Shown one piece after another: positions 1 to 64,000 of a stretch of 64,000 nt of DNA (position 1 is its first letter; each line of letters opens with the position of its first letter). The stretch comes from Eubacteriales bacterium (GTDB taxonomy: Bacteria; Bacillota; Clostridia; Lachnospirales; Lachnospiraceae): NCBI GenBank assembly GCA_030536575.1, contig JAUNPS010000010.1, positions 50,061 to 114,060 on the forward strand, given 5' to 3'. The notes beneath the pieces are model-generated. The model was given only the letters and a program-made list of their open reading frames with translations, ran no database searches and was not told the origin of the DNA. Position numbers and translations under genes: made by a program.

Positions 1-446
1 AACGGAACCATTGCACTCGTAAACGTAATGATAATTCCAGTCCTGGTATTGTTCAGGTGGAAGAAGGTCAGCACCCGCACCAACGTAACGTAGTTGACAG
101 GGAAAAACAGGCCGCAGATGAAAAAGTAATACAGGAAATTATTGATCTTCGTCCGATTCCGACAGATGACAAACGCCGCCATCGCGCAGGTAATAACTCC
201 GATAAAGGTCGAAATTCCGGCATACGTCACACTGTTCGTAAAGCCCTGCACCAGATTTCCTTTCTCGATTACTTCCAAATAGTTCGAAAACATCCATTTC
301 GTCGGCAGGGCCAGGCTCATGCGCGCGGATTCCGCCTTATCCTTGAAGGAATTGATCAAAACCATGTAGAAGGGCGCAAGGACGATAAGACACAGGAAAA
401 TACAGACGACCTGCTTTAATACTGCCTGAATTCTCTTTTTTGTCAT
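1..446 (-). CDS. Sugar ABC transporter permease, MalG-like (importer 1, partial)
   Basis: Inner-membrane permease of a CUT1-type carbohydrate importer; only the N-terminal 148 or so residues lie in the window, the rest runs off the left edge. The translation starts MTKKRIQAVLKQ, has a first hydrophobic segment followed by the typical INSFKDKAE stretch of MalG-type subunits, and a second run of membrane segments (GISTFIGVITCAMAAFVICRN). The ATG at 446 overlaps the stop of the preceding permease by 4 bases (ATGA), so the two are translationally coupled; an AGGAGG-type ribosome binding site lies inside the upstream gene. It is the third gene of a binding protein-permease-permease operon. Substrate cannot be read from the sequence. 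Confidence 0.88.
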   Translation of the reverse strand, partial: MTKKRIQAVLKQVVCIFLCLIVLAPFYMVLINSFKDKAESARMSLALPTKWMFSNYLEVIEKGNLVQGFTNSVTYAGISTFIGVITCAMAAFVICRNRTKINNFLYYFFICGLFFPVNYVTLVRVLTFFHLNNTRTGIIITFTSAMVP

Positions 447-1324
447 TGCTGCACCTCCTGTCTGCTCATTACTTTAACCACAAGCACGCCGACAATCGCC
501 GTAATAATCAACAGAATCGTATTCAATGCCGTAGACAGTCCGTACTGGCCGGAAGAATAGAGCTGGTACGAATACGTCGTAATAACCTCCGTCGCATGGC
601 CAGGGCCGCCGTTCGTCAGAACGTAAACGATATCGAAGACCTTCAGGCCATAAGTCAGACCGAATACCAGGTTAATCATAATCGAACCGGAAAGCATCGG
701 CAGGGTAATGTGGCGCACACGCTGCCAGAAGCCCGCGCCGTCGATTTTCGCCGCTTCGTAGTAAGTCTGCGGAATCGTATTCAGGCCCGCCAGGAAAATC
801 GTCATAACGTAACCAATGCCGCGCCAGGCGTCTACGCCGTAGATGGATTTCCATACCACATTCAGGTCGGACAGCCATTTCTGCTTTAAGAATCCCAGAT
901 GAAGCGCGTCCAGAACCGCGTTCAGCATACCATTGTTATAATTTAAAATGGAACGGAAGGTCAGACCAATGATCATAAAGGGAAGGATCGACGGCAGATA
1001 CAGGATCGTCCGGTAAATGTTCTTTCCCCGGATTCCTTCCTGAAGCATAATGGCCAGCAGAAGCGCCGGAATCAGTTTCAGAATATTGGAAATCACCGTA
1101 AACTTCAGCGTATTAAAAATACCGGAAGCATAGTCTGTATTGGACGTAAAAATTTCAATGTAATTTTTCAGTCCCACGAAACTGACTTTTCCGCCCATCG
1201 TCCGGGAATTCCAGTCCGTGAAGGAATAGAACACGCCCAAAAGGCTGGGGAACAGGAAAAAGCACACGTAAAGTACCAGAGGGATCACCAGGAACCACCA
1301 TGGATAGATTTTCTTTTTATTCAT
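443..1324 (-). CDS. Sugar ABC transporter permease, MalF-like (importer 1)
   Basis: 293-residue membrane subunit that pairs with the downstream MalG-like permease to form the channel of a CUT1 sugar importer. Visible: N-terminal membrane segment (YPWWFLVIPLVLYVCFFLFPSLLG), the SFTDWN and NYIEIF stretches typical of MalF/UgpA-type subunits, and the cytoplasmic EAA loop YYEAAKIDGAGFWQRVRHITLP that docks on the ATPase. The start at 1324 (MNKKKIY) is chosen over an in-frame start further upstream because an AAAGGGGTG site precedes it and the upstream extension is an Arg-rich translation of the hairpin at 1354-1373. No ATPase gene is nearby; CUT1 loci of Firmicutes often rely on a shared MsmK-type ATPase encoded elsewhere. 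Confidence 0.92.
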   Translation of the reverse strand: MNKKKIYPWWFLVIPLVLYVCFFLFPSLLGVFYSFTDWNSRTMGGKVSFVGLKNYIEIFTSNTDYASGIFNTLKFTVISNILKLIPALLLAIMLQEGIRGKNIYRTILYLPSILPFMIIGLTFRSILNYNNGMLNAVLDALHLGFLKQKWLSDLNVVWKSIYGVDAWRGIGYVMTIFLAGLNTIPQTYYEAAKIDGAGFWQRVRHITLPMLSGSIMINLVFGLTYGLKVFDIVYVLTNGGPGHATEVITTYSYQLYSSGQYGLSTALNTILLIITAIVGVLVVKVMSRQEVQQ

Positions 1325-1353
1325 CTTTTCACCCCTTTTTGCTAAAAGAAAAC

Positions 1354-1373
1354 GCCGGGGCCGCCGCCCCGGC
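1354..1373 (-). promoter_or_regulatory. Hairpin between binding protein and permease genes
   Basis: Perfect 8-bp stem GCCGGGGC/GCCCCGGC with a 4-base loop, placed 14 bases after the binding-protein stop codon and 29 bases before the permease start, with no T-run. Such intercistronic stems usually act as partial terminators or mRNA 3'-end stabilisers that raise binding-protein levels over permease levels (inference). Confidence 0.6.
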
Positions 1374-1387
1374 AATCTTACGAAATC

Positions 1388-2698
1388 TTATTCCCAGGCA
1401 GAATCGCCTACAACACCTGCCGCAGTTGCTCTGTTGATATCCATATTTTCCAGAACGGTTTCCGCATCCATCTGCTCGGTGCAGTATGCTACCATATCCT
1501 GGCCGAACTGCATCCAGTAGTCATTGGTGTACTTGGTGGAAGTCTGCAGTACGCCGTACTGTTTCTGCTCGTCGGTAATCGTTGCCATGAACTCTTCTTC
1601 TTCCGGCAGCCAGTGCTGTTCCAGATTCTCATCCGTTACATCCAGGTTCGTGTAGGACGGAGAATTGTCCAGTATCTCCTGAAGGCTCTCGGTGGTGCAT
1701 ACGAACTTGAAGAATTCTTTTACAAGTTCCGGATGCTCGGTTCCGGCATAACCAAACATGGTCGGGCCAGCCGCATTGGTCGGGAAGTAGCTGTTGTCAG
1801 CCAGCGGCTCCAGGAACAGGCCGAACTCATCGGTGGTTCCCGTCTCTTCCTGAATCTGTTTGATGTAGGAGGAGTTTGCCAGAGCCATTGCACAGTTTCT
1901 GTCGCCAAATTCATTTACCATGTTCGTGGAGTCGGTTCCGATCCAGTCTTCGCCGAAGTAGCCCAGATCAGAGAGTTCTTTGAACTGCTCCAGAACGGTG
2001 AGCATGGTTTCGTTTCCTGCGAAAGTTGCTTCGTTATTGTTCAGTTTGTCGTACAGACCTTCCTCTGCTGCCGCGTAAACGCCGCCGATCTGGAAGAATG
2101 CGAGCTGATGCTGCCAGCCGTCTGCGCCCGGCATAAACCACGGCGTGATACCTTCGGCTGCAATGGCTTCGCATACGGATTTCAGCTCTTCATAGGTGGT
2201 CGGAACTTCCAGGTTCAGTTCCTCGAACAGGGTCTTGTTATAAACCATGACATATTCCGGGGAATTGTGCCAAATCTGCAGGCCGTAAACTTTTCCGTCA
2301 TAGCTGCAGGCCGGGATTCTGGTTTCCGGCATTACGCTTACCCATTCCTCATCCGTAAAGTCGATGCAGTATTTCTCTGGATCAACGATCTGGGATGCAA
2401 TGGCGAAGGGGTCGGATTGAATCCAGAAAATGTCCGAGCAGGAATCCGTTGCCAGTCTGGACTGAAGCAGGTCGCTGTACTGGTCAGCCGGGATCGTCTG
2501 CAGATCCACGGTCACATCGTAGGTTTCCTCAAAGCGGGCAATCGTGTCATCATAACGGTTATCCATCCATCCGGCGGATACCAGGATGCTTAATTCCTCG
2601 CCTGCGAAATCTGCCGTCGCTTCTTCCGCTGCTGCCGGGATCACCATACTTGCCGCCATGGCTGCGCAAAGAACTGCGCTGATTAATTTTTTCTTCAT
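1388..2698 (-). CDS. Extracellular sugar-binding protein (importer 1)
   Basis: 436-residue family 1 solute-binding protein that captures the sugar for importer 1. Signal peptide MKKKLISAVLCAAMAASMVIPAAA followed by EEATADF; the cut site reads as signal peptidase I (AAA/EE). The only early cysteine (residue 11) is not in a lipobox. Mature part shows the family's N-terminal strand ELSILVSAGW, the DLQTIPADQYSDLLQSRLATDSCSDIFW lobe and the PTTYEELKSVCEAIAAEGITPWF hinge region. Start at 2698 chosen because GGGAGG lies 10 bases upstream; two in-frame upstream starts have poor spacing. It is the first gene of the minus-strand operon; a TATAAT-like box sits at 2760-2765 (minus), without a convincing -35. 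Confidence 0.92.
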   Translation of the reverse strand: MKKKLISAVLCAAMAASMVIPAAAEEATADFAGEELSILVSAGWMDNRYDDTIARFEETYDVTVDLQTIPADQYSDLLQSRLATDSCSDIFWIQSDPFAIASQIVDPEKYCIDFTDEEWVSVMPETRIPACSYDGKVYGLQIWHNSPEYVMVYNKTLFEELNLEVPTTYEELKSVCEAIAAEGITPWFMPGADGWQHQLAFFQIGGVYAAAEEGLYDKLNNNEATFAGNETMLTVLEQFKELSDLGYFGEDWIGTDSTNMVNEFGDRNCAMALANSSYIKQIQEETGTTDEFGLFLEPLADNSYFPTNAAGPTMFGYAGTEHPELVKEFFKFVCTTESLQEILDNSPSYTNLDVTDENLEQHWLPEEEEFMATITDEQKQYGVLQTSTKYTNDYWMQFGQDMVAYCTEQMDAETVLENMDINRATAAGVVGDSAWE

Positions 2699-2934
2699 AG
2701 AATACATACCTCCCAACGATTTTTTGTGATTTCTGTCCATTCGTTTGCTTGATAAACAAATTATATCCTTCAATTTTCACAACGTCTATGTACTTTCTTC
2801 TCTAAAATTTGTACTTTTTTCATGTTTTGTACATTTTTCTCAATTTCAGTTTCTATTTTTGTGCAGAATGCCAGCATCTCTTTTCTTTCTTTTTTCCCGA
2901 TCATTGATTATACTTATCAGTAAAGGAGTTTTTT

Positions 2935-4749
2935 ATGAAGCGAATGAAATTACAAACCCGGTTTTTCCTGGCATATCTGGCGATTGCCCTGCTGGTGACG
3001 GCCGCGTTTTCCATCTTTTTTTATCAATATACTTCCAAAATCCTGATCGAGCGGGAAACCAAGGCCGCCATCGACCTAAACGCCTCCTTCCTGGCCGGCG
3101 TAGAGTCCGCCCTGGGCGACATGGACACCGTTTCCATCAATCTCTGCTACAGTAATCTGGTAAAAGACCGCCTGACCGACGACATTTCCACCGGTTCCAG
3201 CCAGTTCCGTTCCCTGGCCGACGTCATTGTCTCCATAAACGGCGCGGATCTGATGGTTGACCAGATCAATATCTATGATTACGAAGGGTATCTGGTGCAG
3301 GTGGGCATCCGCACCGTGGTCACTCCCCTCGACCTGGACACCCTGGACTGGCTTCCCCAGGTACAGGCCCTGGACGGGAAAAAATACCTGAGCCTTCCTT
3401 ATAAGACGTCCTACAGTTCCAGTTACGGCTCTTCCTGGTACATTTCCCTGTACCGCACCTTTACAAACCGTTCCAGAGAGCAGGTCGGCGTCTTCGAAAC
3501 CCTGAAAACATGCAGCAGCATTTTCAAAGGGATTATTTCTTATCAGCAGAAAAATGAGGACGCCCCCGACGTCTTCATCTACAATGAGAACGGCGTCCTG
3601 ATCTATCCCTACGACTTGGACGAAGCGGCCGCGCAGGCCCTTCCCGACTACTTGTCCGCCGTCAGCTCCGGCGAACGGACCAGCATTTTCAAGAATCCGG
3701 AAGACGGCACGAAAAACATCCTGGTCGCCGAAGCCTCCTCCGATACGGGCTGGACCTGCATCACCGTCCAGCCGGAAAGTCTCGTCCTGGCCCCGGTGGC
3801 CCAGCTTCAGCAGATCCTGTTTCTGGTCGTCGTCGGCATGCTGGCCGTTTCCGCCTATCTGTCCTGGAATCTGTCCAAAGGGCTGATTCTCCCGATCCGG
3901 CGGCTGCGCGACATTATTCTGAAAACCGAGCTGGACACGCTGGGCCAAAACGAGGAGCGCACCCTTGGGACTTCCATCGACGAGCTGGAAGAATTGAACC
4001 AATCTTTCCAGAAAATGAGCGCAGACCTGAAGACCTCCATGGACGAACTGCTGGAAAGCCGCCAGCAGGAATTAAAGTCCCGCACGCTGGCCCTTCAGTC
4101 CCAGATTAACCCGCATTTTTACTACAATACGCTCTCAAGCATCATCGTCCTGGCCGAAAACGACCAGTCCGAAGAAGTCATCACCATGTGCCGGAACCTG
4201 ACGAAGATCATGCGCTACATCACCAAAAGCCAGGACACCAACGTTTCGCTCCGGGAAGAAATGGACTACATCCGCCAGTATCTCTACTGTATGAAAGTGC
4301 GCTACCAGTCCAGCCTGAATTACGAAATCCACATTCACGAGGAGATTCTGGACGAGCAGATTCCAAAGCTGATTATCCAGCCCCTTGTGGAAAATGCCTT
4401 AAAATACGGCACTGACTGCCAGCCGCCCTGGAATCTGACCATTGAAAGCCGCCTGACAGATTCCACCTGGGAAATCGCCGTGACCGACTCCGGCAATGGC
4501 TTCACCCAGGACCGCATCGACGTCATCGACGCGCGCATCCGGGAGGCCACAAACCGGCCCGGCATGCCGGATATCGAACTGGGCGGCATGGGACTTTTAA
4601 ATGTTTATCTGCGTTGGAAATTTTTCTGCCAGGGTGACGCATTGTTCTCCTACGGAAACACTCCGGAGGGTCACGGGCAGGTCAAGATCGGAAGAAGGAG
4701 GAACGAACATGGAACAACCGAAATACACTGTGGTAGTGGCGGAAGATGA
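2935..4749 (+). CDS. YesM-like sensor histidine kinase (importer 1)
   Basis: 604-residue membrane sensor kinase, likely reporting an extracellular carbohydrate cue to the response regulator encoded just downstream. Order: membrane segment at residues 10-30 (FFLAYLAIALLVTAAFSIFFY), an extracytoplasmic sensor region to about 285, second membrane segment (ILFLVVVGMLAVSAYL), HAMP, His_kinase domain with QSQINPHFYYNTLSS (phospho-acceptor His394), then an ATPase domain with PLVENALKYG (N box), TDSGNGF (G1) and GGMGLLNV (G2). AAGGAG lies just upstream of the start. Transcribed divergently from the importer 1 operon, the common layout for YesMN-regulated sugar loci. Its 3' end overlaps the regulator gene by 41 bases. 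Confidence 0.93.
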   Translation: MKRMKLQTRFFLAYLAIALLVTAAFSIFFYQYTSKILIERETKAAIDLNASFLAGVESALGDMDTVSINLCYSNLVKDRLTDDISTGSSQFRSLADVIVSINGADLMVDQINIYDYEGYLVQVGIRTVVTPLDLDTLDWLPQVQALDGKKYLSLPYKTSYSSSYGSSWYISLYRTFTNRSREQVGVFETLKTCSSIFKGIISYQQKNEDAPDVFIYNENGVLIYPYDLDEAAAQALPDYLSAVSSGERTSIFKNPEDGTKNILVAEASSDTGWTCITVQPESLVLAPVAQLQQILFLVVVGMLAVSAYLSWNLSKGLILPIRRLRDIILKTELDTLGQNEERTLGTSIDELEELNQSFQKMSADLKTSMDELLESRQQELKSRTLALQSQINPHFYYNTLSSIIVLAENDQSEEVITMCRNLTKIMRYITKSQDTNVSLREEMDYIRQYLYCMKVRYQSSLNYEIHIHEEILDEQIPKLIIQPLVENALKYGTDCQPPWNLTIESRLTDSTWEIAVTDSGNGFTQDRIDVIDARIREATNRPGMPDIELGGMGLLNVYLRWKFFCQGDALFSYGNTPEGHGQVKIGRRRNEHGTTEIHCGSGGR

Positions 4750-5473
4750 AGAACTTCTCCTGCACAACCTGGTTGGGAAAATCGAAAAGACAGGCCTGGG
4801 CTTTAAGGTGATCGGCACCGCCCAGACCGGCCAGCAGGCCTATGAGATTGTAAAAGAATTGAATCCGGATTTGCTGGTGACGGATATCCGCATGCCGGTG
4901 ATGAACGGGATCGAGCTTCTGGAGAAAGTGCGGAACCACTATCCCCTGACGCGTTTTATTATTACCAGTGGTTTTTCGGATTTTGAATATGCGAAGAGCG
5001 CGATCCGGCTGCGGGTTTCGGAGTATCTGTTAAAGCCCATTGATCCGGAGGAGCTGCGGGCCGCGCTTCTGAACATCCGGAATCAGTTTGAGATCGAGCG
5101 GAGCGAGTATTCCAGCATTTTCAATGACCAGATGACGCGCAACCCGCCGGAGCACATTGCGGAGGTTCTGAACGATTACCTGATCCACAACTATAACATT
5201 GACATTAACCTGAACCTGATCGCCAGCAATATGAACTACAGCTCCAGCTATCTCACGAAAATTTATCAGCAGAAATATGACACGACGCCCTCGAAATTTA
5301 TCACGGCGCTTCGGATTTCCCATGCGAAGCAGTATCTGACGCATAATCCGGAGCTGTCGATCAAGCAGATCGGGGAGCTGGTGGGGTATCACGACCAGGG
5401 GTATTTCAGCCGGATTTTCAAAAAGCAGACCGGGGTTAGTCCCTTTGATTTTCGGGAGAATCCGGGGGAGTGA
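4709..5473 (+). CDS. YesN-like response regulator, AraC family (importer 1)
   Basis: 254-residue two-component regulator. Receiver domain at residues 5-125 with the acidic pair ED at 12-13, phospho-acceptor Asp59 (LLVTDIRMP) and Lys in LLKPIDPEE; C-terminal AraC-type double helix-turn-helix (NLNLIASNMNYSSSYLTKIYQQ and SIKQIGELVGYHDQGYFSRIFKKQTGVSPFDFR). The start at 4709 is preceded by GAAGGAGG and lies inside the kinase gene, so kinase and regulator are coupled. Likely activates the divergent importer 1 operon (inference from position). Members of this family are usually around 250 or 500 residues; this is the short form. Confidence 0.93.
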   Translation: MEQPKYTVVVAEDEELLLHNLVGKIEKTGLGFKVIGTAQTGQQAYEIVKELNPDLLVTDIRMPVMNGIELLEKVRNHYPLTRFIITSGFSDFEYAKSAIRLRVSEYLLKPIDPEELRAALLNIRNQFEIERSEYSSIFNDQMTRNPPEHIAEVLNDYLIHNYNIDINLNLIASNMNYSSSYLTKIYQQKYDTTPSKFITALRISHAKQYLTHNPELSIKQIGELVGYHDQGYFSRIFKKQTGVSPFDFRENPGE

Positions 5474-5496
5474 GCGGGGGGCCCGCGCAGTCCCCG

Positions 5497-5585
5497 CCCG
5501 CCGGGGCATTATCCGGCGGCTATGTGTGCCCGGAACTGGAACACAGGATCACCAGCTTCCGCCCCGCCGGGGCATTATCCGGCGG
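5497..5585. repeat. Two direct copies of a 23-bp palindromic repeat at the BlaR1-like gene end
   Basis: The same 23 bases occur at 5497-5519 and 5563-5585, 66 bases apart. Each copy holds the stem CCGCCGG/CCGGCGG. The second copy contains the stop codon and last codons of the BlaR1-like gene, so the first copy is effectively a repeat of that gene's tail. Both may act as terminators for the converging genes, but neither has a T-run. Confidence 0.7.
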
Positions 5586-7062
5586 TGTATTTTTGAATAA
5601 TTTCTTCGGCCTCGTCCGGAGACAGATTTCCCAGTTTTACCTGTTCTTCACAGAAGGGCTTTACTTCGGAAAGCATTTCTTCCGCGGTTTCGTATGGGCC
5701 AAAAGTTTCTTCTGTGCCGTCATTTAAGAGAATTCCTAACTGCAGTTCTGCGGTTCCCGTGCCGGATACGATGTCGGCAGGGTGAAAACTGCCGCCTAAT
5801 TCCTCATTGCCATCCATGGATTTTGAGACCATCCAGCCGTCTTCCAGTTCCTGGTAAATCTCTTCATAAACTGTCATTTGCTCTTCAATCATCGCTTCGG
5901 TCACGACAATCTCTCCGCTCGAAGGCGTACTGCCAATGGTTTCTCCAAGCAGATCTTCCAGTTTTTCGCGCTCCGTATCCATCATCTGTTTATAGGCTTC
6001 CGAAGTCCACCAAACCGTATCCGGGTAGCATTCCCGCACCCAGGCGGCTGCCGCTGGATAGGTTTCTTCCAGCCTTTGAAGGGCTGTTTCCGTCATAGCG
6101 GTATCGTCTATCTTCTGTTGGTTTCCGGAAGCGCTTGCGGAGGTTGCGAACAGGATGGCGGTTCCGGCGACAAGCGCGCAGGATACAAGGTTGGAATGTA
6201 TGGTTCTTTTTTTCGTTTTCATAATCGCTGTGATCCTTTCTTCCATTGAATTTTTGCTGAAATGGCTGCACATCGGGGTGAATCCGCTCCGGGTTTCTTC
6301 CAGTTGAATCAGCGCCCGCGCATAGGAAGCTTTCTTTTCTTCTCCAAAAATCCGGACAACGGTTTCGTCACAGACTAGCTCGATATCCCGGTTCGCTCGT
6401 GTATACATTACCCAAACAAGAGGGTTGAACCAATGGATACAAAGTGCAAGTGCCAGGAAAAATTTAAACAGGGTATCGAATCGTTTTATGTGGACATACT
6501 CGTGGGTTAAAACGTATCGGATGATTCTTTCATCGCTCCAGTCGGTGGTTTTTGGCATGAGAATTACCGGACGGAATATGCCGTAGGTTAAAGGGGCGGA
6601 AATTCTTGAAGACTGCCGGATGGAAAGCGTGCGCTTTAATTTGTGCGCAGCCAGCCAGGTTTTGGCCGTGTTCTGGTTTACGGGCAAGGACGTTCGAAAT
6701 TCCCGGTAACATTTCCAATAACTTGCCGCGAACAGCAGGATTCCAATCAGACATCCGGCTGCCCAGATCAGCATCCAGATGGACACCGGAGCTTTGCCGG
6801 TCGAAATCGTATCTGCCACCGCTGTCTGAAGTGTCCGGCCTTGGGCCGTATTTCGGGCAGTCTGTACGATCTTTTCCGAATGGAATATAGAATACACGCT
6901 GAATGGCGAAGGCAGAGAGACCGGCAGAAGCAGATGGAGCAGGGCAATTCCCCAAAGGGCGGTGAATGTTTTTTTCGGAAGTTTGTAGAGTGCCAGCGCA
7001 CGGAGTCCGATTATCGCCAGAATCAGGACGGCGCTGGTGAAGCTTCTTTGCAGAAGGGGCAT
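5575..7062 (-). CDS. BlaR1/MecR1-like M56 metallopeptidase sensor
   Basis: 495-residue membrane sensor protease that would cleave or inactivate the BlaI-like repressor encoded just upstream. Visible: N-terminal membrane helices (to about residue 45), another at about 95-110, zinc-binding HEXXH (LTHEYVHIKRFD, His187-Glu188-His191), the cytoplasmic-loop motif CDETVVRIFGEEKKASYARALI, and a further membrane helix (LVSCALVAGTAILFATSASA). The C-terminal extracellular part (about 165 residues, acidic) shows no SxxK-SxN penicillin-binding motifs, so the inducing signal is probably not a beta-lactam. Start: ATG at 7062 has GAGGTGAGG upstream; a GTG at 7071 in frame is less well placed. Follows the repressor gene directly. 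Confidence 0.88.
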   Translation of the reverse strand: MPLLQRSFTSAVLILAIIGLRALALYKLPKKTFTALWGIALLHLLLPVSLPSPFSVYSIFHSEKIVQTARNTAQGRTLQTAVADTISTGKAPVSIWMLIWAAGCLIGILLFAASYWKCYREFRTSLPVNQNTAKTWLAAHKLKRTLSIRQSSRISAPLTYGIFRPVILMPKTTDWSDERIIRYVLTHEYVHIKRFDTLFKFFLALALCIHWFNPLVWVMYTRANRDIELVCDETVVRIFGEEKKASYARALIQLEETRSGFTPMCSHFSKNSMEERITAIMKTKKRTIHSNLVSCALVAGTAILFATSASASGNQQKIDDTAMTETALQRLEETYPAAAAWVRECYPDTVWWTSEAYKQMMDTEREKLEDLLGETIGSTPSSGEIVVTEAMIEEQMTVYEEIYQELEDGWMVSKSMDGNEELGGSFHPADIVSGTGTAELQLGILLNDGTEETFGPYETAEEMLSEVKPFCEEQVKLGNLSPDEAEEIIQKYTAG

Positions 7063-7072
7063 GATCCTCACC

Positions 7073-7432
7073 TCATTCGAGATCGCCGACGATTTGTTTC
7101 AGCTTTTCGATTTGTTCTGCGGACAGTTTTTTTCTGCCGAGCAGGGCTGAGAAGAGCTGGTTGACGGAGCCGTCGTAAATTTTGTCGATGAATTCGTCGG
7201 TTTCTGCTTTTTGAACGGCTTCCTTTGTGATGAGGGCGTGGCATCGAAAATTGGGCTCGGAGCGGGAGATGGCGCCTTTTTTGATGCAGCGTTTGATGAG
7301 GGTGTAGGTGGTGTTGACGTTCCAGCCGCATTCGTGGGTTAGGACTTCGGCGATGCGGCGGGCGGGGAGATCGCCTGCTTTCCAGAGAACGTCCATGACC
7401 TTTCGTTCGGAGTCGAAGAGTTTGATATCCAT
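7073..7432 (-). CDS. BlaI/MecI-family transcriptional repressor
   Basis: 119-residue winged-helix repressor. N-terminal half matches the family (KLFDSERKVMDVLWKAGDLPARRIAEVLTHECGWNVNTTYTLIKRCIKKGAI), with the DNA-recognition helix around NVNTTYTLIKR; C-terminal half is the dimerisation and protease-sensitive helix region (IDKIYDGSVNQLFSALL). An AAAGGAGG site precedes the ATG. First gene of the two-gene operon with the M56 sensor; its own promoter carries three copies of a 16-bp operator-like sequence, so autorepression relieved by the sensor is expected. Confidence 0.92.
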   Translation of the reverse strand: MDIKLFDSERKVMDVLWKAGDLPARRIAEVLTHECGWNVNTTYTLIKRCIKKGAISRSEPNFRCHALITKEAVQKAETDEFIDKIYDGSVNQLFSALLGRKKLSAEQIEKLKQIVGDLE

Positions 7433-7448
7433 GGGGAGACCTCCTTTA

Positions 7449-7520
7449 TAAGACTGTAGTAGTATCGATGTTGTTATACTACCACAGTCTTATAAAAATG
7501 TCAATACTACTGCAGTCTTA
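7449..7520. promoter_or_regulatory. Triple operator over the repressor-sensor promoter
   Basis: Three copies of TAAGACTGnRGTAGTA: 7449-7464 on plus, 7477-7492 and 7505-7520 on minus. Start-to-start spacing is exactly 28 bp each time. On the minus strand a promoter TTGACA (7499-7504), 17-bp spacer, TAGTAT (7476-7481) is visible; one operator covers the -10, one lies just upstream of the -35, and one lies between -10 and the ribosome binding site. BlaI-family repressors bind TACTA-type dyads, which these resemble. Confidence 0.8.
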
Positions 7521-7543
7521 TTTCGAGTAAACGTATGAAAGCA

Positions 7544-7572
7544 TTGCTTAATCGAATGATTCATGCTATATT
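7544..7572 (+). promoter_or_regulatory. Sigma-A-like promoter of the LPD3-like gene
   Basis: TTGCTT (7544-7549), 17-bp spacer, TATATT (7567-7572), about 80 bases upstream of the ATG at 7651. It sits just outside the repressor operators, 24 bases from the nearest, so cross-regulation by the BlaI-like repressor is possible but unproven. Confidence 0.55.
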
Positions 7573-7650
7573 ATCATCAGTCATTTCTTAAGTGAAACTT
7601 TTTCTGGCTGTCGCCGACATTTTCCATATTTACTTATTAAAAAGGAGTGG

Positions 7651-8244
7651 ATGCATATCGAAATATTTGATTCTGTACATAAGGATGCCAAAAGAAAAAT
7701 ATCTATCTTAGAAGAACCTGGTTACGGTAACGTGGTTTTTATTCAGAATATCGCTTTCAAAGGGAAACGAAAGATAAATTGGAAAGATGTAGAGAACTAC
7801 CTGCGTGACTATATCGGTAATTTTTACGAAATACATCAAACCGGTGACACCATCTACATTAGTAAGGATTTCCCGGATGAATACACGAATTCTAAGGATA
7901 CGCAGCGTCTAAAAGGTGCTCTTGCGAAAGCAAAGGCAAATGCCGCTCAAGGAATTCCCGAATTAATCCAAGCTGCCTCGAATCAAAGCTTTAAGAAAAA
8001 TTTGGCTGAAAAGCATAAAAAAGATGCAAAATTTGGCTGGTATCGATATGATTCCCATGTGGCTCTCCCCGTTTGGGGAGAGAATGGAACAATCGATAAG
8101 TACAATATCTTTCACGTCCGGATACTCATTCGTCATGCCGATGACGGGAAAAAATATTTATATGACATTGTCAACATAAAAAAAGAAACGAGCACCCCGC
8201 CTAGACAATCGTCATACGGTCGCAAACCCATTTCTTGTAATTAA
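7651..8244 (+). CDS. Stand-alone LPD3/PBECR-like domain protein
   Basis: 197-residue soluble protein without signal peptide, preceded by AAAAGGAG. I recognise the pattern FIQNIAFKGKRKINW, GDTIYISKDFPDEY, RLKGALAKAKANAAQGIPELI, KFGWYRYDSHVALPV and YLYDIVNIKKETSTP from domains usually buried in large phage or mobile-element polyproteins (LPD3 or PBECR-type, some proposed to be RNase-fold toxins); this assignment is from memory and unverified. Here the domain is encoded alone, with its own promoter, next to a repressor-sensor pair and with AT-richer codons than the flanking genes, suggesting acquisition from a mobile element. Function unknown; no immunity-like partner is visible within 300 bases downstream. 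Confidence 0.6.
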   Translation: MHIEIFDSVHKDAKRKISILEEPGYGNVVFIQNIAFKGKRKINWKDVENYLRDYIGNFYEIHQTGDTIYISKDFPDEYTNSKDTQRLKGALAKAKANAAQGIPELIQAASNQSFKKNLAEKHKKDAKFGWYRYDSHVALPVWGENGTIDKYNIFHVRILIRHADDGKKYLYDIVNIKKETSTPPRQSSYGRKPISCN

Positions 8245-8326
8245 AGATAATCCCTTTATCAGCAAATGTCAAGCTTTATTTTTGCAGACGCCGCAAACGC
8301 AGCGCCCGCGAAATCCCCCCGTTACC

Positions 8327-10171
8327 TTACATCAGCCCTTCTGCCCCATGGCTTCGCAAATAAAAATACAATCCCCAGTCCTGATCATTCGCATAAGGGT
8401 CCGCCATCCCCGCCCTTACCCCATTCACATCATCCGGATAAACATAAGCGCATGCCGCCCTCCCATCCGGGAAAAACAGCGACAGCACACCCCTCCGGGA
8501 CGCTTCCGCACGCCTTTTGTAAGTCTCATCTCCGGTAATACTTCCGTAAAGCGCAAACACATTCCCGGTCAGCGCACTCCAATAATGCGGAAACGTATCC
8601 CCAAAAAGCCGCCTCTTCCCAAACCAATACCCATCCCAATGCCGAATCGCCGTCTCATATAAATGATAATCCGGCTGCATGCCATTAAACAATTCCAGAA
8701 TCTCTACCTGTCTTTTCCCTTCCGTAAGAAAACGCTCCTCTCCGGTCAATTTATACACAGACAGCAGAATGTCCGCCGCAGGCGCTACAATACTCTGCTC
8801 ATAATTTACCTCATGTGCCGGATAATGCACGCCTATCGCGCACAGACGCTCCGCATGCTTTACAAACAGCTCCCGCATCCTCGCCCGTTCCTCCGAAAGC
8901 CCCGCCGCATCCAGGCATTCGTCCAAAGCAATCACCGGAAGCTCAATCGGATAAAAACTCTCCCCGCCAGCCCGGTAAAACCACTCCACCACCCGGCAGG
9001 CGTAAGTCAGCCAGCGCACCTCCTTCTTCAGCCGATACATTTCCACAAAAAACGTCGCCGCCCACGGCGCATTATAAAGCCGCCGATAACTGTCGTCCCG
9101 CCCAAAATCATTAAAAACCTGCCCGGTTTCCGGATTCGTCAGCTCCCGAAGGACATACGCAGTATAAGTTTCCAGACTTGATTCCAATGCCGGACAGCTC
9201 CCAGGCTGCTGTGCCTGAAGATAGCGCGCCATCAAAATCCCCATGCCAATGCGCTCCCGCCCGCCGTTAAAATCATTTTCCGGCGTGTATACAAGCCGTT
9301 CCTCCTCATTGTCATAAGCAAGATACGCGCCTGCCAGCCCGCCTTCCCCCTTATACTGCTGATGTTCGGCAAGGAATGCACAGCGGCGTGCAGCCAAAAT
9401 CTCCACTTTTTCCTGTACGAAAGTCTTTAAACTGGTCTTCACCCCATCCGCACAAATGGAAAACACACGCTCTCCCGGCATTTCTGCGGTATATTCCACA
9501 ATGTATTCCCCATCCGTCCGCACAACATCTTCGCCATCCACAGTCACGCGCCTGGCCGGAAACGCCGGACAGATATGAATCCGGTTCTTCTCCCCTGGAA
9601 AAAGCACATACTGATCCGCCTCCACCCGGATAAAACGCGGATTATACTGCGGAATCTTTTCCATAAAATCTTCCTTCCCTGCATGCGGGAAGATCGTCCA
9701 GGAAATCCGTTTTGACTCGCCGGGCGCATACTGCGCACCCTCCGGATGAAGGAGAAAGCATCCGCGGTCATTGCTCTGATGCAGAAGATTACGCCGGATA
9801 CTGTAGGAACCCAGGCTCCCTTCCGTCAAAACCATCCCTAAATGCGGCGCTTCCCCGCCCATCCGCAATGCGCAGAGATAGCTCACCTCTCCTCCGCAGA
9901 AAATATGCGTATGGCACCGCCTTTTCAGACAGGTATCGCTGTCTTCATACCGATCCTGCACCGGAAACGCAATGGAGATGCTCTCCCGGTTCGTAAAATA
10001 CGGCTTCTTTCCCCGGTTCGTGAGCACGATAACCGTCCGTACCACATCGCCGTCCTGTTCCGTCGTCACCTGCGCTTCCAGCTCCTTTGGCGCGGATACC
10101 TCCGCATAGGTGAAATCCGGCCGCAGCCAGTTCATTTCATAAGGGTCATTGGAAAAAATGAGATGCTTCAT
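8327..10171 (-). CDS. Putative six-hairpin glycosidase-like protein (importer 2 operon)
   Basis: 614-residue cytoplasmic protein (no signal peptide). The N-terminal 270 or so residues look beta-rich; the C-terminal part has repeated aromatic helix pairs such as YNAPWAATFFVEMYRLKKEVRWLTYACRVVEWFYRAGG, YEQSIVAPAADILLSVYKLTGEERFL and GDTFPHYWSALTGNVFALYGSITGDETYK, the style of (alpha/alpha)6 six-hairpin enzymes. I cannot place it in a numbered glycoside hydrolase family. AGGAGGAG precedes the ATG at 10171. It is the last gene of the importer 2 operon, 11 bases after the permease stop, so it most likely acts on the imported oligosaccharide. Candidate acidic residues lie in LYETAIRHWDGYWFGKR and ADPYANDQDWGLYFY. 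Confidence 0.6.
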   Translation of the reverse strand: MKHLIFSNDPYEMNWLRPDFTYAEVSAPKELEAQVTTEQDGDVVRTVIVLTNRGKKPYFTNRESISIAFPVQDRYEDSDTCLKRRCHTHIFCGGEVSYLCALRMGGEAPHLGMVLTEGSLGSYSIRRNLLHQSNDRGCFLLHPEGAQYAPGESKRISWTIFPHAGKEDFMEKIPQYNPRFIRVEADQYVLFPGEKNRIHICPAFPARRVTVDGEDVVRTDGEYIVEYTAEMPGERVFSICADGVKTSLKTFVQEKVEILAARRCAFLAEHQQYKGEGGLAGAYLAYDNEEERLVYTPENDFNGGRERIGMGILMARYLQAQQPGSCPALESSLETYTAYVLRELTNPETGQVFNDFGRDDSYRRLYNAPWAATFFVEMYRLKKEVRWLTYACRVVEWFYRAGGESFYPIELPVIALDECLDAAGLSEERARMRELFVKHAERLCAIGVHYPAHEVNYEQSIVAPAADILLSVYKLTGEERFLTEGKRQVEILELFNGMQPDYHLYETAIRHWDGYWFGKRRLFGDTFPHYWSALTGNVFALYGSITGDETYKRRAEASRRGVLSLFFPDGRAACAYVYPDDVNGVRAGMADPYANDQDWGLYFYLRSHGAEGLM

Positions 10172-10182
10172 GGTCACTCCTC

Positions 10183-11067
10183 CTATTCTTTTACGCCTCC
10201 CAATGTAATACCCGCCACAAAATATTTCTGCAGGAACGGATAAATACACAGCACCGGAACCATTGAAATAAAAATCTTGGCTGCATTCAGCGTCGTATTC
10301 GACATCATGGAAGCCTGCTTAATTTGCTCCGCAGTCATCTGGGACGTGTCGAGCTGGAAAATTAATTGCTTAATGTACGTTTGCAGCGGATAATGTTCCT
10401 GGCCTGTGGAGAGCACCAGTCCCTGAAAGAATTCATTCCAGTGGCCGACAATCGTAAACAGTGCAATCGTCGCCAGCACCGGCTTTGACAGCGGCACAAT
10501 AATCCGAAGCAGAATGTGCCACGGCCCCGCCCCGTCCACCATGGCGGCCTCTTCCATTTCCTTCGGGATTCCCTGAAAGAAATTGACCGTCAGAATCAGA
10601 TTGAAAACCGGGATTCCGCCGCAGATTGCCAGGCCAAACACGCTGTTGAGCAAATGGTACTGTTTCATGACCATATACCAGGGAATCGTACCGCCGGAAA
10701 ACATCATGCAGAATACAAAAAGCCACAGAATCACATTTCTCGGACGAAACTCTTCTTTCGTCTTCGCCAGCGGATAGGCCGCCATGGTCAGCACCGGAAG
10801 CGTGATGAGCAGCGACAGGCCCACTCTTTTCACCGACACCCAGAACGAAACGAAAAAGCTTTTATCCCCCATGATTTCCTTATAAGCGGCCAGCGTAAAG
10901 TCCACCGGCCAGAAGGAGACAAGCCCGGCCTCCGCGGCTGCCTTGGAGCTTAAAGATACCGCCAGATTATAGAGCAGCGGAAGCAGACAGCTCAGCGCCA
11001 GGATCAGCAGGATTAACACAATGAAACCATTCACGACTTTTTGTCCGATTGTTTTCTTTTCTACCAT
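10183..11067 (-). CDS. ABC transporter permease, LplC-like (importer 2)
   Basis: 294-residue integral membrane permease of the LplC/YtcP branch of CUT1 importers. Shows the family hallmarks SSKAAAEAGLVSFWPVDFTLAAYKEI, FVFCMMFSGGTIPWYMVMKQYHLLNS, the EAA loop EMEEAAMVDGAGPWHILLRIIVPLSKPVLATIALFTIVGHWNEFF, and the C-terminal KYFVAGITLGGVKE. AAAGGAGGGG precedes the ATG at 11067; an in-frame upstream start is unsupported. Second permease of the operon, starting 19 bases after the LplB-like gene. Confidence 0.93.
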   Translation of the reverse strand: MVEKKTIGQKVVNGFIVLILLILALSCLLPLLYNLAVSLSSKAAAEAGLVSFWPVDFTLAAYKEIMGDKSFFVSFWVSVKRVGLSLLITLPVLTMAAYPLAKTKEEFRPRNVILWLFVFCMMFSGGTIPWYMVMKQYHLLNSVFGLAICGGIPVFNLILTVNFFQGIPKEMEEAAMVDGAGPWHILLRIIVPLSKPVLATIALFTIVGHWNEFFQGLVLSTGQEHYPLQTYIKQLIFQLDTSQMTAEQIKQASMMSNTTLNAAKIFISMVPVLCIYPFLQKYFVAGITLGGVKE

Positions 11068-11086
11068 TTTATCATCCCCTCCTTTC

Positions 11087-11992
11087 TCAGAAAATCCGGT
11101 AATTTGCCTTTTTATAGGCAATGAGGTACGAACCGGAAATCATAAGGAAGCCAACCACCGATTTCAGAAGCCCCACCGCAGTCGCCAGTGAAAACTGCAT
11201 GTCGTTCAGGCCAACGCGGTAGACCCACGTGTCAATGATATCGCCCGTCGAATAAACAGCCTGATTATACAGGTTGTAAATCTGGTCGAATCCGGCATTT
11301 AAAATGTTTCCGAGGGCCAGAATCGTCATCAGCACAATCACCGGTTTGATGCCGGGAAGGGTGATATGCCACATCCGTTTCCAACGGCCCGCGCCGTCAA
11401 TGGACGCGGCTTCGTAGAGTTCCGGGCTGATTCCAGTCAATGCCGCCAGGTAGACGACCGCGTTAAAGCCGAATTCTTTCCACACATCCGTGCCGATTAC
11501 CAACTGCCGGAACAATTTCGAGCTGCGGAAAAAAGCGATCGGCTCGAATCCAAAATTTGAAAGGATTCCATTGATCGGCCCATAAAGCCCGAACACGTCC
11601 AGCAGGATTCCGCCCATTACGACCCAGGAAATAAAATGCGGCAGGTAGACGACTGTCTGCACACAGCGTTTGAAAACGACGTTTTTAATTTCATTGAGCA
11701 GCAATGCAAAGCAGACCGGAACCAATACGTTCAAAATCAGTTTTCCTACCGCAATCACAATCGTATTCGTAAAAATTTGCGAAACGTCTTTCATCTGCAT
11801 CATATACTCAAAATTTTCCAGTCCGACAAATTCGGAGCCAAAGATTCCCTTTCCGGGGTTAAAATCCTGGAAGGCCATCACAATGCCGAACATTGGCACG
11901 ATATTGATTGCCACCATCCAGACCAGCGCCGGAAGTACCATAATCCAGTAGCTGACTGTGCGGCTTTTTGTTCGATTTCTGCTTTTTTTCAT
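11087..11992 (-). CDS. ABC transporter permease, LplB-like (importer 2)
   Basis: 301-residue membrane permease partner of the LplC-like protein. Family features: basic N-terminus MKKSRNRTKS, first helix with VLPALVWMVAINIVPMFGIVMAFQDFNP, VVYLPHFISWVVMGGILLDVFG, EAA loop LYEAASIDGAGRWKRMWHITLPGIKPVIVLMTILALG, and the characteristic ending SYLIAYKKANYRIF. GGAGG sits 7 bases before the ATG. These LplABC-type importers usually move complex oligosaccharides such as glycan fragments; the actual substrate is unknown. Confidence 0.93.
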   Translation of the reverse strand: MKKSRNRTKSRTVSYWIMVLPALVWMVAINIVPMFGIVMAFQDFNPGKGIFGSEFVGLENFEYMMQMKDVSQIFTNTIVIAVGKLILNVLVPVCFALLLNEIKNVVFKRCVQTVVYLPHFISWVVMGGILLDVFGLYGPINGILSNFGFEPIAFFRSSKLFRQLVIGTDVWKEFGFNAVVYLAALTGISPELYEAASIDGAGRWKRMWHITLPGIKPVIVLMTILALGNILNAGFDQIYNLYNQAVYSTGDIIDTWVYRVGLNDMQFSLATAVGLLKSVVGFLMISGSYLIAYKKANYRIF

Positions 11993-12021
11993 TCCATTTC
12001 CTCCAAAATCCGGACAGCAAA

Positions 12022-12057
12022 CGGGCGTCTGAATCCATTTTCCCGTTCAGACGCCCG
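12022..12057 (-). promoter_or_regulatory. Hairpin between binding protein and permease genes (importer 2)
   Basis: Perfect 12-bp stem CGGGCGTCTGAA/TTCAGACGCCCG with a 12-base loop, in the 76-base gap between the binding-protein stop and the LplB-like start. No T-run on the minus strand. Same position and architecture as the stems at 1354-1373 and 47970-48003. Confidence 0.7.
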
Positions 12058-12068
12058 CAGCATTCCCT

Positions 12069-13739
12069 TTATTTGTTCACGGATTCCTGAACTTCCGCCG
12101 TGATCTCGTCGCCGCCTTCTGCTTTCCATTCTTCTACAAAGGTGTCGAATGCATCCAGAGGCTCCTCGCCAATGATAATCTTCAGGAAGGTTTCATCTTC
12201 TTTCTTTTTCAGATTCGTCCATTTCTTTTCCATGGTTTCGGTCTGGCTGTAGAGGACGCTGTAGGTTCGGTTTACAATTCCCTCTTCCTCCGCATCCGTC
12301 ACAGCCATCATACCCATTAGCAGGGAGTAAATTCTTCCGAAATTCGGATCTTCCGTATTCCAGTTTTCAATTCCCAGATCATCGTAAGGCTCTGCAAGGC
12401 AGCCCGGAAGGGATAGAAGGTCGCTGTCCAGACTCTTATAGTCCGCGGAGCTGTATTCCGGTATTTCTTCCCCTGCCATCTCGGCTTTCAGCGCTTCTAC
12501 AGAAAACGAGCATTCATCTTCCGGGGCAATGACCACCCGTCCCGGATAATAGCTGAGTTCAAGATTCGTCTCCAGCGTAAACAGGCCTTCATCCCGGCGC
12601 AGGAAATTATTCAGCAGAAATACGACTTCCGGATGCTCATACCCTTTTCGAACTACACAATAATTCGAACCGGTCGAACCCATTTTCGGATACCACTGGC
12701 CATCCGCGGCAAGAGGAGACGCATAGGCTTTCCACTCGGCCTCCGAATCATTGGCAATTGCATCCTTCACGTTATATCCATGCCACCACGGGGAAAATAG
12801 AATTCCCGCTTTTCCGCTCTTCCAGGCTTCGTCCGCATCTTTTCGTACTCCCAGTTCCTGATCCAGAAGTCCTTCTGCATAAAGTTTCTGGAGCTCGCCA
12901 AGAGCTTCTTTTGTCTTTTCAGTGATGGAGCCGTAGACGACTTCACCGTTCTCATCTTCCAGCCAAAAACCCGGGTAGGACTGATAAGCCTGGAAAATAC
13001 CGTCCAGGTTGTTCATGTTATTAGCGGAAACAATAAAGTCATTGTACAATCTGCTGTTGATGGTGGGGCCAAGGATTCCGATGGTGTTTTCTCCTCCCAT
13101 CTGGTTATCAACAAAGGCTTTTGCCACTGTTTCCAGCTCTTCAATGGTTGTAGGCGCTTCCAGATTCAGTTCATCCAGCCAGTCCTGACGAATCCACATC
13201 AGATTAAAGCTGTCTGCTTCCGACTGCACGTTCGGCAGAGCATAAATTTTCCCGTCCACAGTCGCTCTCTCCATCGCTTTTCCGTCGGTCTGGTCAATAT
13301 TGGCACGAACCGTATCGGAAACATAGGTTTCATAGTAAGGGGTCAGATCTTCAATCAGGTCGGATTTTACCAGCTTTTTAAATGCCTGCTCATCTACCAC
13401 CAGAATATCCGGAAGGTCGTTGGAAGCAATGGCCAGATTCAGTTTTTGGCTGTAATCGGAAGATGCGGCCTGCCATTTAACCTTAATGTCAATATTCATG
13501 TTTTCTTTTATATACCTGGTGTAGTAATTATCCGTGGCGGAATCTCCTTCCGGAAGCGGGATCGTGGGATTGATGGACTGGATGACTTCCACGGTCACGG
13601 GTTCTTCGTATTTCCCGAACGGACTTGGATTTCCGGATTCATCCACCGGAAGATTTTCGGCTGCGGTTCCGGTCATCGTAAGGCTTCCAAGCGCCATGAT
13701 CCCGGCCAGGCCTGCTGCGAGTAACTGTTTTTTCTTCAT
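12069..13739 (-). CDS. Extracellular solute-binding protein, LplA/LipO-like (importer 2)
   Basis: 556-residue long-form binding protein of LplABC-type importers. Signal peptide MKKKQLLAAGLAGIMALGSLTMTGTAAENLP with a signal peptidase I site (TAA/EN) and no cysteine in the first 30 residues, so it is not a classical lipoprotein. Mature region has NMNIDIKVKWQAASSDYSQKLNLAIASNDLPDILVV, DWLDELNLEAPTTIEELETVAKAF and WYPKMGSTGSNYCVVRKGYEHPE, all typical of the family. AAGGAGG precedes the ATG. First gene of the importer 2 operon, divergent from kinase 2. Confidence 0.93.
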   Translation of the reverse strand: MKKKQLLAAGLAGIMALGSLTMTGTAAENLPVDESGNPSPFGKYEEPVTVEVIQSINPTIPLPEGDSATDNYYTRYIKENMNIDIKVKWQAASSDYSQKLNLAIASNDLPDILVVDEQAFKKLVKSDLIEDLTPYYETYVSDTVRANIDQTDGKAMERATVDGKIYALPNVQSEADSFNLMWIRQDWLDELNLEAPTTIEELETVAKAFVDNQMGGENTIGILGPTINSRLYNDFIVSANNMNNLDGIFQAYQSYPGFWLEDENGEVVYGSITEKTKEALGELQKLYAEGLLDQELGVRKDADEAWKSGKAGILFSPWWHGYNVKDAIANDSEAEWKAYASPLAADGQWYPKMGSTGSNYCVVRKGYEHPEVVFLLNNFLRRDEGLFTLETNLELSYYPGRVVIAPEDECSFSVEALKAEMAGEEIPEYSSADYKSLDSDLLSLPGCLAEPYDDLGIENWNTEDPNFGRIYSLLMGMMAVTDAEEEGIVNRTYSVLYSQTETMEKKWTNLKKKEDETFLKIIIGEEPLDAFDTFVEEWKAEGGDEITAEVQESVNK

Positions 13740-13922
13740 ACGTTTTCCTCCTTCATGTTGGGGCTTGTTTGTTTTTTTCTGGCTTTATTGTAACCTTTCC
13801 GTCCCTTCACCGGAACTGACCCGGATTTCCGAAAGGTGGAATCTGCTGCTCTCTGTTTTTTCGGATATCATCATTGTCCACCTTTTTCTCAGGATTGTCT
13901 ACCTTCTCTTGACCCGGCGCGG

Positions 13923-13952
13923 TTGACAAGCATTTTCCGCACGATTTATAAT
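13923..13952 (+). promoter_or_regulatory. Sigma-A-like promoter of kinase 2
   Basis: TTGACA (13923-13928), 18-bp spacer, TATAAT (13947-13952); both hexamers match consensus perfectly. It lies 35 bases upstream of the kinase 2 ATG, giving a short leader. A strong promoter suggests constitutive production of the sensor system. Confidence 0.78.
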
Positions 13953-13986
13953 TTAGGAAAGATAAAAAAGAAAGGAAAAAAATCGT

Positions 13987-15975
13987 ATGAAGAGCCGGTG
14001 TTCGAAAAAATTTTCGCTGAAAATGAGGGTTTTTTTCTTTTTTTCCACTATTCTTTTGCTCATGGTCGGCACCTGCCTGTTTTCGGTGAACCGCTTTCTC
14101 ACCCGTTTTTTGGAAAAGCAGCTCCGAGAAGATTATCAGGAAATTCTCTCCAATACCTGCGATACGATGGAAAAGCTTCTCTGGAACCTGACGCTGATTT
14201 CTGGTCAGATTTTGGACAATGAAGAGATCCATGACATTCTGCTGAACTATCAGGCTGCTCCTGACCCTTACACCAGACAGACGTATTATGCGGAACTTTT
14301 GGATACGATTACCATGCTGACACTAGCAAACACAGACATTGCCCTGATGTACCTGTATGACGTCGAAGCTGACAATTATATTTTTCAGACGCTTCCTGTA
14401 GATGCCGAGCAGACGGAACCTCGTCCGGTTCTTTATGAGAATTCTGCCTTCACATTTTCGGGGCCATGCAAAAGCCAGAGCCGTTTTATTGGAAATCCGG
14501 TTCTGATTCTGAACCGGACGGAGACGCTTTCCGATGGCAGCGTCATTACGTTTTCCGTGGAATCCGGTTATTATTCTCTGGATGGGCCGCTGCATCTGGC
14601 GGAACGGAAGTCTGCTTATCTGGCGGTAACAGGAGCTGACGGAAACCTGCTCTACAGTACGTTTCCAAACGAGGAGGATTCGTCTGCTTTTCTGGAATGT
14701 CTTTCTGGTGCGGACACGAGCAGCTTCCGATTACTTCAGGAAACGACGTCGCAGGGGTGGTGTGTTTCTGTCGTCATTCCAAATGATGTGTATCAAAAGG
14801 ATTATCTGGCATCGATGCGGGATGTGATCCTTTGTATGGTTCTGATTTCGATTCTTGTGGGAATTCTGGCGGTGTGGTTCTGGCGCAGCATTTATGCGCC
14901 GCTGCAGGTTTTTGACAGGCAGCTTGCGGTGATTCTTTCGGATGAGCTGGATGCTGAGGAAATGCATTCTTCGATTCCGGAGTATGACCGGCTGCTGCAG
15001 CGGATTGTGGCTCTTCAAAAACAGATCCGGGAAATGCTGGCGCAGGCAATCCGGCAGGAAAAGGCGAATGCGCAGGCGCAGCTTGAGAAGCTGAGGGCGC
15101 AGATTAATCCGCATTTTTTGCTGAATACGCTGAATACGGTACATTGGCTGGCGCTGATGAATGAGCAGACGGAGATTGATGAGATTACGCAGTCGCTGGC
15201 GCATTTGCTGAGTTATAATCTGGATCGGGAAAGCCGGTTTGGGACGCTTGCGGGGGAGCTGGAGGCGCTGAAGGAGTATGTGCAGCTTCAGAAGGTGCGG
15301 TATTCGTTTGATTTCTGTGTGGATGCGCCTGAGGGGACGGAGTTGGATTATCCGTGTCCGAAGTTTCTTTTGCAGCCGTTGGTGGAGAATGCTTTGGCGC
15401 ATGGATACCGGGAGGGGATGGTGATTCGGATTTCGGTGGAGGTGGAGGAGAGGATTCGGCTTTTGGTGGAGGATACGGGGACAGGGATGGATGAGGCGAC
15501 GGTGGAGAGGCTGAATGGGCTGACGAAAGCAGGACTGGACAGTTCTCAAGGCCGGACTCCGGGGCGAGCTGGCGATGGGCGGGCTCCCGATGAGGCGGCT
15601 TCCGGGCGAGTCGACAATAGCCGGACTCCAGGCCGGACTGACGGCTCTCCCGGGGGAACTCCGGCTCTGCAAGGCGGCTCCCATTTTCCGGCCGATGGCT
15701 CCCTAGGTGGATCTTCGGTTCCGCAAGGCGGCTCCCACTCTCCCGCCGACGGCCCCCTGGGCGGGTCTCTGGCTCCGCAGGGCGGCTCCCACTCTCCCGC
15801 CGACAACCCCCGTCATGGAATTGGCCTGTCTTATGTCGTGCAGAGTCTCGCTAATTTTTACACCGGGGATTATCGGTTTTTTGTGGAGAGCCAGGAAGGA
15901 AAGGGCACTGTGATTACGATTGAATTTCCTAAGCAGAAGGGAGAGAAAGATTATGCTGAAGCTGCTGATTGTTGA
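13987..15975 (+). CDS. YesM-like sensor histidine kinase with repeat insertion in the ATP lid (importer 2)
   Basis: 662-residue membrane kinase. Membrane segment at about 16-36, extracytoplasmic sensor to about 275, second membrane segment (DVILCMVLISILVGILAVWFW), a HAMP-like linker, LRAQINPHFLLNTLNTVHWLA with phospho-acceptor His376, N box PLVENALAHGY, G1 box VEDTGTGMD (about 494-502) and G2 box GIGLSYVVQSL (from 611). Between G1 and G2 lie about 110 residues instead of the usual 30-40: a Gly/Pro/Ser-rich insertion with an 18-residue unit (GGSHxPADGxLGGSxxPQ) repeated at 563-580, 581-598 and partly 599-609. The reading frame stays open, so the gene looks functional. It overlaps its regulator gene by 23 bases. 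Confidence 0.9.
   Translation: MKSRCSKKFSLKMRVFFFFSTILLLMVGTCLFSVNRFLTRFLEKQLREDYQEILSNTCDTMEKLLWNLTLISGQILDNEEIHDILLNYQAAPDPYTRQTYYAELLDTITMLTLANTDIALMYLYDVEADNYIFQTLPVDAEQTEPRPVLYENSAFTFSGPCKSQSRFIGNPVLILNRTETLSDGSVITFSVESGYYSLDGPLHLAERKSAYLAVTGADGNLLYSTFPNEEDSSAFLECLSGADTSSFRLLQETTSQGWCVSVVIPNDVYQKDYLASMRDVILCMVLISILVGILAVWFWRSIYAPLQVFDRQLAVILSDELDAEEMHSSIPEYDRLLQRIVALQKQIREMLAQAIRQEKANAQAQLEKLRAQINPHFLLNTLNTVHWLALMNEQTEIDEITQSLAHLLSYNLDRESRFGTLAGELEALKEYVQLQKVRYSFDFCVDAPEGTELDYPCPKFLLQPLVENALAHGYREGMVIRISVEVEERIRLLVEDTGTGMDEATVERLNGLTKAGLDSSQGRTPGRAGDGRAPDEAASGRVDNSRTPGRTDGSPGGTPALQGGSHFPADGSLGGSSVPQGGSHSPADGPLGGSLAPQGGSHSPADNPRHGIGLSYVVQSLANFYTGDYRFFVESQEGKGTVITIEFPKQKGEKDYAEAADC
15673..15811 (+). 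repeat. 54-bp in-frame tandem repeat inside the kinase ATP lid
   Basis: Units start at 15673, 15727 and 15781, exactly 54 bp apart; the third is partial. The second and third units are nearly identical, the first more diverged, which indicates recent expansion. The length is a multiple of three, so copy changes leave the kinase frame intact. Confidence 0.85.
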
Positions 15976-17332
15976 CGATGATGCGCTGACCAGAAAAGGA
16001 ATCCGCATGCTGATGCCGTGGAAGGAACATCAGATGGAGATTATCGGGGAAGCTTCGAATGGAAAGGAAGCGCTGACATTTCTCGCGTCCCATGCGGTGG
16101 ATCTCGTTTTGGTGGATCTGGACATGCCCGTCATGGACGGAATGACTTTTATCCGCGAGGCTTCGGCCCTCTATCCCCAGCTTAGTTTCGTGGTTCTCAC
16201 CATCCACACGGAATTCGAGACCATTCAGAACATCCTGCGGATGGGCGCAATCGACTACATTGCCAAAACACAGTTCGACAAAGAAAATTTCGACCAGATC
16301 CTGGAGCGCATCCATTCCAGCATTCTGAAAAAATACGCCGCCGGCCAGAGCATCCCGGAACTGAAGTGGAAAAACAGCAAAATCCTCTACCCCTACATCT
16401 ACGCCCTGATCACCGCGGAACCGGACACCGACGAACCGGCCGCTCAGTTTCAGGAGCTGAACGGCCTTTCCCGCGATTTTTACGAGCTGCTTCCAGGTAT
16501 CTGGGTTTTTACCGATACCCGCATGGAGTTTATATTCCCCCAATCTTTTCCGAATACGATGCTGCTGCGCATTCTGGACGTCAGCGAAATGACCTATGAC
16601 AACCTTGCCAAACTCCTGCGCAATTACCGGAAAAATATGTTTTTCTACGACTACAAGCCGCAGAAAGCCATTTACAGCAAGCATGCCTACGAATTGCGCG
16701 AGCAGGAATACATCGAGGACACCGAGACCCTGAACCAGCTGAAACAGGAATGGCTGTCCCTGAACTGGGTGCATGAAAATGATCTGTTCGAAAAAATCCG
16801 CTTCGATCTGCAAAACAGCCGCTTGAAGCCTTCGGCTCTGTACCATCTGCTCGTTGCGCTGGAAACAATCTGGAATACTTCCTACAGCGAGCTGACCGGT
16901 GAGACGGCGGCTCTGCCTCCGGTTTTTCACAGTTGGAATGAGGTGGAGGACTGGCTGATGCATGTTTATGAGAAAACGAATTATTTTCAGACGGCGTCGA
17001 AATATTCCGGGACGGTTGTGAGAAGTATTTTGAATGTGAAGACGTGGGTGGACGGGCATTATGCGGAGGCCATCGATACGGCGGAGGTGGCGCGGAGTGC
17101 GCAGATGAGTTATGGGTATTTTAGCCGGTGTTTTCATGATGTGATTGGGGTGTCGTTTAGTGATTATTGTATTTCGCTGCGGATTGAGAAGGCGAAGGGG
17201 CTGCTGCGGACGACGGATCGGCCGATTTGGCAGGTGGCGGAGGATGTGGGGTATGGGGATGAGAAGTATTTCAGCAGATTGTTTAAGAAGGTGGTGGGGT
17301 GCGCGCCCAGTGAGTACCGGAGGCAGGAGTAA
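15953..17332 (+). CDS. YesN-like response regulator, long form (importer 2)
   Basis: 459-residue regulator. Receiver domain at residues 1-120 with the acidic cluster VDDD at 7-10 and phospho-acceptor Asp55 (LVLVDLDMP); AraC-type helix-turn-helix pair at the C-terminus (AIDTAEVARSAQMSYGYFSRCFHDVIGVSFSDYCISLRIEKAKGLL and PIWQVAEDVGYGDEKYFSRLFKKVVGCAPSEYRRQE). The middle, about residues 135-350, is a poorly defined domain found in long YesN-type proteins. AAGGGAGA precedes the ATG at 15953, inside the kinase gene. Probably controls the divergent importer 2 operon. Confidence 0.92.
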   Translation: MLKLLIVDDDALTRKGIRMLMPWKEHQMEIIGEASNGKEALTFLASHAVDLVLVDLDMPVMDGMTFIREASALYPQLSFVVLTIHTEFETIQNILRMGAIDYIAKTQFDKENFDQILERIHSSILKKYAAGQSIPELKWKNSKILYPYIYALITAEPDTDEPAAQFQELNGLSRDFYELLPGIWVFTDTRMEFIFPQSFPNTMLLRILDVSEMTYDNLAKLLRNYRKNMFFYDYKPQKAIYSKHAYELREQEYIEDTETLNQLKQEWLSLNWVHENDLFEKIRFDLQNSRLKPSALYHLLVALETIWNTSYSELTGETAALPPVFHSWNEVEDWLMHVYEKTNYFQTASKYSGTVVRSILNVKTWVDGHYAEAIDTAEVARSAQMSYGYFSRCFHDVIGVSFSDYCISLRIEKAKGLLRTTDRPIWQVAEDVGYGDEKYFSRLFKKVVGCAPSEYRRQE

Positions 17333-17402
17333 GATTTGTCTTGAAACGTCAATTTATCCATGTTATATTGAAAACTGAAAAAGGATTTTAGGAGGTGATT
17401 CG

Positions 17403-18200
17403 ATGACCGAATCTACTGCGAATACAAATGATAAAATCCTTCGTAAGCTTGCTGCAATGCGCATGTTTGACGACGCTTTTATGTCAGCCGTTTTTGACGG
17501 ACGGAATGAAGAAACAGCGCTTTTGCTCAACATTATCCTTGGCCGCAGCGATATCAAAGTTTTATCCGTAAAAACTCAGGTATATATTACGAACATATAC
17601 GGCCGGGAAGTAAAGCTGGATATTCTGGCTGAAGACGAATCCGGAAAAGCCTATAACATCGAGATCCAACGTGAACTCGCCGGTGCTTCTCCGCAAAGAG
17701 CGCGCTTTCATGCTGCGCTGGTCGATGGAAGGCTCCTTAAAAAGGGGCAGAACTTTGACGACCTTCCGGATCGCTATACGATTTTCATTACGGAAGAAGA
17801 TAAGTACCAGAAAGGGCTTCCGGCCTATCACGCGCAATACACCTTGCAGGAACTGGAAAATGAGCCCCTCGGCGACGGTAGTTTTCTCATTTATGTAAAT
17901 GGCCAATACCGAAACACCGACACGCCGATTGGCCGCTTAATGCATGATTTCGCCTGTAATAAATCAGAAGATCTGTTGACTCCGCTTCTGCGGGAACGGG
18001 TACATTATCTAAAAAACACGAAGGGAGGCCGCGAAGAAATGAGCAGCATGGTAGAAGAACTGATTACAGAAGAAAAGATTGAAATGGCAAAGCAGGCCAT
18101 TCTCCGAGGGAAGTACAGCCTTGAAGATATCGCTGGAATATTAGACCTTCCCTTAGCTTTTGTTCAGGAATTGGCTAAACAGAGTAATATCCGTTACTGA
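17403..18200 (+). CDS. Rpn-type PD-(D/E)XK nuclease / transposase-like protein
   Basis: 265-residue member of the recombination-promoting nuclease family (PDDEXK_2). N-terminus has the family pattern NDKILRKLAAMRMFDDAFMSAVFDGRNEETALLLNIILGRSDIKV; the nuclease core is VKLDILAEDESGKAYNIEIQREL, giving Asp and the ExQ variant of the ExK catalytic pair; then ARFHAALVDGRLL. The C-terminal 60 residues form a predicted helical tail (MSSMVEELITEEKIEMAKQAILRGKYSLEDIAGILDLPLAFVQELAKQ), common in gut clostridial copies. AGGAGGTGATT precedes the ATG. These genes are present in many copies in related genomes; a defence or DNA-mobilising role is suggested in the literature for the family, not shown here. 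Confidence 0.85.
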   Translation: MTESTANTNDKILRKLAAMRMFDDAFMSAVFDGRNEETALLLNIILGRSDIKVLSVKTQVYITNIYGREVKLDILAEDESGKAYNIEIQRELAGASPQRARFHAALVDGRLLKKGQNFDDLPDRYTIFITEEDKYQKGLPAYHAQYTLQELENEPLGDGSFLIYVNGQYRNTDTPIGRLMHDFACNKSEDLLTPLLRERVHYLKNTKGGREEMSSMVEELITEEKIEMAKQAILRGKYSLEDIAGILDLPLAFVQELAKQSNIRY

Positions 18201-18207
18201 TCAGACA

Positions 18208-18235
18208 GTACCTGAGCACTTAGCTGCTCAGGTAC
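18208..18235. terminator. Perfect 11-bp hairpin after the Rpn gene
   Basis: GTACCTGAGCA/TGCTCAGGTAC with a 6-base loop, starting 8 bases after the stop codon. There is no T-run, so it may be a Rho-type or stabilising structure rather than a classical intrinsic terminator. Confidence 0.4.
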
Positions 18236-18283
18236 GTAAGAACGTGATTCAGGTGTGAGCAGGCTCCTAATGCCATTTTAACA

Positions 18284-18306
18284 GGCGCCGCCCAAAAGGC
18301 GGCGCC
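18284..18306. terminator. GC-rich hairpin at the flavodiiron gene end
   Basis: Stem GGCGCCGCC/GGCGGCGCC with a 5-base loop, starting 9 bases beyond the flavodiiron stop (which is read on minus). The tract after it on minus is TGTTAAAAT, a weak T-run, so terminator strength is uncertain. Confidence 0.5.
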
Positions 18307-18314
18307 CCTACTAT

Positions 18315-19481
18315 TTATTTCTGCACCAGCTTATCCGCCAGCTCCTCCAACGCCTTCCTGCTCTCCGCATTCAGCGTCGACTTAATCAGCACAGTCGGCT
18401 CCACCAGCTCGATATCCTTCATCACGTCAATCTTCGCCTTCATCACCTTTCCAGCCGACGGCGCCCACGTCCCATTCTCAATCAGCGCAACCCTTCTCTT
18501 CTGGAACTTTTTCGAAACCAGATGATTCAGATAGTCCTCCATGCACGGGAACACGCCCGCATCATAAGAAGCCGCCGCCAAAACCAGCGTATCATACCGA
18601 TAAGCATCCTCAATCGCGTCCGCCATATCATCTCTGGACAGGTCGTAAACCTTCACGCACTTCGCGCCTTTTTCTTCCAGCATTTTAGCCAGTTCTCTGG
18701 CCGCAAATGCAGTATTGCCATGGATAGACGCATAGGCAATCACGATTCCCTCATCTTCCGGCTCGTAGCTGCTCCAGGTCAGATATTTCCCTATGTAGTA
18801 GCCCAGATCTTCTTTCAAAACCGGGCCATGCAGCGGACAAATCATCTGAATATCCAGAGTCGCGGCTTTCTTTAACAGTGCCTGCACCTGCACACCATAT
18901 TTTCCTACAATGTTAATGTAATAGCGTCTCGCTTCGGTAATCCATTCTTCTTCCACGTCCAGCGCGCCAAATTTCCCGAATCCATCCGCCGAAAACAGGA
19001 TTTTTTCGCTCTGCTCATACGCAACCATAACCTCCGGCCAATGAACCATCGGCGCCATGAAGAACTGCAAAGTATGCTTGCCAAGGCTTAACGTCTCTCC
19101 TTCTTTCACCGTCACAGTTCTGCCTTCCAGGTCAAAGTCGAAAAACTGCTTCATCATCGGGAAGGTCTTGGGATTTCCTACGATCTGCATCGTCGGATAT
19201 TTTTCCGCCAGAAGCTGCACATTTCCGGCATGATCCGGCTCCAGATGGGAAACGACCAGGTAATCCGGGGTCTTCCCGTCCAGTACGGCTTCCAGGTTCG
19301 CAAGCCAGCCCTCGGTGCCTCTCTTGTCCACGGTATCCATAACCGCGATCTTCTCGTCCAGGATCACATAGGAGTTATAGGAAACGCCGTTCGGAACAAC
19401 ATACTGACTCTCGAATAAATCAATGGTCTTGTCATCGACACCTACATATTTAATGCTGTCGGTAATGGTGATGTCTTTCAT
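18315..19481 (-). CDS. Flavodiiron protein (A-type flavoprotein)
   Basis: 388-residue cytoplasmic enzyme that reduces O2 to water (some members reduce NO), protecting anaerobes. N-terminal metallo-beta-lactamase-fold diiron domain with ligands in SHLEPDHAGN, MVHWPEVMV, SADGFGKFG and CPLHGPVL; C-terminal flavodoxin domain from about residue 250 with the FMN loop IAYASIHGNTAFAARELAKML and AAASYDAGVFPCMEDYL. No rubredoxin domain is fused, so a separate electron donor is needed. AGGAGG precedes the ATG at 19481; an earlier in-frame start would add 32 unsupported residues. Length is typical for the family. Confidence 0.93.
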   Translation of the reverse strand: MKDITITDSIKYVGVDDKTIDLFESQYVVPNGVSYNSYVILDEKIAVMDTVDKRGTEGWLANLEAVLDGKTPDYLVVSHLEPDHAGNVQLLAEKYPTMQIVGNPKTFPMMKQFFDFDLEGRTVTVKEGETLSLGKHTLQFFMAPMVHWPEVMVAYEQSEKILFSADGFGKFGALDVEEEWITEARRYYINIVGKYGVQVQALLKKAATLDIQMICPLHGPVLKEDLGYYIGKYLTWSSYEPEDEGIVIAYASIHGNTAFAARELAKMLEEKGAKCVKVYDLSRDDMADAIEDAYRYDTLVLAAASYDAGVFPCMEDYLNHLVSKKFQKRRVALIENGTWAPSAGKVMKAKIDVMKDIELVEPTVLIKSTLNAESRKALEELADKLVQK

Positions 19482-19584
19482 TGGGACTTCCTCCTGTTTT
19501 TGTATTTTATCGTTGTCAATCCCCAGTGGGGATAATGATTTCATATGCATTATATCGAAGATGATGGATTTTGGCAAGAGGCTT

Positions 19585-21033
19585 CTATTTTATGCGTTCC
19601 AGGACTTTCAGCAGATAACGCCACATTCTTTCCGTGGACGAAATCGAAAGCTTTTCCTCGGTGGTGTGGATATCTTTCATGTCCGGCCCGAAGGATACGC
19701 AGTCCAGTTCCGGGGATTTTTCGTAGAACAGGCCGCATTCCAGCCCGGCGTGGATAGCGTTCACCACAGGTTCTTTGCCAAACATTTCCGCATACGTTTC
19801 TTTCATGATTTCGCGAAGGGCGGAATCTTTCCGGTATTCCCATGCCGGATAGCCCTCTCCCACCGTACAGATTCCGCCGAGGAATTCGGTCAGATACCGT
19901 ACCTTCTCAGCCACAGCTTCTTTCGCGCTTCCCACAGAACTCCGGATGCTTACGTCCAGCAGGAATTTTTCCGCATCCAGTTTCAGGATGCCCGGATTCG
20001 CGGAAGTTTCTACCAGTCCCGGAATGTCGCCGCTCATTTTCTGGACGCCCCAGGGCGCGAAATTCAGCAGAAAGACGACTTTTTCTCTGCTGATCGGATG
20101 CAGCACGTCCGCTTCGCCGGAACCAAGATTTCTGCAATGGATCGTAATTCCTTCGTCGGAACCGCTGTATTCTTTCCGCAGATGTTTTTCCAGAATGGCC
20201 GCGGCTTCCTGCACTTCGGCTTCCCGCCCCGGTTCGACAACAATTACCGCCGTCGCGGTGCGCGTAATCGCGTTCCCTTTTGTGCCGCCTTCCAGGGATG
20301 CCAGCATATATTCTGTTTTCTGGCCCAGTTCGTACAGGAAACGGCCCATTAATTTGTTGGCGTTTGCGCGGTTTTTATCGATTTCGGCTCCGGAGTGGCC
20401 GCCCACAAGGCCATCGATGGTGATTTCCAGCTTTGTCCCGGTGATCGCAACGTATGTTACCTCCAATTCGCACGCTGCTCCCAGGCCTCCCGCGCATCCT
20501 ACACAGAGATATCCTTCCTCTTCGGAGTCCATGTTAATGAGAAATTTTCCCTTTAAATCGGACATGTCGAGGGCGGCCGCGCCCAGAAGCCCCACCTCTT
20601 CATCGGTGGTAATCACGACTTCCAGCGGCGGATGCCTCAGGCTGTTATCTTCCAGAATCGCCAGCGCATAAGCGACTGCAATCCCGTCGTCGCCGCCAAG
20701 CGTCGTACCATTGGCCGTAATATAATCGCCTTCAACCATAAGTTCCAGCGGATCTTTCGTGAAATCGTGGTTGGAATCCGGTACTTTTTCGCATACCATA
20801 TCGCAATGGCCCTGCAGAATGACCGCCGGAGCATTCTCGTAGCCGGGGGCGGCGTCTTTCCAGATGATAACATTGTTCGCCTCATCCTGGCGGTACTTCA
20901 GCCCATGAGAAACAGCAAACGCTGCCAGATAGTCGCTGATTTCCTTTGTATGGTAAGACCCGTGCGGGATGTTTGCAATTTCTTCGAAGTAATGGAATAC
21001 ACGGGATGGTTCGAGATTTTCTAAAACTGCCAT
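19585..21033 (-). CDS. pepD: Aminoacyl-histidine dipeptidase (M20/M28-type, PepD)
   Basis: 482-residue cytoplasmic metallopeptidase that splits dipeptides such as Xaa-His. Metal-binding pattern is complete: ILQGHCDMV (His, Asp), LGGDDGIAVAY (bridging Asp), TTDEEVGLLGA (catalytic and ligand Glu), NMDSEEEG, and NAIHAGLECGLF near the C-terminus; the lid domain includes GLVGGHSGAEIDKNRANANKLMGRFL. GGAGG precedes the ATG at 21033; an in-frame upstream start would read into the promoter. Ends 104 bases before the flavodiiron gene, so both might share a transcript. Length matches the family (about 485). Confidence 0.93.
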   Translation of the reverse strand: MAVLENLEPSRVFHYFEEIANIPHGSYHTKEISDYLAAFAVSHGLKYRQDEANNVIIWKDAAPGYENAPAVILQGHCDMVCEKVPDSNHDFTKDPLELMVEGDYITANGTTLGGDDGIAVAYALAILEDNSLRHPPLEVVITTDEEVGLLGAAALDMSDLKGKFLINMDSEEEGYLCVGCAGGLGAACELEVTYVAITGTKLEITIDGLVGGHSGAEIDKNRANANKLMGRFLYELGQKTEYMLASLEGGTKGNAITRTATAVIVVEPGREAEVQEAAAILEKHLRKEYSGSDEGITIHCRNLGSGEADVLHPISREKVVFLLNFAPWGVQKMSGDIPGLVETSANPGILKLDAEKFLLDVSIRSSVGSAKEAVAEKVRYLTEFLGGICTVGEGYPAWEYRKDSALREIMKETYAEMFGKEPVVNAIHAGLECGLFYEKSPELDCVSFGPDMKDIHTTEEKLSISSTERMWRYLLKVLERIK

Positions 21034-21111
21034 AACAGACCTCCATAATTTCTGATTTGGATTTACGGAACGGGCGCTGATGACGGCGGCCTGTCCGTAC
21101 AAGATATATAT

Positions 21112-21140
21112 ACTATACCCTGTATGCCCGGAAAATACAA
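21112..21140 (-). promoter_or_regulatory. Sigma-A-like promoter of pepD
   Basis: Read on minus: TTGTAT (21135-21140), 17-bp spacer, TATAGT (21112-21117), about 78 bases upstream of the pepD ATG. Confidence 0.55.
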
Positions 21141-21223
21141 TCTTTTTCCAACGGGAATCCTCTGGCGCTTTCCCGGAAAATCCATTATAATATTCTCAAA
21201 AACAAGATTGAGGAGTTTGGATT

Positions 21224-21883
21224 ATGAAAGCATTGATTTTTGACGTTGATGGAACGCTTTGGGATTCCCGGAGACCGGTGGCCATTGCCTGGGATCGGGT
21301 CATTGAGAAAGAAACCGGAAAGCCCCTTGGCCTGAATGAAGAAAACATTACTTATCTTTTCGGAAAGCCCATGGATGAGATCTGTGCGTGTGTTTTCCCG
21401 GAACTGCCTAAAGAAAAGCAGTTGGAGATCGGGAATAAATGTTTTGCCTATGAAAATGAATACCTGGCGGAGGATCCCGGCACGCTGTTTCCGGGGGTGG
21501 AGGAGACGCTGGAAAAGCTCGCTGCTTCCTATCCGCTGTACATTGTCAGCAATTGCCAGAGTGGGTATATCGAGGTGTTTCTGGAATCCAAGGGGCTGGG
21601 GCATTGTTTTAAAGGGCACCTTTGTTTCGGAGATACGCATCTGTCGAAGGGGCAGACGATTCGGCGTTTGATGAAGGAGCATGGGCTAACGGATGTGGTT
21701 TATATCGGGGATACGCAGGGGGATGCGAATGCCTGTGCGGAAGCTCGGATTCCGTTTGTTTTTGCGGAGTATGGATTTGGGGAATGTGAGAAGGCGGATG
21801 GAAGGATTGCTGCTTTTTCGGAGCTTTTGACAATGTTTCCGAAGACCGGGACGGAGGGGACGCCCGCGCGGCGGGAATTGTAA
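21224..21883 (+). CDS. HAD-superfamily phosphatase (phosphoglycolate-phosphatase-like)
   Basis: 219-residue soluble hydrolase. The four HAD motifs are visible: DVDGTLWDS (nucleophile Asp8 and acid Asp10), IVSNCQ, HLSKGQTIRR with Lys, and YIGDTQGDANA. Cap domain between motifs I and II is of the all-helical type. GAGGAG precedes the ATG. Substrate not predictable. The last codons (ARREL, stop) belong to a 43-bp sequence that is repeated twice downstream. A TATAAT box lies at 21186-21191. Confidence 0.9.
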   Translation: MKALIFDVDGTLWDSRRPVAIAWDRVIEKETGKPLGLNEENITYLFGKPMDEICACVFPELPKEKQLEIGNKCFAYENEYLAEDPGTLFPGVEETLEKLAASYPLYIVSNCQSGYIEVFLESKGLGHCFKGHLCFGDTHLSKGQTIRRLMKEHGLTDVVYIGDTQGDANACAEARIPFVFAEYGFGECEKADGRIAAFSELLTMFPKTGTEGTPARREL

Positions 21884-21996
21884 GTTCTGGAATGACGGTT
21901 TCCTCTTTGGCGCAGCGGGAATCGTAAGCTAGGACGGCGGTTCCCTCTCTGGCGCAGCGGGAATCGTAAGCGCAGGAACGGTTGTTTTCTATCTGG
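21868..21996 (+). repeat. Three tandem copies of a 43-bp stop-codon-spanning repeat
   Basis: Copies at 21868-21910, 21911-21952 and 21953-21996. Each holds the motif AGCGGGAATCGTAAG or a variant, in which TAA is the stop of the HAD gene in copy 1. Copies 2 and 3 are non-coding echoes of that gene tail. They fill most of the gap to the sulfotransferase gene. Confidence 0.75.
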
Positions 21997-22031
21997 CGAG
22001 GCCCTGGATGCAGGGCATGGAGGTTTAAGGA

Positions 22032-25000
22032 ATGAGTAAAAGGAAAAGATGGAGATTTCGATTTGCGGCTGCCGCGCTTTGTCTTGGCGGGAGCCTGATG
22101 CTGCCTTTGGTAACGCCGTTTTGCGGGGCGGGGTATGCGTTTGCTTCGCAGGCTTCCGGGCTGGTTTATGAGGTCAGCGGGTGGCAGGTTTCGCTTGAGG
22201 ATGCGAGACGGGCGGCGGAGCTGAGTACGGTTAGTGTGGCGCTGGGGTATTCCAGCGTTGAGACAAAGAATTTGGAGAAGCAGGCTTCGGATGGGATGGA
22301 ATTTTGTATGCTGAAGCTGGCTTTTTCGAAAATGGACAGTACGGAAAGTATTGAATGGGAAAAGGTGCAGCTTGTGGACAGTCTGGGGAATGGTTATTCC
22401 CGGATGGATGACGGATTTCTTACGGATTATGGGATGAGCAGGCTGCCGGGGACGGATTTGAATTTTGGGAGTTATGAGGGGTGGATTTGTTTTGAGGTGC
22501 CGGCGGAGGCGGAGGGGCTGAAACTGGTGTATCCGTTTGCGGTGGAGAGGCTGGTGATTGAGGTGGAGGCGGAGAGTCCGTCCATGGCGGACACGGCTGA
22601 AACGGGGCGCGACGGCAGCGAGGCCGGGAATCCGGACGGGGACACCGAGGACAGCACGCCTGGCAGCGACAGCGCCGGGACTGCGGGCGAAGCCACCGAG
22701 AGCGGCACACCTGACAGCGACGACGCTGGAACTGCGGGCGAAGCCACCGAGAGCGGCACACCTGGCACCGACAGCGCTGGAACTGGAACCGACGCTACGG
22801 ATGGCAGCCGTGAGGACGCGGCCACCGAGTCGGAATCTGGTTCTGCGAATGGCACCGCCGACACCGCCGCGCCCGATTCCAGTGACGCCTCGGACACTCC
22901 AGACTCTCTGTCTGTCTCTCAGCCTGAGTCCGAATCCGAAACCGCCCAGGAAACGCAGCCCAACACCTGGACACGCCTGGAATCCTACGACTACTTCACC
23001 AGCCAACGCACCATCGACTACAACTTGTACCAGGAATCCCAAAAAGGCTACTCCTTCCAGGATCCCCTTGTCATCGTCGATCCCTACCAGAATTCCCCCC
23101 TGTCCGCCATGGTCATCTTCACCACCCCGGACGAAACCTCCGTCGACGCCGTCATCAAAGGCAAGGACGCCAAAAACGACATTACCGTTACCTTTCCAGC
23201 CGCAACCACCCACATTCTCCCCATCTACGGTCTCTACGCCGGAGACACCACCCAGGTCGAACTGATGCTGGACACCAGAGAATACGTGGAACTGGAAATT
23301 ACCACGGAAAAAATTGATACGCTTCTAAGCACCGCCGAGGTCACTGTTGCTGAGGAAGACGCTCTTGACGACGGAATGCTGACCTTTGTCTGTGTGCAGA
23401 CCGCGGACGGCGGTTCCTACGGCGCGGCCGCCTATGACAACGCCGGCGACCTCCGCTGGCTCCTGGAAACCCCGGAAAGCACCGTCCTCCCGCTGAAACG
23501 CCTGAAGAACGGCCGCATGATGATGTCTTCTTCCCGTCTCTTAAGCGGCACCTACTATATGAGCGGCCTTGTGGAATTTGACCTCTGCGGAAAGTATTAC
23601 AAGGATTACCTGATTCCCGGCGGGGAACACCACGATTTTGTAGAGCTCGAAAACGGGAATCTGCTGGTCTGCTCCAGTGCGGAGGATTTTTCGTCTGTGG
23701 AAGACCGGATTGTGGAGATCGACCGGGAAACCGGGGAAGTGGTCTATGAGCTGAACATTGCTGACCTGATCGAGCCGTCTGACGGCGGTTCCCTGAACCG
23801 CACGGACGCGGACTGGTGCCATAATAATTCTCTGGATTATGACGAGGCGACGGACACGCTGATGCTCTCCTGCCGCCATCTGGATGCTGTTCTGGGAATT
23901 GGTAAAACGAAGAAAGAGCTGAAATGGGTACTCGGCGATCCGACCGGATTTACCAGTGTTTCTGCTGAAAAATTCTTCACACCGATTGAAACGGAGGACG
24001 GCTTTGAATGGCAATATGCCCAGCATAACGCTACCTTTTTGCCAAACGGCGATATCTTGCTCTTCGACAACGGCACCCACCGCACGAAGCTGGGGCTGGA
24101 AGATCAGGCCGTTACCGGGGAGAATGTCTACTCACGCGCGGTTCAGTATCACATTGATACGGAAAACATGACGGTTCAGCAGGTTTGGAGCTATGGGAAG
24201 GAACGCGGCGCGAAGTGGTATTCTTCCTTCATTTCCGGGGCTTCCTATCTTTCTGAGGATAATTACTGGATTACTTCCGGCGGAATCGGTTATGATGCGG
24301 AGCTGGACAGCTATGATCTGACCGTTGCGCAGGTGACCGCGGGCGAGCATCATACCTACCTCGACCAGGTAAAAGACGGCGAGCTGGTATACGAGCTGTT
24401 CCTGCCGATTCTGACCTACCGCAGCATTCGTATGTCTCTGTATCCGGAAGAAGATACCTACAGCGTTTACGAGCGCGGAAAATATCTCGGAAACCTGGGA
24501 ACCGTGCCGCAGTTCGCGGAGACAGAGGAGACGGAGGCCTCCGAGGCTGCTTCCGCCATGCAGACTGACGACATGGCATCCACCGAGACTGCTTCCGCCA
24601 TGCAGACTGACGACATGGCATCCACCAGGGCTGCTTCCGCGACCTCGACGGACGACGCATCGGCCGACGCAGCTCCCTCCGCCCTGTCCGTCTCCGGCGT
24701 ACAGTTTCTCGCTTCTGACGCCCAGGAACTCACCTTCCCCCTCACCACCCTCCTCCAGATGCCCGACCGCATCCTCCTCTCCGGCACCTGGCCCGAAACC
24801 GCCTCCGACGCCTCCCTCGTCCTCCTGGACGAGCACAACACCGCCTACCGCTTTAAAATCTCGCCCCCGTCCTACCAAACCGGCGACTCTGCGGCCTTCA
24901 GCGTCTGGATCACCCCTCAGTCCCTGCCCTACAGCCACCGTTACCGGATTTACCTCTACAACCAAGGCACCCTCTACACCACCTGGCGCTTCTTTGACAA

Positions 25001-26915
25001 CTACGTAGACACCTCCGACAGCCTGGACGGACGCGGCCCCCAGAAAACCCTGTACGACCTGGACGGACGTTCCTACACCCTAATGACCTCCGAAGAACTG
25101 GAAATCACCACCGACCTGACCACGGAACTTTCCCTCCCGGCCCAGACCCAGGCAGCTACGGAGCAGATTCTGGCCGAATTGGAGAACAATGCCTACACCT
25201 TTGAGAATCCATTGGTCATCCAGAACCCTTACCAGATCACGCCGCTGACCGCCCTCATTGCATTCCAAACCGAAGACGCATGCCAGGTGCGCATCACGGT
25301 GAAAGGAAAAACTGCAAGCCAGGATCTTACCGACACCCTGGATGCCGCCGCTTCCCATCTGGTTCCTGTTTTGGGGCTTTATGCGGATTATGACAATCAG
25401 GTACTGCTTGAGCTTTTGGACGATTCCGGAGCAGTTACGCAGTCCAGAACCCTCACCATCACAACTGAGAAGCTCCCCGAATACCTGCGCACCGCCGTCC
25501 AGACCGGAAGCTACACCGCAGATTCCGCCATGGATCTGATGCTGATTTCCGGCCTGAGTACGCCTTATCTCTACGCTTTTGATGAGCTTGGCGATATCCG
25601 TTGGTACTGCACGCTGGAACGGGAATATTACGGAGCCTTCCCGCTGGAAAACGGCCACATCCTGACCGAATCGCCCGGCGTCCTCTACCCAAACGCCAGC
25701 ATGCCGAATTCCCCGGAATTTCTGGAAATGGACTACCTTGGCCGGGTCTACCAGATTTATTATTTCCCGGAGGGCGTCCACCACGAAATTAAGGAAATGA
25801 CGCCTGGCGGAAACTTTTTAATTGCCACAAATTCCAACGACTGCTATGAGCAGAACCTGATTCAGGAAATTGACCGGGAAACCGGCGCGGTTGTGAAGTC
25901 CCTCTCGCTGAACGACGTGTTCGAGGGGCTGGAATACATTGACCGGGACGACTGGTGCCATATCAACACGCTCTCCTACGACGAGGCCACGAACACCATC
26001 CTGGTCAGCTCCCGGAATCTCCACTCCGTAATCCGCATTGACTGGACAACCGACGAAATTGTCTGGATTCTGGGCGACCCGCTTCTGTGGGAATCGACCG
26101 CTTATGCGGACAAAGTGCTCCAGCCGGACGCGGATTTCCAGTGGCATTACCAGCAGCATACGGCCTACACGCTTTTGGAAGACCTGGACGGGAATCCGGA
26201 AACGGTGGAAATCATGCTGTTTGACAATCACAATGCGCAGTATCGGATGCTGGACGATTTCCAGTACACTGGTTCCTCCTACGTGAAAATTTATTCTGTC
26301 AATGCGGCGGACATGACCGTATCCCAGCTTCAGAATTATGAGACGGCCTATTCCAGCATTACTTCGAATTCCTTCTACATCGGAGCGGAGGAGCGGGTAT
26401 TTTCCGTAAATGCGTACATTTCTTCCCAGGAAAACTATAACGGACGGATTTATGAATTTGACTATCAGACCGGAAAACAGGTTAATACCTGGCTCATTTC
26501 CCATAAATTCTACCGTGGCTACAATGTTTCCCTCTCCATGAAGGACTGCGCCGAGCCGTTTTCGCTGGCGGAGAATTACCGGAAGGGCGTTCTGCGGACG
26601 CCGGTGGCTGTGGAAAATCCGGTCGGCATTTCCGGGGCCGGGACATTGACCGAACAGTCCGTAAGCTTCGTCATTCAGGAGAATGTGCTGTACATGCAGG
26701 GCGGCGACCACATGTACACGCAGATTATCTTCAATGGAGAGAATGGAACCTACGCATATGATATCTCGGACATTAAACTGATTTCCGGCAATGTCAACAG
26801 CTATCAGTACCGTCTTCCGATTCCGCTCGCGGAGCTTCCGCCGGACAGCTATACGGTGCAGATTATGTATATGGATCGGCTTTACAATACTTCTGCGGCT
26901 TTTACGATTTCGTAG
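22032..26915 (+). CDS. Secreted protein with two tandem arylsulfate sulfotransferase modules
   Basis: 1627 residues. Signal/anchor helix at about 10-40, a small N-terminal beta domain (about 45-190), an acidic Ser/Gly/Thr/Asp/Glu-rich linker (about 195-310), sulfotransferase module 1 (about 325-835), a second low-complexity linker (about 835-890), a bridging beta region and module 2 (about 1025-1627). ASST enzymes move sulfate between phenolic compounds through a sulfo-histidine intermediate. Both modules keep the catalytic set: His533/His534, DWCH with His597, Arg615 and His665 in module 1; His1250/His1251, DWCH with His1310, Arg1328 and His1376 in module 2. Module 1 has the canonical QHNATFLPNGDILLFDNG, module 2 QHTAYTLLEDLDGN. 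Each module begins with an Ig-like part (SPLSAMVIF / TPLTALIAF). GGAGG precedes the ATG. Ends at a strong terminator. Confidence 0.87.
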   Translation: MSKRKRWRFRFAAAALCLGGSLMLPLVTPFCGAGYAFASQASGLVYEVSGWQVSLEDARRAAELSTVSVALGYSSVETKNLEKQASDGMEFCMLKLAFSKMDSTESIEWEKVQLVDSLGNGYSRMDDGFLTDYGMSRLPGTDLNFGSYEGWICFEVPAEAEGLKLVYPFAVERLVIEVEAESPSMADTAETGRDGSEAGNPDGDTEDSTPGSDSAGTAGEATESGTPDSDDAGTAGEATESGTPGTDSAGTGTDATDGSREDAATESESGSANGTADTAAPDSSDASDTPDSLSVSQPESESETAQETQPNTWTRLESYDYFTSQRTIDYNLYQESQKGYSFQDPLVIVDPYQNSPLSAMVIFTTPDETSVDAVIKGKDAKNDITVTFPAATTHILPIYGLYAGDTTQVELMLDTREYVELEITTEKIDTLLSTAEVTVAEEDALDDGMLTFVCVQTADGGSYGAAAYDNAGDLRWLLETPESTVLPLKRLKNGRMMMSSSRLLSGTYYMSGLVEFDLCGKYYKDYLIPGGEHHDFVELENGNLLVCSSAEDFSSVEDRIVEIDRETGEVVYELNIADLIEPSDGGSLNRTDADWCHNNSLDYDEATDTLMLSCRHLDAVLGIGKTKKELKWVLGDPTGFTSVSAEKFFTPIETEDGFEWQYAQHNATFLPNGDILLFDNGTHRTKLGLEDQAVTGENVYSRAVQYHIDTENMTVQQVWSYGKERGAKWYSSFISGASYLSEDNYWITSGGIGYDAELDSYDLTVAQVTAGEHHTYLDQVKDGELVYELFLPILTYRSIRMSLYPEEDTYSVYERGKYLGNLGTVPQFAETEETEASEAASAMQTDDMASTETASAMQTDDMASTRAASATSTDDASADAAPSALSVSGVQFLASDAQELTFPLTTLLQMPDRILLSGTWPETASDASLVLLDEHNTAYRFKISPPSYQTGDSAAFSVWITPQSLPYSHRYRIYLYNQGTLYTTWRFFDNYVDTSDSLDGRGPQKTLYDLDGRSYTLMTSEELEITTDLTTELSLPAQTQAATEQILAELENNAYTFENPLVIQNPYQITPLTALIAFQTEDACQVRITVKGKTASQDLTDTLDAAASHLVPVLGLYADYDNQVLLELLDDSGAVTQSRTLTITTEKLPEYLRTAVQTGSYTADSAMDLMLISGLSTPYLYAFDELGDIRWYCTLEREYYGAFPLENGHILTESPGVLYPNASMPNSPEFLEMDYLGRVYQIYYFPEGVHHEIKEMTPGGNFLIATNSNDCYEQNLIQEIDRETGAVVKSLSLNDVFEGLEYIDRDDWCHINTLSYDEATNTILVSSRNLHSVIRIDWTTDEIVWILGDPLLWESTAYADKVLQPDADFQWHYQQHTAYTLLEDLDGNPETVEIMLFDNHNAQYRMLDDFQYTGSSYVKIYSVNAADMTVSQLQNYETAYSSITSNSFYIGAEERVFSVNAYISSQENYNGRIYEFDYQTGKQVNTWLISHKFYRGYNVSLSMKDCAEPFSLAENYRKGVLRTPVAVENPVGISGAGTLTEQSVSFVIQENVLYMQGGDHMYTQIIFNGENGTYAYDISDIKLISGNVNSYQYRLPIPLAELPPDSYTVQIMYMDRLYNTSAAFTIS
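22651..22784 (+). repeat. 51-bp in-frame repeat in the first sulfotransferase linker
   Basis: About two and a half units coding for GTPGSDSAGTAGEATES-like 17-residue repeats; middle unit at 22701-22751. Acidic, Gly/Ser/Thr-rich, likely a flexible wall-spanning linker. Confidence 0.75.
24549..24660 (+). repeat. 42-bp in-frame repeat in the second sulfotransferase linker
   Basis: Units at 24549-24590 and 24591-24632 are nearly identical and code for ASAMQTDDMASTET; a third, decayed unit follows from 24633. Confidence 0.8.
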
Positions 26916-26963
26916 GAGACGCAAATGGCACTTCTGTCCCCCCAGAAGTGCCATTTTTATCAG
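26893..26963 (+). repeat. Left copy of a 71-bp repeat (sulfotransferase gene tail plus terminator)
   Basis: Covers the last coding bases, the TAG stop and the terminator of the sulfotransferase gene. Matches 28636-28706 at 61 of 71 positions by my hand alignment, with no gaps. Confidence 0.8.
26924..26960 (+). terminator. Intrinsic terminator of the sulfotransferase gene
   Basis: Stem AATGGCACTTCTG/CAGAAGTGCCATT with a 6-base C-rich loop, followed by TTTTTAT, 8 bases after the stop codon. Confidence 0.85.
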
Positions 26964-27010
26964 CGGAAACCTTCCTCCTGCCGCCGGGTGACCATCTATA
27001 ATAGACTTAT

Positions 27011-27446
27011 CTACTCATTTAACAAATCCGCTAAATAATATTCGTCTTTCTTATGCGCGCTATTATATTTCTTATATTCTTTTATGCAATGTACCAGAAT
27101 CTCTGGATCGCTCCCAAAATAATCCGTATAAAAATACGTACTGTTATCATATTTTCTCTTACCGCATTTTATATAATCTTTGGCAAAATTTTTCGGTTTC
27201 ACAGTTGATTTCACTTTTTCATATTTATCGGTAAGCCCCTCCGCTATAATGAGAAGCATTTCCAATTCTGGTTTCGTACAATACTTTTCAACGCTGACCA
27301 CTTTGTCTCGATATTCTGCTGGTATTTTAAGCGTATCGCTTTGTTTATCTCAGATCATCCTCTGTAAAACGCAGGCAGCCATTTTCCAGAAGGATTCTGA
27401 TGATCTCTTTTTCATTTGGCCCTTCACACATAATCAAAAGTTTCAT
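27011..27446 (-). pseudogene. Broken Toprim/RloB-like protein, partner of the ATPase
   Basis: Two remnants of one gene. The first (27446 to TAA at 27347-27345) codes for 33 residues starting MKLLIMCEGPNEKEIIRILLENG, the EGPNE acidic motif of Toprim-type RloB/OLD-like nucleases. The second is open from 27349 to 27011 in another frame and reads DKQSDTLKIPAEYRDK then VSVEKYCTKPELEMLLIIAEGL, the expected C-terminal half. The join is out of frame and I estimate some 40-50 middle residues are missing. The ATG overlaps the ATPase stop by 4 bases (ATGA), so the pair was once co-translated. A 96-residue GTG-started fragment could still be made. Family name is from pattern memory. Confidence 0.6.
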
Positions 27447-28561
27447 TTTTTCAGCGCTTTCTTCAGACGCATCAACTCCTCATAATTAACAGCCGTCTGA
27501 AAAACGTTTTGATAAAACTGCCTGCTTTTTAATAACTCCGGTCTTACATCATATCCGCTGTACATATTCGTAAGATAAATTTTTTCTCCTGCTTTTGCAA
27601 TAAAAATATTATCCTGACGATTAAACAAATCCAAAAGTTCACAATAATGTGTCGTAAAAATCAATGTCGCATTCTGACGATTCACGGTCTTATCTTTATA
27701 AAGACTAATCATATTTTCAACCAACGTCTTATGGAAATGATTCTCTATCTCATCTACGATCAGATCAAATCCATTTTGCAGGGACGCAACAACCAGAATA
27801 TAGAGAAACATTCCCTTCGTTGTTCCACTGGACAGCTTATACAGCAGTTCCTTATCGGAAACAATCTTTTCCTGTCCATAGAATAACATTTTATAGTTGT
27901 GGTCGTCCAGCTTCTGTAAATCAGAAATATTTTCGTCAAAAATCGTAAGCACTTTGCCCAAGATATCCGTTGAAATATTATAATCTTTCAGGGCGGCAAA
28001 TAATAAACGATACGTATCGGCGCCTTTCCCAAAACTGTCAAAATAGATTGCCCTGGTCTGCTTCTTTTTCAATATGAAGAAAATATTCGATGTATCTTCC
28101 GGAAGTTCGCCGGATACCTTTACTTCTGAAAATCCCTCCTCAGAATAAATATTTTTGATATTGCTCTTATAATATTTCTTTTTTTGAATTTTCTGATCTG
28201 TAAAAATAGCCTTACTGCCAATGGAGTCGCTGTTCTTTAAGGTTGTCTCATACCGATAAATATCGTTTTCATGAAAAAAGTCAATCAGCAGTTCCACCTG
28301 ATCATAGCTATATGGTTTTGCTTCCAGACGAAATTCTCCCAGGATAGAGAAACAGGCGTCCAACAATTCAACCGCCGTCGTCTTCCCTGAAGCATTTTTC
28401 CCAACAAATGCTACGGTATTATACACATAAAGATCATCTGCGATTTCCTGTAGTTCATACTCTTTATCCTCTGCCGTTTTTTTTGATCTGGCAACGAAAT
28501 CAATTTCAAACTCATCCACGCAATTTTTAAAATGGTTTGCTTTTACATGCAATAATTTCAT
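27443..28561 (-). CDS. AAA (SMC/ABC-like) ATPase of a two-gene RloA/PARIS-like cassette
   Basis: 372-residue ATPase. Walker A FVGKNASGKTT at about 53-63, ABC-type signature LSSGTTKGM at about 243, Walker B DLIVDEIENHFH, and a His switch in IFTTHYCELLDLF. N-terminal KLLHVKANHFKNCVDEFEIDF is typical of AAA_15/AAA_21 ATPases paired with Toprim or nuclease effectors in phage-defence modules (RloA, OLD-like, PARIS AriA). GGAGGAG lies 7 bases before the ATG at 28561. The downstream Toprim partner is disrupted, so the system is probably inactive. Clearly AT-richer than its neighbours and lying between copies of the sulfotransferase gene tail, which supports acquisition by transfer. Confidence 0.82.
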   Translation of the reverse strand: MKLLHVKANHFKNCVDEFEIDFVARSKKTAEDKEYELQEIADDLYVYNTVAFVGKNASGKTTAVELLDACFSILGEFRLEAKPYSYDQVELLIDFFHENDIYRYETTLKNSDSIGSKAIFTDQKIQKKKYYKSNIKNIYSEEGFSEVKVSGELPEDTSNIFFILKKKQTRAIYFDSFGKGADTYRLLFAALKDYNISTDILGKVLTIFDENISDLQKLDDHNYKMLFYGQEKIVSDKELLYKLSSGTTKGMFLYILVVASLQNGFDLIVDEIENHFHKTLVENMISLYKDKTVNRQNATLIFTTHYCELLDLFNRQDNIFIAKAGEKIYLTNMYSGYDVRPELLKSRQFYQNVFQTAVNYEELMRLKKALKK

Positions 28562-28635
28562 CACTTCTCTCCTCCTGCCACGATTATAACATTTTATCGA
28601 CTTTAAAACAATAAAAATGTTTGAATCTTTATAAA

Positions 28636-28706
28636 CTGCGGCTTTTACGATTTCGTAGAAGACGCGTATGACACTTCTGCGAACCCAGAAATGCCATTTT
28701 TATTAG
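28636..28706 (+). repeat. Right copy of the 71-bp sulfotransferase-tail repeat
   Basis: Contains the same last codons and TAG stop as 26893-26963 and a decayed version of its terminator stem (ACACTTCTG ... CAGAAATGCCATTTTTA). No coding sequence leads into it: it stands alone upstream of the DUF3791 gene and bounds the ATPase cassette on its right. Confidence 0.8.
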
Positions 28707-28777
28707 AGTAATTGCATTTCTTATCTCGGTGCTTTATAATTGACATAGAATTCATAATAGGCGGAAAGGCAAGAATA

Positions 28778-28996
28778 ATGTGTACGAAAAAGGAATTAAA
28801 CTTCAGCGTATTTCTTATCCACAATCTAGCTGAAAAATGGAATAAATCTCCGTCCGAAGTATATAAGCTTCTGGACAGCACACACATCCTGGATGATTAT
28901 ATTATCGGCTGCTATGATACACTCCATACGCTAGGAAAAAATTATCTGATGGAGGATATCACAGAATTTGCAATTGAAAAGGGAGTAGCACTATGA
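28778..28996 (+). CDS. DUF3791-like small protein
   Basis: 72-residue protein (MCTKKELNFSVFLIHNLAEKWNKSPSEVYKLLDSTHILDDYIIGCYDTLHTLGKNYLMEDITEFAIEKG), matching the DUF3791 style in which a short N-terminal helix is followed by a VYKLL..ILDDYI..YDTLHTLG core. A GGAAAGG site lies upstream of the ATG at 28778. First of three overlapping or closely spaced small genes; in gut clostridia DUF3791 is often next to DUF3990, suggesting a toxin-antitoxin-like or regulatory module (inference). Stop overlaps the next start (ATGA). Confidence 0.72.
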   Translation: MCTKKELNFSVFLIHNLAEKWNKSPSEVYKLLDSTHILDDYIIGCYDTLHTLGKNYLMEDITEFAIEKGVAL

Positions 28997-29472
28997 TTGT
29001 TTATCACGGAACAACGATCGAAATCCCTCATCCCGATGTATCCTTTTCAAAAAAATATCTGGATTTCGGAAGAGGATTCTATCTGACTACCTATCAAAAG
29101 CAGGCTGAAAAATAGGCTCTGCGAAAAAGTTTGCGTCAAAAAGCGACTGCCATTGTAAATGTGTACGAAATGTCCGAAAATTTAGCAAATTATAAAATTC
29201 TATCTTTTAAAGAAGAAACGGAACAATGGTTAGATTTTGTGTGTGCCTGTCGAAAAGGGGAATGTATTTATCAAGAATATGATCTCATTATTGGGAACGT
29301 TGCAGACGATGATGTTTTTAAAACTATCGATCTATACTTTAACGGAATATGGGATAAACCAAAAGCTCTAAATGAGTTACGCTATTACAAAATGAACGAT
29401 CAGATTTGTATCGTAAATCAGGATGCTTTAAATGAACTATTAACGTATCAAAAATCTTATCATGTGGAGTAG
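28993..29472 (+). pseudogene. DUF3990-like protein interrupted by an amber codon
   Basis: The frame starts MIVYHGTTIEIPHPDVSFSKKYLDFGRGFYLTTYQKQAEK, the DUF3990 N-terminus (ADP-ribosyltransferase-like YHGT and GFYLTT motifs), then meets TAG at 29113-29115 where family members usually have Trp (QAxxW). The same frame continues for 118 codons as ALRKSLRQKATAIVNVYE through the typical WLDFVCACRKG, YDLIIGNVADD and LNELRYYKMNDQICI segments to a TAG at 29470. A single TGG-to-TAG change would restore 159 residues. Either a recent pseudogene, a sequencing error or regulated read-through. Confidence 0.7.
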
Positions 29473-29479
29473 GGAAAGA

Positions 29480-29701
29480 ATGGATAAAAAGGCCTTAGAT
29501 TTTTTATATAAACAAAATTTATCGGAATCCATTATTCAATACCTGGCGGAAATAAAAGATATCGACTTACGCAAGGCGATGGACATTTATTATCGGAGCG
29601 AATTGGCCGAACAGATTGAAAAAGGCACTTATGGGATTGAAAACATGGACTATAAATATCTTGCACTGGATTTAATTGAAAATGAACCGCAATTATTCTA
29701 A
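29480..29701 (+). CDS. Small conserved protein of the DUF3990 operon
   Basis: 73 residues, helical and acidic (LDFLYKQNLSESIIQYLAEIKDIDLRKAMDIYYRSELAEQIEKGTYGIENMDYKYLALDLIENEPQLF). Starts 7 bases after the DUF3990 stop with GGGAAAGA upstream. I have seen this pattern as the third member of DUF3791-DUF3990 operons but know no function. AT-rich like the two genes before it. Confidence 0.65.
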   Translation: MDKKALDFLYKQNLSESIIQYLAEIKDIDLRKAMDIYYRSELAEQIEKGTYGIENMDYKYLALDLIENEPQLF

Positions 29702-29727
29702 AAAGGGGCTGCCCCGCAGCCCCAAAA
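29701..29727 (-). terminator. Terminator between the DUF3990 operon and the DUF4179 gene
   Basis: Stem GGGGCTGC/GCAGCCCC (29705-29712, 29716-29723); on minus it is followed by TTTTTAG, giving a clear intrinsic terminator for the minus-strand DUF4179 gene. On plus the tail is AAAATCC. Confidence 0.75.
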
Positions 29728-29729
29728 TC

Positions 29730-30935
29730 CTACTCAAAAACCACCTCTTTCTGATACGCACATTCTTCCATCAATAATTCCTTATACGTCCTTCCATCCT
29801 CCGTCATAGCCCCAGGCTCCTTCCACTTCGCCCCCTTCAGCTCATTCATCCACTTATCCTCATCGACCAGGAACACATCCACCTTCGAAACATCCCGCTC
29901 CCCAATCGCCACCGTATTCACCAGCCCGCCGCTTCCATAATCCATCAACCGCCCATCCGCATCCAGCATAACCGGCATATAAACATCCTGCGCCTCCGGC
30001 TCCGTGTAAATCTCATACATCGTAATCTCAAATTTATCCTTCACAACCTTCTCCAGCCCGATTCCCAGCTCATTCACATCCTGAATCATCACCGTCTGGG
30101 TACTGGCCGTATCCTTCTCCACCTCCAGCGTAAAGCTCCACGGGCCGTCAAACAGCACATTCTGACTCTCATTCTCCGTTTCCGCCAAATCGCCAATAAT
30201 GCGGCTGATATCCAGTTCCACCGTAAACTGGTCGGGAACTTCCACAGTCTTGACGTACTCCCACAACTGCGCATCATCTTCCCATTCCTCGCCAGCCGCC
30301 AGCGCTTCCTCCCTGGCCGCCTGATATTCCGAAACATCCTGCGTCTTCTGGTTCAGGTCAAAGCGCAGAAGCCCCGCAAAGGTATTGTCATCAATCTTTT
30401 CCCCTTCAAGAACCGGCGAATCCGCCTGCTCCGTGGGATTAAAACTATAATTTTCTCTGGTCATGCACTGTATGGATAGCGCATCCGGTAACGCTTCTTC
30501 GGCTTTCATCTGCATTGTGATATAAAGCGCCTGGTCATTGCAATAAATCTCGGAGAGGGTGACTGTCAGGCCATCCGCGGTTTTCGTGTACTGGGAAATC
30601 TGCTCCATCTCTTCCGGATTCTCAGCCGTTTCGAGCTGGGCCGCCACATCGGGGTCTTCCAGAGGTGTTCCGACATTGCTGTAATCGCCCTGATAACCGA
30701 AATTGTCCTGCATATCCCGGAAAATGTTTCCGATCAGCGGAAGCTGCGCCGCCAGCGTCGGATTGCTCACGCAGAAGAAAAATCCACCGCCAAATACCGC
30801 TGCCGCCGCCGTACACCCGGCAATGGCCCTGCGCATTTTCTTACGCCTGGCTTCTGCGTATACGCGTTTCATACTGTCCTCCACAACGCTGTCCAATTTT
30901 TCGGATACCGGTACATTCTGAAATTCCATCTTCAT
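29730..30935 (-). CDS. DUF4179-domain membrane protein, likely anti-sigma factor
   Basis: 401 residues with a cytoplasmic N-terminus (MKMEFQNVPVSEKLDSVVEDSMKRVYAEARRKK), one membrane helix at about 38-58 (AIAGCTAAAAVFGGGFFFCVSNPTLAAQLPLIGNIF), then an extracellular DUF4179-like domain with YTKTADGLTVTLSEIYCNDQALYITM. Such proteins sit directly after ECF-type sigma genes in clostridia and hold the sigma factor until a signal arrives; the extracellular 300 residues would be the sensor. AAGGAGG precedes the ATG at 30935, which lies inside the sigma gene (95-base overlap). Ends at the terminator at 29701-29727. Confidence 0.82.
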   Translation of the reverse strand: MKMEFQNVPVSEKLDSVVEDSMKRVYAEARRKKMRRAIAGCTAAAAVFGGGFFFCVSNPTLAAQLPLIGNIFRDMQDNFGYQGDYSNVGTPLEDPDVAAQLETAENPEEMEQISQYTKTADGLTVTLSEIYCNDQALYITMQMKAEEALPDALSIQCMTRENYSFNPTEQADSPVLEGEKIDDNTFAGLLRFDLNQKTQDVSEYQAAREEALAAGEEWEDDAQLWEYVKTVEVPDQFTVELDISRIIGDLAETENESQNVLFDGPWSFTLEVEKDTASTQTVMIQDVNELGIGLEKVVKDKFEITMYEIYTEPEAQDVYMPVMLDADGRLMDYGSGGLVNTVAIGERDVSKVDVFLVDEDKWMNELKGAKWKEPGAMTEDGRTYKELLMEECAYQKEVVFE

Positions 30936-31461
30936 ACAAATATTCCTCCTTCAATAAGTGCCGCAGTTCCGCCCGCGCACGGTTCAAATAGGCTTTTACC
31001 GAACCCTCCGGGATTTCCATGGTATAGGCAATCTCGCTGATTTTCAGTTCATCAAAATACTTTAAAATGACGACCGTCCGGTATTTTTCCGGAAGCCGGT
31101 CGATGGCCCGATGCAGATCCCATTTTTCTTCCTGGGACAGGCTGTCTTCGGGCGCGGCTACGGACAATTCCGTCACATCCTCGGTTACCGGATTTTTCTG
31201 GTAATGGTCTGCCGCCGCATTGATCAGAATACGGGTCAGCCAGGTGCGGAAATAGGCCGGGTTTTTCAAGGTGTGAATGGAACGGAAGCCGTTCAGGATG
31301 CAGTCTCCTACCGCATCCAGGGCCATTTCTTCATTTTTCAAATAGAGCCAGGCGGTTCGGTACAGATAGGTTTTGTAGTGTTCGATCAGCGCGCCGTAGG
31401 CTTGCGCGTCTCCGCGGATTGCCTTTTTGGCCAGCTTTTCGAGCTGTTTTTCTTCCGTCAT
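30841..31461 (-). CDS. ECF-type RNA polymerase sigma factor
   Basis: 206 residues. Region 2 (YGALIEHYKTYLYRTAWLYLKNEEMALDAVGDCILNGFRSIHTLKNPAYFRTWLTRILINAAADHYQK) binds core polymerase and the -10; region 4 (DLHRAIDRLPEKYRTVVILKYFDELKISEIAYTMEIPEGSVKAYLNRARAELRHLLKEE) binds the -35. GAGGTG precedes the ATG at 31461; the ORF's extra upstream residues are unlikely. The last 30 or so residues (YLYEDGISECTGIRKIGQRCGGQYETRIRRSQA) go past the normal family end and overlap the start of the DUF4179 gene in another frame, possibly after loss of the original stop. Confidence 0.9.
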   Translation of the reverse strand: MTEEKQLEKLAKKAIRGDAQAYGALIEHYKTYLYRTAWLYLKNEEMALDAVGDCILNGFRSIHTLKNPAYFRTWLTRILINAAADHYQKNPVTEDVTELSVAAPEDSLSQEEKWDLHRAIDRLPEKYRTVVILKYFDELKISEIAYTMEIPEGSVKAYLNRARAELRHLLKEEYLYEDGISECTGIRKIGQRCGGQYETRIRRSQA

Positions 31462-31654
31462 GGGAAGCACCTCATTTCTGCTTTTTTGTTTCGCGGGCAA
31501 TGAGCTGGCGCCGAATGCCGCGAAAATCATTGATTTTTGAATTACCTCCGGAGGTAACTGTCCTTACACTTATTAGACATCCCTTTTTGAAAAAAGGTTA
31601 CAAATTCAGAAAAATATAGTAAAATCAGAATATCACAGATTCAGGAGGTTTCCT

Positions 31655-32503
31655 ATGGAATATCTTACGTTAAACAATGGCCTTTCCGTTCCCGCGATTG
31701 GCTTTGGCACTTATAAGGCGGCCGTCGAGGAAGGCGAAACCGTCCTCCAAAATGCCATCCGGACAGGCTACCGCTATTTTGACACCGCTTCTTTTTATGA
31801 AAATGAAGAAATTTTAGGAAAGGCCCTGCGGGAATCCGGGCTGCCCCGCCAGGAATTTTTCGTGGCATCGAAGGTCTGGAAGACGGAAATGGGTTATGAG
31901 AATACGAAAGCCGCGCTGGATCGTTCCCTGAAGCGCCTTGGAATGGATTATCTGGATTTTTATCTGGTACACTGGCCGAAAGCGGATTTGGAGGATACCC
32001 AATGGGCGTTTCGGCTTTCGGAAACCTGGCGGGCAATGGAAGACGCGCAGAAAGCCGGGAAAATCCGCGGACTTGGCGTATCAAACTGCCTGCCGCATCA
32101 CTTAGAAGTCATTTTAGAATCCGGTACGATTATGCCTGCAATTGATCAGATTGAATTTCATCCGGGATATTTACAGCTTGAAACGGTTGAGAAGTGTCAA
32201 AGTCTTGGAATCCAGGTACAGGCATGGAGCCCCATGGGACGCGCACGGGTGCTTCAGGACGCGCTCCTGTGTGAAATGGCGGAAAAATACGGCGTCAGCA
32301 CCGCTCAATTATGCCTGAAATTTGCCCGCCAAATGCAGGTCATGCCCCTTCCCAAAGCCACCGCCCCCGAAAGAATGCTTCAAAACCTCAGCTTAGATGG
32401 CTTTACGATCTCCGCCGAAGACGTGGAAGCTCTCAAAAACATGCCGCGAACCGGATGGTCTGGGGAGCATCCGGACAGGGAACGCGTTCCGGCCAACAGC
32501 TAA
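31655..32503 (+). CDS. Aldo/keto reductase
   Basis: 282-residue NADPH-dependent oxidoreductase of the AKR superfamily, (alpha/beta)8 barrel. Family signatures: GFGTYKA at the start, DTASFYENEEILGKALRESG with catalytic Asp and Tyr, VASKVWKTEMGY with catalytic Lys, LVHWPKAD with His, GLGVSNC, AIDQIEFHPGY and LPKATAPERMLQNL for the cofactor phosphate. AGGAGG precedes the ATG. Physiological aldehyde or ketone substrate unknown. It converges on the surface-protein array and ends at a bidirectional terminator. Confidence 0.93.
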   Translation: MEYLTLNNGLSVPAIGFGTYKAAVEEGETVLQNAIRTGYRYFDTASFYENEEILGKALRESGLPRQEFFVASKVWKTEMGYENTKAALDRSLKRLGMDYLDFYLVHWPKADLEDTQWAFRLSETWRAMEDAQKAGKIRGLGVSNCLPHHLEVILESGTIMPAIDQIEFHPGYLQLETVEKCQSLGIQVQAWSPMGRARVLQDALLCEMAEKYGVSTAQLCLKFARQMQVMPLPKATAPERMLQNLSLDGFTISAEDVEALKNMPRTGWSGEHPDRERVPANS

Positions 32504-32510
32504 AGACGAA

Positions 32511-32552
32511 AAAACTGCCGCAGTACGCATCTCCGCATGCCACGGCAGTTTT
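32511..32552. terminator. Bidirectional terminator
   Basis: Stem AAAACTGCCG (32511-32520) with CGGCAGTTTT (32543-32552), followed by CC then TATCTTATTTT on plus. Lies 7 bases after the aldo/keto reductase stop and 6 bases beyond the end of the surface-protein gene on minus, so it serves both. Confidence 0.75.
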
Positions 32553-32558
32553 CCTATC

Positions 32559-34910
32559 TTATTTTACAGTAACCGTGCAGGTAGCCTTCTTCCCGCTTGC
32601 CGCCTTCACTGTAATCGTCGCCTTCCCCTTCTTCAATGCCTGAATCTTCCCCTTACTGTTCACCTTCACAATCTTCGCATTCGAAGATTTCCAGGTCAGC
32701 TTATCATTCGCCGTCAGAGGATTCCTCGTTACCTGAAGCGTCAGCGACTTCCCTTTCGCCAGCGTCACCTTCTTCTTATTCAGCGTCAGCTTCGTCGTCT
32801 TCACCGGGTTCTTCTGCACCTTCACGGTACACTTCGCCACGGCTCCGCTCTTCATCGTCACCGTGATCACCGTCGTCCCGGTTTTCTTCGCCGTAATCTT
32901 TCCGGTTCGGCTGTTCACCGCCGCCACCGCAGGCTTCGAAGACGTCCACTTTTTCACCGAATCCCCGCTGGTCTTCTTCTTAATCGTCAGCGCAGTCGTC
33001 GATTTCTTCACCTGAAGCATCAGCGTACTCACATTCAGCTTCACGGACGCCGATTTCTTCGCAATGGTCTTGGACTCCGTTTTACCGCACACGGTGCAGG
33101 TTCGTTTCTTCGTCCCCGTTGCAAAAATCGTGGCTGCTTTCGTCGTCTTCCAGCTTCCATATTTATGGGCGGCAAGCGCTATTTCCTTCTGCGACAGAAC
33201 CGTTCCGCAGGTCGTGCATTTCGTCTGCGTCAGACCTTTTTCCGTACAGGTCGCTGCTTTTACCGTCACAGCCGTTCCCGCCGTATGGCCCGTCGCTGCA
33301 ATGGACTGCGTTTCCACAACTTTCCCGCACACCTTACACGTCTTCTGCTGACTCCCCGCTTCTGTACAGGTCGCCGCTTTTACCGTCGTCCACTCGCCCG
33401 CCGTATGGTTCGTCGTATCCGCCGGAATCGTCTCGGTACGAATCGACGCCTCGCAGACGCTGCATTTCAGCACGCGGCTTCCCGTATCCTTACACGTTGG
33501 GGCCTTTGTCTGCACCCATGAGCCTTCGGTATGCGTCACCTGCACGATACAGGTTGCCTGAATCACCGATTCTGCTTTGCTGACCGCCGTAATCGTAGCC
33601 GTTCCTGCTTTGGTTCCAGCCGTAATCTTTCCCTGGCTGTCCACCTGAGCAATGTCCGAATCCGAACTAATCCAGGTTACTTCCTGTTGATACGTCGTAT
33701 TTGTCGGCGCGTAGGACACTGTCAAAGTCTGGCTGTTTCCGTGCGCCAGTGAAATTGCGCCTGTGTTCAGCGCAATTCCGGTAAGCGGAATCTGATCTTC
33801 CTGCGAATAAGCTTCGGTTGCCAGCGTCGGCATAACAAACGGATCATAGTCGACCCCGGAAAAGACAGACAGCATCATATGATCCTGTGCAATTGTCTTT
33901 CCATTAAACCCATTGCTGTTCGACCCGGCAAGGAAATATTCCCTCCGGATTCCGCTGCTCTGGTCATCCCAGGTCGCATCCAGCAAATACCATTTCCCGT
34001 CCCCCATCTGAATCACGTTCCACATATGATCCGCACTTACCGTTCCGTCCGCATTTAAATTCGGACTTCCCAAAATCAACGCACATGGAATCGAAAAACG
34101 GTCGCAGAGAATTTTTACAATCTTCGCATAACACTCGCAGACACCTTCATGGTTATACTTGCTTAAAAGCCCCCCTGTTATCGTATGTTCATACCTGATA
34201 CCTGTGCTGGCATGGCCATACGTAACCAGCTCAACCACATAATCATGAATCGCCTTAACCGTCTCATAACGGCTGGAATTCGCCCGCCGTTCCCGAATCG
34301 CAGCGTCCGCTGCCTCCAAAGCACTGTTTACCAGAGACGCTTCCTCCAGAATCCCATCATAATATGCATACGCCTGAAGCCGCAGGGTTTTCAGCGGAAT
34401 CTGATAAGAACCGGTTTTCGACGGACTGTAGGCAAACGGCCAGCTATACCGAACACTATAGATCCAATACGCATCGCTCCGATCCTTTTTAAATGCATCG
34501 ATTGCCTTCTGCGCATCCTTACAGAGTTCCGTTTTCGCGGCCAAATACGATGCCTCTTCATAAAAGGCCCCTGACGTTACGGATGCTGTTGTCGTGGTAA
34601 AAATGTACGGCGAGGGCAGTTCCAATTCCAACCACTGCTCGTTGTCTTCCCGGTACAGCTTCATATCCGCCGCGCAAAGCGTATCATAAATCTTCCTCGC
34701 ATTCCCGGTAAGCTGATCCCCGAAATTCCCCGAAAATGTCCCGGTTGTCCGCGACCTCGCCGCCGAGCCCCTTTGCCCCGACGCATCCGAGCCATTCGAA
34801 ACCGCCTCATCGCTGACAATCGTCCGCTTTTCATCCGCCGACGCCGTCACCCCAAACGCCAGCAGACACACCAGCGCCATCAACAACATCCAAAAACGGC
34901 TCTTCTTCAT
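32559..34910 (-). CDS. Secreted transglutaminase-like/BIG2 protein, paralogue A (4 CxxC units)
   Basis: 783 residues. Signal peptide MKKSRFWMLLMALVCLLAFGVTASA; helical region with FSGNFGDQLTGNARKIYDTLCAADMKLY; transglutaminase-like core with Cys258 (EGVCECYAK), His295 (ADHMWNV) and Asp311 (LLDATWDD); a BIG2 domain (about 372-455); four CxxC repeat units (about 456-615) of the form ATCTEAGSQQKTCKVCGKVVET...GH; then two Lys-rich BIG2 domains to the end. No LPXTG motif or C-terminal anchor is seen, so cell attachment may be through the basic C-terminal BIG2 domains. Last of four tandem paralogues, 112 bases after paralogue B. AGGCATGGGATGAGGG before the ATG is a weak ribosome binding site. Confidence 0.88.
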   Translation of the reverse strand: MKKSRFWMLLMALVCLLAFGVTASADEKRTIVSDEAVSNGSDASGQRGSAARSRTTGTFSGNFGDQLTGNARKIYDTLCAADMKLYREDNEQWLELELPSPYIFTTTTASVTSGAFYEEASYLAAKTELCKDAQKAIDAFKKDRSDAYWIYSVRYSWPFAYSPSKTGSYQIPLKTLRLQAYAYYDGILEEASLVNSALEAADAAIRERRANSSRYETVKAIHDYVVELVTYGHASTGIRYEHTITGGLLSKYNHEGVCECYAKIVKILCDRFSIPCALILGSPNLNADGTVSADHMWNVIQMGDGKWYLLDATWDDQSSGIRREYFLAGSNSNGFNGKTIAQDHMMLSVFSGVDYDPFVMPTLATEAYSQEDQIPLTGIALNTGAISLAHGNSQTLTVSYAPTNTTYQQEVTWISSDSDIAQVDSQGKITAGTKAGTATITAVSKAESVIQATCIVQVTHTEGSWVQTKAPTCKDTGSRVLKCSVCEASIRTETIPADTTNHTAGEWTTVKAATCTEAGSQQKTCKVCGKVVETQSIAATGHTAGTAVTVKAATCTEKGLTQTKCTTCGTVLSQKEIALAAHKYGSWKTTKAATIFATGTKKRTCTVCGKTESKTIAKKSASVKLNVSTLMLQVKKSTTALTIKKKTSGDSVKKWTSSKPAVAAVNSRTGKITAKKTGTTVITVTMKSGAVAKCTVKVQKNPVKTTKLTLNKKKVTLAKGKSLTLQVTRNPLTANDKLTWKSSNAKIVKVNSKGKIQALKKGKATITVKAASGKKATCTVTVK

Positions 34911-35022
34911 CCCTCATCCCATGCCTTTCCGCGGCGGCCGCCATCACGTTGGCCGCCGCCCGCAAATGATACCTAAACGATTTCCCTCACTGAGCCGACG
35001 CCGCTCCGTCAGCACTCCTGCC
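34911..35022 (-). repeat. Spacer A/B: decayed copy of the glycosidase 3' end
   Basis: Identical in sequence to spacer B/C (37609-37720) as far as I can read. It aligns in blocks with the 3' end of the six-hairpin-like gene (42360 to about 42507): CTCATCCC, CCTTTCCGC, CCATCACrTTGGCCGCCGCCC, CTAAAC, TTTCCCTCrCTG and CCGCTCC..CAGCAC, with deletions between them. The frame is destroyed. The 9-bp stem at 34931-34939/34951-34959 arises from the GCG-GCG-GCC alanine codons and later drift. Confidence 0.8.
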
Positions 35023-37608
35023 CTATTTTACCGTAACCGTGCAAGTAGCCTTCTTCCCACTCGCCGCCTTCACCGTAATCGTCGCCTTTCCTTTCTTCAA
35101 TGCCTGAATCTTCCCCTTACTGTTCACCTTCACAATCTTCGCATTCGAAGATTTCCAGGTCAGCTTATCATTCGCCGTCAGAGGATTCCTCGTTACCTGA
35201 AGCGTCAGCGACTTCCCTTTCGCCAGCGTCACCTTCTTCTTATTCAGCGTCAGCTTCGTCGTCTTCACCGGGTTCTTCTGCACCTTCACGGTACACTTCG
35301 CCACGGCTCCGCTCTTCATCGTCACCGTGATCACCGTCGTCCCGGTTTTCTTCGCCGTAATCTTTCCGGTTCGGCTGTTCACCGCCGCCACCGCAGGCTT
35401 CGAAGACGTCCACTTTTTCACCGAATCCCCGCTGGTCTTCTTCTTAATCGTCAGCGCAGTCGTCGATTTCTTCACCTGAAGCATCAGCGTACTCACATTC
35501 AGCTTCACGGACGCCGATTTCTTCGCAATGGTCTTGGACTCCGTTTTTCCGCACACAGTACAGGTTCGTTTCTTCGTCCCCGTTGCGAAAATCGTGGCTG
35601 CTTTCGTCGTCTTCCAGCTTCCATATTTATGAGCGGCAAGCGCAATTTCCTTCTGCGACAGAACGGTTCCGCAAGTCGTGCATTTCGTCTGCATCAAACC
35701 TTTTTGCGTACAGGTCGCCGCCTTTACCGTCACAGCCGTTCCTGCCGTATGGCCTGTCGCTTCAATGGTCTGCGTTTCCACTACTTTTTCGCACACCTTA
35801 CACGTCTTCTGCTTGCTTCCCGTTTCTGTACAGGTCGCCGCCTTTACCATCGTCCATTCTCCTACCGTATGGCCCGTCGCTTCAATGGACTGCGTTTCCA
35901 CTACTTTTCCGCACACCTTACACGTCTTCTGCTGGCTTCCAGCTTCCGTACAGGTCGCTGCTTTTACCGTCGTCCACTCGCCCGCTGTATGACCTGTCGC
36001 TTCAATGGACTGTGTTTCCACTACTTTCCCGCACACCTTACACGTCTTCTGCTTGCTTCCTTCCTCCGTGCAAGTCGCCGCTTTTACTGTCGTCCACTCT
36101 CCCGCCGTATGGTTCGTCGTATCCGCCGGAATCGTCTCGGTACGAAGCGACGCCTCGCAGACACTGCATTTCAGCACCCGGCTTCCCGTATCCTTACACG
36201 TCGGAGCCTTTGTCTGCACCCATGAGCCTTCGATATGAGTTACCTGTACGGTACAAGTTGCCTGAATCGTCGATTCTGCTTTGCTGACCGCTGTAATCGT
36301 GGCCGTTCCTGCTTTCGTTCCAGCCGTAATCTTTCCTTGGCTGTCCACCTGGGCAATGTCCGAATCTGAACTGATCCAGGTCACTTCCTGCTGATACGTC
36401 GTATTTGCCGGCGCGTAGGACACTGTCAAAGTCTGGCTGTTTCCATGCGCCAGAGAGACCGCGCCTGCGTTCAGCGTAATTCCGGTAAGCGGAATCTGGT
36501 CTTCCTGCGAATAAGCTTCCGTTGCCAATGTCGGCATCACAAACGGTTCATAGTCAACCCCGGAAAGGGTGGACATCATCATATGATCCTGCGCAATCGT
36601 CTTCCCATTGAAACCAATGCTGTTCGACCCGGCAAGAAAATATTCCCTTTGGATTCCGATGCTCTGGTCATCCCAGGTCGCATCCAACAGATACCATTTC
36701 CCGTCCTCCATCTGAACAACATTCCACATATGATCCGCATTCAGCGTCCCATCTGTATTTACTTTGGAACCCCCGATAATCAACGCACACGGAACTGAAA
36801 AACGGTCACAGAGAATCTTTACAATCTTCGCATAACTCTCACAGACCCCCTCATGGTTATACTTGCTTAAAAGCCCTCCTGTTATCGTATGTTCATACAT
36901 GATACCTGCGCCGGCATGGCCATACGTAACCAATTCCGCCACATAATCATGAATCGCCTTGACCGTCTCATAACGGCTGGAATCCCCTCGCCGTTCCCGG
37001 ATTGCCGCGTCCGCCGCCGCCAGCGCACTGTTTACCAGAGAGGTTTCCTCCAGGATCTCATCATAGTATGCACGCGCCTGAAAATTCAAAGTTCTCAGCG
37101 ATATCTGACAAGTACCGGTTCCTCCATATGAAAAAGACCAGCTATACTGGATACTGCCTATCCAATATACATCGCTCCGATCGTTTCGAAACGCATCAAT
37201 CGCCTTCTGCGCGTCTTTACTCAGTTCTGCTTTCGCAGCCAAATAAGATGCCTCCTGCTTAAAGGCCCCTGATGCCATGGACTCCGCCGTCGTGGTAAAA
37301 ACATATGGCGTGGGAAGTGCCACCTCTACCCACTGTTCGGAATCTACCGTATACAGTTTCATATCCGCCGCGCAAAGCGTATCATAAATCTTCCTCGAAT
37401 TCCCGGTAAGCTGATCCCCAAAATTTCCCGAAAATGTCCCGGTTGTCCGCGAACGCGCCGCCGAACCTCTCTGCCCCGTCGCATCTGAGCTATTTGAAAC
37501 CGCCCCATCACTGACAATCGTCCGCTTTTCATCCGCCGACGCCGTCACCCCAAACGCCAGCAGACACACCAGCGCCATCAACAACATCCAAAAACGGCTC
37601 TTCTTCAT
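35023..37608 (-). CDS. Secreted transglutaminase-like/BIG2 protein, paralogue B (6 CxxC units)
   Basis: 861 residues, same plan as paralogue A: signal peptide (MKKSRFWMLLMALVCLLAFGVTASA), helical domain, transglutaminase-like core with EGVCESYAK, ADHMWNV and LLDATWDD, BIG2, CxxC repeats, two BIG2 domains. It has six CxxC units: GSWVQTK, three GEWT(T/M)VKAATCTE units, GTAVTVK and GSWKTTK. Each unit has the order C, CxxC, H, which could bind zinc or form disulfides. From the GSWKTTK unit on, protein and DNA are almost identical to A, C and D, whereas the N-terminal domain differs at many positions. Confidence 0.88.
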   Translation of the reverse strand: MKKSRFWMLLMALVCLLAFGVTASADEKRTIVSDGAVSNSSDATGQRGSAARSRTTGTFSGNFGDQLTGNSRKIYDTLCAADMKLYTVDSEQWVEVALPTPYVFTTTAESMASGAFKQEASYLAAKAELSKDAQKAIDAFRNDRSDVYWIGSIQYSWSFSYGGTGTCQISLRTLNFQARAYYDEILEETSLVNSALAAADAAIRERRGDSSRYETVKAIHDYVAELVTYGHAGAGIMYEHTITGGLLSKYNHEGVCESYAKIVKILCDRFSVPCALIIGGSKVNTDGTLNADHMWNVVQMEDGKWYLLDATWDDQSIGIQREYFLAGSNSIGFNGKTIAQDHMMMSTLSGVDYEPFVMPTLATEAYSQEDQIPLTGITLNAGAVSLAHGNSQTLTVSYAPANTTYQQEVTWISSDSDIAQVDSQGKITAGTKAGTATITAVSKAESTIQATCTVQVTHIEGSWVQTKAPTCKDTGSRVLKCSVCEASLRTETIPADTTNHTAGEWTTVKAATCTEEGSKQKTCKVCGKVVETQSIEATGHTAGEWTTVKAATCTEAGSQQKTCKVCGKVVETQSIEATGHTVGEWTMVKAATCTETGSKQKTCKVCEKVVETQTIEATGHTAGTAVTVKAATCTQKGLMQTKCTTCGTVLSQKEIALAAHKYGSWKTTKAATIFATGTKKRTCTVCGKTESKTIAKKSASVKLNVSTLMLQVKKSTTALTIKKKTSGDSVKKWTSSKPAVAAVNSRTGKITAKKTGTTVITVTMKSGAVAKCTVKVQKNPVKTTKLTLNKKKVTLAKGKSLTLQVTRNPLTANDKLTWKSSNAKIVKVNSKGKIQALKKGKATITVKAASGKKATCTVTVK

Positions 37609-37720
37609 CCCTCATCCCATGCCTTTCCGCGGCGGCCGCCATCACGTTGGCCGCCGCCCGCAAATGATACCTAAACGATTTCCCTCACTGAGCCGACGCC
37701 GCTCCGTCAGCACTCCTGCC
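37609..37720 (-). repeat. Spacer B/C: decayed copy of the glycosidase 3' end
   Basis: Same sequence as spacer A/B, which implies that the unit spacer plus gene was duplicated recently and the spacers have not diverged since. Shares the same blocks with the 3' end of the six-hairpin-like gene. Confidence 0.8.
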
Positions 37721-39703
37721 CTATTTTACCGTAACCGTGCAAGTAGCCTTCTTCCCACTCGCCGCCTTCACCGTAATCGTCGCCTTTCCTTTCTTCAATG
37801 CCTGAATCTTCCCCTTACTGTTCACCTTCACAATCTTCGCATTCGAAGATTTCCAGGTCAGCTTATCATTCGCCGTCAGAGGATTCCTCGTTACCTGAAG
37901 CGTCAGCGACTTCCCTTTCGCCAGCGTCACCTTCTTCTTATTCAGCGTCAGCTTCGTCGTCTTCACCGGGTTCTTCTGCACCTTCACGGTACACTTCGCC
38001 ACGGCTCCGCTCTTCATCGTCACCGTGATCACCGTCGTCCCGGTTTTCTTCGCCGTAATCTTTCCGGTTCGGCTGTTCACCGCCGCCACCGCAGGCTTCG
38101 AAGACGTCCACTTTTTCACCGAATCCCCGCTGGTCTTCTTCTTAATCGTCAGCGCAGTCGTCGATTTCTTCACCTGAAGCATCAGCGTACTCACATTCAG
38201 CTTCACGGACGCCGATTTCTTCGCAATGGTCTTGGACTCCGTTTTACCGCACACGGTGCAGGTTCGTTTCTTCGTCCCCGTTGCAAAAATCGTGGCTGCT
38301 TTCGTCGTCTTCCATGCGCCTTCGATATGAGTCACCTTCACGGTACAGGTTGCCTTAATCGTCGATTTCGCTTTGCTGACCGCTGTAATCGTGGCCGTTC
38401 CTGCTTTCGCTCCAGCCGTAACCTTTCCCTGACTGTCCACCTGGGCAATACTTGAATCCGAACTGATCCATGTCACTTCCTGCTGATCCGTCGTATTTGC
38501 CGGCGCATAGGATACCGTCAAAGTCTGGCTGCTTCCGTGCGCCAGAGAAACCGTGCTTGTATTCAGCGTAATCCCGGTAAGCGGAATATCCTCCTCGTTC
38601 CGGTAAGCCTCGGATGCCAACGTCGGCATGACAAACGGATCATAATCAACTCCGGAAAACGAGGACACCATCATATGATCCTGCGCAATCGTTCGCCCGT
38701 CAAAACCAATGCTGTTCGACCCGGCAAGGAAATATTCTCCCGCAATTCCCCAGTCCTGGTCATCCCAAGTCGCATCCAGCAAATACCATTTCCCATCTTC
38801 CATCTGGACAACGTTCCACATATGATCCACGTTCAGCGTCCCGTCCGCATTTAACTCAGAACCTCCCGCGATCACCGCACATGGAACCGAAAAACGGTCG
38901 CAAAGGGTCTTTACAAGCTTCGCATAACACTCGCAGACACCCACATGGTTATACTTGCTTAAAAGCCCTCCCGTTATCGTATGCTCATACGCGTTAAACT
39001 GATTGGCGTTTCCATACGTAATCAGCTCAGCCGCATAATCATGAATCGCCTTGATCGTCTCGTAACGGCTGGAATCCACCCGCCGTTCCCGGATCGCAGC
39101 GTCCGCCGCCGCCAACGCGCTGTCTACCAGAGACGCCTCCTCCAGAATTCCATCATAATATGCATACGCCTGAAAATACAGGGTTTTCAACGGAATCTGA
39201 CAGGAGCCGGCGGATGCCTCATACGTGAACGAATAATCATACCGGATCCAGTAGATCCAATATGCATCGCTCTGATCCCTTCGAAATGCATCGATCGCTT
39301 TCTGTGCATCCTTGTGCAGTTCATTATAAGCAGCCAAGTAGGACGCTTCCTCATAATAGGTTCCTGATTCCAGAGCCTCCGTCGTCGTCGTAAAAACATA
39401 CGGCGAAGGCAGTTCCACTTCCAACCACCGATCGGAATCTACCGTATACCCCTTCATATCCGCCGCACAAAGCGCATCATAAATCTTCCTCGCATTCCCG
39501 GTAAGCTGATCCCCGAAATTCCCCGAAAATGTCCCGGTCGTCCGCGATCTCGCCACAGACCCTTTCTGCCCCAAAGCATCCGAGCCATTCGTGACTACAA
39601 TATCGCCTACAATCGTCCGCTTTTCAGCCGCCGAAGCCGTCATCCCAAACGCCAGCAGACACACCAGCGCCATCAGCAGCATCCAAAAACGTCTCTTCTT
39701 CAT
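37721..39703 (-). CDS. Secreted transglutaminase-like/BIG2 protein, paralogue C (1 CxxC unit)
   Basis: 660 residues. Signal peptide MKKRRFWMLLMALVCLLAFGMTASA, helical domain, transglutaminase-like core (VGVCECYAK, VDHMWNV, LLDATWDD), BIG2, then only the last CxxC unit (WKTTKAATIFATGTKKRTCTVCGKTE) and two BIG2 domains. The step from BIG2 (VTHIEGAW) straight into the last unit looks like a clean in-frame deletion of five units between repeated sequences. Start set at ATG 39703; a GTG one codon earlier is also possible. Confidence 0.88.
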   Translation of the reverse strand: MKKRRFWMLLMALVCLLAFGMTASAAEKRTIVGDIVVTNGSDALGQKGSVARSRTTGTFSGNFGDQLTGNARKIYDALCAADMKGYTVDSDRWLEVELPSPYVFTTTTEALESGTYYEEASYLAAYNELHKDAQKAIDAFRRDQSDAYWIYWIRYDYSFTYEASAGSCQIPLKTLYFQAYAYYDGILEEASLVDSALAAADAAIRERRVDSSRYETIKAIHDYAAELITYGNANQFNAYEHTITGGLLSKYNHVGVCECYAKLVKTLCDRFSVPCAVIAGGSELNADGTLNVDHMWNVVQMEDGKWYLLDATWDDQDWGIAGEYFLAGSNSIGFDGRTIAQDHMMVSSFSGVDYDPFVMPTLASEAYRNEEDIPLTGITLNTSTVSLAHGSSQTLTVSYAPANTTDQQEVTWISSDSSIAQVDSQGKVTAGAKAGTATITAVSKAKSTIKATCTVKVTHIEGAWKTTKAATIFATGTKKRTCTVCGKTESKTIAKKSASVKLNVSTLMLQVKKSTTALTIKKKTSGDSVKKWTSSKPAVAAVNSRTGKITAKKTGTTVITVTMKSGAVAKCTVKVQKNPVKTTKLTLNKKKVTLAKGKSLTLQVTRNPLTANDKLTWKSSNAKIVKVNSKGKIQALKKGKATITVKAASGKKATCTVTVK

Positions 39704-39774
39704 CACTCATCCCCATACCTTTCCGCAATAGTCTCCATCGCTGGGGCGCTGCCGCTCCGGCAGCACCCCCTATC
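39704..39774 (-). repeat. Spacer C/D: two blocks of the glycosidase 3' end joined at TCCATC
   Basis: The spacer repeats the last 30 or so bases of the six-hairpin-like gene (ACTCATCCCCATACCTTTCC onwards) and then jumps to a block that in the gene lies about 90 bases further in (CCATCGCTGGGGC..CCGCTCC..CAGCAC). The join falls in TCCATC, present at both places in the gene, which indicates a deletion by microhomology. This spacer differs from A/B and B/C and is the least decayed. Confidence 0.8.
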
Positions 39775-42360
39775 TTATTTTACAGTAACCGTGCAAGTGG
39801 CCTTCTTCCCACTCGCCGCTTTCACTGTAATCGTCGCCTTTCCTTTCTTCAAGGCCTGAATCTTCCCCTTACTGTTCACCTTCACAATCTTCGCATTCGA
39901 AGATTTCCAGGTCAGCTTATCATTCGCCGTCAGAGGATTCCTCGTTACCTGAAGCGTCAGCGACTTCCCTTTCGCCAGCGTCACCTTCTTCTTATTCAGC
40001 GTCAGCTTCGTCGTCTTCACCGGGTTCTTCTGCACCTTCACGGTACACTTCGCCACGGCTCCGCTCTTCATCGTCACCGTGATCACCGTCGTCCCGGTTT
40101 TCTTCGCCGTAATCTTTCCGGTTCGGCTGTTCACCGCCGCCACCGCAGGCTTCGAAGACGTCCACTTTTTCACCGAATCCCCGCTGGTCTTCTTCTTAAT
40201 CGTCAGCGCAGTCGTCGATTTCTTCACCTGAAGCATCAGCGTACTCACATTCAGCTTCACGGACGCCGATTTCTTCGCAATGGTCTTGGACTCCGTTTTT
40301 CCGCATACGCTACAGGTTCGTTTCTTCGTCCCTGTTGCAAAAATCGTAGCCGCTTTCGTCGTCTTCCAACTTCCATATTTATGGGCGACAACCGCAATTT
40401 CCTTCTGCGACAGAACCGTTCCGCAGGTCGTGCATTTCGTCTGCATCAACCCTTTTTGCGTACAGGTCGCTGCTTTCACCGTTACAGCCGTTCCCACCTT
40501 ATGGCCTGTCGCTTCAATGGTCTGCGTTTCCACTACTTTTCCGCACACCTTACACGTCTTCTGCTGACTCCCCGCCGCTGTGCAAGTCGCCGCTTTTACT
40601 GTCGTCCACTCGCCCGCCTCATGACCTATCGCTTCAATGGTCTGCGTTTCCACTACTTTCCCGCACACCTTACACGTCTTCTGCTGGCTTCCAGCTTCCG
40701 TACAAGTCGCCGCTTTTACTGTCGTCCACTCGCCCGCCTCATGGCCTGTCGCTTCAATGGACTGCGTTTCCACTACTTTTCCGCACACCTTACACGTCTT
40801 CTGCTGGCTTCCAGCTTCCGTGCAAGTCGCCGCTTTTACTGTCGTCCACTCGCCTGCTGTATGGTTCGTCGTATCCGCCGGAATCGTCTCGGTGCGGAGC
40901 GACGCCTCGCAGACGCTGCATTTCAGCACCCGACTTCCCGTATCCTTACACGTCGGAGCCTTTGTCTGCACCCATGAGCCTTCGATATGCGTCACCTGCA
41001 CGGTACAGGTTGCCTTAATCGTCGATTCTGCTTTGCTGACTGCCGTAATCGTGGCCGTTCCTGCTTTGGTTCCAGCCGTAATCTTTCCCTGGCTGTCCAC
41101 CTTGGCTACGTCCGAATCCGAACTGATCCAGGTCACTTCCTGCTGATCCGTCGTATTTGCCGGCACATAGGACACCGTTAATGTCTGGCTGCTTCCGTGC
41201 GCCAGAGAAACCGCGCTTGTGTTCAGCGTAATCCCGGTAAGCGGAATATCCTCCTCTTTCAAATAAGCCTCGGATGCCAACGTCGGCATGATAAACGGAT
41301 CATAATCACATCCAGAAAAAGAGGACACCATTATATGATCCTGCGCAATCGTTCTCCCGTCAAAACCAATGCTGTTTGACCCGGCGAGGAAATATTCTCT
41401 CATAATTCCCCAGCTCTGATCATCCCAGGTCGCATCCACCAAATACCATTGCCCATCTTCCATCTGAACAACGTTCCATATATGATCCACGTTCAGCGTT
41501 CCGTCCGCATTTAACTCAGAACCTCCCAAAATCAACGCACACGGAACCGAAAAACGGTCGCAGAGAGTCTTTACAATCTTCGCATAACTCTCGCAGACCC
41601 CTTCATGGTTATACTTGCTTAAAAGCCCTCCTGTTATCGTATGTTCATACATGATACCCTCGTCGGCATGGCCATATGTGACCAATTCCACCACATAATC
41701 GTGAATCGCCTTAATCGTCTCATAACGGCTGGAATCCGCCCGCCGTTCCCGGATTGCAGCGTCCGCCGCCGCCAAAGCGCTTTCTACCAAAGACGCTTCC
41801 TCCAGAATCCCATCATAGTATGGCCAGGCCTGAAGCTGCACGGTTTTCAACGGTATTTGATAGGAGCCGGTTCCTCCATACGTAAACGGGCTGCCATACC
41901 CAAAGTTGAATATCCAATATGCATCGCTCTGATCCTTTTTAAATGCATCAATCGCCTTCATTACATCCTTGTGCAGTTCGTTAGCAGCAGCCAAATAGGA
42001 TGCTTCCTCACAATAGGCTTCCGATTCCACGGCCTCCGTCGTCGTAGTAAAAACATACGGCGATGGCAGTTCCACTTCCAACGACCGCTCGGAATCTGCC
42101 GTATACAGCTTCATATCCGCCGCACAAAGCGCATCATAAATCTTCCTCGCATTCCCGGTAAGCTGATCCCCGAAATTCCCCGAAAATGTCCCGGTCGTCC
42201 GCGATCTCGCCACAGACCCTTTCTGCCCCAAAGCATCCGAGCCATTCGTGACTACAATATCGCCTACAATCGTCCGCTTTTCAGCCGCCGAAGCCGTCAT
42301 CCCAAACGCCAGCAGACACACCAGCGCCATCAGCAGCATCCAAAAACGTCTCTTCTTCAT
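39775..42360 (-). CDS. Secreted transglutaminase-like/BIG2 protein, paralogue D (6 CxxC units)
   Basis: 861 residues; domain plan as in paralogue B, with EGVCESYAK, VDHIWNV and LVDATWDD as the transglutaminase-like triad and six CxxC units (GSWVQTK, three GEWTTVKAATCT units, GTAVTVK, GSWKTTK). The ATG at 42360 shares its A with the stop codon of the upstream glycosidase gene (TGATG), so D is translationally coupled to the importer 3 operon, unlike A to C, which follow spacers. This is probably the founder position of the array. N-terminal half is closest to paralogue C (same MKKRRFW signal peptide and VGDIVVTNGSDALGQ). Confidence 0.88.
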   Translation of the reverse strand: MKKRRFWMLLMALVCLLAFGMTASAAEKRTIVGDIVVTNGSDALGQKGSVARSRTTGTFSGNFGDQLTGNARKIYDALCAADMKLYTADSERSLEVELPSPYVFTTTTEAVESEAYCEEASYLAAANELHKDVMKAIDAFKKDQSDAYWIFNFGYGSPFTYGGTGSYQIPLKTVQLQAWPYYDGILEEASLVESALAAADAAIRERRADSSRYETIKAIHDYVVELVTYGHADEGIMYEHTITGGLLSKYNHEGVCESYAKIVKTLCDRFSVPCALILGGSELNADGTLNVDHIWNVVQMEDGQWYLVDATWDDQSWGIMREYFLAGSNSIGFDGRTIAQDHIMVSSFSGCDYDPFIMPTLASEAYLKEEDIPLTGITLNTSAVSLAHGSSQTLTVSYVPANTTDQQEVTWISSDSDVAKVDSQGKITAGTKAGTATITAVSKAESTIKATCTVQVTHIEGSWVQTKAPTCKDTGSRVLKCSVCEASLRTETIPADTTNHTAGEWTTVKAATCTEAGSQQKTCKVCGKVVETQSIEATGHEAGEWTTVKAATCTEAGSQQKTCKVCGKVVETQTIEAIGHEAGEWTTVKAATCTAAGSQQKTCKVCGKVVETQTIEATGHKVGTAVTVKAATCTQKGLMQTKCTTCGTVLSQKEIAVVAHKYGSWKTTKAATIFATGTKKRTCSVCGKTESKTIAKKSASVKLNVSTLMLQVKKSTTALTIKKKTSGDSVKKWTSSKPAVAAVNSRTGKITAKKTGTTVITVTMKSGAVAKCTVKVQKNPVKTTKLTLNKKKVTLAKGKSLTLQVTRNPLTANDKLTWKSSNAKIVKVNSKGKIQALKKGKATITVKAASGKKATCTVTVK

Positions 42361-44507
42361 CACTCATCCCCATACCTTTCCGCAACAGCCTCCATCACAT
42401 TGGCCGCCGCCCACAAATTGTAACTAAACCACGAGCTAAAACCATTTCCCTCGCTGTCCCGTTCCACCGTCAATCCATCGCTGGGGCACCACCGCTCCGA
42501 CAGCACGCCATACCGCCCATACCCCGTCTTTTCCGGATACAGCTCCAGCGTCTGCATCATCCACGCCGTCGAATCCAGCGCCCGCTCCCGGTAATACCCA
42601 TCCCCGGTCACCTTCGCCAACTCATACAGATCCGAGTCCACCAGCACGCCCATCGGATGGATATGCGGGTTCGAAATCGAAGTCACCGACCCGCCGCAGG
42701 CATTCCACCCGTCGCACACCGGCGCAAATTCCGGCCTCGTGGGATACGCGTACCTCCACAAAAACTCGTACTCCGCGCCGTCCTTCCAACACTCCAGAAA
42801 CTCCGGCTCCCCGGTCTGTTCATAGAGCAGACGACTTCCCCGGATAAAGGCCAGATTTCCTTCCTCATCGATGGATTTCCAGGTATCCATCGGCGCGCCG
42901 TAGCAATTCAAATCCTTAACAAAAGTGTGATAATACCGAAGCGCCTTTTTCGCCGGTTCCAGATAGCCTCCATCCCCGGTCAGCTCCGCCAGATACGCCA
43001 GGGACGGCACGAACCAGCATCCGGCAAACCCGCTCCAGTCCAGCACCTTTTTTTCGCTGATGGAATACGTGTAGCCAAACGCTCCGTCTTCCCGCTGGAG
43101 GGAAACCACCGTATCCAGTACCTTCCGGCACACATCCAGCCAATGTTCTTTCCACGGACGGCCGTTCTTTTTCAGATACGCAATGGTTTTCAGCATGTAA
43201 TGCACCGCGCTTCCCACCGTATACGCGCAATGACAGTCCTTCACCAGCCCGTAATACGTCCACCAGCCGTTCACCCGGCTTCCGGATTCGTCGATGGGGG
43301 CCATCAGGTCGTACAGCAGGCCCGACTTTTCATTGTAGCAATCTGCAATCCGATCCAGATACCTCTCCCCATCCATCGCCGCTGCAAGGGGTTCCTTCGC
43401 CTCCTCGCCCAGCAGTTCACGGGCAAGCACCAGCGGATATGCCAGAATGGCCCCGCCAGTCCAGCCGATTTCCACCACATTCCGCCAGGGCTTCAAGACC
43501 GCGTTTCCCGGCGGCTGGCAGTTTTCGTTCGTGTACTCTCCGGCCTCTTTGTCATAATTCTCATAGCAGAAAGTTTCCAGCATTCCTTTCAATGCCTCGC
43601 GGAAGCTCTTCTGATACGCGGCACGATGATGCACTTTTTCATAAACAGCGCGAATAATCGCATGAAGGGCCGTCCGTTCCTTGCCGGTTCGCATGAAAAT
43701 GGAGCCGCTCGCCTCTGCTTTTCGGGCTGTATCCCGCAGGGAAGGGGTCGCAATGGAACGGTTTTTGAACGTAATCGGGTCATTCGTATAACCAAGCGTG
43801 ACCCCGAACCGGTCTGGAAGCTCTGCGAACACGCCGTTTCGGATGTAGCCGCGGCTGTTGTCCTCCGTATCGGAATACGGCTGGATAAAGATTGCCGCCG
43901 CGCCGTTTTTACAGCAGAGTGCCGACAAAGGCATCGCCGCGCGGTCTGCGCGGAATTCCCAGCGGGGCGAACAGAAAGCGCATTCCTTGTGGTCTTCGGT
44001 CAGAAGGGGGAATTCGCCAAGCTTCGCTTCTTCTGCGTGGTTGTCCCCGAAAATGTTGCACGGAATGACGTGGTAATAATCCTCCTGATCCGGCAGGGAA
44101 AGCTGGATGCGAAGCTGCGTCTCATAATCCGCCTCAAAGCCAACCGTATAGTCCAGCCCGGTTTCCGTCTCGCAGAAACTTCCATAATAGCGCGCCCCGG
44201 CAGTCTCAAAGGAAAATCCATCCTCCCGCACCGCCGCATCCGGAATCTTCTTCCAGATATCCTGCTTCTGGTAAAACAGCTCCAGCTTTAACTCCAGCCC
44301 GGCCGCGCCAGCTCCGCACATTCCGGCAGCTCCATTCTCGCCACTGGCCGCGCCACCTCCGCACATCCTGTCGTCTGCCCCAGCGCTGGCCGCGTCACCT
44401 CCGGGCGTTCGGGTCAGCCCGCCGCTGGCCGTGTCAGTCCCGCACATTCCATCAGCCCCGACGCTGGCCGCGTCCGGCCCGCCAACCTCTCTCCTCTTTA
44501 ACTCCAT
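42360..44507 (-). CDS. Putative six-hairpin glycosidase-like protein (importer 3 operon)
   Basis: 715 residues, no signal peptide. Residues 5-70 are a Gly/Ala-rich repetitive segment (repeating DAASxGADxMCG and GAAG); the sequence after it, LELKLELFYQKQDIW, repeats the first residues MELK, as if a low-complexity block had been inserted after codon 4. Then a beta-rich domain (to about 270) and a helical domain with WTGGAILAYPLVLARELLG, DWSGFAGCWFVPSLAYLAELTGDGGYLEPAKKAL and DGWNACGGSVTSISNPHIHPMG, in the style of (alpha/alpha)6 enzymes. Not assigned to a GH family. GGAGGTG precedes the ATG at 44507, which lies 1 base after the GH43 stop. Its 3' end has been copied into the spacers of the downstream array. 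Confidence 0.62.
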   Translation of the reverse strand: MELKRREVGGPDAASVGADGMCGTDTASGGLTRTPGGDAASAGADDRMCGGGAASGENGAAGMCGAGAAGLELKLELFYQKQDIWKKIPDAAVREDGFSFETAGARYYGSFCETETGLDYTVGFEADYETQLRIQLSLPDQEDYYHVIPCNIFGDNHAEEAKLGEFPLLTEDHKECAFCSPRWEFRADRAAMPLSALCCKNGAAAIFIQPYSDTEDNSRGYIRNGVFAELPDRFGVTLGYTNDPITFKNRSIATPSLRDTARKAEASGSIFMRTGKERTALHAIIRAVYEKVHHRAAYQKSFREALKGMLETFCYENYDKEAGEYTNENCQPPGNAVLKPWRNVVEIGWTGGAILAYPLVLARELLGEEAKEPLAAAMDGERYLDRIADCYNEKSGLLYDLMAPIDESGSRVNGWWTYYGLVKDCHCAYTVGSAVHYMLKTIAYLKKNGRPWKEHWLDVCRKVLDTVVSLQREDGAFGYTYSISEKKVLDWSGFAGCWFVPSLAYLAELTGDGGYLEPAKKALRYYHTFVKDLNCYGAPMDTWKSIDEEGNLAFIRGSRLLYEQTGEPEFLECWKDGAEYEFLWRYAYPTRPEFAPVCDGWNACGGSVTSISNPHIHPMGVLVDSDLYELAKVTGDGYYRERALDSTAWMMQTLELYPEKTGYGRYGVLSERWCPSDGLTVERDSEGNGFSSWFSYNLWAAANVMEAVAERYGDE
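44290..44495 (-). repeat. Low-complexity in-frame block at the glycosidase N-terminus
   Basis: Imperfect repeats around GCTGGCCGCGTC on plus (coding GAASxGA or DAASxGA on minus). Composition is far more GC-rich than the rest of the gene. Flanked in the protein by MELK and LELK. Confidence 0.65.
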
Positions 44508-44508
44508 C

Positions 44509-46053
44509 TCACACCTCCGTATTCTCCAGCACCCTGTCCGCATCCACGCAAACCCGCGCCGCCGTCACACTCCCCGCCTCGCCGCATCCGCAATGCACCG
44601 CAAACAGCCCAAACTTCACACCAACCCAACGCCCCGGCGTAAACGTCACCTTACTCCCCACCGGACGCCAAACCCCGGCCACATCCGGGAAATAAAACTG
44701 CCCCGTACCATCCGCATACACCTGCATCCCCAGATGATGAACACCATCCGCCACCGGCGCAAACTCCGCCATCTGCTCGGTTTCACCCATATTTCCGCAG
44801 ATCTGCACCAGATGCACCGCGTCGCCCACCTTCTTCAGCGCCAGCGCCGTATAGAACAACCCCTGCGAAACCATTCCGGCCAAATCGCCGTTTTTCATAT
44901 CCCGCGTATTAATCTCCGCCGTCACCGCAAAGGTCGGCGCCGTCCATTTCTGAAGCAGAAGATTCGGCGCATCACACAGCGCCCCGTCCAACGGCTGCGC
45001 ATACAGCCGAATCCCCGGCTTCTCCATCCGATACCATTCCGACTTATAATTCGCATTCCATTGCCACTGAAGTCCCAGCTTCTCCCCCGAAAAATCATCA
45101 CTGTCCTCCGGCGAACACGGCGCATAAGAAGCCCCCACATCCGGCTTTTTCCAAACAGATACCGGCATGCCGTAGCCCTCGCCGTCATCCTCGCCGATCA
45201 CCGGCCAGTCATTCTCCCATTTCATCGGCTGTAAATGAACAATCCGCCCCGCATTGCCCACATCCTGAAAATGCACGAACCAGTCCTCACCCGACGGCGT
45301 ATCCACCCAACCGCCCTGATGAGGCCCATTAATCCGGGAATCCCCCTGAATCATCACAATCTTCTCTTCATACGGCCCATAAATATTCCGGGAACGAAGA
45401 GCCGTCTGCCAGCCCGCTTTCACGCTTCCGGCGGGCGCCAGGATATAATAATACCCGTTTCGCTTATACATTTTCGGCCCCTCGATGGTTGGCTGGGTAT
45501 CATGGCCGTCAAACACATGCTGCCCTTCGCCGATCAGAGCCGTCCCTTCCGCATTCATCGGGCTGATGTGCAGAATACTCTTAATCCCGCTGCGGCTCTT
45601 CGCGAATCCATTGACCAGATACGCCTGGCCGTCCTCATCCCAGAACGGGCACGGATCGATCCAGCCCTTCCCTTCCTTCACGCAGACCGGCGCCGACCAG
45701 GGGCCCGCCGCATCCTTTGCCTTACACATAAAAATGCCTTCGTCCGGCATCGGATAATACACATAAAATTCCCCGTTGTGATAGCGGATCGCCGGAGCCC
45801 AAACGCCATGCCCGTGCTGGGGAACCTCATACCCCGGCTCCGGAATCTGCTCCAGCACATAAGAAAGCATCCGCCAGTTCACCAGGTCTTTCGAGTGCAG
45901 CACCGGAAGCGCCGGGCTGTTGCAAAAGCTGGACGCCACCAGATAATAATCTTCCCCGACCCGGATCACATCCGGATCAGAATAGTCCGTATATAAAATC
46001 GGATTCCGGTAAGTACCGTCTCCATTGTCCGCATTCCAATTAAATTTTCCCAT
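44509..46053 (-). CDS. Glycoside hydrolase family 43 enzyme (beta-xylosidase/arabinofuranosidase type)
   Basis: 514 residues, cytoplasmic. Five-bladed beta-propeller with the GH43 triad: base Asp26 in YSDPDVIRV, pKa-modulating Asp in KGWIDPCPFWDEDG, and acid Glu in DTQPTIEGPKMYKRNGYYY; C-terminal beta-sandwich from about 330 (SDDFSGEKLGLQWQWNANYKSEWYRMEKPGIRLYAQPL), as in two-domain xylosidases and arabinofuranosidases. AGGGAG precedes the ATG. Suggests that importer 3 brings in xylan- or arabinan-derived oligosaccharides (inference). A terminator-like stem separates it from the permease gene. Confidence 0.9.
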   Translation of the reverse strand: MGKFNWNADNGDGTYRNPILYTDYSDPDVIRVGEDYYLVASSFCNSPALPVLHSKDLVNWRMLSYVLEQIPEPGYEVPQHGHGVWAPAIRYHNGEFYVYYPMPDEGIFMCKAKDAAGPWSAPVCVKEGKGWIDPCPFWDEDGQAYLVNGFAKSRSGIKSILHISPMNAEGTALIGEGQHVFDGHDTQPTIEGPKMYKRNGYYYILAPAGSVKAGWQTALRSRNIYGPYEEKIVMIQGDSRINGPHQGGWVDTPSGEDWFVHFQDVGNAGRIVHLQPMKWENDWPVIGEDDGEGYGMPVSVWKKPDVGASYAPCSPEDSDDFSGEKLGLQWQWNANYKSEWYRMEKPGIRLYAQPLDGALCDAPNLLLQKWTAPTFAVTAEINTRDMKNGDLAGMVSQGLFYTALALKKVGDAVHLVQICGNMGETEQMAEFAPVADGVHHLGMQVYADGTGQFYFPDVAGVWRPVGSKVTFTPGRWVGVKFGLFAVHCGCGEAGSVTAARVCVDADRVLENTEV

Positions 46054-46083
46054 CGTTCAATCTCCCTTCAAATGTTCGAAATG

Positions 46084-46140
46084 AAAAAAGCCCGAACCTG
46101 CCCGGCCTGGAATCCCTCCAAGTAACCGGGCCGTTCAGGC
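46084..46140 (-). terminator. Strong intercistronic terminator between permease and GH43 genes
   Basis: On minus: arm CCGGGCCGTTCAGGC region (46126-46140) pairs with GCCCGAACCTGCCCGG (46090-46105) with one or two bulges, followed by six T (46084-46089). This has all parts of an intrinsic terminator inside the operon and would reduce expression of the glycosidases and surface proteins relative to the importer, or act as an attenuator. Confidence 0.75.
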
Positions 46141-46151
46141 TCACTTCTATT

Positions 46152-46997
46152 TTAACCCTTCAAGCCGCTGCTTGCAATTCCTTCTACGAAATATTTTTGC
46201 GCCGCAAAGAACAGAATGATCAGCGGCAGCACCGAAACGAACGCCATTGCAAGCACCTTGCCCCAGACAACCACCGATTCCGCATCCAGCGAAAGCCGCA
46301 GAGCCAGGGATACGGTAAATTTCTTCACCGAGTTAATGTAAATCAACGAGTTAAAGTAATCATTGTACGTCCACATAAACTGGAACAGCGCCGCGGAGAA
46401 CAGAGCCGGTTTCATCAGCGGAAGCAAGATCTGATAAAATACCCGGAACGTTCCGCATCCGTCGATATACGCCGATTCGTCCAGATCCTTGGGAAGCCCC
46501 CTCATAAACTGGATCAGCTGGTAGATAAAGAACGGATAGCACGCCAGGATCGCCGGAATGTAAAACGGCAGATAAGAATCCAGCCAATGGAACTTATTGT
46601 ATAAGGTATACCGCGGGATGATGATAACCGAGTTCGGCAGCATCAGCGTTGCAATCAGGATGGCAAACAGGATTTTCTTTCCCGGAAAACGGAACCGCGC
46701 AAATCCGTATGCCACCAGCGAGCAGGAAATCAGCGTAAACAGGGTCGTCGGCAGAACCATCAGCGCCGTATTCAGGAAATATTTCGAATACGGAATGACC
46801 GTCCCGTTCCAACCGTCAATGTAGTTCTGAAGGCTGAAGGAATTCGGCAGAAGCGCCGTCGTACCGAAAATTTCTTCGTTCGTCTTAAAGGTTGCAAAGA
46901 ACATCCAGATGATCGGATAAAGCATTGCAAAACCGATAATAAAAATCACCACGTAAGAAAGTACCAGGTTTATTTTCTTTTTTGTCTTTTTCGTCAT
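46152..46997 (-). CDS. Sugar ABC transporter permease, MalG-like (importer 3)
   Basis: 281-residue membrane permease. Features: basic N-terminus MTKKTKKKINL, first helix (VLSYVVIFIIGFAMLYPIIWMFFATFKTNEEIF), ATLMLPNSVIIIPRYTLYNKFHWLDSYLPFY, EAA loop DLDESAYIDGCGTFRVFYQILLPLMKPALFSAALFQFMWTYNDYFN, and ending KYFVEGIASSGLKG. GGGGAGG precedes the ATG. The EAA loop has Ser and Cys at positions often Ala, within normal variation. Confidence 0.93.
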   Translation of the reverse strand: MTKKTKKKINLVLSYVVIFIIGFAMLYPIIWMFFATFKTNEEIFGTTALLPNSFSLQNYIDGWNGTVIPYSKYFLNTALMVLPTTLFTLISCSLVAYGFARFRFPGKKILFAILIATLMLPNSVIIIPRYTLYNKFHWLDSYLPFYIPAILACYPFFIYQLIQFMRGLPKDLDESAYIDGCGTFRVFYQILLPLMKPALFSAALFQFMWTYNDYFNSLIYINSVKKFTVSLALRLSLDAESVVVWGKVLAMAFVSVLPLIILFFAAQKYFVEGIASSGLKG

Positions 46998-47014
46998 GGT
47001 TCTTTCCTCCCCGC

Positions 47015-47923
47015 TTAAAAGTCTCCGCCGTCTTCATAATATACCCAGGAAGACGAGGAGCGGAATAACAACAGTGTTACAACAAGAATCAGTGCAAACA
47101 TTACCCAAGAAATAGCACTTGCATAGCCCATCTTGAAGTAGGAGAAACCTTCTTTGTACAGTTTCAGACCCATGACATAAGTAGCCTTCAGCGGGCCGCC
47201 GTTGGTGATAACCGATGCGGAGGTGTAGGTTTGCAATGCGTTGATAGTCTGCATGATCATGTTAAAGAAAATGATCGGCGTAATCTGCGGTACGGTAATG
47301 TAGATAAATTTCTTGATTTTGCCTGCGCCGTCGATGGAAGCCGCTTCATACAGAGAAGAGGGCACCTGCTTTAACGCCGCCAGGAACATAACCATCGAGG
47401 AACCGAACTGCCAGATTTCCAGCATACAGATAGTCACAAGGGCTACCTTCGGATCGCCGAGCCAGCTGATTCCGGTAATGCCGATTTTGGCCAGCAATGC
47501 GTTGATGACGCCGTTGTCCATGAACATAACTTTCCACAGCATTGCGATCGCAATACTTCCGCCGAACAGGGACGGAATATAGTACAGGGTACGGATCAGG
47601 TTAATTCCCTTTAAATTCCGGTTCAGGAATACCGCAACGGCCAGCGCCAGAAGGAGCTTTCCGGGAACGGTCAGCAACGAGAATTTAATCGTTACCCATA
47701 AGGACGTCAGGAATTCACTGTCCGAGGTAAACAGTTCTACGTAGTTCTTGATTCCGGCCCAGATCGGTTTCGAAGTAATCTGGTAATCCGTAAACGAATA
47801 ATAAAGGGAGCTTAAAAATGGATACAACTGTAACACGCACAGACCGATCAGCCACGGGGCAAGATAAATAAATGCCTGATAATCCCGCTTCCGGTATGCA
47901 CGAACTTTTTTCTTTTTCTGCAT
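47015..47923 (-). CDS. Sugar ABC transporter permease, MalF-like (importer 3)
   Basis: 302-residue membrane permease, partner of the MalG-like protein 17 bases downstream. First helix FIYLAPWLIGLCVLQLYPFLSSLYYSFTDYQI, then YYIPSLFGGSIAIAMLWKVMF and the EAA loop LYEAASIDGAGKIKKFIYITVPQITPIIFFNMI. GGGAGG precedes the ATG at 47923 (MQKKKKV); ten extra upstream residues in frame have no ribosome binding site. Confidence 0.93.
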   Translation of the reverse strand: MQKKKKVRAYRKRDYQAFIYLAPWLIGLCVLQLYPFLSSLYYSFTDYQITSKPIWAGIKNYVELFTSDSEFLTSLWVTIKFSLLTVPGKLLLALAVAVFLNRNLKGINLIRTLYYIPSLFGGSIAIAMLWKVMFMDNGVINALLAKIGITGISWLGDPKVALVTICMLEIWQFGSSMVMFLAALKQVPSSLYEAASIDGAGKIKKFIYITVPQITPIIFFNMIMQTINALQTYTSASVITNGGPLKATYVMGLKLYKEGFSYFKMGYASAISWVMFALILVVTLLLFRSSSSWVYYEDGGDF

Positions 47924-47969
47924 AACAATTCCTCCCAAAACCGCTTTTTTCACGGCGGTTTATATAGTT

Positions 47970-48003
47970 ATGGCTGCCGCATGTAGCCTGATGCGGCAGC
48001 CAT
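47970..48003 (-). promoter_or_regulatory. Hairpin between binding protein and permease genes (importer 3)
   Basis: Perfect 13-bp stem ATGGCTGCCGCAT/ATGCGGCAGCCAT with an 8-base loop, 30 bases after the binding-protein stop and 46 bases before the permease start. No T-run. Third example in this window of a stable stem at the same operon position. Confidence 0.75.
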
Positions 48004-48033
48004 TGTCAAGTTTCGTCGTATGTGAAGTTCTTT

Positions 48034-49356
48034 TTATTTGATCAGAGAGTTCAGCTGAGCGATCAGGTCTGCTGCTGCATCAGCCGGTTCACTTACGCCG
48101 TAGCCAACGGTTTCGATGGCGTCGGTTACCATTGCTTTACCTTCCTGAGAGGAAGCGTAACGGTCCGGGGTCAGGCCGCCGAATGCGGAGCAGATGTTTG
48201 CTGCTTCCATCATAACGGAATCCAGGGTGCCGTCTGCTTCACAGATGGTTCTTGCTTCTTCCGTTGCCGGTACGGATCTGGTGCAGGCCAGGGTGGACAT
48301 GGAAGCCGGGTTGTTGAAGAAGTAATCTGCGAACAGCATCGCTGCTTCTACGTTGCTGGTGGTAGAAGATACTGCAATGATCTGCGGGCAGTTTGCGGTC
48401 CAGCCTGCGTCTTTTGCATCCGGCATCATCGGAAGGTTGCCGGCCAGCCAGGTTGCGTTTTCGTTTGCTGCCATCATAACGTTCATGGTAGAAACGTGTG
48501 CGAAGGTGCAGACATATTTGCCGTTGATCCAGTTCGGGTCAGACTGCAGGTTATCGCCGTCGTATGCTGCGCTGTAGGATGCGGGCGGGATAACTTCGTT
48601 GTCATACAGTTCTTTGATGTAGCTTAAGCAGGTTTCCATATCTTCCTGCGTGATGTTCAGAACACCGTTTTCTACATCGAACAGGGTCTGTCCGGTAAGC
48701 TGTTTTGCGTAGTTATAGAATACGAAGGTTGCAATGTAGGATTTGTTCGCGGACATCAGATACATTTCGCTGTCATATTCACGAACTTTTTTGCCCCATT
48801 CGATCAGGTCGTCCCAGGTGTAGTCAGACGTAAAGTCGATACCGATGGCGTCTGCCAGTTCCTGGTTTACCAGCATAGCCGGGCCTGCGATACCGGTGGG
48901 GATACCGAGCTGCTGGCCGTCATAGTAACCATTGATCTGGAGTCTTAAAAATGCGTCGTCGTATTTGGAGAAATCAAATCCGGCTTCGTCGTAGCTTACG
49001 AAGTAATCCGGGTTCGTGGCTACGTAGGTCGGCATGGTTTCCGGGTCGATCTGGATCAGATCCGGTGCGGTTCCGCTGGCAAGCTGGGTAGCCAGTTTGT
49101 CGTGATAGCCGTCGCTGCTGCCGTATTCTGCTTCAATGTGGATGGACGGATAATCTGCTTCGAAAGCTTCGATCACGGCCAGGGTCGCTTCCAGTCTTTC
49201 GTCGCCGCCCCACCAGCTGAAGCGAAGGGTTACTTCGTCACCGGTGTACTCTTTTTTCACGTACTCTGCTTCTTCTGCGAAAGCACAGGTTACGCTTCCG
49301 GCTGTCATCGCCGCTACAGCCAGGGCCGCCGTGAGTTTCTTTGTCCATTTTTTCAT
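48034..49356 (-). CDS. Extracellular sugar-binding protein (importer 3)
   Basis: 440-residue family 1 binding protein. Signal peptide MKKWTKKLTAALAVAAMTAGSVTCAFA followed by EEAEYVKKEYTG; the cysteine in SVTC has Thr at -1 and Ser at -3, so it is not a normal lipobox, and AFA/EE fits signal peptidase I. Mature part: VTLRFSWWGGDERLEATLAVIEAFEADYPSIHIEAEYGSSDGYHDKLATQLASGTAPDLIQIDPETMPTY, WDDLIEWGKKVREYD and PMMPDAKDAGWTANCPQIIAVSSTTSNVEAAMLFADYFF. AAAGGAGG precedes the ATG. Confidence 0.93.
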   Translation of the reverse strand: MKKWTKKLTAALAVAAMTAGSVTCAFAEEAEYVKKEYTGDEVTLRFSWWGGDERLEATLAVIEAFEADYPSIHIEAEYGSSDGYHDKLATQLASGTAPDLIQIDPETMPTYVATNPDYFVSYDEAGFDFSKYDDAFLRLQINGYYDGQQLGIPTGIAGPAMLVNQELADAIGIDFTSDYTWDDLIEWGKKVREYDSEMYLMSANKSYIATFVFYNYAKQLTGQTLFDVENGVLNITQEDMETCLSYIKELYDNEVIPPASYSAAYDGDNLQSDPNWINGKYVCTFAHVSTMNVMMAANENATWLAGNLPMMPDAKDAGWTANCPQIIAVSSTTSNVEAAMLFADYFFNNPASMSTLACTRSVPATEEARTICEADGTLDSVMMEAANICSAFGGLTPDRYASSQEGKAMVTDAIETVGYGVSEPADAAADLIAQLNSLIK

Positions 49357-49523
49357 AGTTGGGGTTCCTCCTTTTTCTGATACGTTCTTTTCAGATAAGA
49401 AAATTTTAGCACAAAATTTACAAAATTTTAAGGAGTTGAAGTTTTGATTTTTTCTCTTTTTTTGTGATATTTAACGGAAAAAGGTATCATTTCTTGTCAT
49501 TATCCGTAGATATGGACAATTTT

Positions 49524-51299
49524 TCACTCCTCCCTCATTTTTTCCATCGGAATCCGGAACGTCATACAGCATCCCCAACCGGGTTTCGCTTGGATTTTCA
49601 GCCTGCTCTCCTCCCCATAATACAGAATCAGCCTCCGGTTCACATTCGTCAGCCCAATATTCTGGCTGTTCTCATCCTCCAGCCGCTCCAAAAGCTCCCG
49701 AATCTCCTCCTTCGTCATCCCAACCCCATTGTCAATCACCGAAAACAGCATCCACCCATCCCTCGGATACGCCCTCACCTTAATATATCCCTTCCGGCTG
49801 CTCTCCCGGATACCATGCAAAATACTATTCTCCAGCAACGGCTGTAACAGCAGACGCAGCATCCGCGCCTCCATCCACTCCTCATCCACCTCATAATAAA
49901 TCAGAAACCCATTCCCCAACCGATACTGCTGAATCTCCGCATACTCCTTCAAATACCGCAGCTCCTCCTTCAGCGTCACCAGCTCCAGCGGATTCGCCAG
50001 CGCATATTTCAAAAGATCCGACAGATCATGGAGAATCAGGCTGATTACCGACGTATCTTCCGCCAGCTTACGCGCCTCCAGCTCCACGGTCTGAAGCGTA
50101 TTGAACAGAAAATGCGGATTAATCTGATACTGTAAGGTCGACAGCTCCATAACTTGATGGCGGTACTGCTTTTCCGCCAACTGGGTATCCAGATAGGTCG
50201 TTTTCAGGAACATATGCAGGATATTATTCATAATCACGCCGTATTCATCTTCCGGCTGCTTCTCCTCCTGTTCCGGAAAAATCCCCTGCTCCGCCTGCTC
50301 GAACAGAGCCAGCGTATATTCAATCTGGCCGAAATTCCGTTTCGTCGTAAAATAAGAAATCAAAACAGCAATCACGCAGTCCAGCAAAAAGAACAGCGCA
50401 AACATCCCAAACAACGGCAATAACTGCTTCATCCACATCGACTGCGGAATCAGCGACACCAAATAAATCTGATACGTCTCATAATAATCCACCTGCACCA
50501 GATAGCGCTCGCTCCCGATCCTCATCCAGTTCCCATCCGGAATCCCATCGGGATTTTCCAAAAGCAGAGCCTGCATCCGGCTCAAATTTCCTTCCCCAAT
50601 CTGGCTTTTCGAATCCGCCGTCAAAAGATTTCCCGCCGCGTCGAACAGATACAGCCCTTCCAAAGCGTCCCCGGACATACTGTCCAGACTCTCCTGCAAA
50701 CGCTTCAGATTCAGGTTCATAACAACAACGCCTTCCTGGATCAGCATCCGCCGAAAAACCGACAGCACCTTTTCCTCTTCGCCATCCCCGACCGTCCCGG
50801 CCGCAGAAATGGTTCGCAAACTGGAAATTCCATCCGTTCCCTCCGGCATGCTCCGATAAACGGACAGCCAGCTTTCATCCGCCTCTTCCAGCCTGGTCGT
50901 CTTCAGCTCCGACGCAAAATACGAATCATAACCGTCAAAATACAAATAAATCGAAGACAAGTAACTATGGGCGCTGACAACGCTGTTTAACATGGTGTTA
51001 ATGCCTCGGATATAAATCGCGTCGCTGTATGAAGTCTTATTATCATTCAGAAGAATTTTTTTCAACGCCAGCATCATATTCGTGTCGTTCGCCATGCGGA
51101 TCTGCTGCTGCATAACGCTGTTCACCACCAAATCCAACTGGCTGTAGACCGCTTTCAGGGAATTTTCACCCTGGACATGAAGGGCCTGCTCCGCCTGTCT
51201 CGCCATCATAATCCCAAAAAAGAAACAGGCACAGATAATCGGTATCAACAAATACCTGGCATACTGGATGGTACGCCGGATAAAAAAGCGCCGCATCAT
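49524..51299 (-). CDS. YesM-like sensor histidine kinase (importer 3)
   Basis: 591-residue membrane kinase. N-terminal helix (YLLIPIICACFFFGIMMA), extracytoplasmic sensor to about 285, second helix (LLPLFGMFALFFLLDCVIAVLISYF), then TLQYQINPHFLFNTLQTVELEA with phospho-acceptor His396, N box PLLENSILHGI, G1 box VIDNGVGM and G2 box NIGLTNVNRRLILYYG. Unlike kinase 2, the ATP lid is of normal length. The ATG at 51299 overlaps the regulator stop by 4 bases; AAGGGTGAG lies upstream. Here regulator precedes kinase, and both are co-directional with importer 3. Confidence 0.93.
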   Translation of the reverse strand: MMRRFFIRRTIQYARYLLIPIICACFFFGIMMARQAEQALHVQGENSLKAVYSQLDLVVNSVMQQQIRMANDTNMMLALKKILLNDNKTSYSDAIYIRGINTMLNSVVSAHSYLSSIYLYFDGYDSYFASELKTTRLEEADESWLSVYRSMPEGTDGISSLRTISAAGTVGDGEEEKVLSVFRRMLIQEGVVVMNLNLKRLQESLDSMSGDALEGLYLFDAAGNLLTADSKSQIGEGNLSRMQALLLENPDGIPDGNWMRIGSERYLVQVDYYETYQIYLVSLIPQSMWMKQLLPLFGMFALFFLLDCVIAVLISYFTTKRNFGQIEYTLALFEQAEQGIFPEQEEKQPEDEYGVIMNNILHMFLKTTYLDTQLAEKQYRHQVMELSTLQYQINPHFLFNTLQTVELEARKLAEDTSVISLILHDLSDLLKYALANPLELVTLKEELRYLKEYAEIQQYRLGNGFLIYYEVDEEWMEARMLRLLLQPLLENSILHGIRESSRKGYIKVRAYPRDGWMLFSVIDNGVGMTKEEIRELLERLEDENSQNIGLTNVNRRLILYYGEESRLKIQAKPGWGCCMTFRIPMEKMREE

Positions 51300-52057
51300 G
51301 AAGTCTCACCCTTTACCTTTTCCCGGCGATACTCGCTGGGCGTCACGCCATAGTAGCCTTTAAAAGCGCGGGTGAAATTCTTCGGGTTATCATAGCCCAC
51401 ATGATAGGCCACCTCGTAACTCTTACAGCGCACATCTTCCAGCATTTTGCACGCATGTTCCATCCGGATCTGAAGCAGATAGTCCGAAAAATTGACCCCG
51501 CTACGCTCCTTGAAAATCCGCGACAGATAGCTGGAGGACAGCCCTACGTGCACGGCTGCCTTTTCCAGAGAGGCGTCCTTATAATTTTCCTGCAAATAGT
51601 GAATAATTTCTTTCACGAGCACATCATTGCAGCCCTGCTCTTCCTCCTGGGAATCCTCTTCGCGCTGCCGTCCCCGTTCCCGATCCAGTTCGTCCCGGAT
51701 TGCCCCAAAGCAGTTGATCAAATCCTCATAGCCGATGGGCTTCAGCAGATAATCCACCACATGATACTGCAATGCTTTCCGAAAATATTCGTAATTCTGA
51801 TGGCTGCTGAACAGCACGATCCGCGCATTGCACAGTTCCGCCGCCTGACGGCAGACCTCCAGCCCATCGATGCCAGGCATTTGAATGTCGCAGAAAATAA
51901 CATCCACCGGAACCGAACCGTCTTTCAGAAACTGAATAATTTCCTGGCCGGTGTGAAACTGCCCGACCACCTCGAAACCGATCTGTTTCCATGGAAAGAG
52001 GTTCGTGATTCCCTCGCAAATTTTTTCTTCGTCGTCCGCAATGATCAGATGATACAT
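51296..52057 (-). CDS. YesN-like response regulator, AraC family (importer 3)
   Basis: 253-residue regulator: receiver with ADDEE at 7-11 and phospho-acceptor Asp57 (VIFCDIQMP), Lys in LLKPIGYEDL, an acidic linker (QREEDSQEEEQG), and AraC-type DNA-binding domain (SLEKAAVHVGLSSSYLSRIFKERSGVNFSDYLLQIRMEHACKML and SYEVAYHVGYDNPKNFTRAFKGYYGVTPSEYRRE). GGAAGGGA precedes the ATG. Likely activates the downstream importer 3 operon, whose first gene is 167 bases beyond the kinase stop. Confidence 0.93.
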   Translation of the reverse strand: MYHLIIADDEEKICEGITNLFPWKQIGFEVVGQFHTGQEIIQFLKDGSVPVDVIFCDIQMPGIDGLEVCRQAAELCNARIVLFSSHQNYEYFRKALQYHVVDYLLKPIGYEDLINCFGAIRDELDRERGRQREEDSQEEEQGCNDVLVKEIIHYLQENYKDASLEKAAVHVGLSSSYLSRIFKERSGVNFSDYLLQIRMEHACKMLEDVRCKSYEVAYHVGYDNPKNFTRAFKGYYGVTPSEYRREKVKGETS

Positions 52058-52075
52058 GACAATTCCCTTCCTTTT

Positions 52076-52513
52076 TTATGCTCTGCGTTTTCCTAACAGT
52101 TTCAGAAAGAGCCCCTGGGGCAGCTCAAAAATGAAAACGATTCCCAAAACAATGGCGACGGCATTTTTCACCGCCTGATAGCCGGTCTGCATCGCAAGGG
52201 AAAGCTGATTCGTCACAATGTAATAGGTCGTCCAATACACGCCCGCGCCCGGAACCAGCGGAAAAATTCCGGAAATCAGAAAGACCGTAACCGGACAGCG
52301 TTTCCAGACGGCGGTGAGCCTGGAGAGAAAAATAACAACCATGGTGGCGATCAGGCAGGCTTCTGCCTGGCCAGCTACGTTCGCGACTGCGCAGTAGATG
52401 CCCCATCCGGCCGCGCCGATTGCCCCGCAGTACGGATAATATTTCCGCGGAACGCCAAACAGCACGGAAAAGGCGACTGTGCCAATCATTGCCGCTAACA
52501 GTTGTCCGATCAT
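52076..52513 (-). CDS. Threonine/serine exporter family, small subunit (ThrE_2-like)
   Basis: 145-residue membrane protein with four or five predicted helices (IGQLLAAMIGTVAFSVLFGVPRKYY, GAIGAAGWGIYCAVANVAG, CLIATMVVIFLSRL, VFLISGIFPLVPGAGVYWTTYYI, AVAIVLGIVFIFELPQGLF). The PxVPG motif in FPLVPGAG is typical of the DUF3815/ThrE_2 half of split ThrE exporters. Start: ATG at 52513 has AGGAGGTG at 7-base spacing; ATG 52519 is too close. Pairs with the ThrE_1-like gene upstream. Confidence 0.87.
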   Translation of the reverse strand: MIGQLLAAMIGTVAFSVLFGVPRKYYPYCGAIGAAGWGIYCAVANVAGQAEACLIATMVVIFLSRLTAVWKRCPVTVFLISGIFPLVPGAGVYWTTYYIVTNQLSLAMQTGYQAVKNAVAIVLGIVFIFELPQGLFLKLLGKRRA

Positions 52514-52586
52514 AACCATGCACCTCCTGCCAGGCGGCCCGGCGCAAAGTCTCTCGTACCCGCCTGTCTCGCCGCTGCTTCCATCC

Positions 52587-53369
52587 TCATAATAACGCAC
52601 CTCCCGTCAGCCGTCCGATCACCGAAATCCCCAGCCCGACCCCAATCGCAATACTCAAAAACACCAGCAGCGCATCCAGCATCCGCACCGCCCCCGAAAT
52701 ATAATCCTCATCCGCCACATCCCGGATCGCATTCGTAAACGCCACCCCCGGAATCAACGGCATAATCGACCCAATGATCATATAATTCAAATGTTCCCCC
52801 ACGCCCGTCAGGTACATCACCGAGCAAATTACCGTCACCAGCGCGCCGCCGCCCACATTTCCCACAATCTTCGACAGATACGGCCCGCTCACCTGCAAAA
52901 CATACACATAAAGAAAAAGCCCTGCCGCAAATGCCACAAGGCTGTCCCGCAGATTTCCCCCAAACAGGAAACAGAACGCCGCGCTGCCCACGCCGGACGC
53001 CAGAATCTGAGTCACCTTGCGCTTCCCCGGCATCCGTTTAATCCGCTCCAGCTCCTCCATTGCCTCCGAAACCGTGTACTTCCCCTCCGCAATTTCCCGT
53101 GAAAGCTGGTTCACCGCCGTCACCTTGTCCAAATGCGTGCCGCTCACCGGGATATGCTGAACCTTCGCAAACACCTTCTCTTTTTCGTTCCCGGCCGTCA
53201 CGAAAATCCCATTGCTCAACACAAATTCATTTCCCGACTCCACCCCGTAGTGCCGGCAAATGCGCTCCATCGTTTCCTCCACGCGGAAGATTTCCGCGCC
53301 GTTTTCCAGTAAAATGTGGCCGGCCTGCAGCGCCAGCTCCATGACTTCTTTGTCGTTTTGATTTTCCAC
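52587..53369 (-). CDS. Threonine/serine exporter family, large subunit (ThrE_1-like, DUF1212)
   Basis: 260 residues: cytoplasmic N-terminal domain (LALQAGHILLENGAEIFRVEETMERICRHYGV with the RVEETM motif of DUF1212) and five membrane helices from about residue 125, including MIIGSIMPLIPGVAFTNAIRDV. In Corynebacterium ThrE the two halves are one protein; here they are split, as usual in clostridia. The start is GTG at 53369 with an AAAGGGAAA site some 12 bases upstream, a weak combination. Substrate in this organism unproven. Confidence 0.87.
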   Translation of the reverse strand: MENQNDKEVMELALQAGHILLENGAEIFRVEETMERICRHYGVESGNEFVLSNGIFVTAGNEKEKVFAKVQHIPVSGTHLDKVTAVNQLSREIAEGKYTVSEAMEELERIKRMPGKRKVTQILASGVGSAAFCFLFGGNLRDSLVAFAAGLFLYVYVLQVSGPYLSKIVGNVGGGALVTVICSVMYLTGVGEHLNYMIIGSIMPLIPGVAFTNAIRDVADEDYISGAVRMLDALLVFLSIAIGVGLGISVIGRLTGGALL

Positions 53370-53398
53370 GTTTGCTTTTTCCCTTTCCGGGAGGCACG

Positions 53399-55072
53399 TC
53401 AGACGACGGCTTCCACCAGTATTTTCTCTCTCAGCGGAATTTCCTTCACCCCGATTTGTTTCTGTTTATTAAAATTGTAGCTAAGCATATAGCCTTTTTT
53501 CAAATGGTAATAATCCAAATAGGCGGATAACTGCTCTTCCCCTCTTTCGTTATACGCATTTCCCCGCCAAATCTTCAGCTCAATAACAAACTGCTCTCCC
53601 CGATAATCCACAATGATATCTGTACGTTCCAAATCCCGCGTCTGAGCTTCGATATAATAATTTCCAGTTCCATTAATGATCGGCTTCAGATACAATAAAA
53701 AATAACGGCGTCCTGCATCCTCCAAAAAGCTTTCTTTCTGATTTCCATACAAATCATGAAAATGTACCACGAACCGTTCCAGCGCAGCTTTCATATCCAG
53801 GCGCCCGTTCCGGATAAAGTGATTCTTCTCCTGCAAAGCCGCCTTATACATCTCATTCCCAATCGCCTCTTCCGCAAGAAACAGGTTATAGAAAACCGTC
53901 TCAAAAATCCGATTCGAAATGACCGCATTTCCTTCCAGGTTTTTGATAAACCCAAACCTCTCCGCCGCTTCGATGGACTTATTCAATGGATTATAAGGAA
54001 TTCCCTTCCCCGTAAAAAGCAGCGAATAAATCATGTCCCGCAGTTCCGGATAATCTTCAATCTTATTCGTCAAAGACTCAAACAGGGAGTTCTTTTCTGA
54101 CAGCAGCATTTTCACCGCTTCCCCCACACCCGCTTTCGTCCATGCAGAGCTTTTATCCGGGTAATCATTTCTTCCCGCAATCCTCTCGTCAAGCAGTTTA
54201 CAAATGCGTGAAACCAAAAACGGATATCCTGACGTATACGCATAAATCAACCCGGAAATTTCCTCAATGTCCATTCCCGTCCCATAATCCGTCTCATATT
54301 CCTGCAGCATCCCAGCAATATCCTCTGCTGAAAAACTCATCTCCACCAGAAAATCCGCCGCAATATCAAAAGGAGTACACTCCTTTTGATCCCACGGGCA
54401 GTCGTCAAATGTGAGCAAGCTCCCACTTTCCTCGTTGCCTCCGTGAGTATTCCACGGACTATTCCTCCGATGCTCCTCCTCCGAACGAAATTTTCTCTTT
54501 ATATTTTTCACATCATAAACCCCCGCCAAAATCACCGACCGAAAAGTCGGCGTCTCGTCACGGTCAATATAATACCCCCTCAGTTGTGCAAGAAAATCCA
54601 AAAAAACCTGATTATTCGTCGCACTGTCCACCTCATCAATCAAAAAAACAATCGGCTTTTCCACCTGCCCACACCATTTACTGAAGCACGCAAACAAAAG
54701 TGCAAGTTTCGCCTGATCTTCCCCTCCGTATGCAAAGGTCTGCAGCTCGTTCCATATCTCTTCTGACATCCTCTCCCGCAAAGCCGTCTTTTTTAAAATT
54801 TCCCTGGCTAAAGCTTCTGTAAAAGCACTCTCCTTTGCGAAATCACTGGAACTTAATTTTTGGAAATCCAAACTTAAAACAATATAATCCTTTTGAAGGA
54901 AGCGCCCCAACGCCCGCAGAGTCGTCGTCTTCCCATATTGACGCGCGCGGTTCATTGTAAAGTAATCCCCATGATCCACCATTGCTTTTATTTCAATCAA
55001 TCGCTTTCCAAGATCAACCATATAGTGTAACTCTGGCTTACAGTCACCGTTTACGTTGAATATTTTGTGCAC
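53399..55072 (-). CDS. AAA-ATPase-like protein with C-terminal PD-(D/E)XK domain
   Basis: 557-residue protein of the large clostridial/Bacteroidales group often annotated as AAA-ATPase-like/DUF1703. N-terminal ATPase: YFTMNRARQYGKTTTLRALGRFL (Walker A-like GKTT) and KPIVFLIDEVDSATNNQVFLDFLAQLRGYY (Walker B); middle helical region with LIYAYTSGYPFLVSRICKLLDE; C-terminal nuclease-like fold with ERTDIIVDYRGEQFVIELKIWRG giving the Asp and ExK pair. Multi-copy family of unknown role, possibly defence or mobile. Start is GTG at 55072 preceded by AAGGGGG. AT-richer than neighbours. Confidence 0.82.
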   Translation of the reverse strand: MHKIFNVNGDCKPELHYMVDLGKRLIEIKAMVDHGDYFTMNRARQYGKTTTLRALGRFLQKDYIVLSLDFQKLSSSDFAKESAFTEALAREILKKTALRERMSEEIWNELQTFAYGGEDQAKLALLFACFSKWCGQVEKPIVFLIDEVDSATNNQVFLDFLAQLRGYYIDRDETPTFRSVILAGVYDVKNIKRKFRSEEEHRRNSPWNTHGGNEESGSLLTFDDCPWDQKECTPFDIAADFLVEMSFSAEDIAGMLQEYETDYGTGMDIEEISGLIYAYTSGYPFLVSRICKLLDERIAGRNDYPDKSSAWTKAGVGEAVKMLLSEKNSLFESLTNKIEDYPELRDMIYSLLFTGKGIPYNPLNKSIEAAERFGFIKNLEGNAVISNRIFETVFYNLFLAEEAIGNEMYKAALQEKNHFIRNGRLDMKAALERFVVHFHDLYGNQKESFLEDAGRRYFLLYLKPIINGTGNYYIEAQTRDLERTDIIVDYRGEQFVIELKIWRGNAYNERGEEQLSAYLDYYHLKKGYMLSYNFNKQKQIGVKEIPLREKILVEAVV

Positions 55073-55096
55073 AGGCGCATACCCCCTTCCGGCTTT

Positions 55097-56074
55097 TCAG
55101 CCCTTCTTCTTTACCCGCTCCTGATATTCCTTCACCAACTCTTTCCTCGGCCGAATCTTCCTGCTAATCCCATACTTATAAATATCAATCCACATCTGAT
55201 CTTCTTCCATCCAATCCATCACATAAAGCGCCCGATACAGCGCCACCTCCGGATCACTCTCCCTGCAATTTTCAAAGAAATACGGTACGCCCTCATCCGG
55301 CTCCGCCAACGCCACCGCAATCATCAAAACCATCTCACAAAGATTGCTTATATGCTCATTCTGATAATATCTCGACGTCGAATCCCCTTTTCCTTTCATG
55401 AATTCCGCCTTTTTTTTCGTAACCAGCTTCTTCGCCTCTTCCAAAGCCAGATACCGCACATCGCTCGTCTTCAGTTCCCCCAGCAGGACAAGCATTTTTT
55501 CCACATGCAGGCACTCCCGGCTAAGACCTCCCCCCGTCGCCCGCTCCAGCATCGCTGCTACATTCTCCCTCGTATACCCTAACGCAAACGTCCGCTTCAC
55601 CACTACCTGAAAAAGCTCCTCCTGCTTCCATCCCACAGACCGGAACGGATCATCCGTAGAAAACAGATAAACATTGCATCCCTCGCACAAAACATCATAC
55701 AACTCCGTCCGCAGCTCCACAGACCTCGGATAATCCGGGCTTTCCAGGGCAACCTTATCCAACGCCTTCAAAAAATCCTTTACCAGGAAACGCCATTTCG
55801 ACCGCGCAGACTTCGGAACCTCCCGATTCGGCGCCAAATAATTCTGCGCATACGCATTGTCAACAAATTTCTCGATCTGGGCTCCCAGCTCCCCAAAATT
55901 CACCGCCGCTTTCGCCGCCGTTTTGGTATCCTTCCCTTCGAGAATCGCTCCAATCAAAGCGTCAACTTCTTCCTTCTGGCTTTTATTAAAATGTTTATAG
56001 CTCTCCGCAAACGCCTTTTCCAAAAGCGCGCGATCCGCCGTACTGATTAAATTCCGGAATTCCTGTATCTTCAT
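55097..56074 (-). CDS. Conserved hypothetical protein
   Basis: 325 residues, soluble, mostly helical, no signal peptide or membrane segment; not recognised. Notable stretches: FRNLISTADRALLEKAFAESYKHFNKSQKEEVDALIGAILEG, SARSKWRFLVKDFLKALDKVALESPDYPRSVELRTELYDVLCEGCNVYLFSTDDPFRSVG and a basic C-terminus (KIRPRKELVKEYQERVKKKG). GGGTGGGG precedes the ATG at 56074; an in-frame start further up is possible. Ends 25 bases before the ATPase-like gene start, so the two may be co-transcribed. Confidence 0.72.
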   Translation of the reverse strand: MKIQEFRNLISTADRALLEKAFAESYKHFNKSQKEEVDALIGAILEGKDTKTAAKAAVNFGELGAQIEKFVDNAYAQNYLAPNREVPKSARSKWRFLVKDFLKALDKVALESPDYPRSVELRTELYDVLCEGCNVYLFSTDDPFRSVGWKQEELFQVVVKRTFALGYTRENVAAMLERATGGGLSRECLHVEKMLVLLGELKTSDVRYLALEEAKKLVTKKKAEFMKGKGDSTSRYYQNEHISNLCEMVLMIAVALAEPDEGVPYFFENCRESDPEVALYRALYVMDWMEEDQMWIDIYKYGISRKIRPRKELVKEYQERVKKKG

Positions 56075-56238
56075 GGCATGCCCCACCCTGTTTTTATTTA
56101 TGATTATACCTGTTTTTCCCGGTTTTGTATACCACAAAAACGCAGGCCCAGCCGCCTCCGGAGCACCGCCGCAAAAAACCCTGTTGCTTTTTCCCCCGCC
56201 CTCCGTATATAATCAAAAGCAAAGAAAGGAACACACCC

Positions 56239-57117
56239 ATGGAAATTCGAACCCTAAAATACTTCTTAATGGTCGCCCGCGAAAAAAACATCACCAAAGC
56301 CGCCCAGCTCCTTCACGTCGCCCAGCCCTCCCTCTCCCGCCAGATCATGCAGCTCGAAGACGAACTGGGCACGAAACTCTTCCACCGCGGCAAATACCGC
56401 GTCACCCTCACCGACGACGGTCTCCTCCTCCAGCGCCGCGCCCAGGAAATCATTGCCCTCGCCGACAAAACCGCCCGCGAATTCGCCCGCCAGGACGAAA
56501 ACCTCTCCGGCGTCCTCTCCATCGGCAGCGGCGAATTCCACAGCTCCCGCTTCTTCTTTGAGGCCGCGGCCGCCTTCCGGGAGAAAAATCCCCTGGTAAC
56601 CTTTGACATCTACAGCGGGAATTCCGACAACATCAAAGAACGGCTCGAAAAAGGCCTCCTCGACCTGGGCCTTCTTCTGGAGCCTGTGGACGTCTCCAAA
56701 TACGAATACCTGCGCCTCCCCGTCAAAGAAGAATGGGGCGCACTGGTAAACGAAAGCACCGAACTGGCAGGGAAAGATGCCCTCTCTCCCCAGGATCTGG
56801 CCCATCTTCCGCTGATTTTCACCCACCGGGAAATGGTTCGGAACGAGCTGACCAACTGGTTCGGCCCCTACGCCGAACAACTCGATATTATCGGAAGCGG
56901 AAACCTGCATTACAACATGGCCGTCATGGCCCAATGCGGCATGGGAACTGTTCTGACGTTAAACCCCTGCTGCCAATATGACGGCCTGAAGTTCATCCCT
57001 CTGACCCCCAAATTAGAGAGCGTCACACTCCTTGTATGGAAAAAAGCCACGGCCTTTTCCCCCGTGACTTCCGCTTTTCTCGATCATTTCAAAAAATACG
57101 TTGAAAATTTTCACTGA
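56239..57117 (+). CDS. LysR-family transcriptional regulator
   Basis: 292 residues. Winged helix-turn-helix at 1-60 (MEIRTLKYFLMVAREKNITKAAQLLHVAQPSLSRQIMQLEDELGTKLFHR), linker helix, and a periplasmic-binding-like effector domain from about 90 (LSGVLSIGSGEFHSSRFFFEAAAAFREKNPLVTFDIYSGN). AAAGGA precedes the ATG at 56239; the frame is open further upstream but without a ribosome binding site. Divergent from the hypothetical gene and its neighbour, a usual LysR target arrangement. Effector unknown. Confidence 0.92.
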   Translation: MEIRTLKYFLMVAREKNITKAAQLLHVAQPSLSRQIMQLEDELGTKLFHRGKYRVTLTDDGLLLQRRAQEIIALADKTAREFARQDENLSGVLSIGSGEFHSSRFFFEAAAAFREKNPLVTFDIYSGNSDNIKERLEKGLLDLGLLLEPVDVSKYEYLRLPVKEEWGALVNESTELAGKDALSPQDLAHLPLIFTHREMVRNELTNWFGPYAEQLDIIGSGNLHYNMAVMAQCGMGTVLTLNPCCQYDGLKFIPLTPKLESVTLLVWKKATAFSPVTSAFLDHFKKYVENFH

Positions 57118-57123
57118 CATACC

Positions 57124-57148
57124 AAAGCGCCGCAAAATACGGCGCTTT
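57124..57148. terminator. Bidirectional hairpin between lysR and the pilus operon
   Basis: Stem AAAGCGCCG/CGGCGCTTT with a 7-base loop, 6 bases after the LysR stop; T and A runs are built into the stem ends, so it can terminate both converging transcripts. Confidence 0.65.
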
Positions 57149-57179
57149 CCATCTCATTGCAGCTCACCCCAAACCCATA

Positions 57180-57812
57180 CTATTCCCTAACCCGGTCACA
57201 GCGAACCGTGACACGGCTGGCCCCGCCATAGGTACAGGTAAACAGCGTCAGGTCATATCCGCTTTCCGTCATGTCTTCGACAGCGGCGGGCGCCAGCACC
57301 TCCACGGCATCCACCGCATAATCCCATACCGTTCCATCCATCCCAGTAAAAAACACCTGGTCGCCTTCGGACAGACAGGACAGCGAACCAAAATGGCGGG
57401 CATAATTATGTGCGGCAATGACGAAATTTCCGGCCTTTGGAGAGCCTGCATAACGGCACGGGGCGGTTTTCAGCCGGGTGTAATCCCATTCGGACATGAC
57501 CGGCAGTTCCACGCCGATCGCCGGGATGGAAAGATACCCGATATAGGCATAACCGTCAATTATCACTTCCGGCATCGCAGAATCATAAGGATCCGTAACG
57601 GACGTTTCGTCCTCCGTACCCCTCTGCCGGGTTTCCTCCGCCATTTTCTCCGTCATCTCCTCCGCTATTTCTTCCAGCATTTCCTCCATAATATATTCCG
57701 CACGTTCCCCGGCCTGCCTGTCCTCCTGCTGATTCCGAGAAAAAAGGAACAGCGCGGCCAGTATCAACGCTGTTCCCAAAACCATGCAGACGATTCCCGC
57801 CTTATTTCTCAT
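57180..57812 (-). CDS. Second sortase of the pilus operon
   Basis: 210 residues. N-terminal membrane anchor (IVCMVLGTALILAALFLF), an acidic helical stalk with EEMLEEIAEEMTEKMAEE, then a sortase barrel with catalytic His in IAAHNYARHFG, Cys in DLTLFTCTYGG and Arg in SRVTVRC. No C-terminal membrane helix, so it is not a class C polymerase; the class (B or D-like) is not certain. It probably attaches the finished pilus to the wall or handles the minor pilin. GGAGGTAACG at the ATG overlaps the stop of the pilin gene. Confidence 0.85.
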   Translation of the reverse strand: MRNKAGIVCMVLGTALILAALFLFSRNQQEDRQAGERAEYIMEEMLEEIAEEMTEKMAEETRQRGTEDETSVTDPYDSAMPEVIIDGYAYIGYLSIPAIGVELPVMSEWDYTRLKTAPCRYAGSPKAGNFVIAAHNYARHFGSLSCLSEGDQVFFTGMDGTVWDYAVDAVEVLAPAAVEDMTESGYDLTLFTCTYGGASRVTVRCDRVRE

Positions 57813-57814
57813 CG

Positions 57815-58489
57815 TTACCTCCGTCCAAAACGCAGAGCCCATCCGGCTAAAAACAGCGCCATACCCAGAATCGCCAGCACCGGCACCGGCCAGTTCAGTT
57901 GTCCTGTCTGGGGGAGTGTCGGTTCCTTTGGTTTTTTCGGCTCTGTCGGTTCCGTCGGTTCCGTCGGTTTTGTTGTACTGGTCAGCTCGACTTTACCCTC
58001 CGCATTGATTTCATACAGATAAGTTCCATTCTCATTCATGGGAACGGAGACTAAAAAAGGAGTCAACGGTTCGTAGCCGTCGGAGCTTTCCGTCTGGGCA
58101 ATGAGGTAAAGCCCCAGTTCCAGATTAGAAAATACCGCCTTGCCGTTCTGGTTCCCTGCAATGCTGTATGCCGAAATCTTTTCTTTTTGCACAAAAGCAG
58201 CGACAGCCCCCGCCAGTTCCGCGGAGTCAATCTCTTCATAACTTCCGGTAAACCCTTCCATGGCGTCGGTCTTTACAAAACTGTAATCGCCGTCGTCCTC
58301 CTGAATTTCACCCACCCGGTACGCCGTCAGGACGCCGCCTGATACGGCGCTGCCATTATACTTCATCTCCACAGTAACCGTACCTTTCCTGTCCTCGTCC
58401 GGCACTTCATGGGCGCAGGCGGCAGCGGAAACGCCGCACAACAGACACAAAGCCAGCAGCATCGAAAAGATTGGCTTTATTTTCTTCAT
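57815..58489 (-). CDS. Minor pilin / LPXTG surface protein
   Basis: 224 residues. Signal peptide MKKIKPIFSMLLALCLLCGVSAAACA, a single SpaA/Cna-B-like domain (GTVTVEMKYNGSAVSGGVLTAYRVGEI ... KAVFSNLELGLYLIAQTESSDGYEPLTPFLVSVP), a proline-rich repeat TEPTEPTEPKKPKEP, then sorting motif LPQTG, hydrophobic helix and RFGRR tail. Small size and proximity to two sortases suggest the basal pilin, as in many three-component pili. The ATG overlaps the sortase C stop (ATGA). Confidence 0.88.
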   Translation of the reverse strand: MKKIKPIFSMLLALCLLCGVSAAACAHEVPDEDRKGTVTVEMKYNGSAVSGGVLTAYRVGEIQEDDGDYSFVKTDAMEGFTGSYEEIDSAELAGAVAAFVQKEKISAYSIAGNQNGKAVFSNLELGLYLIAQTESSDGYEPLTPFLVSVPMNENGTYLYEINAEGKVELTSTTKPTEPTEPTEPKKPKEPTLPQTGQLNWPVPVLAILGMALFLAGWALRFGRR

Positions 58490-59328
58490 AGGTTCGTCCT
58501 CCTTTTCTTATTTTTCCTGCGGGCGCTGACGAGCAGGACTGCCAGCAGGATCAGCAGCATAGGAACCGCCACGATAGGCGCTGCAATCATTGGTTCAATC
58601 TGCTGGGCGTCCGCTGTTACCCGGACAGTCCGGGTTTCCTGCTGGTTCTCCACCCTATGGCCCCGGACCAACAGCCGGTGGGTATTAATGCCATAAGGCG
58701 TACAGGTAACCAATGTGCAATAGTCCATGCCCTCCTCAATTTCCAAATCGTCTGTCTCGTCTGGCTCAACAATCCGTATCTGATCCACTTCATAGGTCAG
58801 CGTCTCATCCAGAATGCGCAGGATAAAATTGTCGCCGTTCTCCAGCTTGTCGAGGTCGGTAAAAAGCTTTGCGCTGGGCAATCCTCGATGGCCCGACAGA
58901 ACGCAGTGGGTGCTTTCACCGCCCACCGGCAGGGAGGTTCCTTCGATGTGCCCCACCGCAATCTGAAGCACGGCCTCATCCACGCCATGGTAGATCGGCA
59001 GGGAACAGTCAATGGACGGTATTTCGATATAGCCAATGATCCCGTTGCCGGAAACGTTCAGCAGGCTTTCATATTCCGCCCGTTCCTCATCCGAGAGCTT
59101 GTAACGATCCTCTTTTGTAAGCAATGTTTGATTATAGGCCTCTGCGTCCTGCCAAAGCTGTTCGTAACGCTCATTATCCAGAGCCGCCACCTGCCCGGCA
59201 TACTCCGTGATGGCCTGTGACTGATGCAGCGAGTTCCAATAATCGCTGGCCGTGGGATAGATCAGCATGGACAATCCTATCAGAAAAACCAGTATTAAGA
59301 GAATCGTGGAAATGCTGCTTTTCTTCAT
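58486..59328 (-). CDS. Class C (pilus-polymerising) sortase
   Basis: 280 residues with membrane helices at both ends (STILLILVFLIGLSMLIYP; IAAPIVAVPMLLILLAVLLVSA), the class C hallmark. Catalytic His in CVLSGHRGLPSAKLFTDLD, Cys in YCTLVTCTPYG, Arg in NTHRLLVRGHRV. The typical lid with DPF/W motif is not obvious in the N-terminal part (LDNERYEQLWQDAEAYNQTLL). Links the LPXTG threonine of one pilin to a lysine of the next. AAGGATT precedes the ATG at 59328. Confidence 0.92.
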   Translation of the reverse strand: MKKSSISTILLILVFLIGLSMLIYPTASDYWNSLHQSQAITEYAGQVAALDNERYEQLWQDAEAYNQTLLTKEDRYKLSDEERAEYESLLNVSGNGIIGYIEIPSIDCSLPIYHGVDEAVLQIAVGHIEGTSLPVGGESTHCVLSGHRGLPSAKLFTDLDKLENGDNFILRILDETLTYEVDQIRIVEPDETDDLEIEEGMDYCTLVTCTPYGINTHRLLVRGHRVENQQETRTVRVTADAQQIEPMIAAPIVAVPMLLILLAVLLVSARRKNKKRRTNL

Positions 59329-59441
59329 GCGGAATCCTTCCTCTCCAAAAACGATCCCGCGCCGTCGGACTTCGTTTTCACTTTCTGTGCGCCGCGTTGG
59401 CCTTCCTGGCGGGTAGGGCAATGTTCTATCTGTCAGGAAGA

Positions 59442-59464
59442 CCGGGGAGGGGAGGCCTCCCCGG
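59442..59464 (-). promoter_or_regulatory. Hairpin after the backbone pilin gene
   Basis: Stem CCGGGGAGG/CCTCCCCGG with a 5-base loop, 21 bases downstream of the pilin stop and 114 bases before the class C sortase start. The tract after it on minus is TCTTCC, so only partial termination is likely; it would favour pilin over sortase. Confidence 0.55.
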
Positions 59465-59484
59465 CGTATTTGGGTTAAATCTTT

Positions 59485-60981
59485 TTACTTTTTCGCGCTC
59501 ATGCGTTTTTTGGTGATGAGCAGAACGGCTGCGCCTATCACCAGAATGGAACCGATCACATAAAAGATGGTGGTTCCTATGCCGCCGGTGGTGGGGAGTT
59601 CGGAGCCGGACTGGTTGTTCACTTTAGCGGTAACAGTAGACAGGGTCATTGTCTTGCCATCGGTAGCGGTAGTAGGCTCAATTTTTACCTCGACATCTTT
59701 GCTCAGCTTATTATAGCCGTTAGGCGCTTTTGTCTCGCGCAAATAGTAGGTATCGGCATCCAGGCCGGAAATCGCAATCTTACCCTGAGTGTCAGTGGTC
59801 TGGACAGTATTGGTCGGCCAGGTGATATTTCCATCATCGCCAGCGGCCGGAACATCCACCCATTCCGTGAGCTTTCCGTTTACGATAGTTGCAACCTTAT
59901 TCTTAGTTCCGTTAGCTTCTTTCTTCAACAGGACAAATTCCGCGCCCTCCAAGGGCTTTGTAGCATCGCCGTTGCTATACTTCAGGATATCAAAGCTCCA
60001 TGTGTAAGTAATAGTCTCACTGCCCGGAGTTTTCGTGGTCTTTCCCTCTTCGCCATATTCAATATTGCTAGTATTTGGATTACCGGCACCGCCCACAACA
60101 GCTTCGGAATTCACAGTTGCCGAGTACCCCACATACACGGTGGTAGAATCATCGTTCAGACCGTCCAGATAAGTCTGCTTAAAGAAAACCTCAAAAGTGC
60201 AGCCATCCGTCGGACCGGTGGTTACGGTATAGTTGGCACTGTCAAGCTTAGTGGTCATATCCGCATCGGTGTAAACCTCGACGCTTTCAGCATCCAGAGT
60301 CAGGCCTTTGCTCATGGTGTCGTGGAAAGTCACGTTCTCGGAACCCTTAGGCAGGGTGATGGTGCTCTTGAAGTTCACGGTCTGGCCGATATCGGCGTCG
60401 TTCACGCTGCCATAATTACTGTTTGAATCTTCCTCAACTTTTTTTTCGTTGGTAGGCGCGGCGTTCTTCTCTTTGATGATCGCTTCGGGATCAGTAGTGT
60501 TCAGGGAGCACAGCGTTCCCAGGGAAGAATCCAGCAGATAATAGCCCAACTCCAAGTTATCGAAAGTAACCGTCGTTGTAGTTGCCGTTGTACTTCCCTG
60601 ACTTGTAATTGAATTTGAGTTTTCAGAGGCGTATTCCTGTGCAGCTTTTGCGAAAGCAGCCACACCTTCGCCTCCCACCCAGGTCACATAGCTATCATAG
60701 CCCTGCGTATCAATATAGACGTAGGGTGCACCCGCACCACCCGTTTCAAAAAATCCTCTCCAGCCCTCGACAACTTTGTAAGCATAGTTACCGTCAGCAT
60801 ATTCCACACTGTCGTCCAGCTCCAGTAGTTTATAAATGGTGTAGGTCTGACCTTCAACAGCGTTCTCAACGGTAATTTTTCCGGTTGTGGTCGGCTGCCC
60901 CTCTGCGAAAGCAACTGCGGATATGGACAGAACCATAATCAGAGCCAGCAGCAGACTGGCAATTTTTTTTGTGTTTTTCAT
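59485..60981 (-). CDS. Major (backbone) pilin with LPTTG motif
   Basis: 498 residues. Signal peptide MKNTKKIASLLLALIMVLSISAVAFA, N-terminal domain with DNLELGYYLLDSSLGTLC, a candidate pilin-motif lysine in APTNEKKVEED, a D2-type isopeptide domain (ADIGQTVNFKSTITLPKGSENVTFHDTMSKGLTLD), and a Cna-B domain with E-box YYLRETKAPNGYNKL. C-terminus: LPTTGG, hydrophobic helix, KKRMSAKK. This is the size and layout of SpaA/FimA-type shaft pilins. AAAGGATGG precedes the ATG. Lies between the adhesin and class C sortase genes. Confidence 0.92.
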   Translation of the reverse strand: MKNTKKIASLLLALIMVLSISAVAFAEGQPTTTGKITVENAVEGQTYTIYKLLELDDSVEYADGNYAYKVVEGWRGFFETGGAGAPYVYIDTQGYDSYVTWVGGEGVAAFAKAAQEYASENSNSITSQGSTTATTTTVTFDNLELGYYLLDSSLGTLCSLNTTDPEAIIKEKNAAPTNEKKVEEDSNSNYGSVNDADIGQTVNFKSTITLPKGSENVTFHDTMSKGLTLDAESVEVYTDADMTTKLDSANYTVTTGPTDGCTFEVFFKQTYLDGLNDDSTTVYVGYSATVNSEAVVGGAGNPNTSNIEYGEEGKTTKTPGSETITYTWSFDILKYSNGDATKPLEGAEFVLLKKEANGTKNKVATIVNGKLTEWVDVPAAGDDGNITWPTNTVQTTDTQGKIAISGLDADTYYLRETKAPNGYNKLSKDVEVKIEPTTATDGKTMTLSTVTAKVNNQSGSELPTTGGIGTTIFYVIGSILVIGAAVLLITKKRMSAKK

Positions 60982-61034
60982 CTCTTTCCATCCTTTCTAT
61001 TAAGTTTAGATATATAACTACTCACTGCCACGTA

Positions 61035-64000
61035 TCAAAAAGATGCGAAATCCTCCTTCCTGCCCTTCTTTCTATACCATAGGAATAAGCTTGTACCGAT
61101 GACCAGCAATCCTCCCGTCGTATACGGAACCGTTCCAGTGCCGCCCGTTTCCGGCAGTTCGTAACCTTCCTGCGACTTTGCATTCGAAATTTTAAAATTA
61201 ATCTCGTTTGGATTATGCACGAAAGCAAGTGTTGCTTTATAGGAGGATTCTGGGCCGTAGGCATCACCATAATCATCACATTTCTTGTCCTTATTATCAT
61301 CATTACAGAACCAGAAATAGTGCTTGTTTTCGTCAAGCGTGTAACCTGGCGGCGCTTGAATCTCCTTCACGTAATACAGCACATGCTCCTGCAGCGTTAC
61401 ATTTTCCACCGAATTCGTTACGATTTGTATAATGCCGTTTTTATTAAGCGTCCTGTCGTAGACGGAAGTATAGTTCTTCACGAAACTTTCCGTTTCCTTA
61501 CCGTTTTCGTCAGTACCAATCTCGTACAGCGCGAACACCGCGTCGTTCAATCCTTGATCCGTATCTTCATCATATTTCTGCAGTGTGATTCCATATCTTT
61601 GCCCTGTAATCATAGCCTCAGGCGTATTATAAACATCGCCGTCCACCATATAGGTTTTCCCGTTCAGCGTAATATCGGCACTGTTTTTATACGTCGCATC
61701 TCCGCTAACCGTAGCTTCATAGACCAGCGTGTACTGATACGGACCCAGGGCACTTTTCCACAGCGTTATTTCGAGAACATTTTTTTCTCCCTGCTTGTAG
61801 ATATACGTATAATCCATTTCCTTTGTGAGGGTTTCAACAATACCAGCGCTGTTCGTTCTGAAAACCTTGAGGGTTGAAGGGATGAAATTCAGCGCTCCTG
61901 TCATCGTATCTGTGATGGTCACTTCCTGATTACTATTGGACAAATTCGCCTTGCCTTCGTTGACAGTGATGGTGTATTCTGCCTGATAGCTGTTATCCTC
62001 ATCCGGCTCTTCGGTTTGCTTCTTGGTAAATTCACCAGGGATGTCAATGTCTGCCGTGTCTTCGTCCTGAAGAACGCTTTCGAAAGTTTCTCCCATTTTT
62101 TGTTTATTGTTCAGCTCCGCCTTGTTCTGGAGAATGGCATCCATACCGCCGTATGTTTCGGTCAGCTTGTTGTTCACCGGGGTGGAGTAATGGAAAGTAA
62201 TGACCGTATCCTCGGTAAGGCTCCAGCAGCGGCAGAAATTTCCGTCGCCGTCTGTTTTTCTATCATAGCACCCCGTGGTGCCTTTCCAGTTCCAGGTAGC
62301 ACAGTTCTCCTCGGTACATTTGCACTGTGTATAGAAATCGATCTGCTGGATATAAGTAACACCAGCCTCATCCGCTCCCGACCAGGTGGGACGCCAACAG
62401 ATGACTGCGTTCTTGGCCTCGTCCGTACCGTATTTAGGAACCGTAAACGCCGTACTATCCCCGATTTTTGCGGTGACAGTCACGTTGTTTAGAGGGTTCT
62501 CCCAATGGGTGGATTTACTTCCCTCAAATACCCGCAACGAGTCATACACATACCAGAAATAGTTGAACTTATCCCCCGTGGAGCCGGGGATCGTCACCGT
62601 CAATGTCCAGTCGATGGTATCATTGGCATATAGGTCGTTCCCCTCGCCGCCTTCTTTATGGCTGTACTCAACGGTTTTGACGATTCCAGCACCGATGATT
62701 TTACCGCCGTTGTCGATTTCCGCGTTTTCTTCCGCTCCGTCAATCGCAATCTTGTTTTTGTACAGGTGAGATCCTTCGCCCAAATCCGACCTTACTGTAC
62801 TGGTGTAGCTAAAATAATAATACCAATTTTCGTCGCCCAGAGTGATTTCCTTGTTGCAATCAGTACAACTAATTTTCTCCGGCATAATATAGGACCAGCC
62901 CGTATCTGTCCAGGTCAGATTCGCATCTCCCTCCTTTACCGTCCAGGAGTGACCAGCTCCAATCGTTTCAAATCCGGTGCTGCGGCTGTCATGGCCATTG
63001 TACTGATAAGCCGTAAAACAGATGCCCTTTTTCTTATCGTCTTCGGTATAATAATGGGTATCGGTGGTGGTAATGGTATCGGTCAGCTTTTGGCCAACAA
63101 TCTTTGATTCTGAATGGCCATAGATTTCCGAACCCCACGCGATTTTCCCTGTTCCAAAATCGGTTCCGCTGTCTGACGCCCATTTGGAAACCTTAGTTTC
63201 TGATTGGTCTTCGTCGCGCTTGACATTGACCGTGATGTTCCCATCAAACTTAATCGGCTCATCCGTATAGTCAAATTTATACGCTACGTCGGCAACCAGG
63301 GTAACATCAGAAAAATTGGTTATGTTCTCATTGATGTCAAAAATCATCCACCAGCTATCGCTGTCGTCTCCTTCTCTCTGAAAATACCATTCTCCTACGT
63401 CCGTTTCTTTGTCATTATTGTCCGTAAGAGTTAATCTTTTTCCCTGATTCCAGTCAACATCCGTTGTAGAAAGAAACGAGACATAATACCTGCCCGGTTT
63501 CATACCGTTTGTCGCCGGCCCATAGAAAATACGGATATTATACTCTTCTCCGGCGATAACGTCATACGACCCGTCCGAATTAGGTTTAATTTGTTGGCTT
63601 CCTTTGGATATAATGATCCCTGCGTCGACACCATTATCCTCCGCATATTTGAAAAGCCTTATTAGACCCGTTGTCTCCGTTTCCCCCGACAGCGTCTGTA
63701 CACTCCACAGCGGTTCCAGTTCCATAAGCTTTACGGCATTGGTAACTTTCCGTTTCTGCGCTTCGCTCAGGGCTTCATAAGCTTCATGAGCTGCTTTTGC
63801 CCGGACAACCACCTGCGCCAGATAAGCGTCATATCCGTCCTCATCTCCCGCCTTGCCAAAATCAGCCAGCGTATTCCCGATTTCCTCCGGCGTCGGCAGG
63901 GCGTTAATCAAGGCGATAACTTTATCCACCTGTGCCTGTTCCTCAGCGGTTAGTTCTGTCTCCGTCTGTTCTTCTTCGGTCTGCGTTTCCTCTTCGGTCT
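61035..64000 (-). CDS. Large LPXTG pilus-tip adhesin (partial)
   Basis: The frame is open to the right window edge, so the N-terminus is missing; about 988 residues are seen. The N-terminal visible part is Glu/Thr/Gln-rich (EETQTEEEQTETELTAEEQAQ), then a region with KVIALINALPTPEEIGNTLADFG, a Cys-rich middle (SCTDCNKEITLGDENW; YTQCKCTEENCATW; CRCWS), isopeptide-type domain (EVTITDTMTGALNFIPSTLKVF), a Cna-B domain (YGITLQKYDEDTDQGLNDAVFALYEIG ... YYVKEIQAPPGYTLDE) and the anchor LPETGG, hydrophobic helix, RKKGRKEDFASF. First known gene of the pilus operon, 53 bases before the backbone pilin; role as tip adhesin is inferred from size and position. Confidence 0.85.
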   Translation of the reverse strand, partial: TEEETQTEEEQTETELTAEEQAQVDKVIALINALPTPEEIGNTLADFGKAGDEDGYDAYLAQVVVRAKAAHEAYEALSEAQKRKVTNAVKLMELEPLWSVQTLSGETETTGLIRLFKYAEDNGVDAGIIISKGSQQIKPNSDGSYDVIAGEEYNIRIFYGPATNGMKPGRYYVSFLSTTDVDWNQGKRLTLTDNNDKETDVGEWYFQREGDDSDSWWMIFDINENITNFSDVTLVADVAYKFDYTDEPIKFDGNITVNVKRDEDQSETKVSKWASDSGTDFGTGKIAWGSEIYGHSESKIVGQKLTDTITTTDTHYYTEDDKKKGICFTAYQYNGHDSRSTGFETIGAGHSWTVKEGDANLTWTDTGWSYIMPEKISCTDCNKEITLGDENWYYYFSYTSTVRSDLGEGSHLYKNKIAIDGAEENAEIDNGGKIIGAGIVKTVEYSHKEGGEGNDLYANDTIDWTLTVTIPGSTGDKFNYFWYVYDSLRVFEGSKSTHWENPLNNVTVTAKIGDSTAFTVPKYGTDEAKNAVICWRPTWSGADEAGVTYIQQIDFYTQCKCTEENCATWNWKGTTGCYDRKTDGDGNFCRCWSLTEDTVITFHYSTPVNNKLTETYGGMDAILQNKAELNNKQKMGETFESVLQDEDTADIDIPGEFTKKQTEEPDEDNSYQAEYTITVNEGKANLSNSNQEVTITDTMTGALNFIPSTLKVFRTNSAGIVETLTKEMDYTYIYKQGEKNVLEITLWKSALGPYQYTLVYEATVSGDATYKNSADITLNGKTYMVDGDVYNTPEAMITGQRYGITLQKYDEDTDQGLNDAVFALYEIGTDENGKETESFVKNYTSVYDRTLNKNGIIQIVTNSVENVTLQEHVLYYVKEIQAPPGYTLDENKHYFWFCNDDNKDKKCDDYGDAYGPESSYKATLAFVHNPNEINFKISNAKSQEGYELPETGGTGTVPYTTGGLLVIGTSLFLWYRKKGRKEDFASF

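Follow-up and report, generated by a model that had tools for sequence, protein, structure and literature searches.

The window analysed in this study, a stretch of 64,000 nucleotides, contains four intact open reading frames (ORFs) on the minus strand that encode paralogous secreted transglutaminase-like proteins, designated A to D. Each gene is a complete ORF with its own start and its own signal sequence. The four genes and the gene upstream of D are as follows.

Gene A, 32559-34910, minus strand: 783 amino acids; three full CxxC units and a cap; catalytic Cys258.
Gene B, 35023-37608, minus strand: 861 amino acids; five full CxxC units and a cap.
Gene C, 37721-39706, minus strand: 661 amino acids; same plan without the block of full units, cap only.
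Gene D, 39775-42363, minus strand: 862 amino acids.
Upstream gene, 42360-44543, minus strand: 727 amino acids; stop codon and ATG of D overlapping as TGATG.

A GTG start places the end of D at 42363, and the adjacent ATG places it at 42360, which is the end point given in the original prediction. Protein D comprises, in order, a signal peptide, an N-lobe and transglutaminase-like core (residues 60-372), a Big_2 domain, five full C3H units, a cap and two Big_2 domains. The original prediction described four paralogues with 4, 6, 1 and 6 CxxC units, heads that differ and C-termini that are nearly identical in DNA. Counts over the whole proteins A, B, C and D gave the same numbers of CxxC units, the N-terminal 372 residues of A, B and C are 77–85% identical to those of D, and 446 nt are exactly identical in all four tails.

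The Transglut_core domain (PF01841) scored above its curated cut-off in all four proteins (30.3–33.4 bits against 23), and three Big_2 (PF02368) stretches were found in each (88.4–108.8 bits against 22.8).

D Transglut_core, 41431-41742, minus strand: Pfam match, residues 208-311; triad Cys257/His294/Asp310.

This Cys-His-Asp triad is kept at the equivalent residues of A, B and C, and it was invariant in all 30 sequences of an alignment of A–D with 26 of the 72 homologues from the named loci. The N-terminal domain of the array proteins is an enzyme fold, and residues 51–372 of A–D are acidic, with a net charge of −11 to −27. Among the matches listed from a Foldseek search with full-length D, most were Ig-like chains.

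The full CxxC unit has the form C-x9-CxxC-x13-H. Because each protein closes its series of CxxC units with a degenerate cap, which keeps CxxC and has neither the first Cys nor the His, the full units number 3, 5, 0 and 5 in A, B, C and D, respectively.

D bead stalk, units 1–5, 40375-40980, minus strand: unit 1 is 126 nt, the others are 120 nt.
D cap unit, 40255-40374, minus strand: CxxC kept without the first Cys and His.
B bead stalk, 35623-36228, minus strand: units 1–5.
A bead stalk, 33159-33524, minus strand: three full units, namely the first, one middle and the penultimate.
C cap unit, 38201-38320, minus strand: the sole CxxC unit in C.

The first, penultimate and cap units show 91–97% DNA identity to their counterparts in the other genes, and differently placed units within one gene share just 39–56%. 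The unit types are position-specific, and their number is ordered. Besides the block absent from C, the middle class is the sole class that varies in number (one copy in A, three each in B and D, and none in C); its copies are 85–96% identical in DNA, so that unequal recombination among them would be possible. The block of full units spans 606 nt in B and D. Gene C probably lost this 606-nt block from a five-unit gene, a direction of change that we infer from the sequences.

Among 137 non-redundant CxxC sites, 110 have the upstream Cys, 101 the His and 99 both. Both residues are present at 13 of the 17 CxxC sites of A–D, and the remaining four are the caps. All 13 stalks examined in the genome (A–D and nine others) end in a cap that lacks the first Cys. 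An alignment of three-unit stretches covered 18 of the 20 three-unit windows plus five from the 64-kb window. An AF2 model of three units has nine strands, three per unit when counted without regard to direction, at a pLDDT of 94.6. A phmmer search matched the beads to the spacer of the Thomasclavelia ramosa IgA protease (IgAse) with an E value of 3.1e-8; the match pairs residues 507–623 of D with residues 859–981 of the chain, and its best stretch scores 29.8 bits with a bias of 12.0. We consider the full units to be putative, and probably genuine, zinc-binding beads.

The stretches between and after the genes are listed below.

B-A spacer, 34911-35022, minus strand: 112 nt; identical to the C-B spacer at 37609-37720; holds a remnant of the upstream gene's 3′ end.
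D-C spacer, 39707-39774, minus strand: 68 nt; holds a remnant of that same 3′ end and a GC-rich hairpin of 12 bp that lacks a T run.
Intrinsic terminator, 32508-32556, minus strand: strong; directly after A; −26.3 kcal/mol, z −6.0, with a T run.

The two spacer types matched the last codons of the upstream gene with scores of 76 and 58, against maxima of 27 and 25 in 1000 mononucleotide shuffles each. These matches indicate that the duplication breakpoint lay within the 3′ end of that gene. The product of the upstream gene gave no Pfam or NCBIfam match at an E value of 0.001 and no match in the genomes of two other species of the genus at 1e-30. It is encoded downstream of a GH43 gene and has an odd Gly/Ala/Asp-rich N-terminus; it is possibly an undescribed glycoside hydrolase. 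Further upstream on the same strand are genes for the GH43 protein, two ABC permeases, a solute-binding protein and a histidine kinase; a gene for a response regulator lies farther out. Folding was calculated for the terminator stretch after A and both spacer types, and the 112-nt spacer was unremarkable (z −1.3). A consensus scan of 32300-50000 for sigma-70 promoters and terminators gave counts near those of shuffled sequences. The array may be co-transcribed with the upstream genes, and the hairpin between D and C could hold the expression of C, B and A below that of D.

A mobile origin of the array was rejected, with no sign of one in tblastn searches of plasmids or phages. The head of D matched two plasmid records, weakly and in the core only. 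Protein D matched eight unannotated faecal phage records at 29–40% identity. In these "Bacteriophage sp." records, of which MT835477.1 (69813-70406) is one, the match lies in either the bead/Big_2 part or the transglutaminase-like part, and it may represent either phage cargo or mis-sorted bacterial DNA. Elsewhere in the window, a 1627-residue protein with two arylsulfotransferase (ASST) stretches is encoded at 22032-26915, and a locus for a sortase-assembled pilus lies at 57180-63929, with two sortases, an LPXTG-anchored pilin backbone and a 964-residue SpaA-domain protein. The host therefore has sortases, although A–D carry no sortase signal.

Three exact repeats run through the array.

446-nt tract identical in all four genes, minus strand: D 39854-40299, C 37800-38245, B 35102-35547, A 32638-33083.
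735-nt exact repeat, minus strand: 37511-38245 (C tail, spacer and B head), identical to 34813-35547 (B tail, spacer and A head).
277-nt exact repeat, minus strand: 42109-42385 (D head and 22 nt upstream), identical to 39452-39728 (C head).

The longest invariant run in an ungapped alignment was 446 columns, against a maximum of 60 in 2000 column shuffles. When sites are taken as independent and the rate is set to the silent divergence of the gene bodies, the probability of zero silent change over the approximately 109 silent sites of the core of the tract is 10^-14.6 to 10^-25.5 per pair. Uniform divergence along the genes, a check proposed with the original prediction, was not seen: in windows of 40 codons, mean silent divergence was 0.19 in the head, peaked at 0.57 in the N-lobe (codons 121–160), was 0.22–0.29 in four of the five stalk windows and 0.40 in the fifth (one pair), and was 0.00 at codons 721–800. 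In the last codons, A and D diverge again, and B equals C. The peak in the N-lobe and the zero at codons 721–800 indicate that recombination homogenised the tails. Gene conversion of the C-terminus had been proposed, and the exact repeats and the absence of silent change strongly support this process, or unequal crossing-over, as the source of the homogeneity; the homogenised tract exceeds the C-terminus and also covers the spacers and the head of the next gene.

The numbers of sites supporting the splits AB/CD, AC/BD and AD/BC were 34/0/0 for codons 1–137, 13/14/12 for codons 138–292, 27/0/3 for codons 293–462 and 0/2/2 for codons 463–864, with block limits picked after inspection of the sites and alignment gaps near the middle block. 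As read from these splits, the genealogy changes along the gene, and the recombination is real unless the assembly is wrong. A tandem trio elsewhere in the genome with the same module was not homogenised (63–83% DNA identity in its last six windows and 62–83% in its last eight). The trio is a weak control because divergence among its heads is much greater and recombination between them may have ceased.

Outside the tail, regional dN/dS was 0.07–0.41 for every differing pair and thus below 0.5 throughout; in the head, N-lobe and core it was 0.14–0.41, with the maximum of 0.41 in the N-lobe. These values are regional averages over four sequences, and they suggest that selection is purifying on average. 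The N-termini had been proposed to be diversifying or drifting. Drift is consistent with these values, and diversifying selection was rejected as the cause of the divergent N-lobe because silent divergence likewise peaks there.

Nine other proteins of the genome bear the stalk, including the cap, and the basic tail of two Big_2 domains behind other heads; weaker matches beyond these nine were left out. A Pfam scan at an E value of 0.001 of eight of the nine (without L104, and with L102 covered as its last 2083 residues) found two transglutaminase-like cores, one GDSL lipase and five proteins without an enzyme domain. The tails of A–D have a net charge of +44 (44 Lys, 3 Arg and 3 acidic residues in the last 199), and those of the nine others range from +27 to +43. 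No LPXTG-like motif was found in any of these 13 proteins. At L105 (2859-9074 of contig C78 of the source genome, G000), three tandem secreted proteins share the same cap and Big_2 tail and have diverged heads without a known type.

In the genus, 14 transglutaminase-like core matches were found in this genome, and 10 and 11 in two other species. A re-scan showed that 68 of the 70 named loci hold 72 transglutaminase-like ORFs; the tail is present in 10 of these 72, and at least one CxxC motif occurs anywhere in 19 (range 0–17). Two such ORFs share a locus in four of the 68 loci, three of which are adjacent pairs; one survey of pairs left out L001–L030, which include loci of sister species, and the four array copies. 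Head matches at an E value of 1e-30 occurred in 10 of 397 genomes of the family, the source genome included; named relatives point to Lachnospiraceae as the source. Among those 10, only the source genome has four copies, and G323 has two, on different contigs. The array is absent from the two other species of the genus, each represented by one genome.

The best reading of these results, which we hold to be somewhat more probable than its negation, is that A–D form a small family of cysteine enzymes on stalks, probably held at the wall. As is well supported by the sequence, a gene for a secreted transglutaminase-like protein underwent head-to-tail duplication downstream of another gene, the last codons of which persist as relics at the junctions; the copies diverged, and recombination between them kept copying the tail, the spacer and the neighbouring head. 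This copying left silent divergence greatest in the N-lobe and zero in the core of the tail. Bead number differs through copies of one 120-nt class and through the presence or absence of the whole block. Each protein is predicted to be a Cys-His-Asp enzyme, either a peptidase or an isopeptide-forming enzyme, whose head is acidic. This head may be spaced from the cell by the cap and a stalk of 0, 3 or 5 beads, each three-stranded and stabilised by zinc, and the basic Big_2 pair (net +44 over the last 199 residues) may bind anionic wall polymers without a sortase. The four genes may be co-expressed with the upstream sugar-utilisation genes and may provide related heads with different substrates and different reach under purifying selection.

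Plain neutral duplication, in which a redundant cluster evolves in concert and neither the bead counts nor the differences between heads serve a function, is an unlikely but serious alternative. Passive recombination occurs between tandem paralogues that share long identical stretches, the most similar 3′ ends are those of the two internal copies, B and C, and dN/dS in the N-lobe reaches 0.41; however, all four ORFs are intact, the triad is kept in each, and regional dN/dS stays under 0.5. The original prediction saw in the locus a surface-antigen cassette, in which the four genes would serve new surface variants through recombination under immune or phage pressure. The mosaic history is real, unit numbers differ, and the proteins are secreted with a signal sequence, but we found four complete copies on one strand with their own starts, low regional dN/dS outside the tail, and no recombinase among the 34 ORFs scanned of the 121 listed in the window. 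The array also lies behind sugar-utilisation genes of the same strand, and its unit types are specific to position. Partial donor copies were not found in the draft genome (90.7% complete) at an E value of 1e-5, where the other matches are confined to the C-terminal module or the core, at 35–59% identity, and recombination is most frequent in the part of the protein that varies least. The cassette is not supported by these data, and we regard it as very improbable.

CxxC is a motif of thiol-disulfide proteins, and a secreted location could permit disulfides. Redox or disulfide switches in place of zinc beads are nevertheless rather improbable, given that most CxxC sites (99 of 137) also have a third Cys and a His and that, in the available parts of the IgAse report (PMC12237041), the matching region has predicted tetrahedral metal sites and no disulfides were seen. 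An assembly artefact is possible, since the source genome is a draft of 100 contigs (completeness 90.7, contamination 3.1) and an exact 735-nt repeat could be mis-joined: slightly different tails might have collapsed to one consensus, or copies might have been mis-ordered. The cap units, however, differ between the genes (91–97% identical), and A and D differ from B and C in their last codons, which indicates that the tails were not wholly collapsed by the assembler; the gene bodies are distinct, and the window contains no N. We give an artefact very little weight.

The reading as a family of stalked enzymes can be extended to the genome, in a form that we offer tentatively, as possible rather than probable. 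The cap and the polycationic Big_2 pair would form a sortase-independent anchor, zinc beads would set the reach, and unrelated heads (transglutaminase-like, GDSL lipase and others without a known type) would be plugged in; recombination in the array would keep anchor and stalk interchangeable and retunable by single 120-nt steps, with the heads spared and specialising. If this is true, a basic Big_2 pair may allow gut Clostridia to display many enzymes that have no sortase signal, at a reach set by zinc beads. The array is also a clear natural case of a shared tail homogenised by recombination while the heads diverge.

A literature search covering bead stalks, arrays with tandem conversion and transglutaminase-like proteins with Big_2 domains found, among the records listed, no paper on this system. 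Among the closest known systems are tandem pairs in other Clostridia (L031, L037 and L045), which, like the array, consist of adjacent co-directional copies with bead numbers that differ within the pair. Unlike the array, they have two copies with 38–43% amino-acid identity. The only pair with both tails visible, L037, is not homogenised (48–67% in the last eight DNA windows); the second copy of L045 is cut by the contig end, and the first copy of L031 has no tail. At L031, the ORF at 9749-14173 has 17 CxxC motifs, many of them in two alternating unit types, and the adjoining paralogue has none. In regard to the head, the match to Streptococcus pyogenes TglA, a transglutaminase-like domain protein (PDB 9crn), spans chain residues 49–324; the solved chain of 379 residues has no bead stalk or Big_2 tail within it, and no paper on this protein was found among the records listed.

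The stalk shares with IgAse the sequence similarity of the beads and a putative zinc-binding spacer. As far as the available parts of the source (PMC12237041) describe, ZBD1 and ZBD2 of IgAse are three-stranded antiparallel subdomains, in a structure that is itself predicted, and are proposed to form a spacer with structural zinc. According to the same parts, IgAse differs from the array in its metallopeptidase head and terminal sortase motif, in its spacers of three and two subdomains (0–5 beads plus a cap in the array), and in its predicted ligands, which are two His and two Cys in four of five sites, whereas the full unit of the array is C3H. Recombination also reshuffles the domains of Porphyromonas gingivalis surface proteins, a diversity that the portions available (PMC5266723) describe between strains, whereas the array is known from one genome. 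Periscope Proteins (Sgo_0707, SasG, Aap and Rib), as described in the accessible sections of PMC8201768, resemble the array in having an N-terminal functional domain, repeats of variable number and C-terminal attachment. The tandem, highly similar repeats that define them are found in the middle class of units, and the other units are not alike. The N-terminal domain of Periscope Proteins binds a ligand, according to those sections, whereas its counterpart in the array is an enzyme fold that would probably be located at the cell surface.
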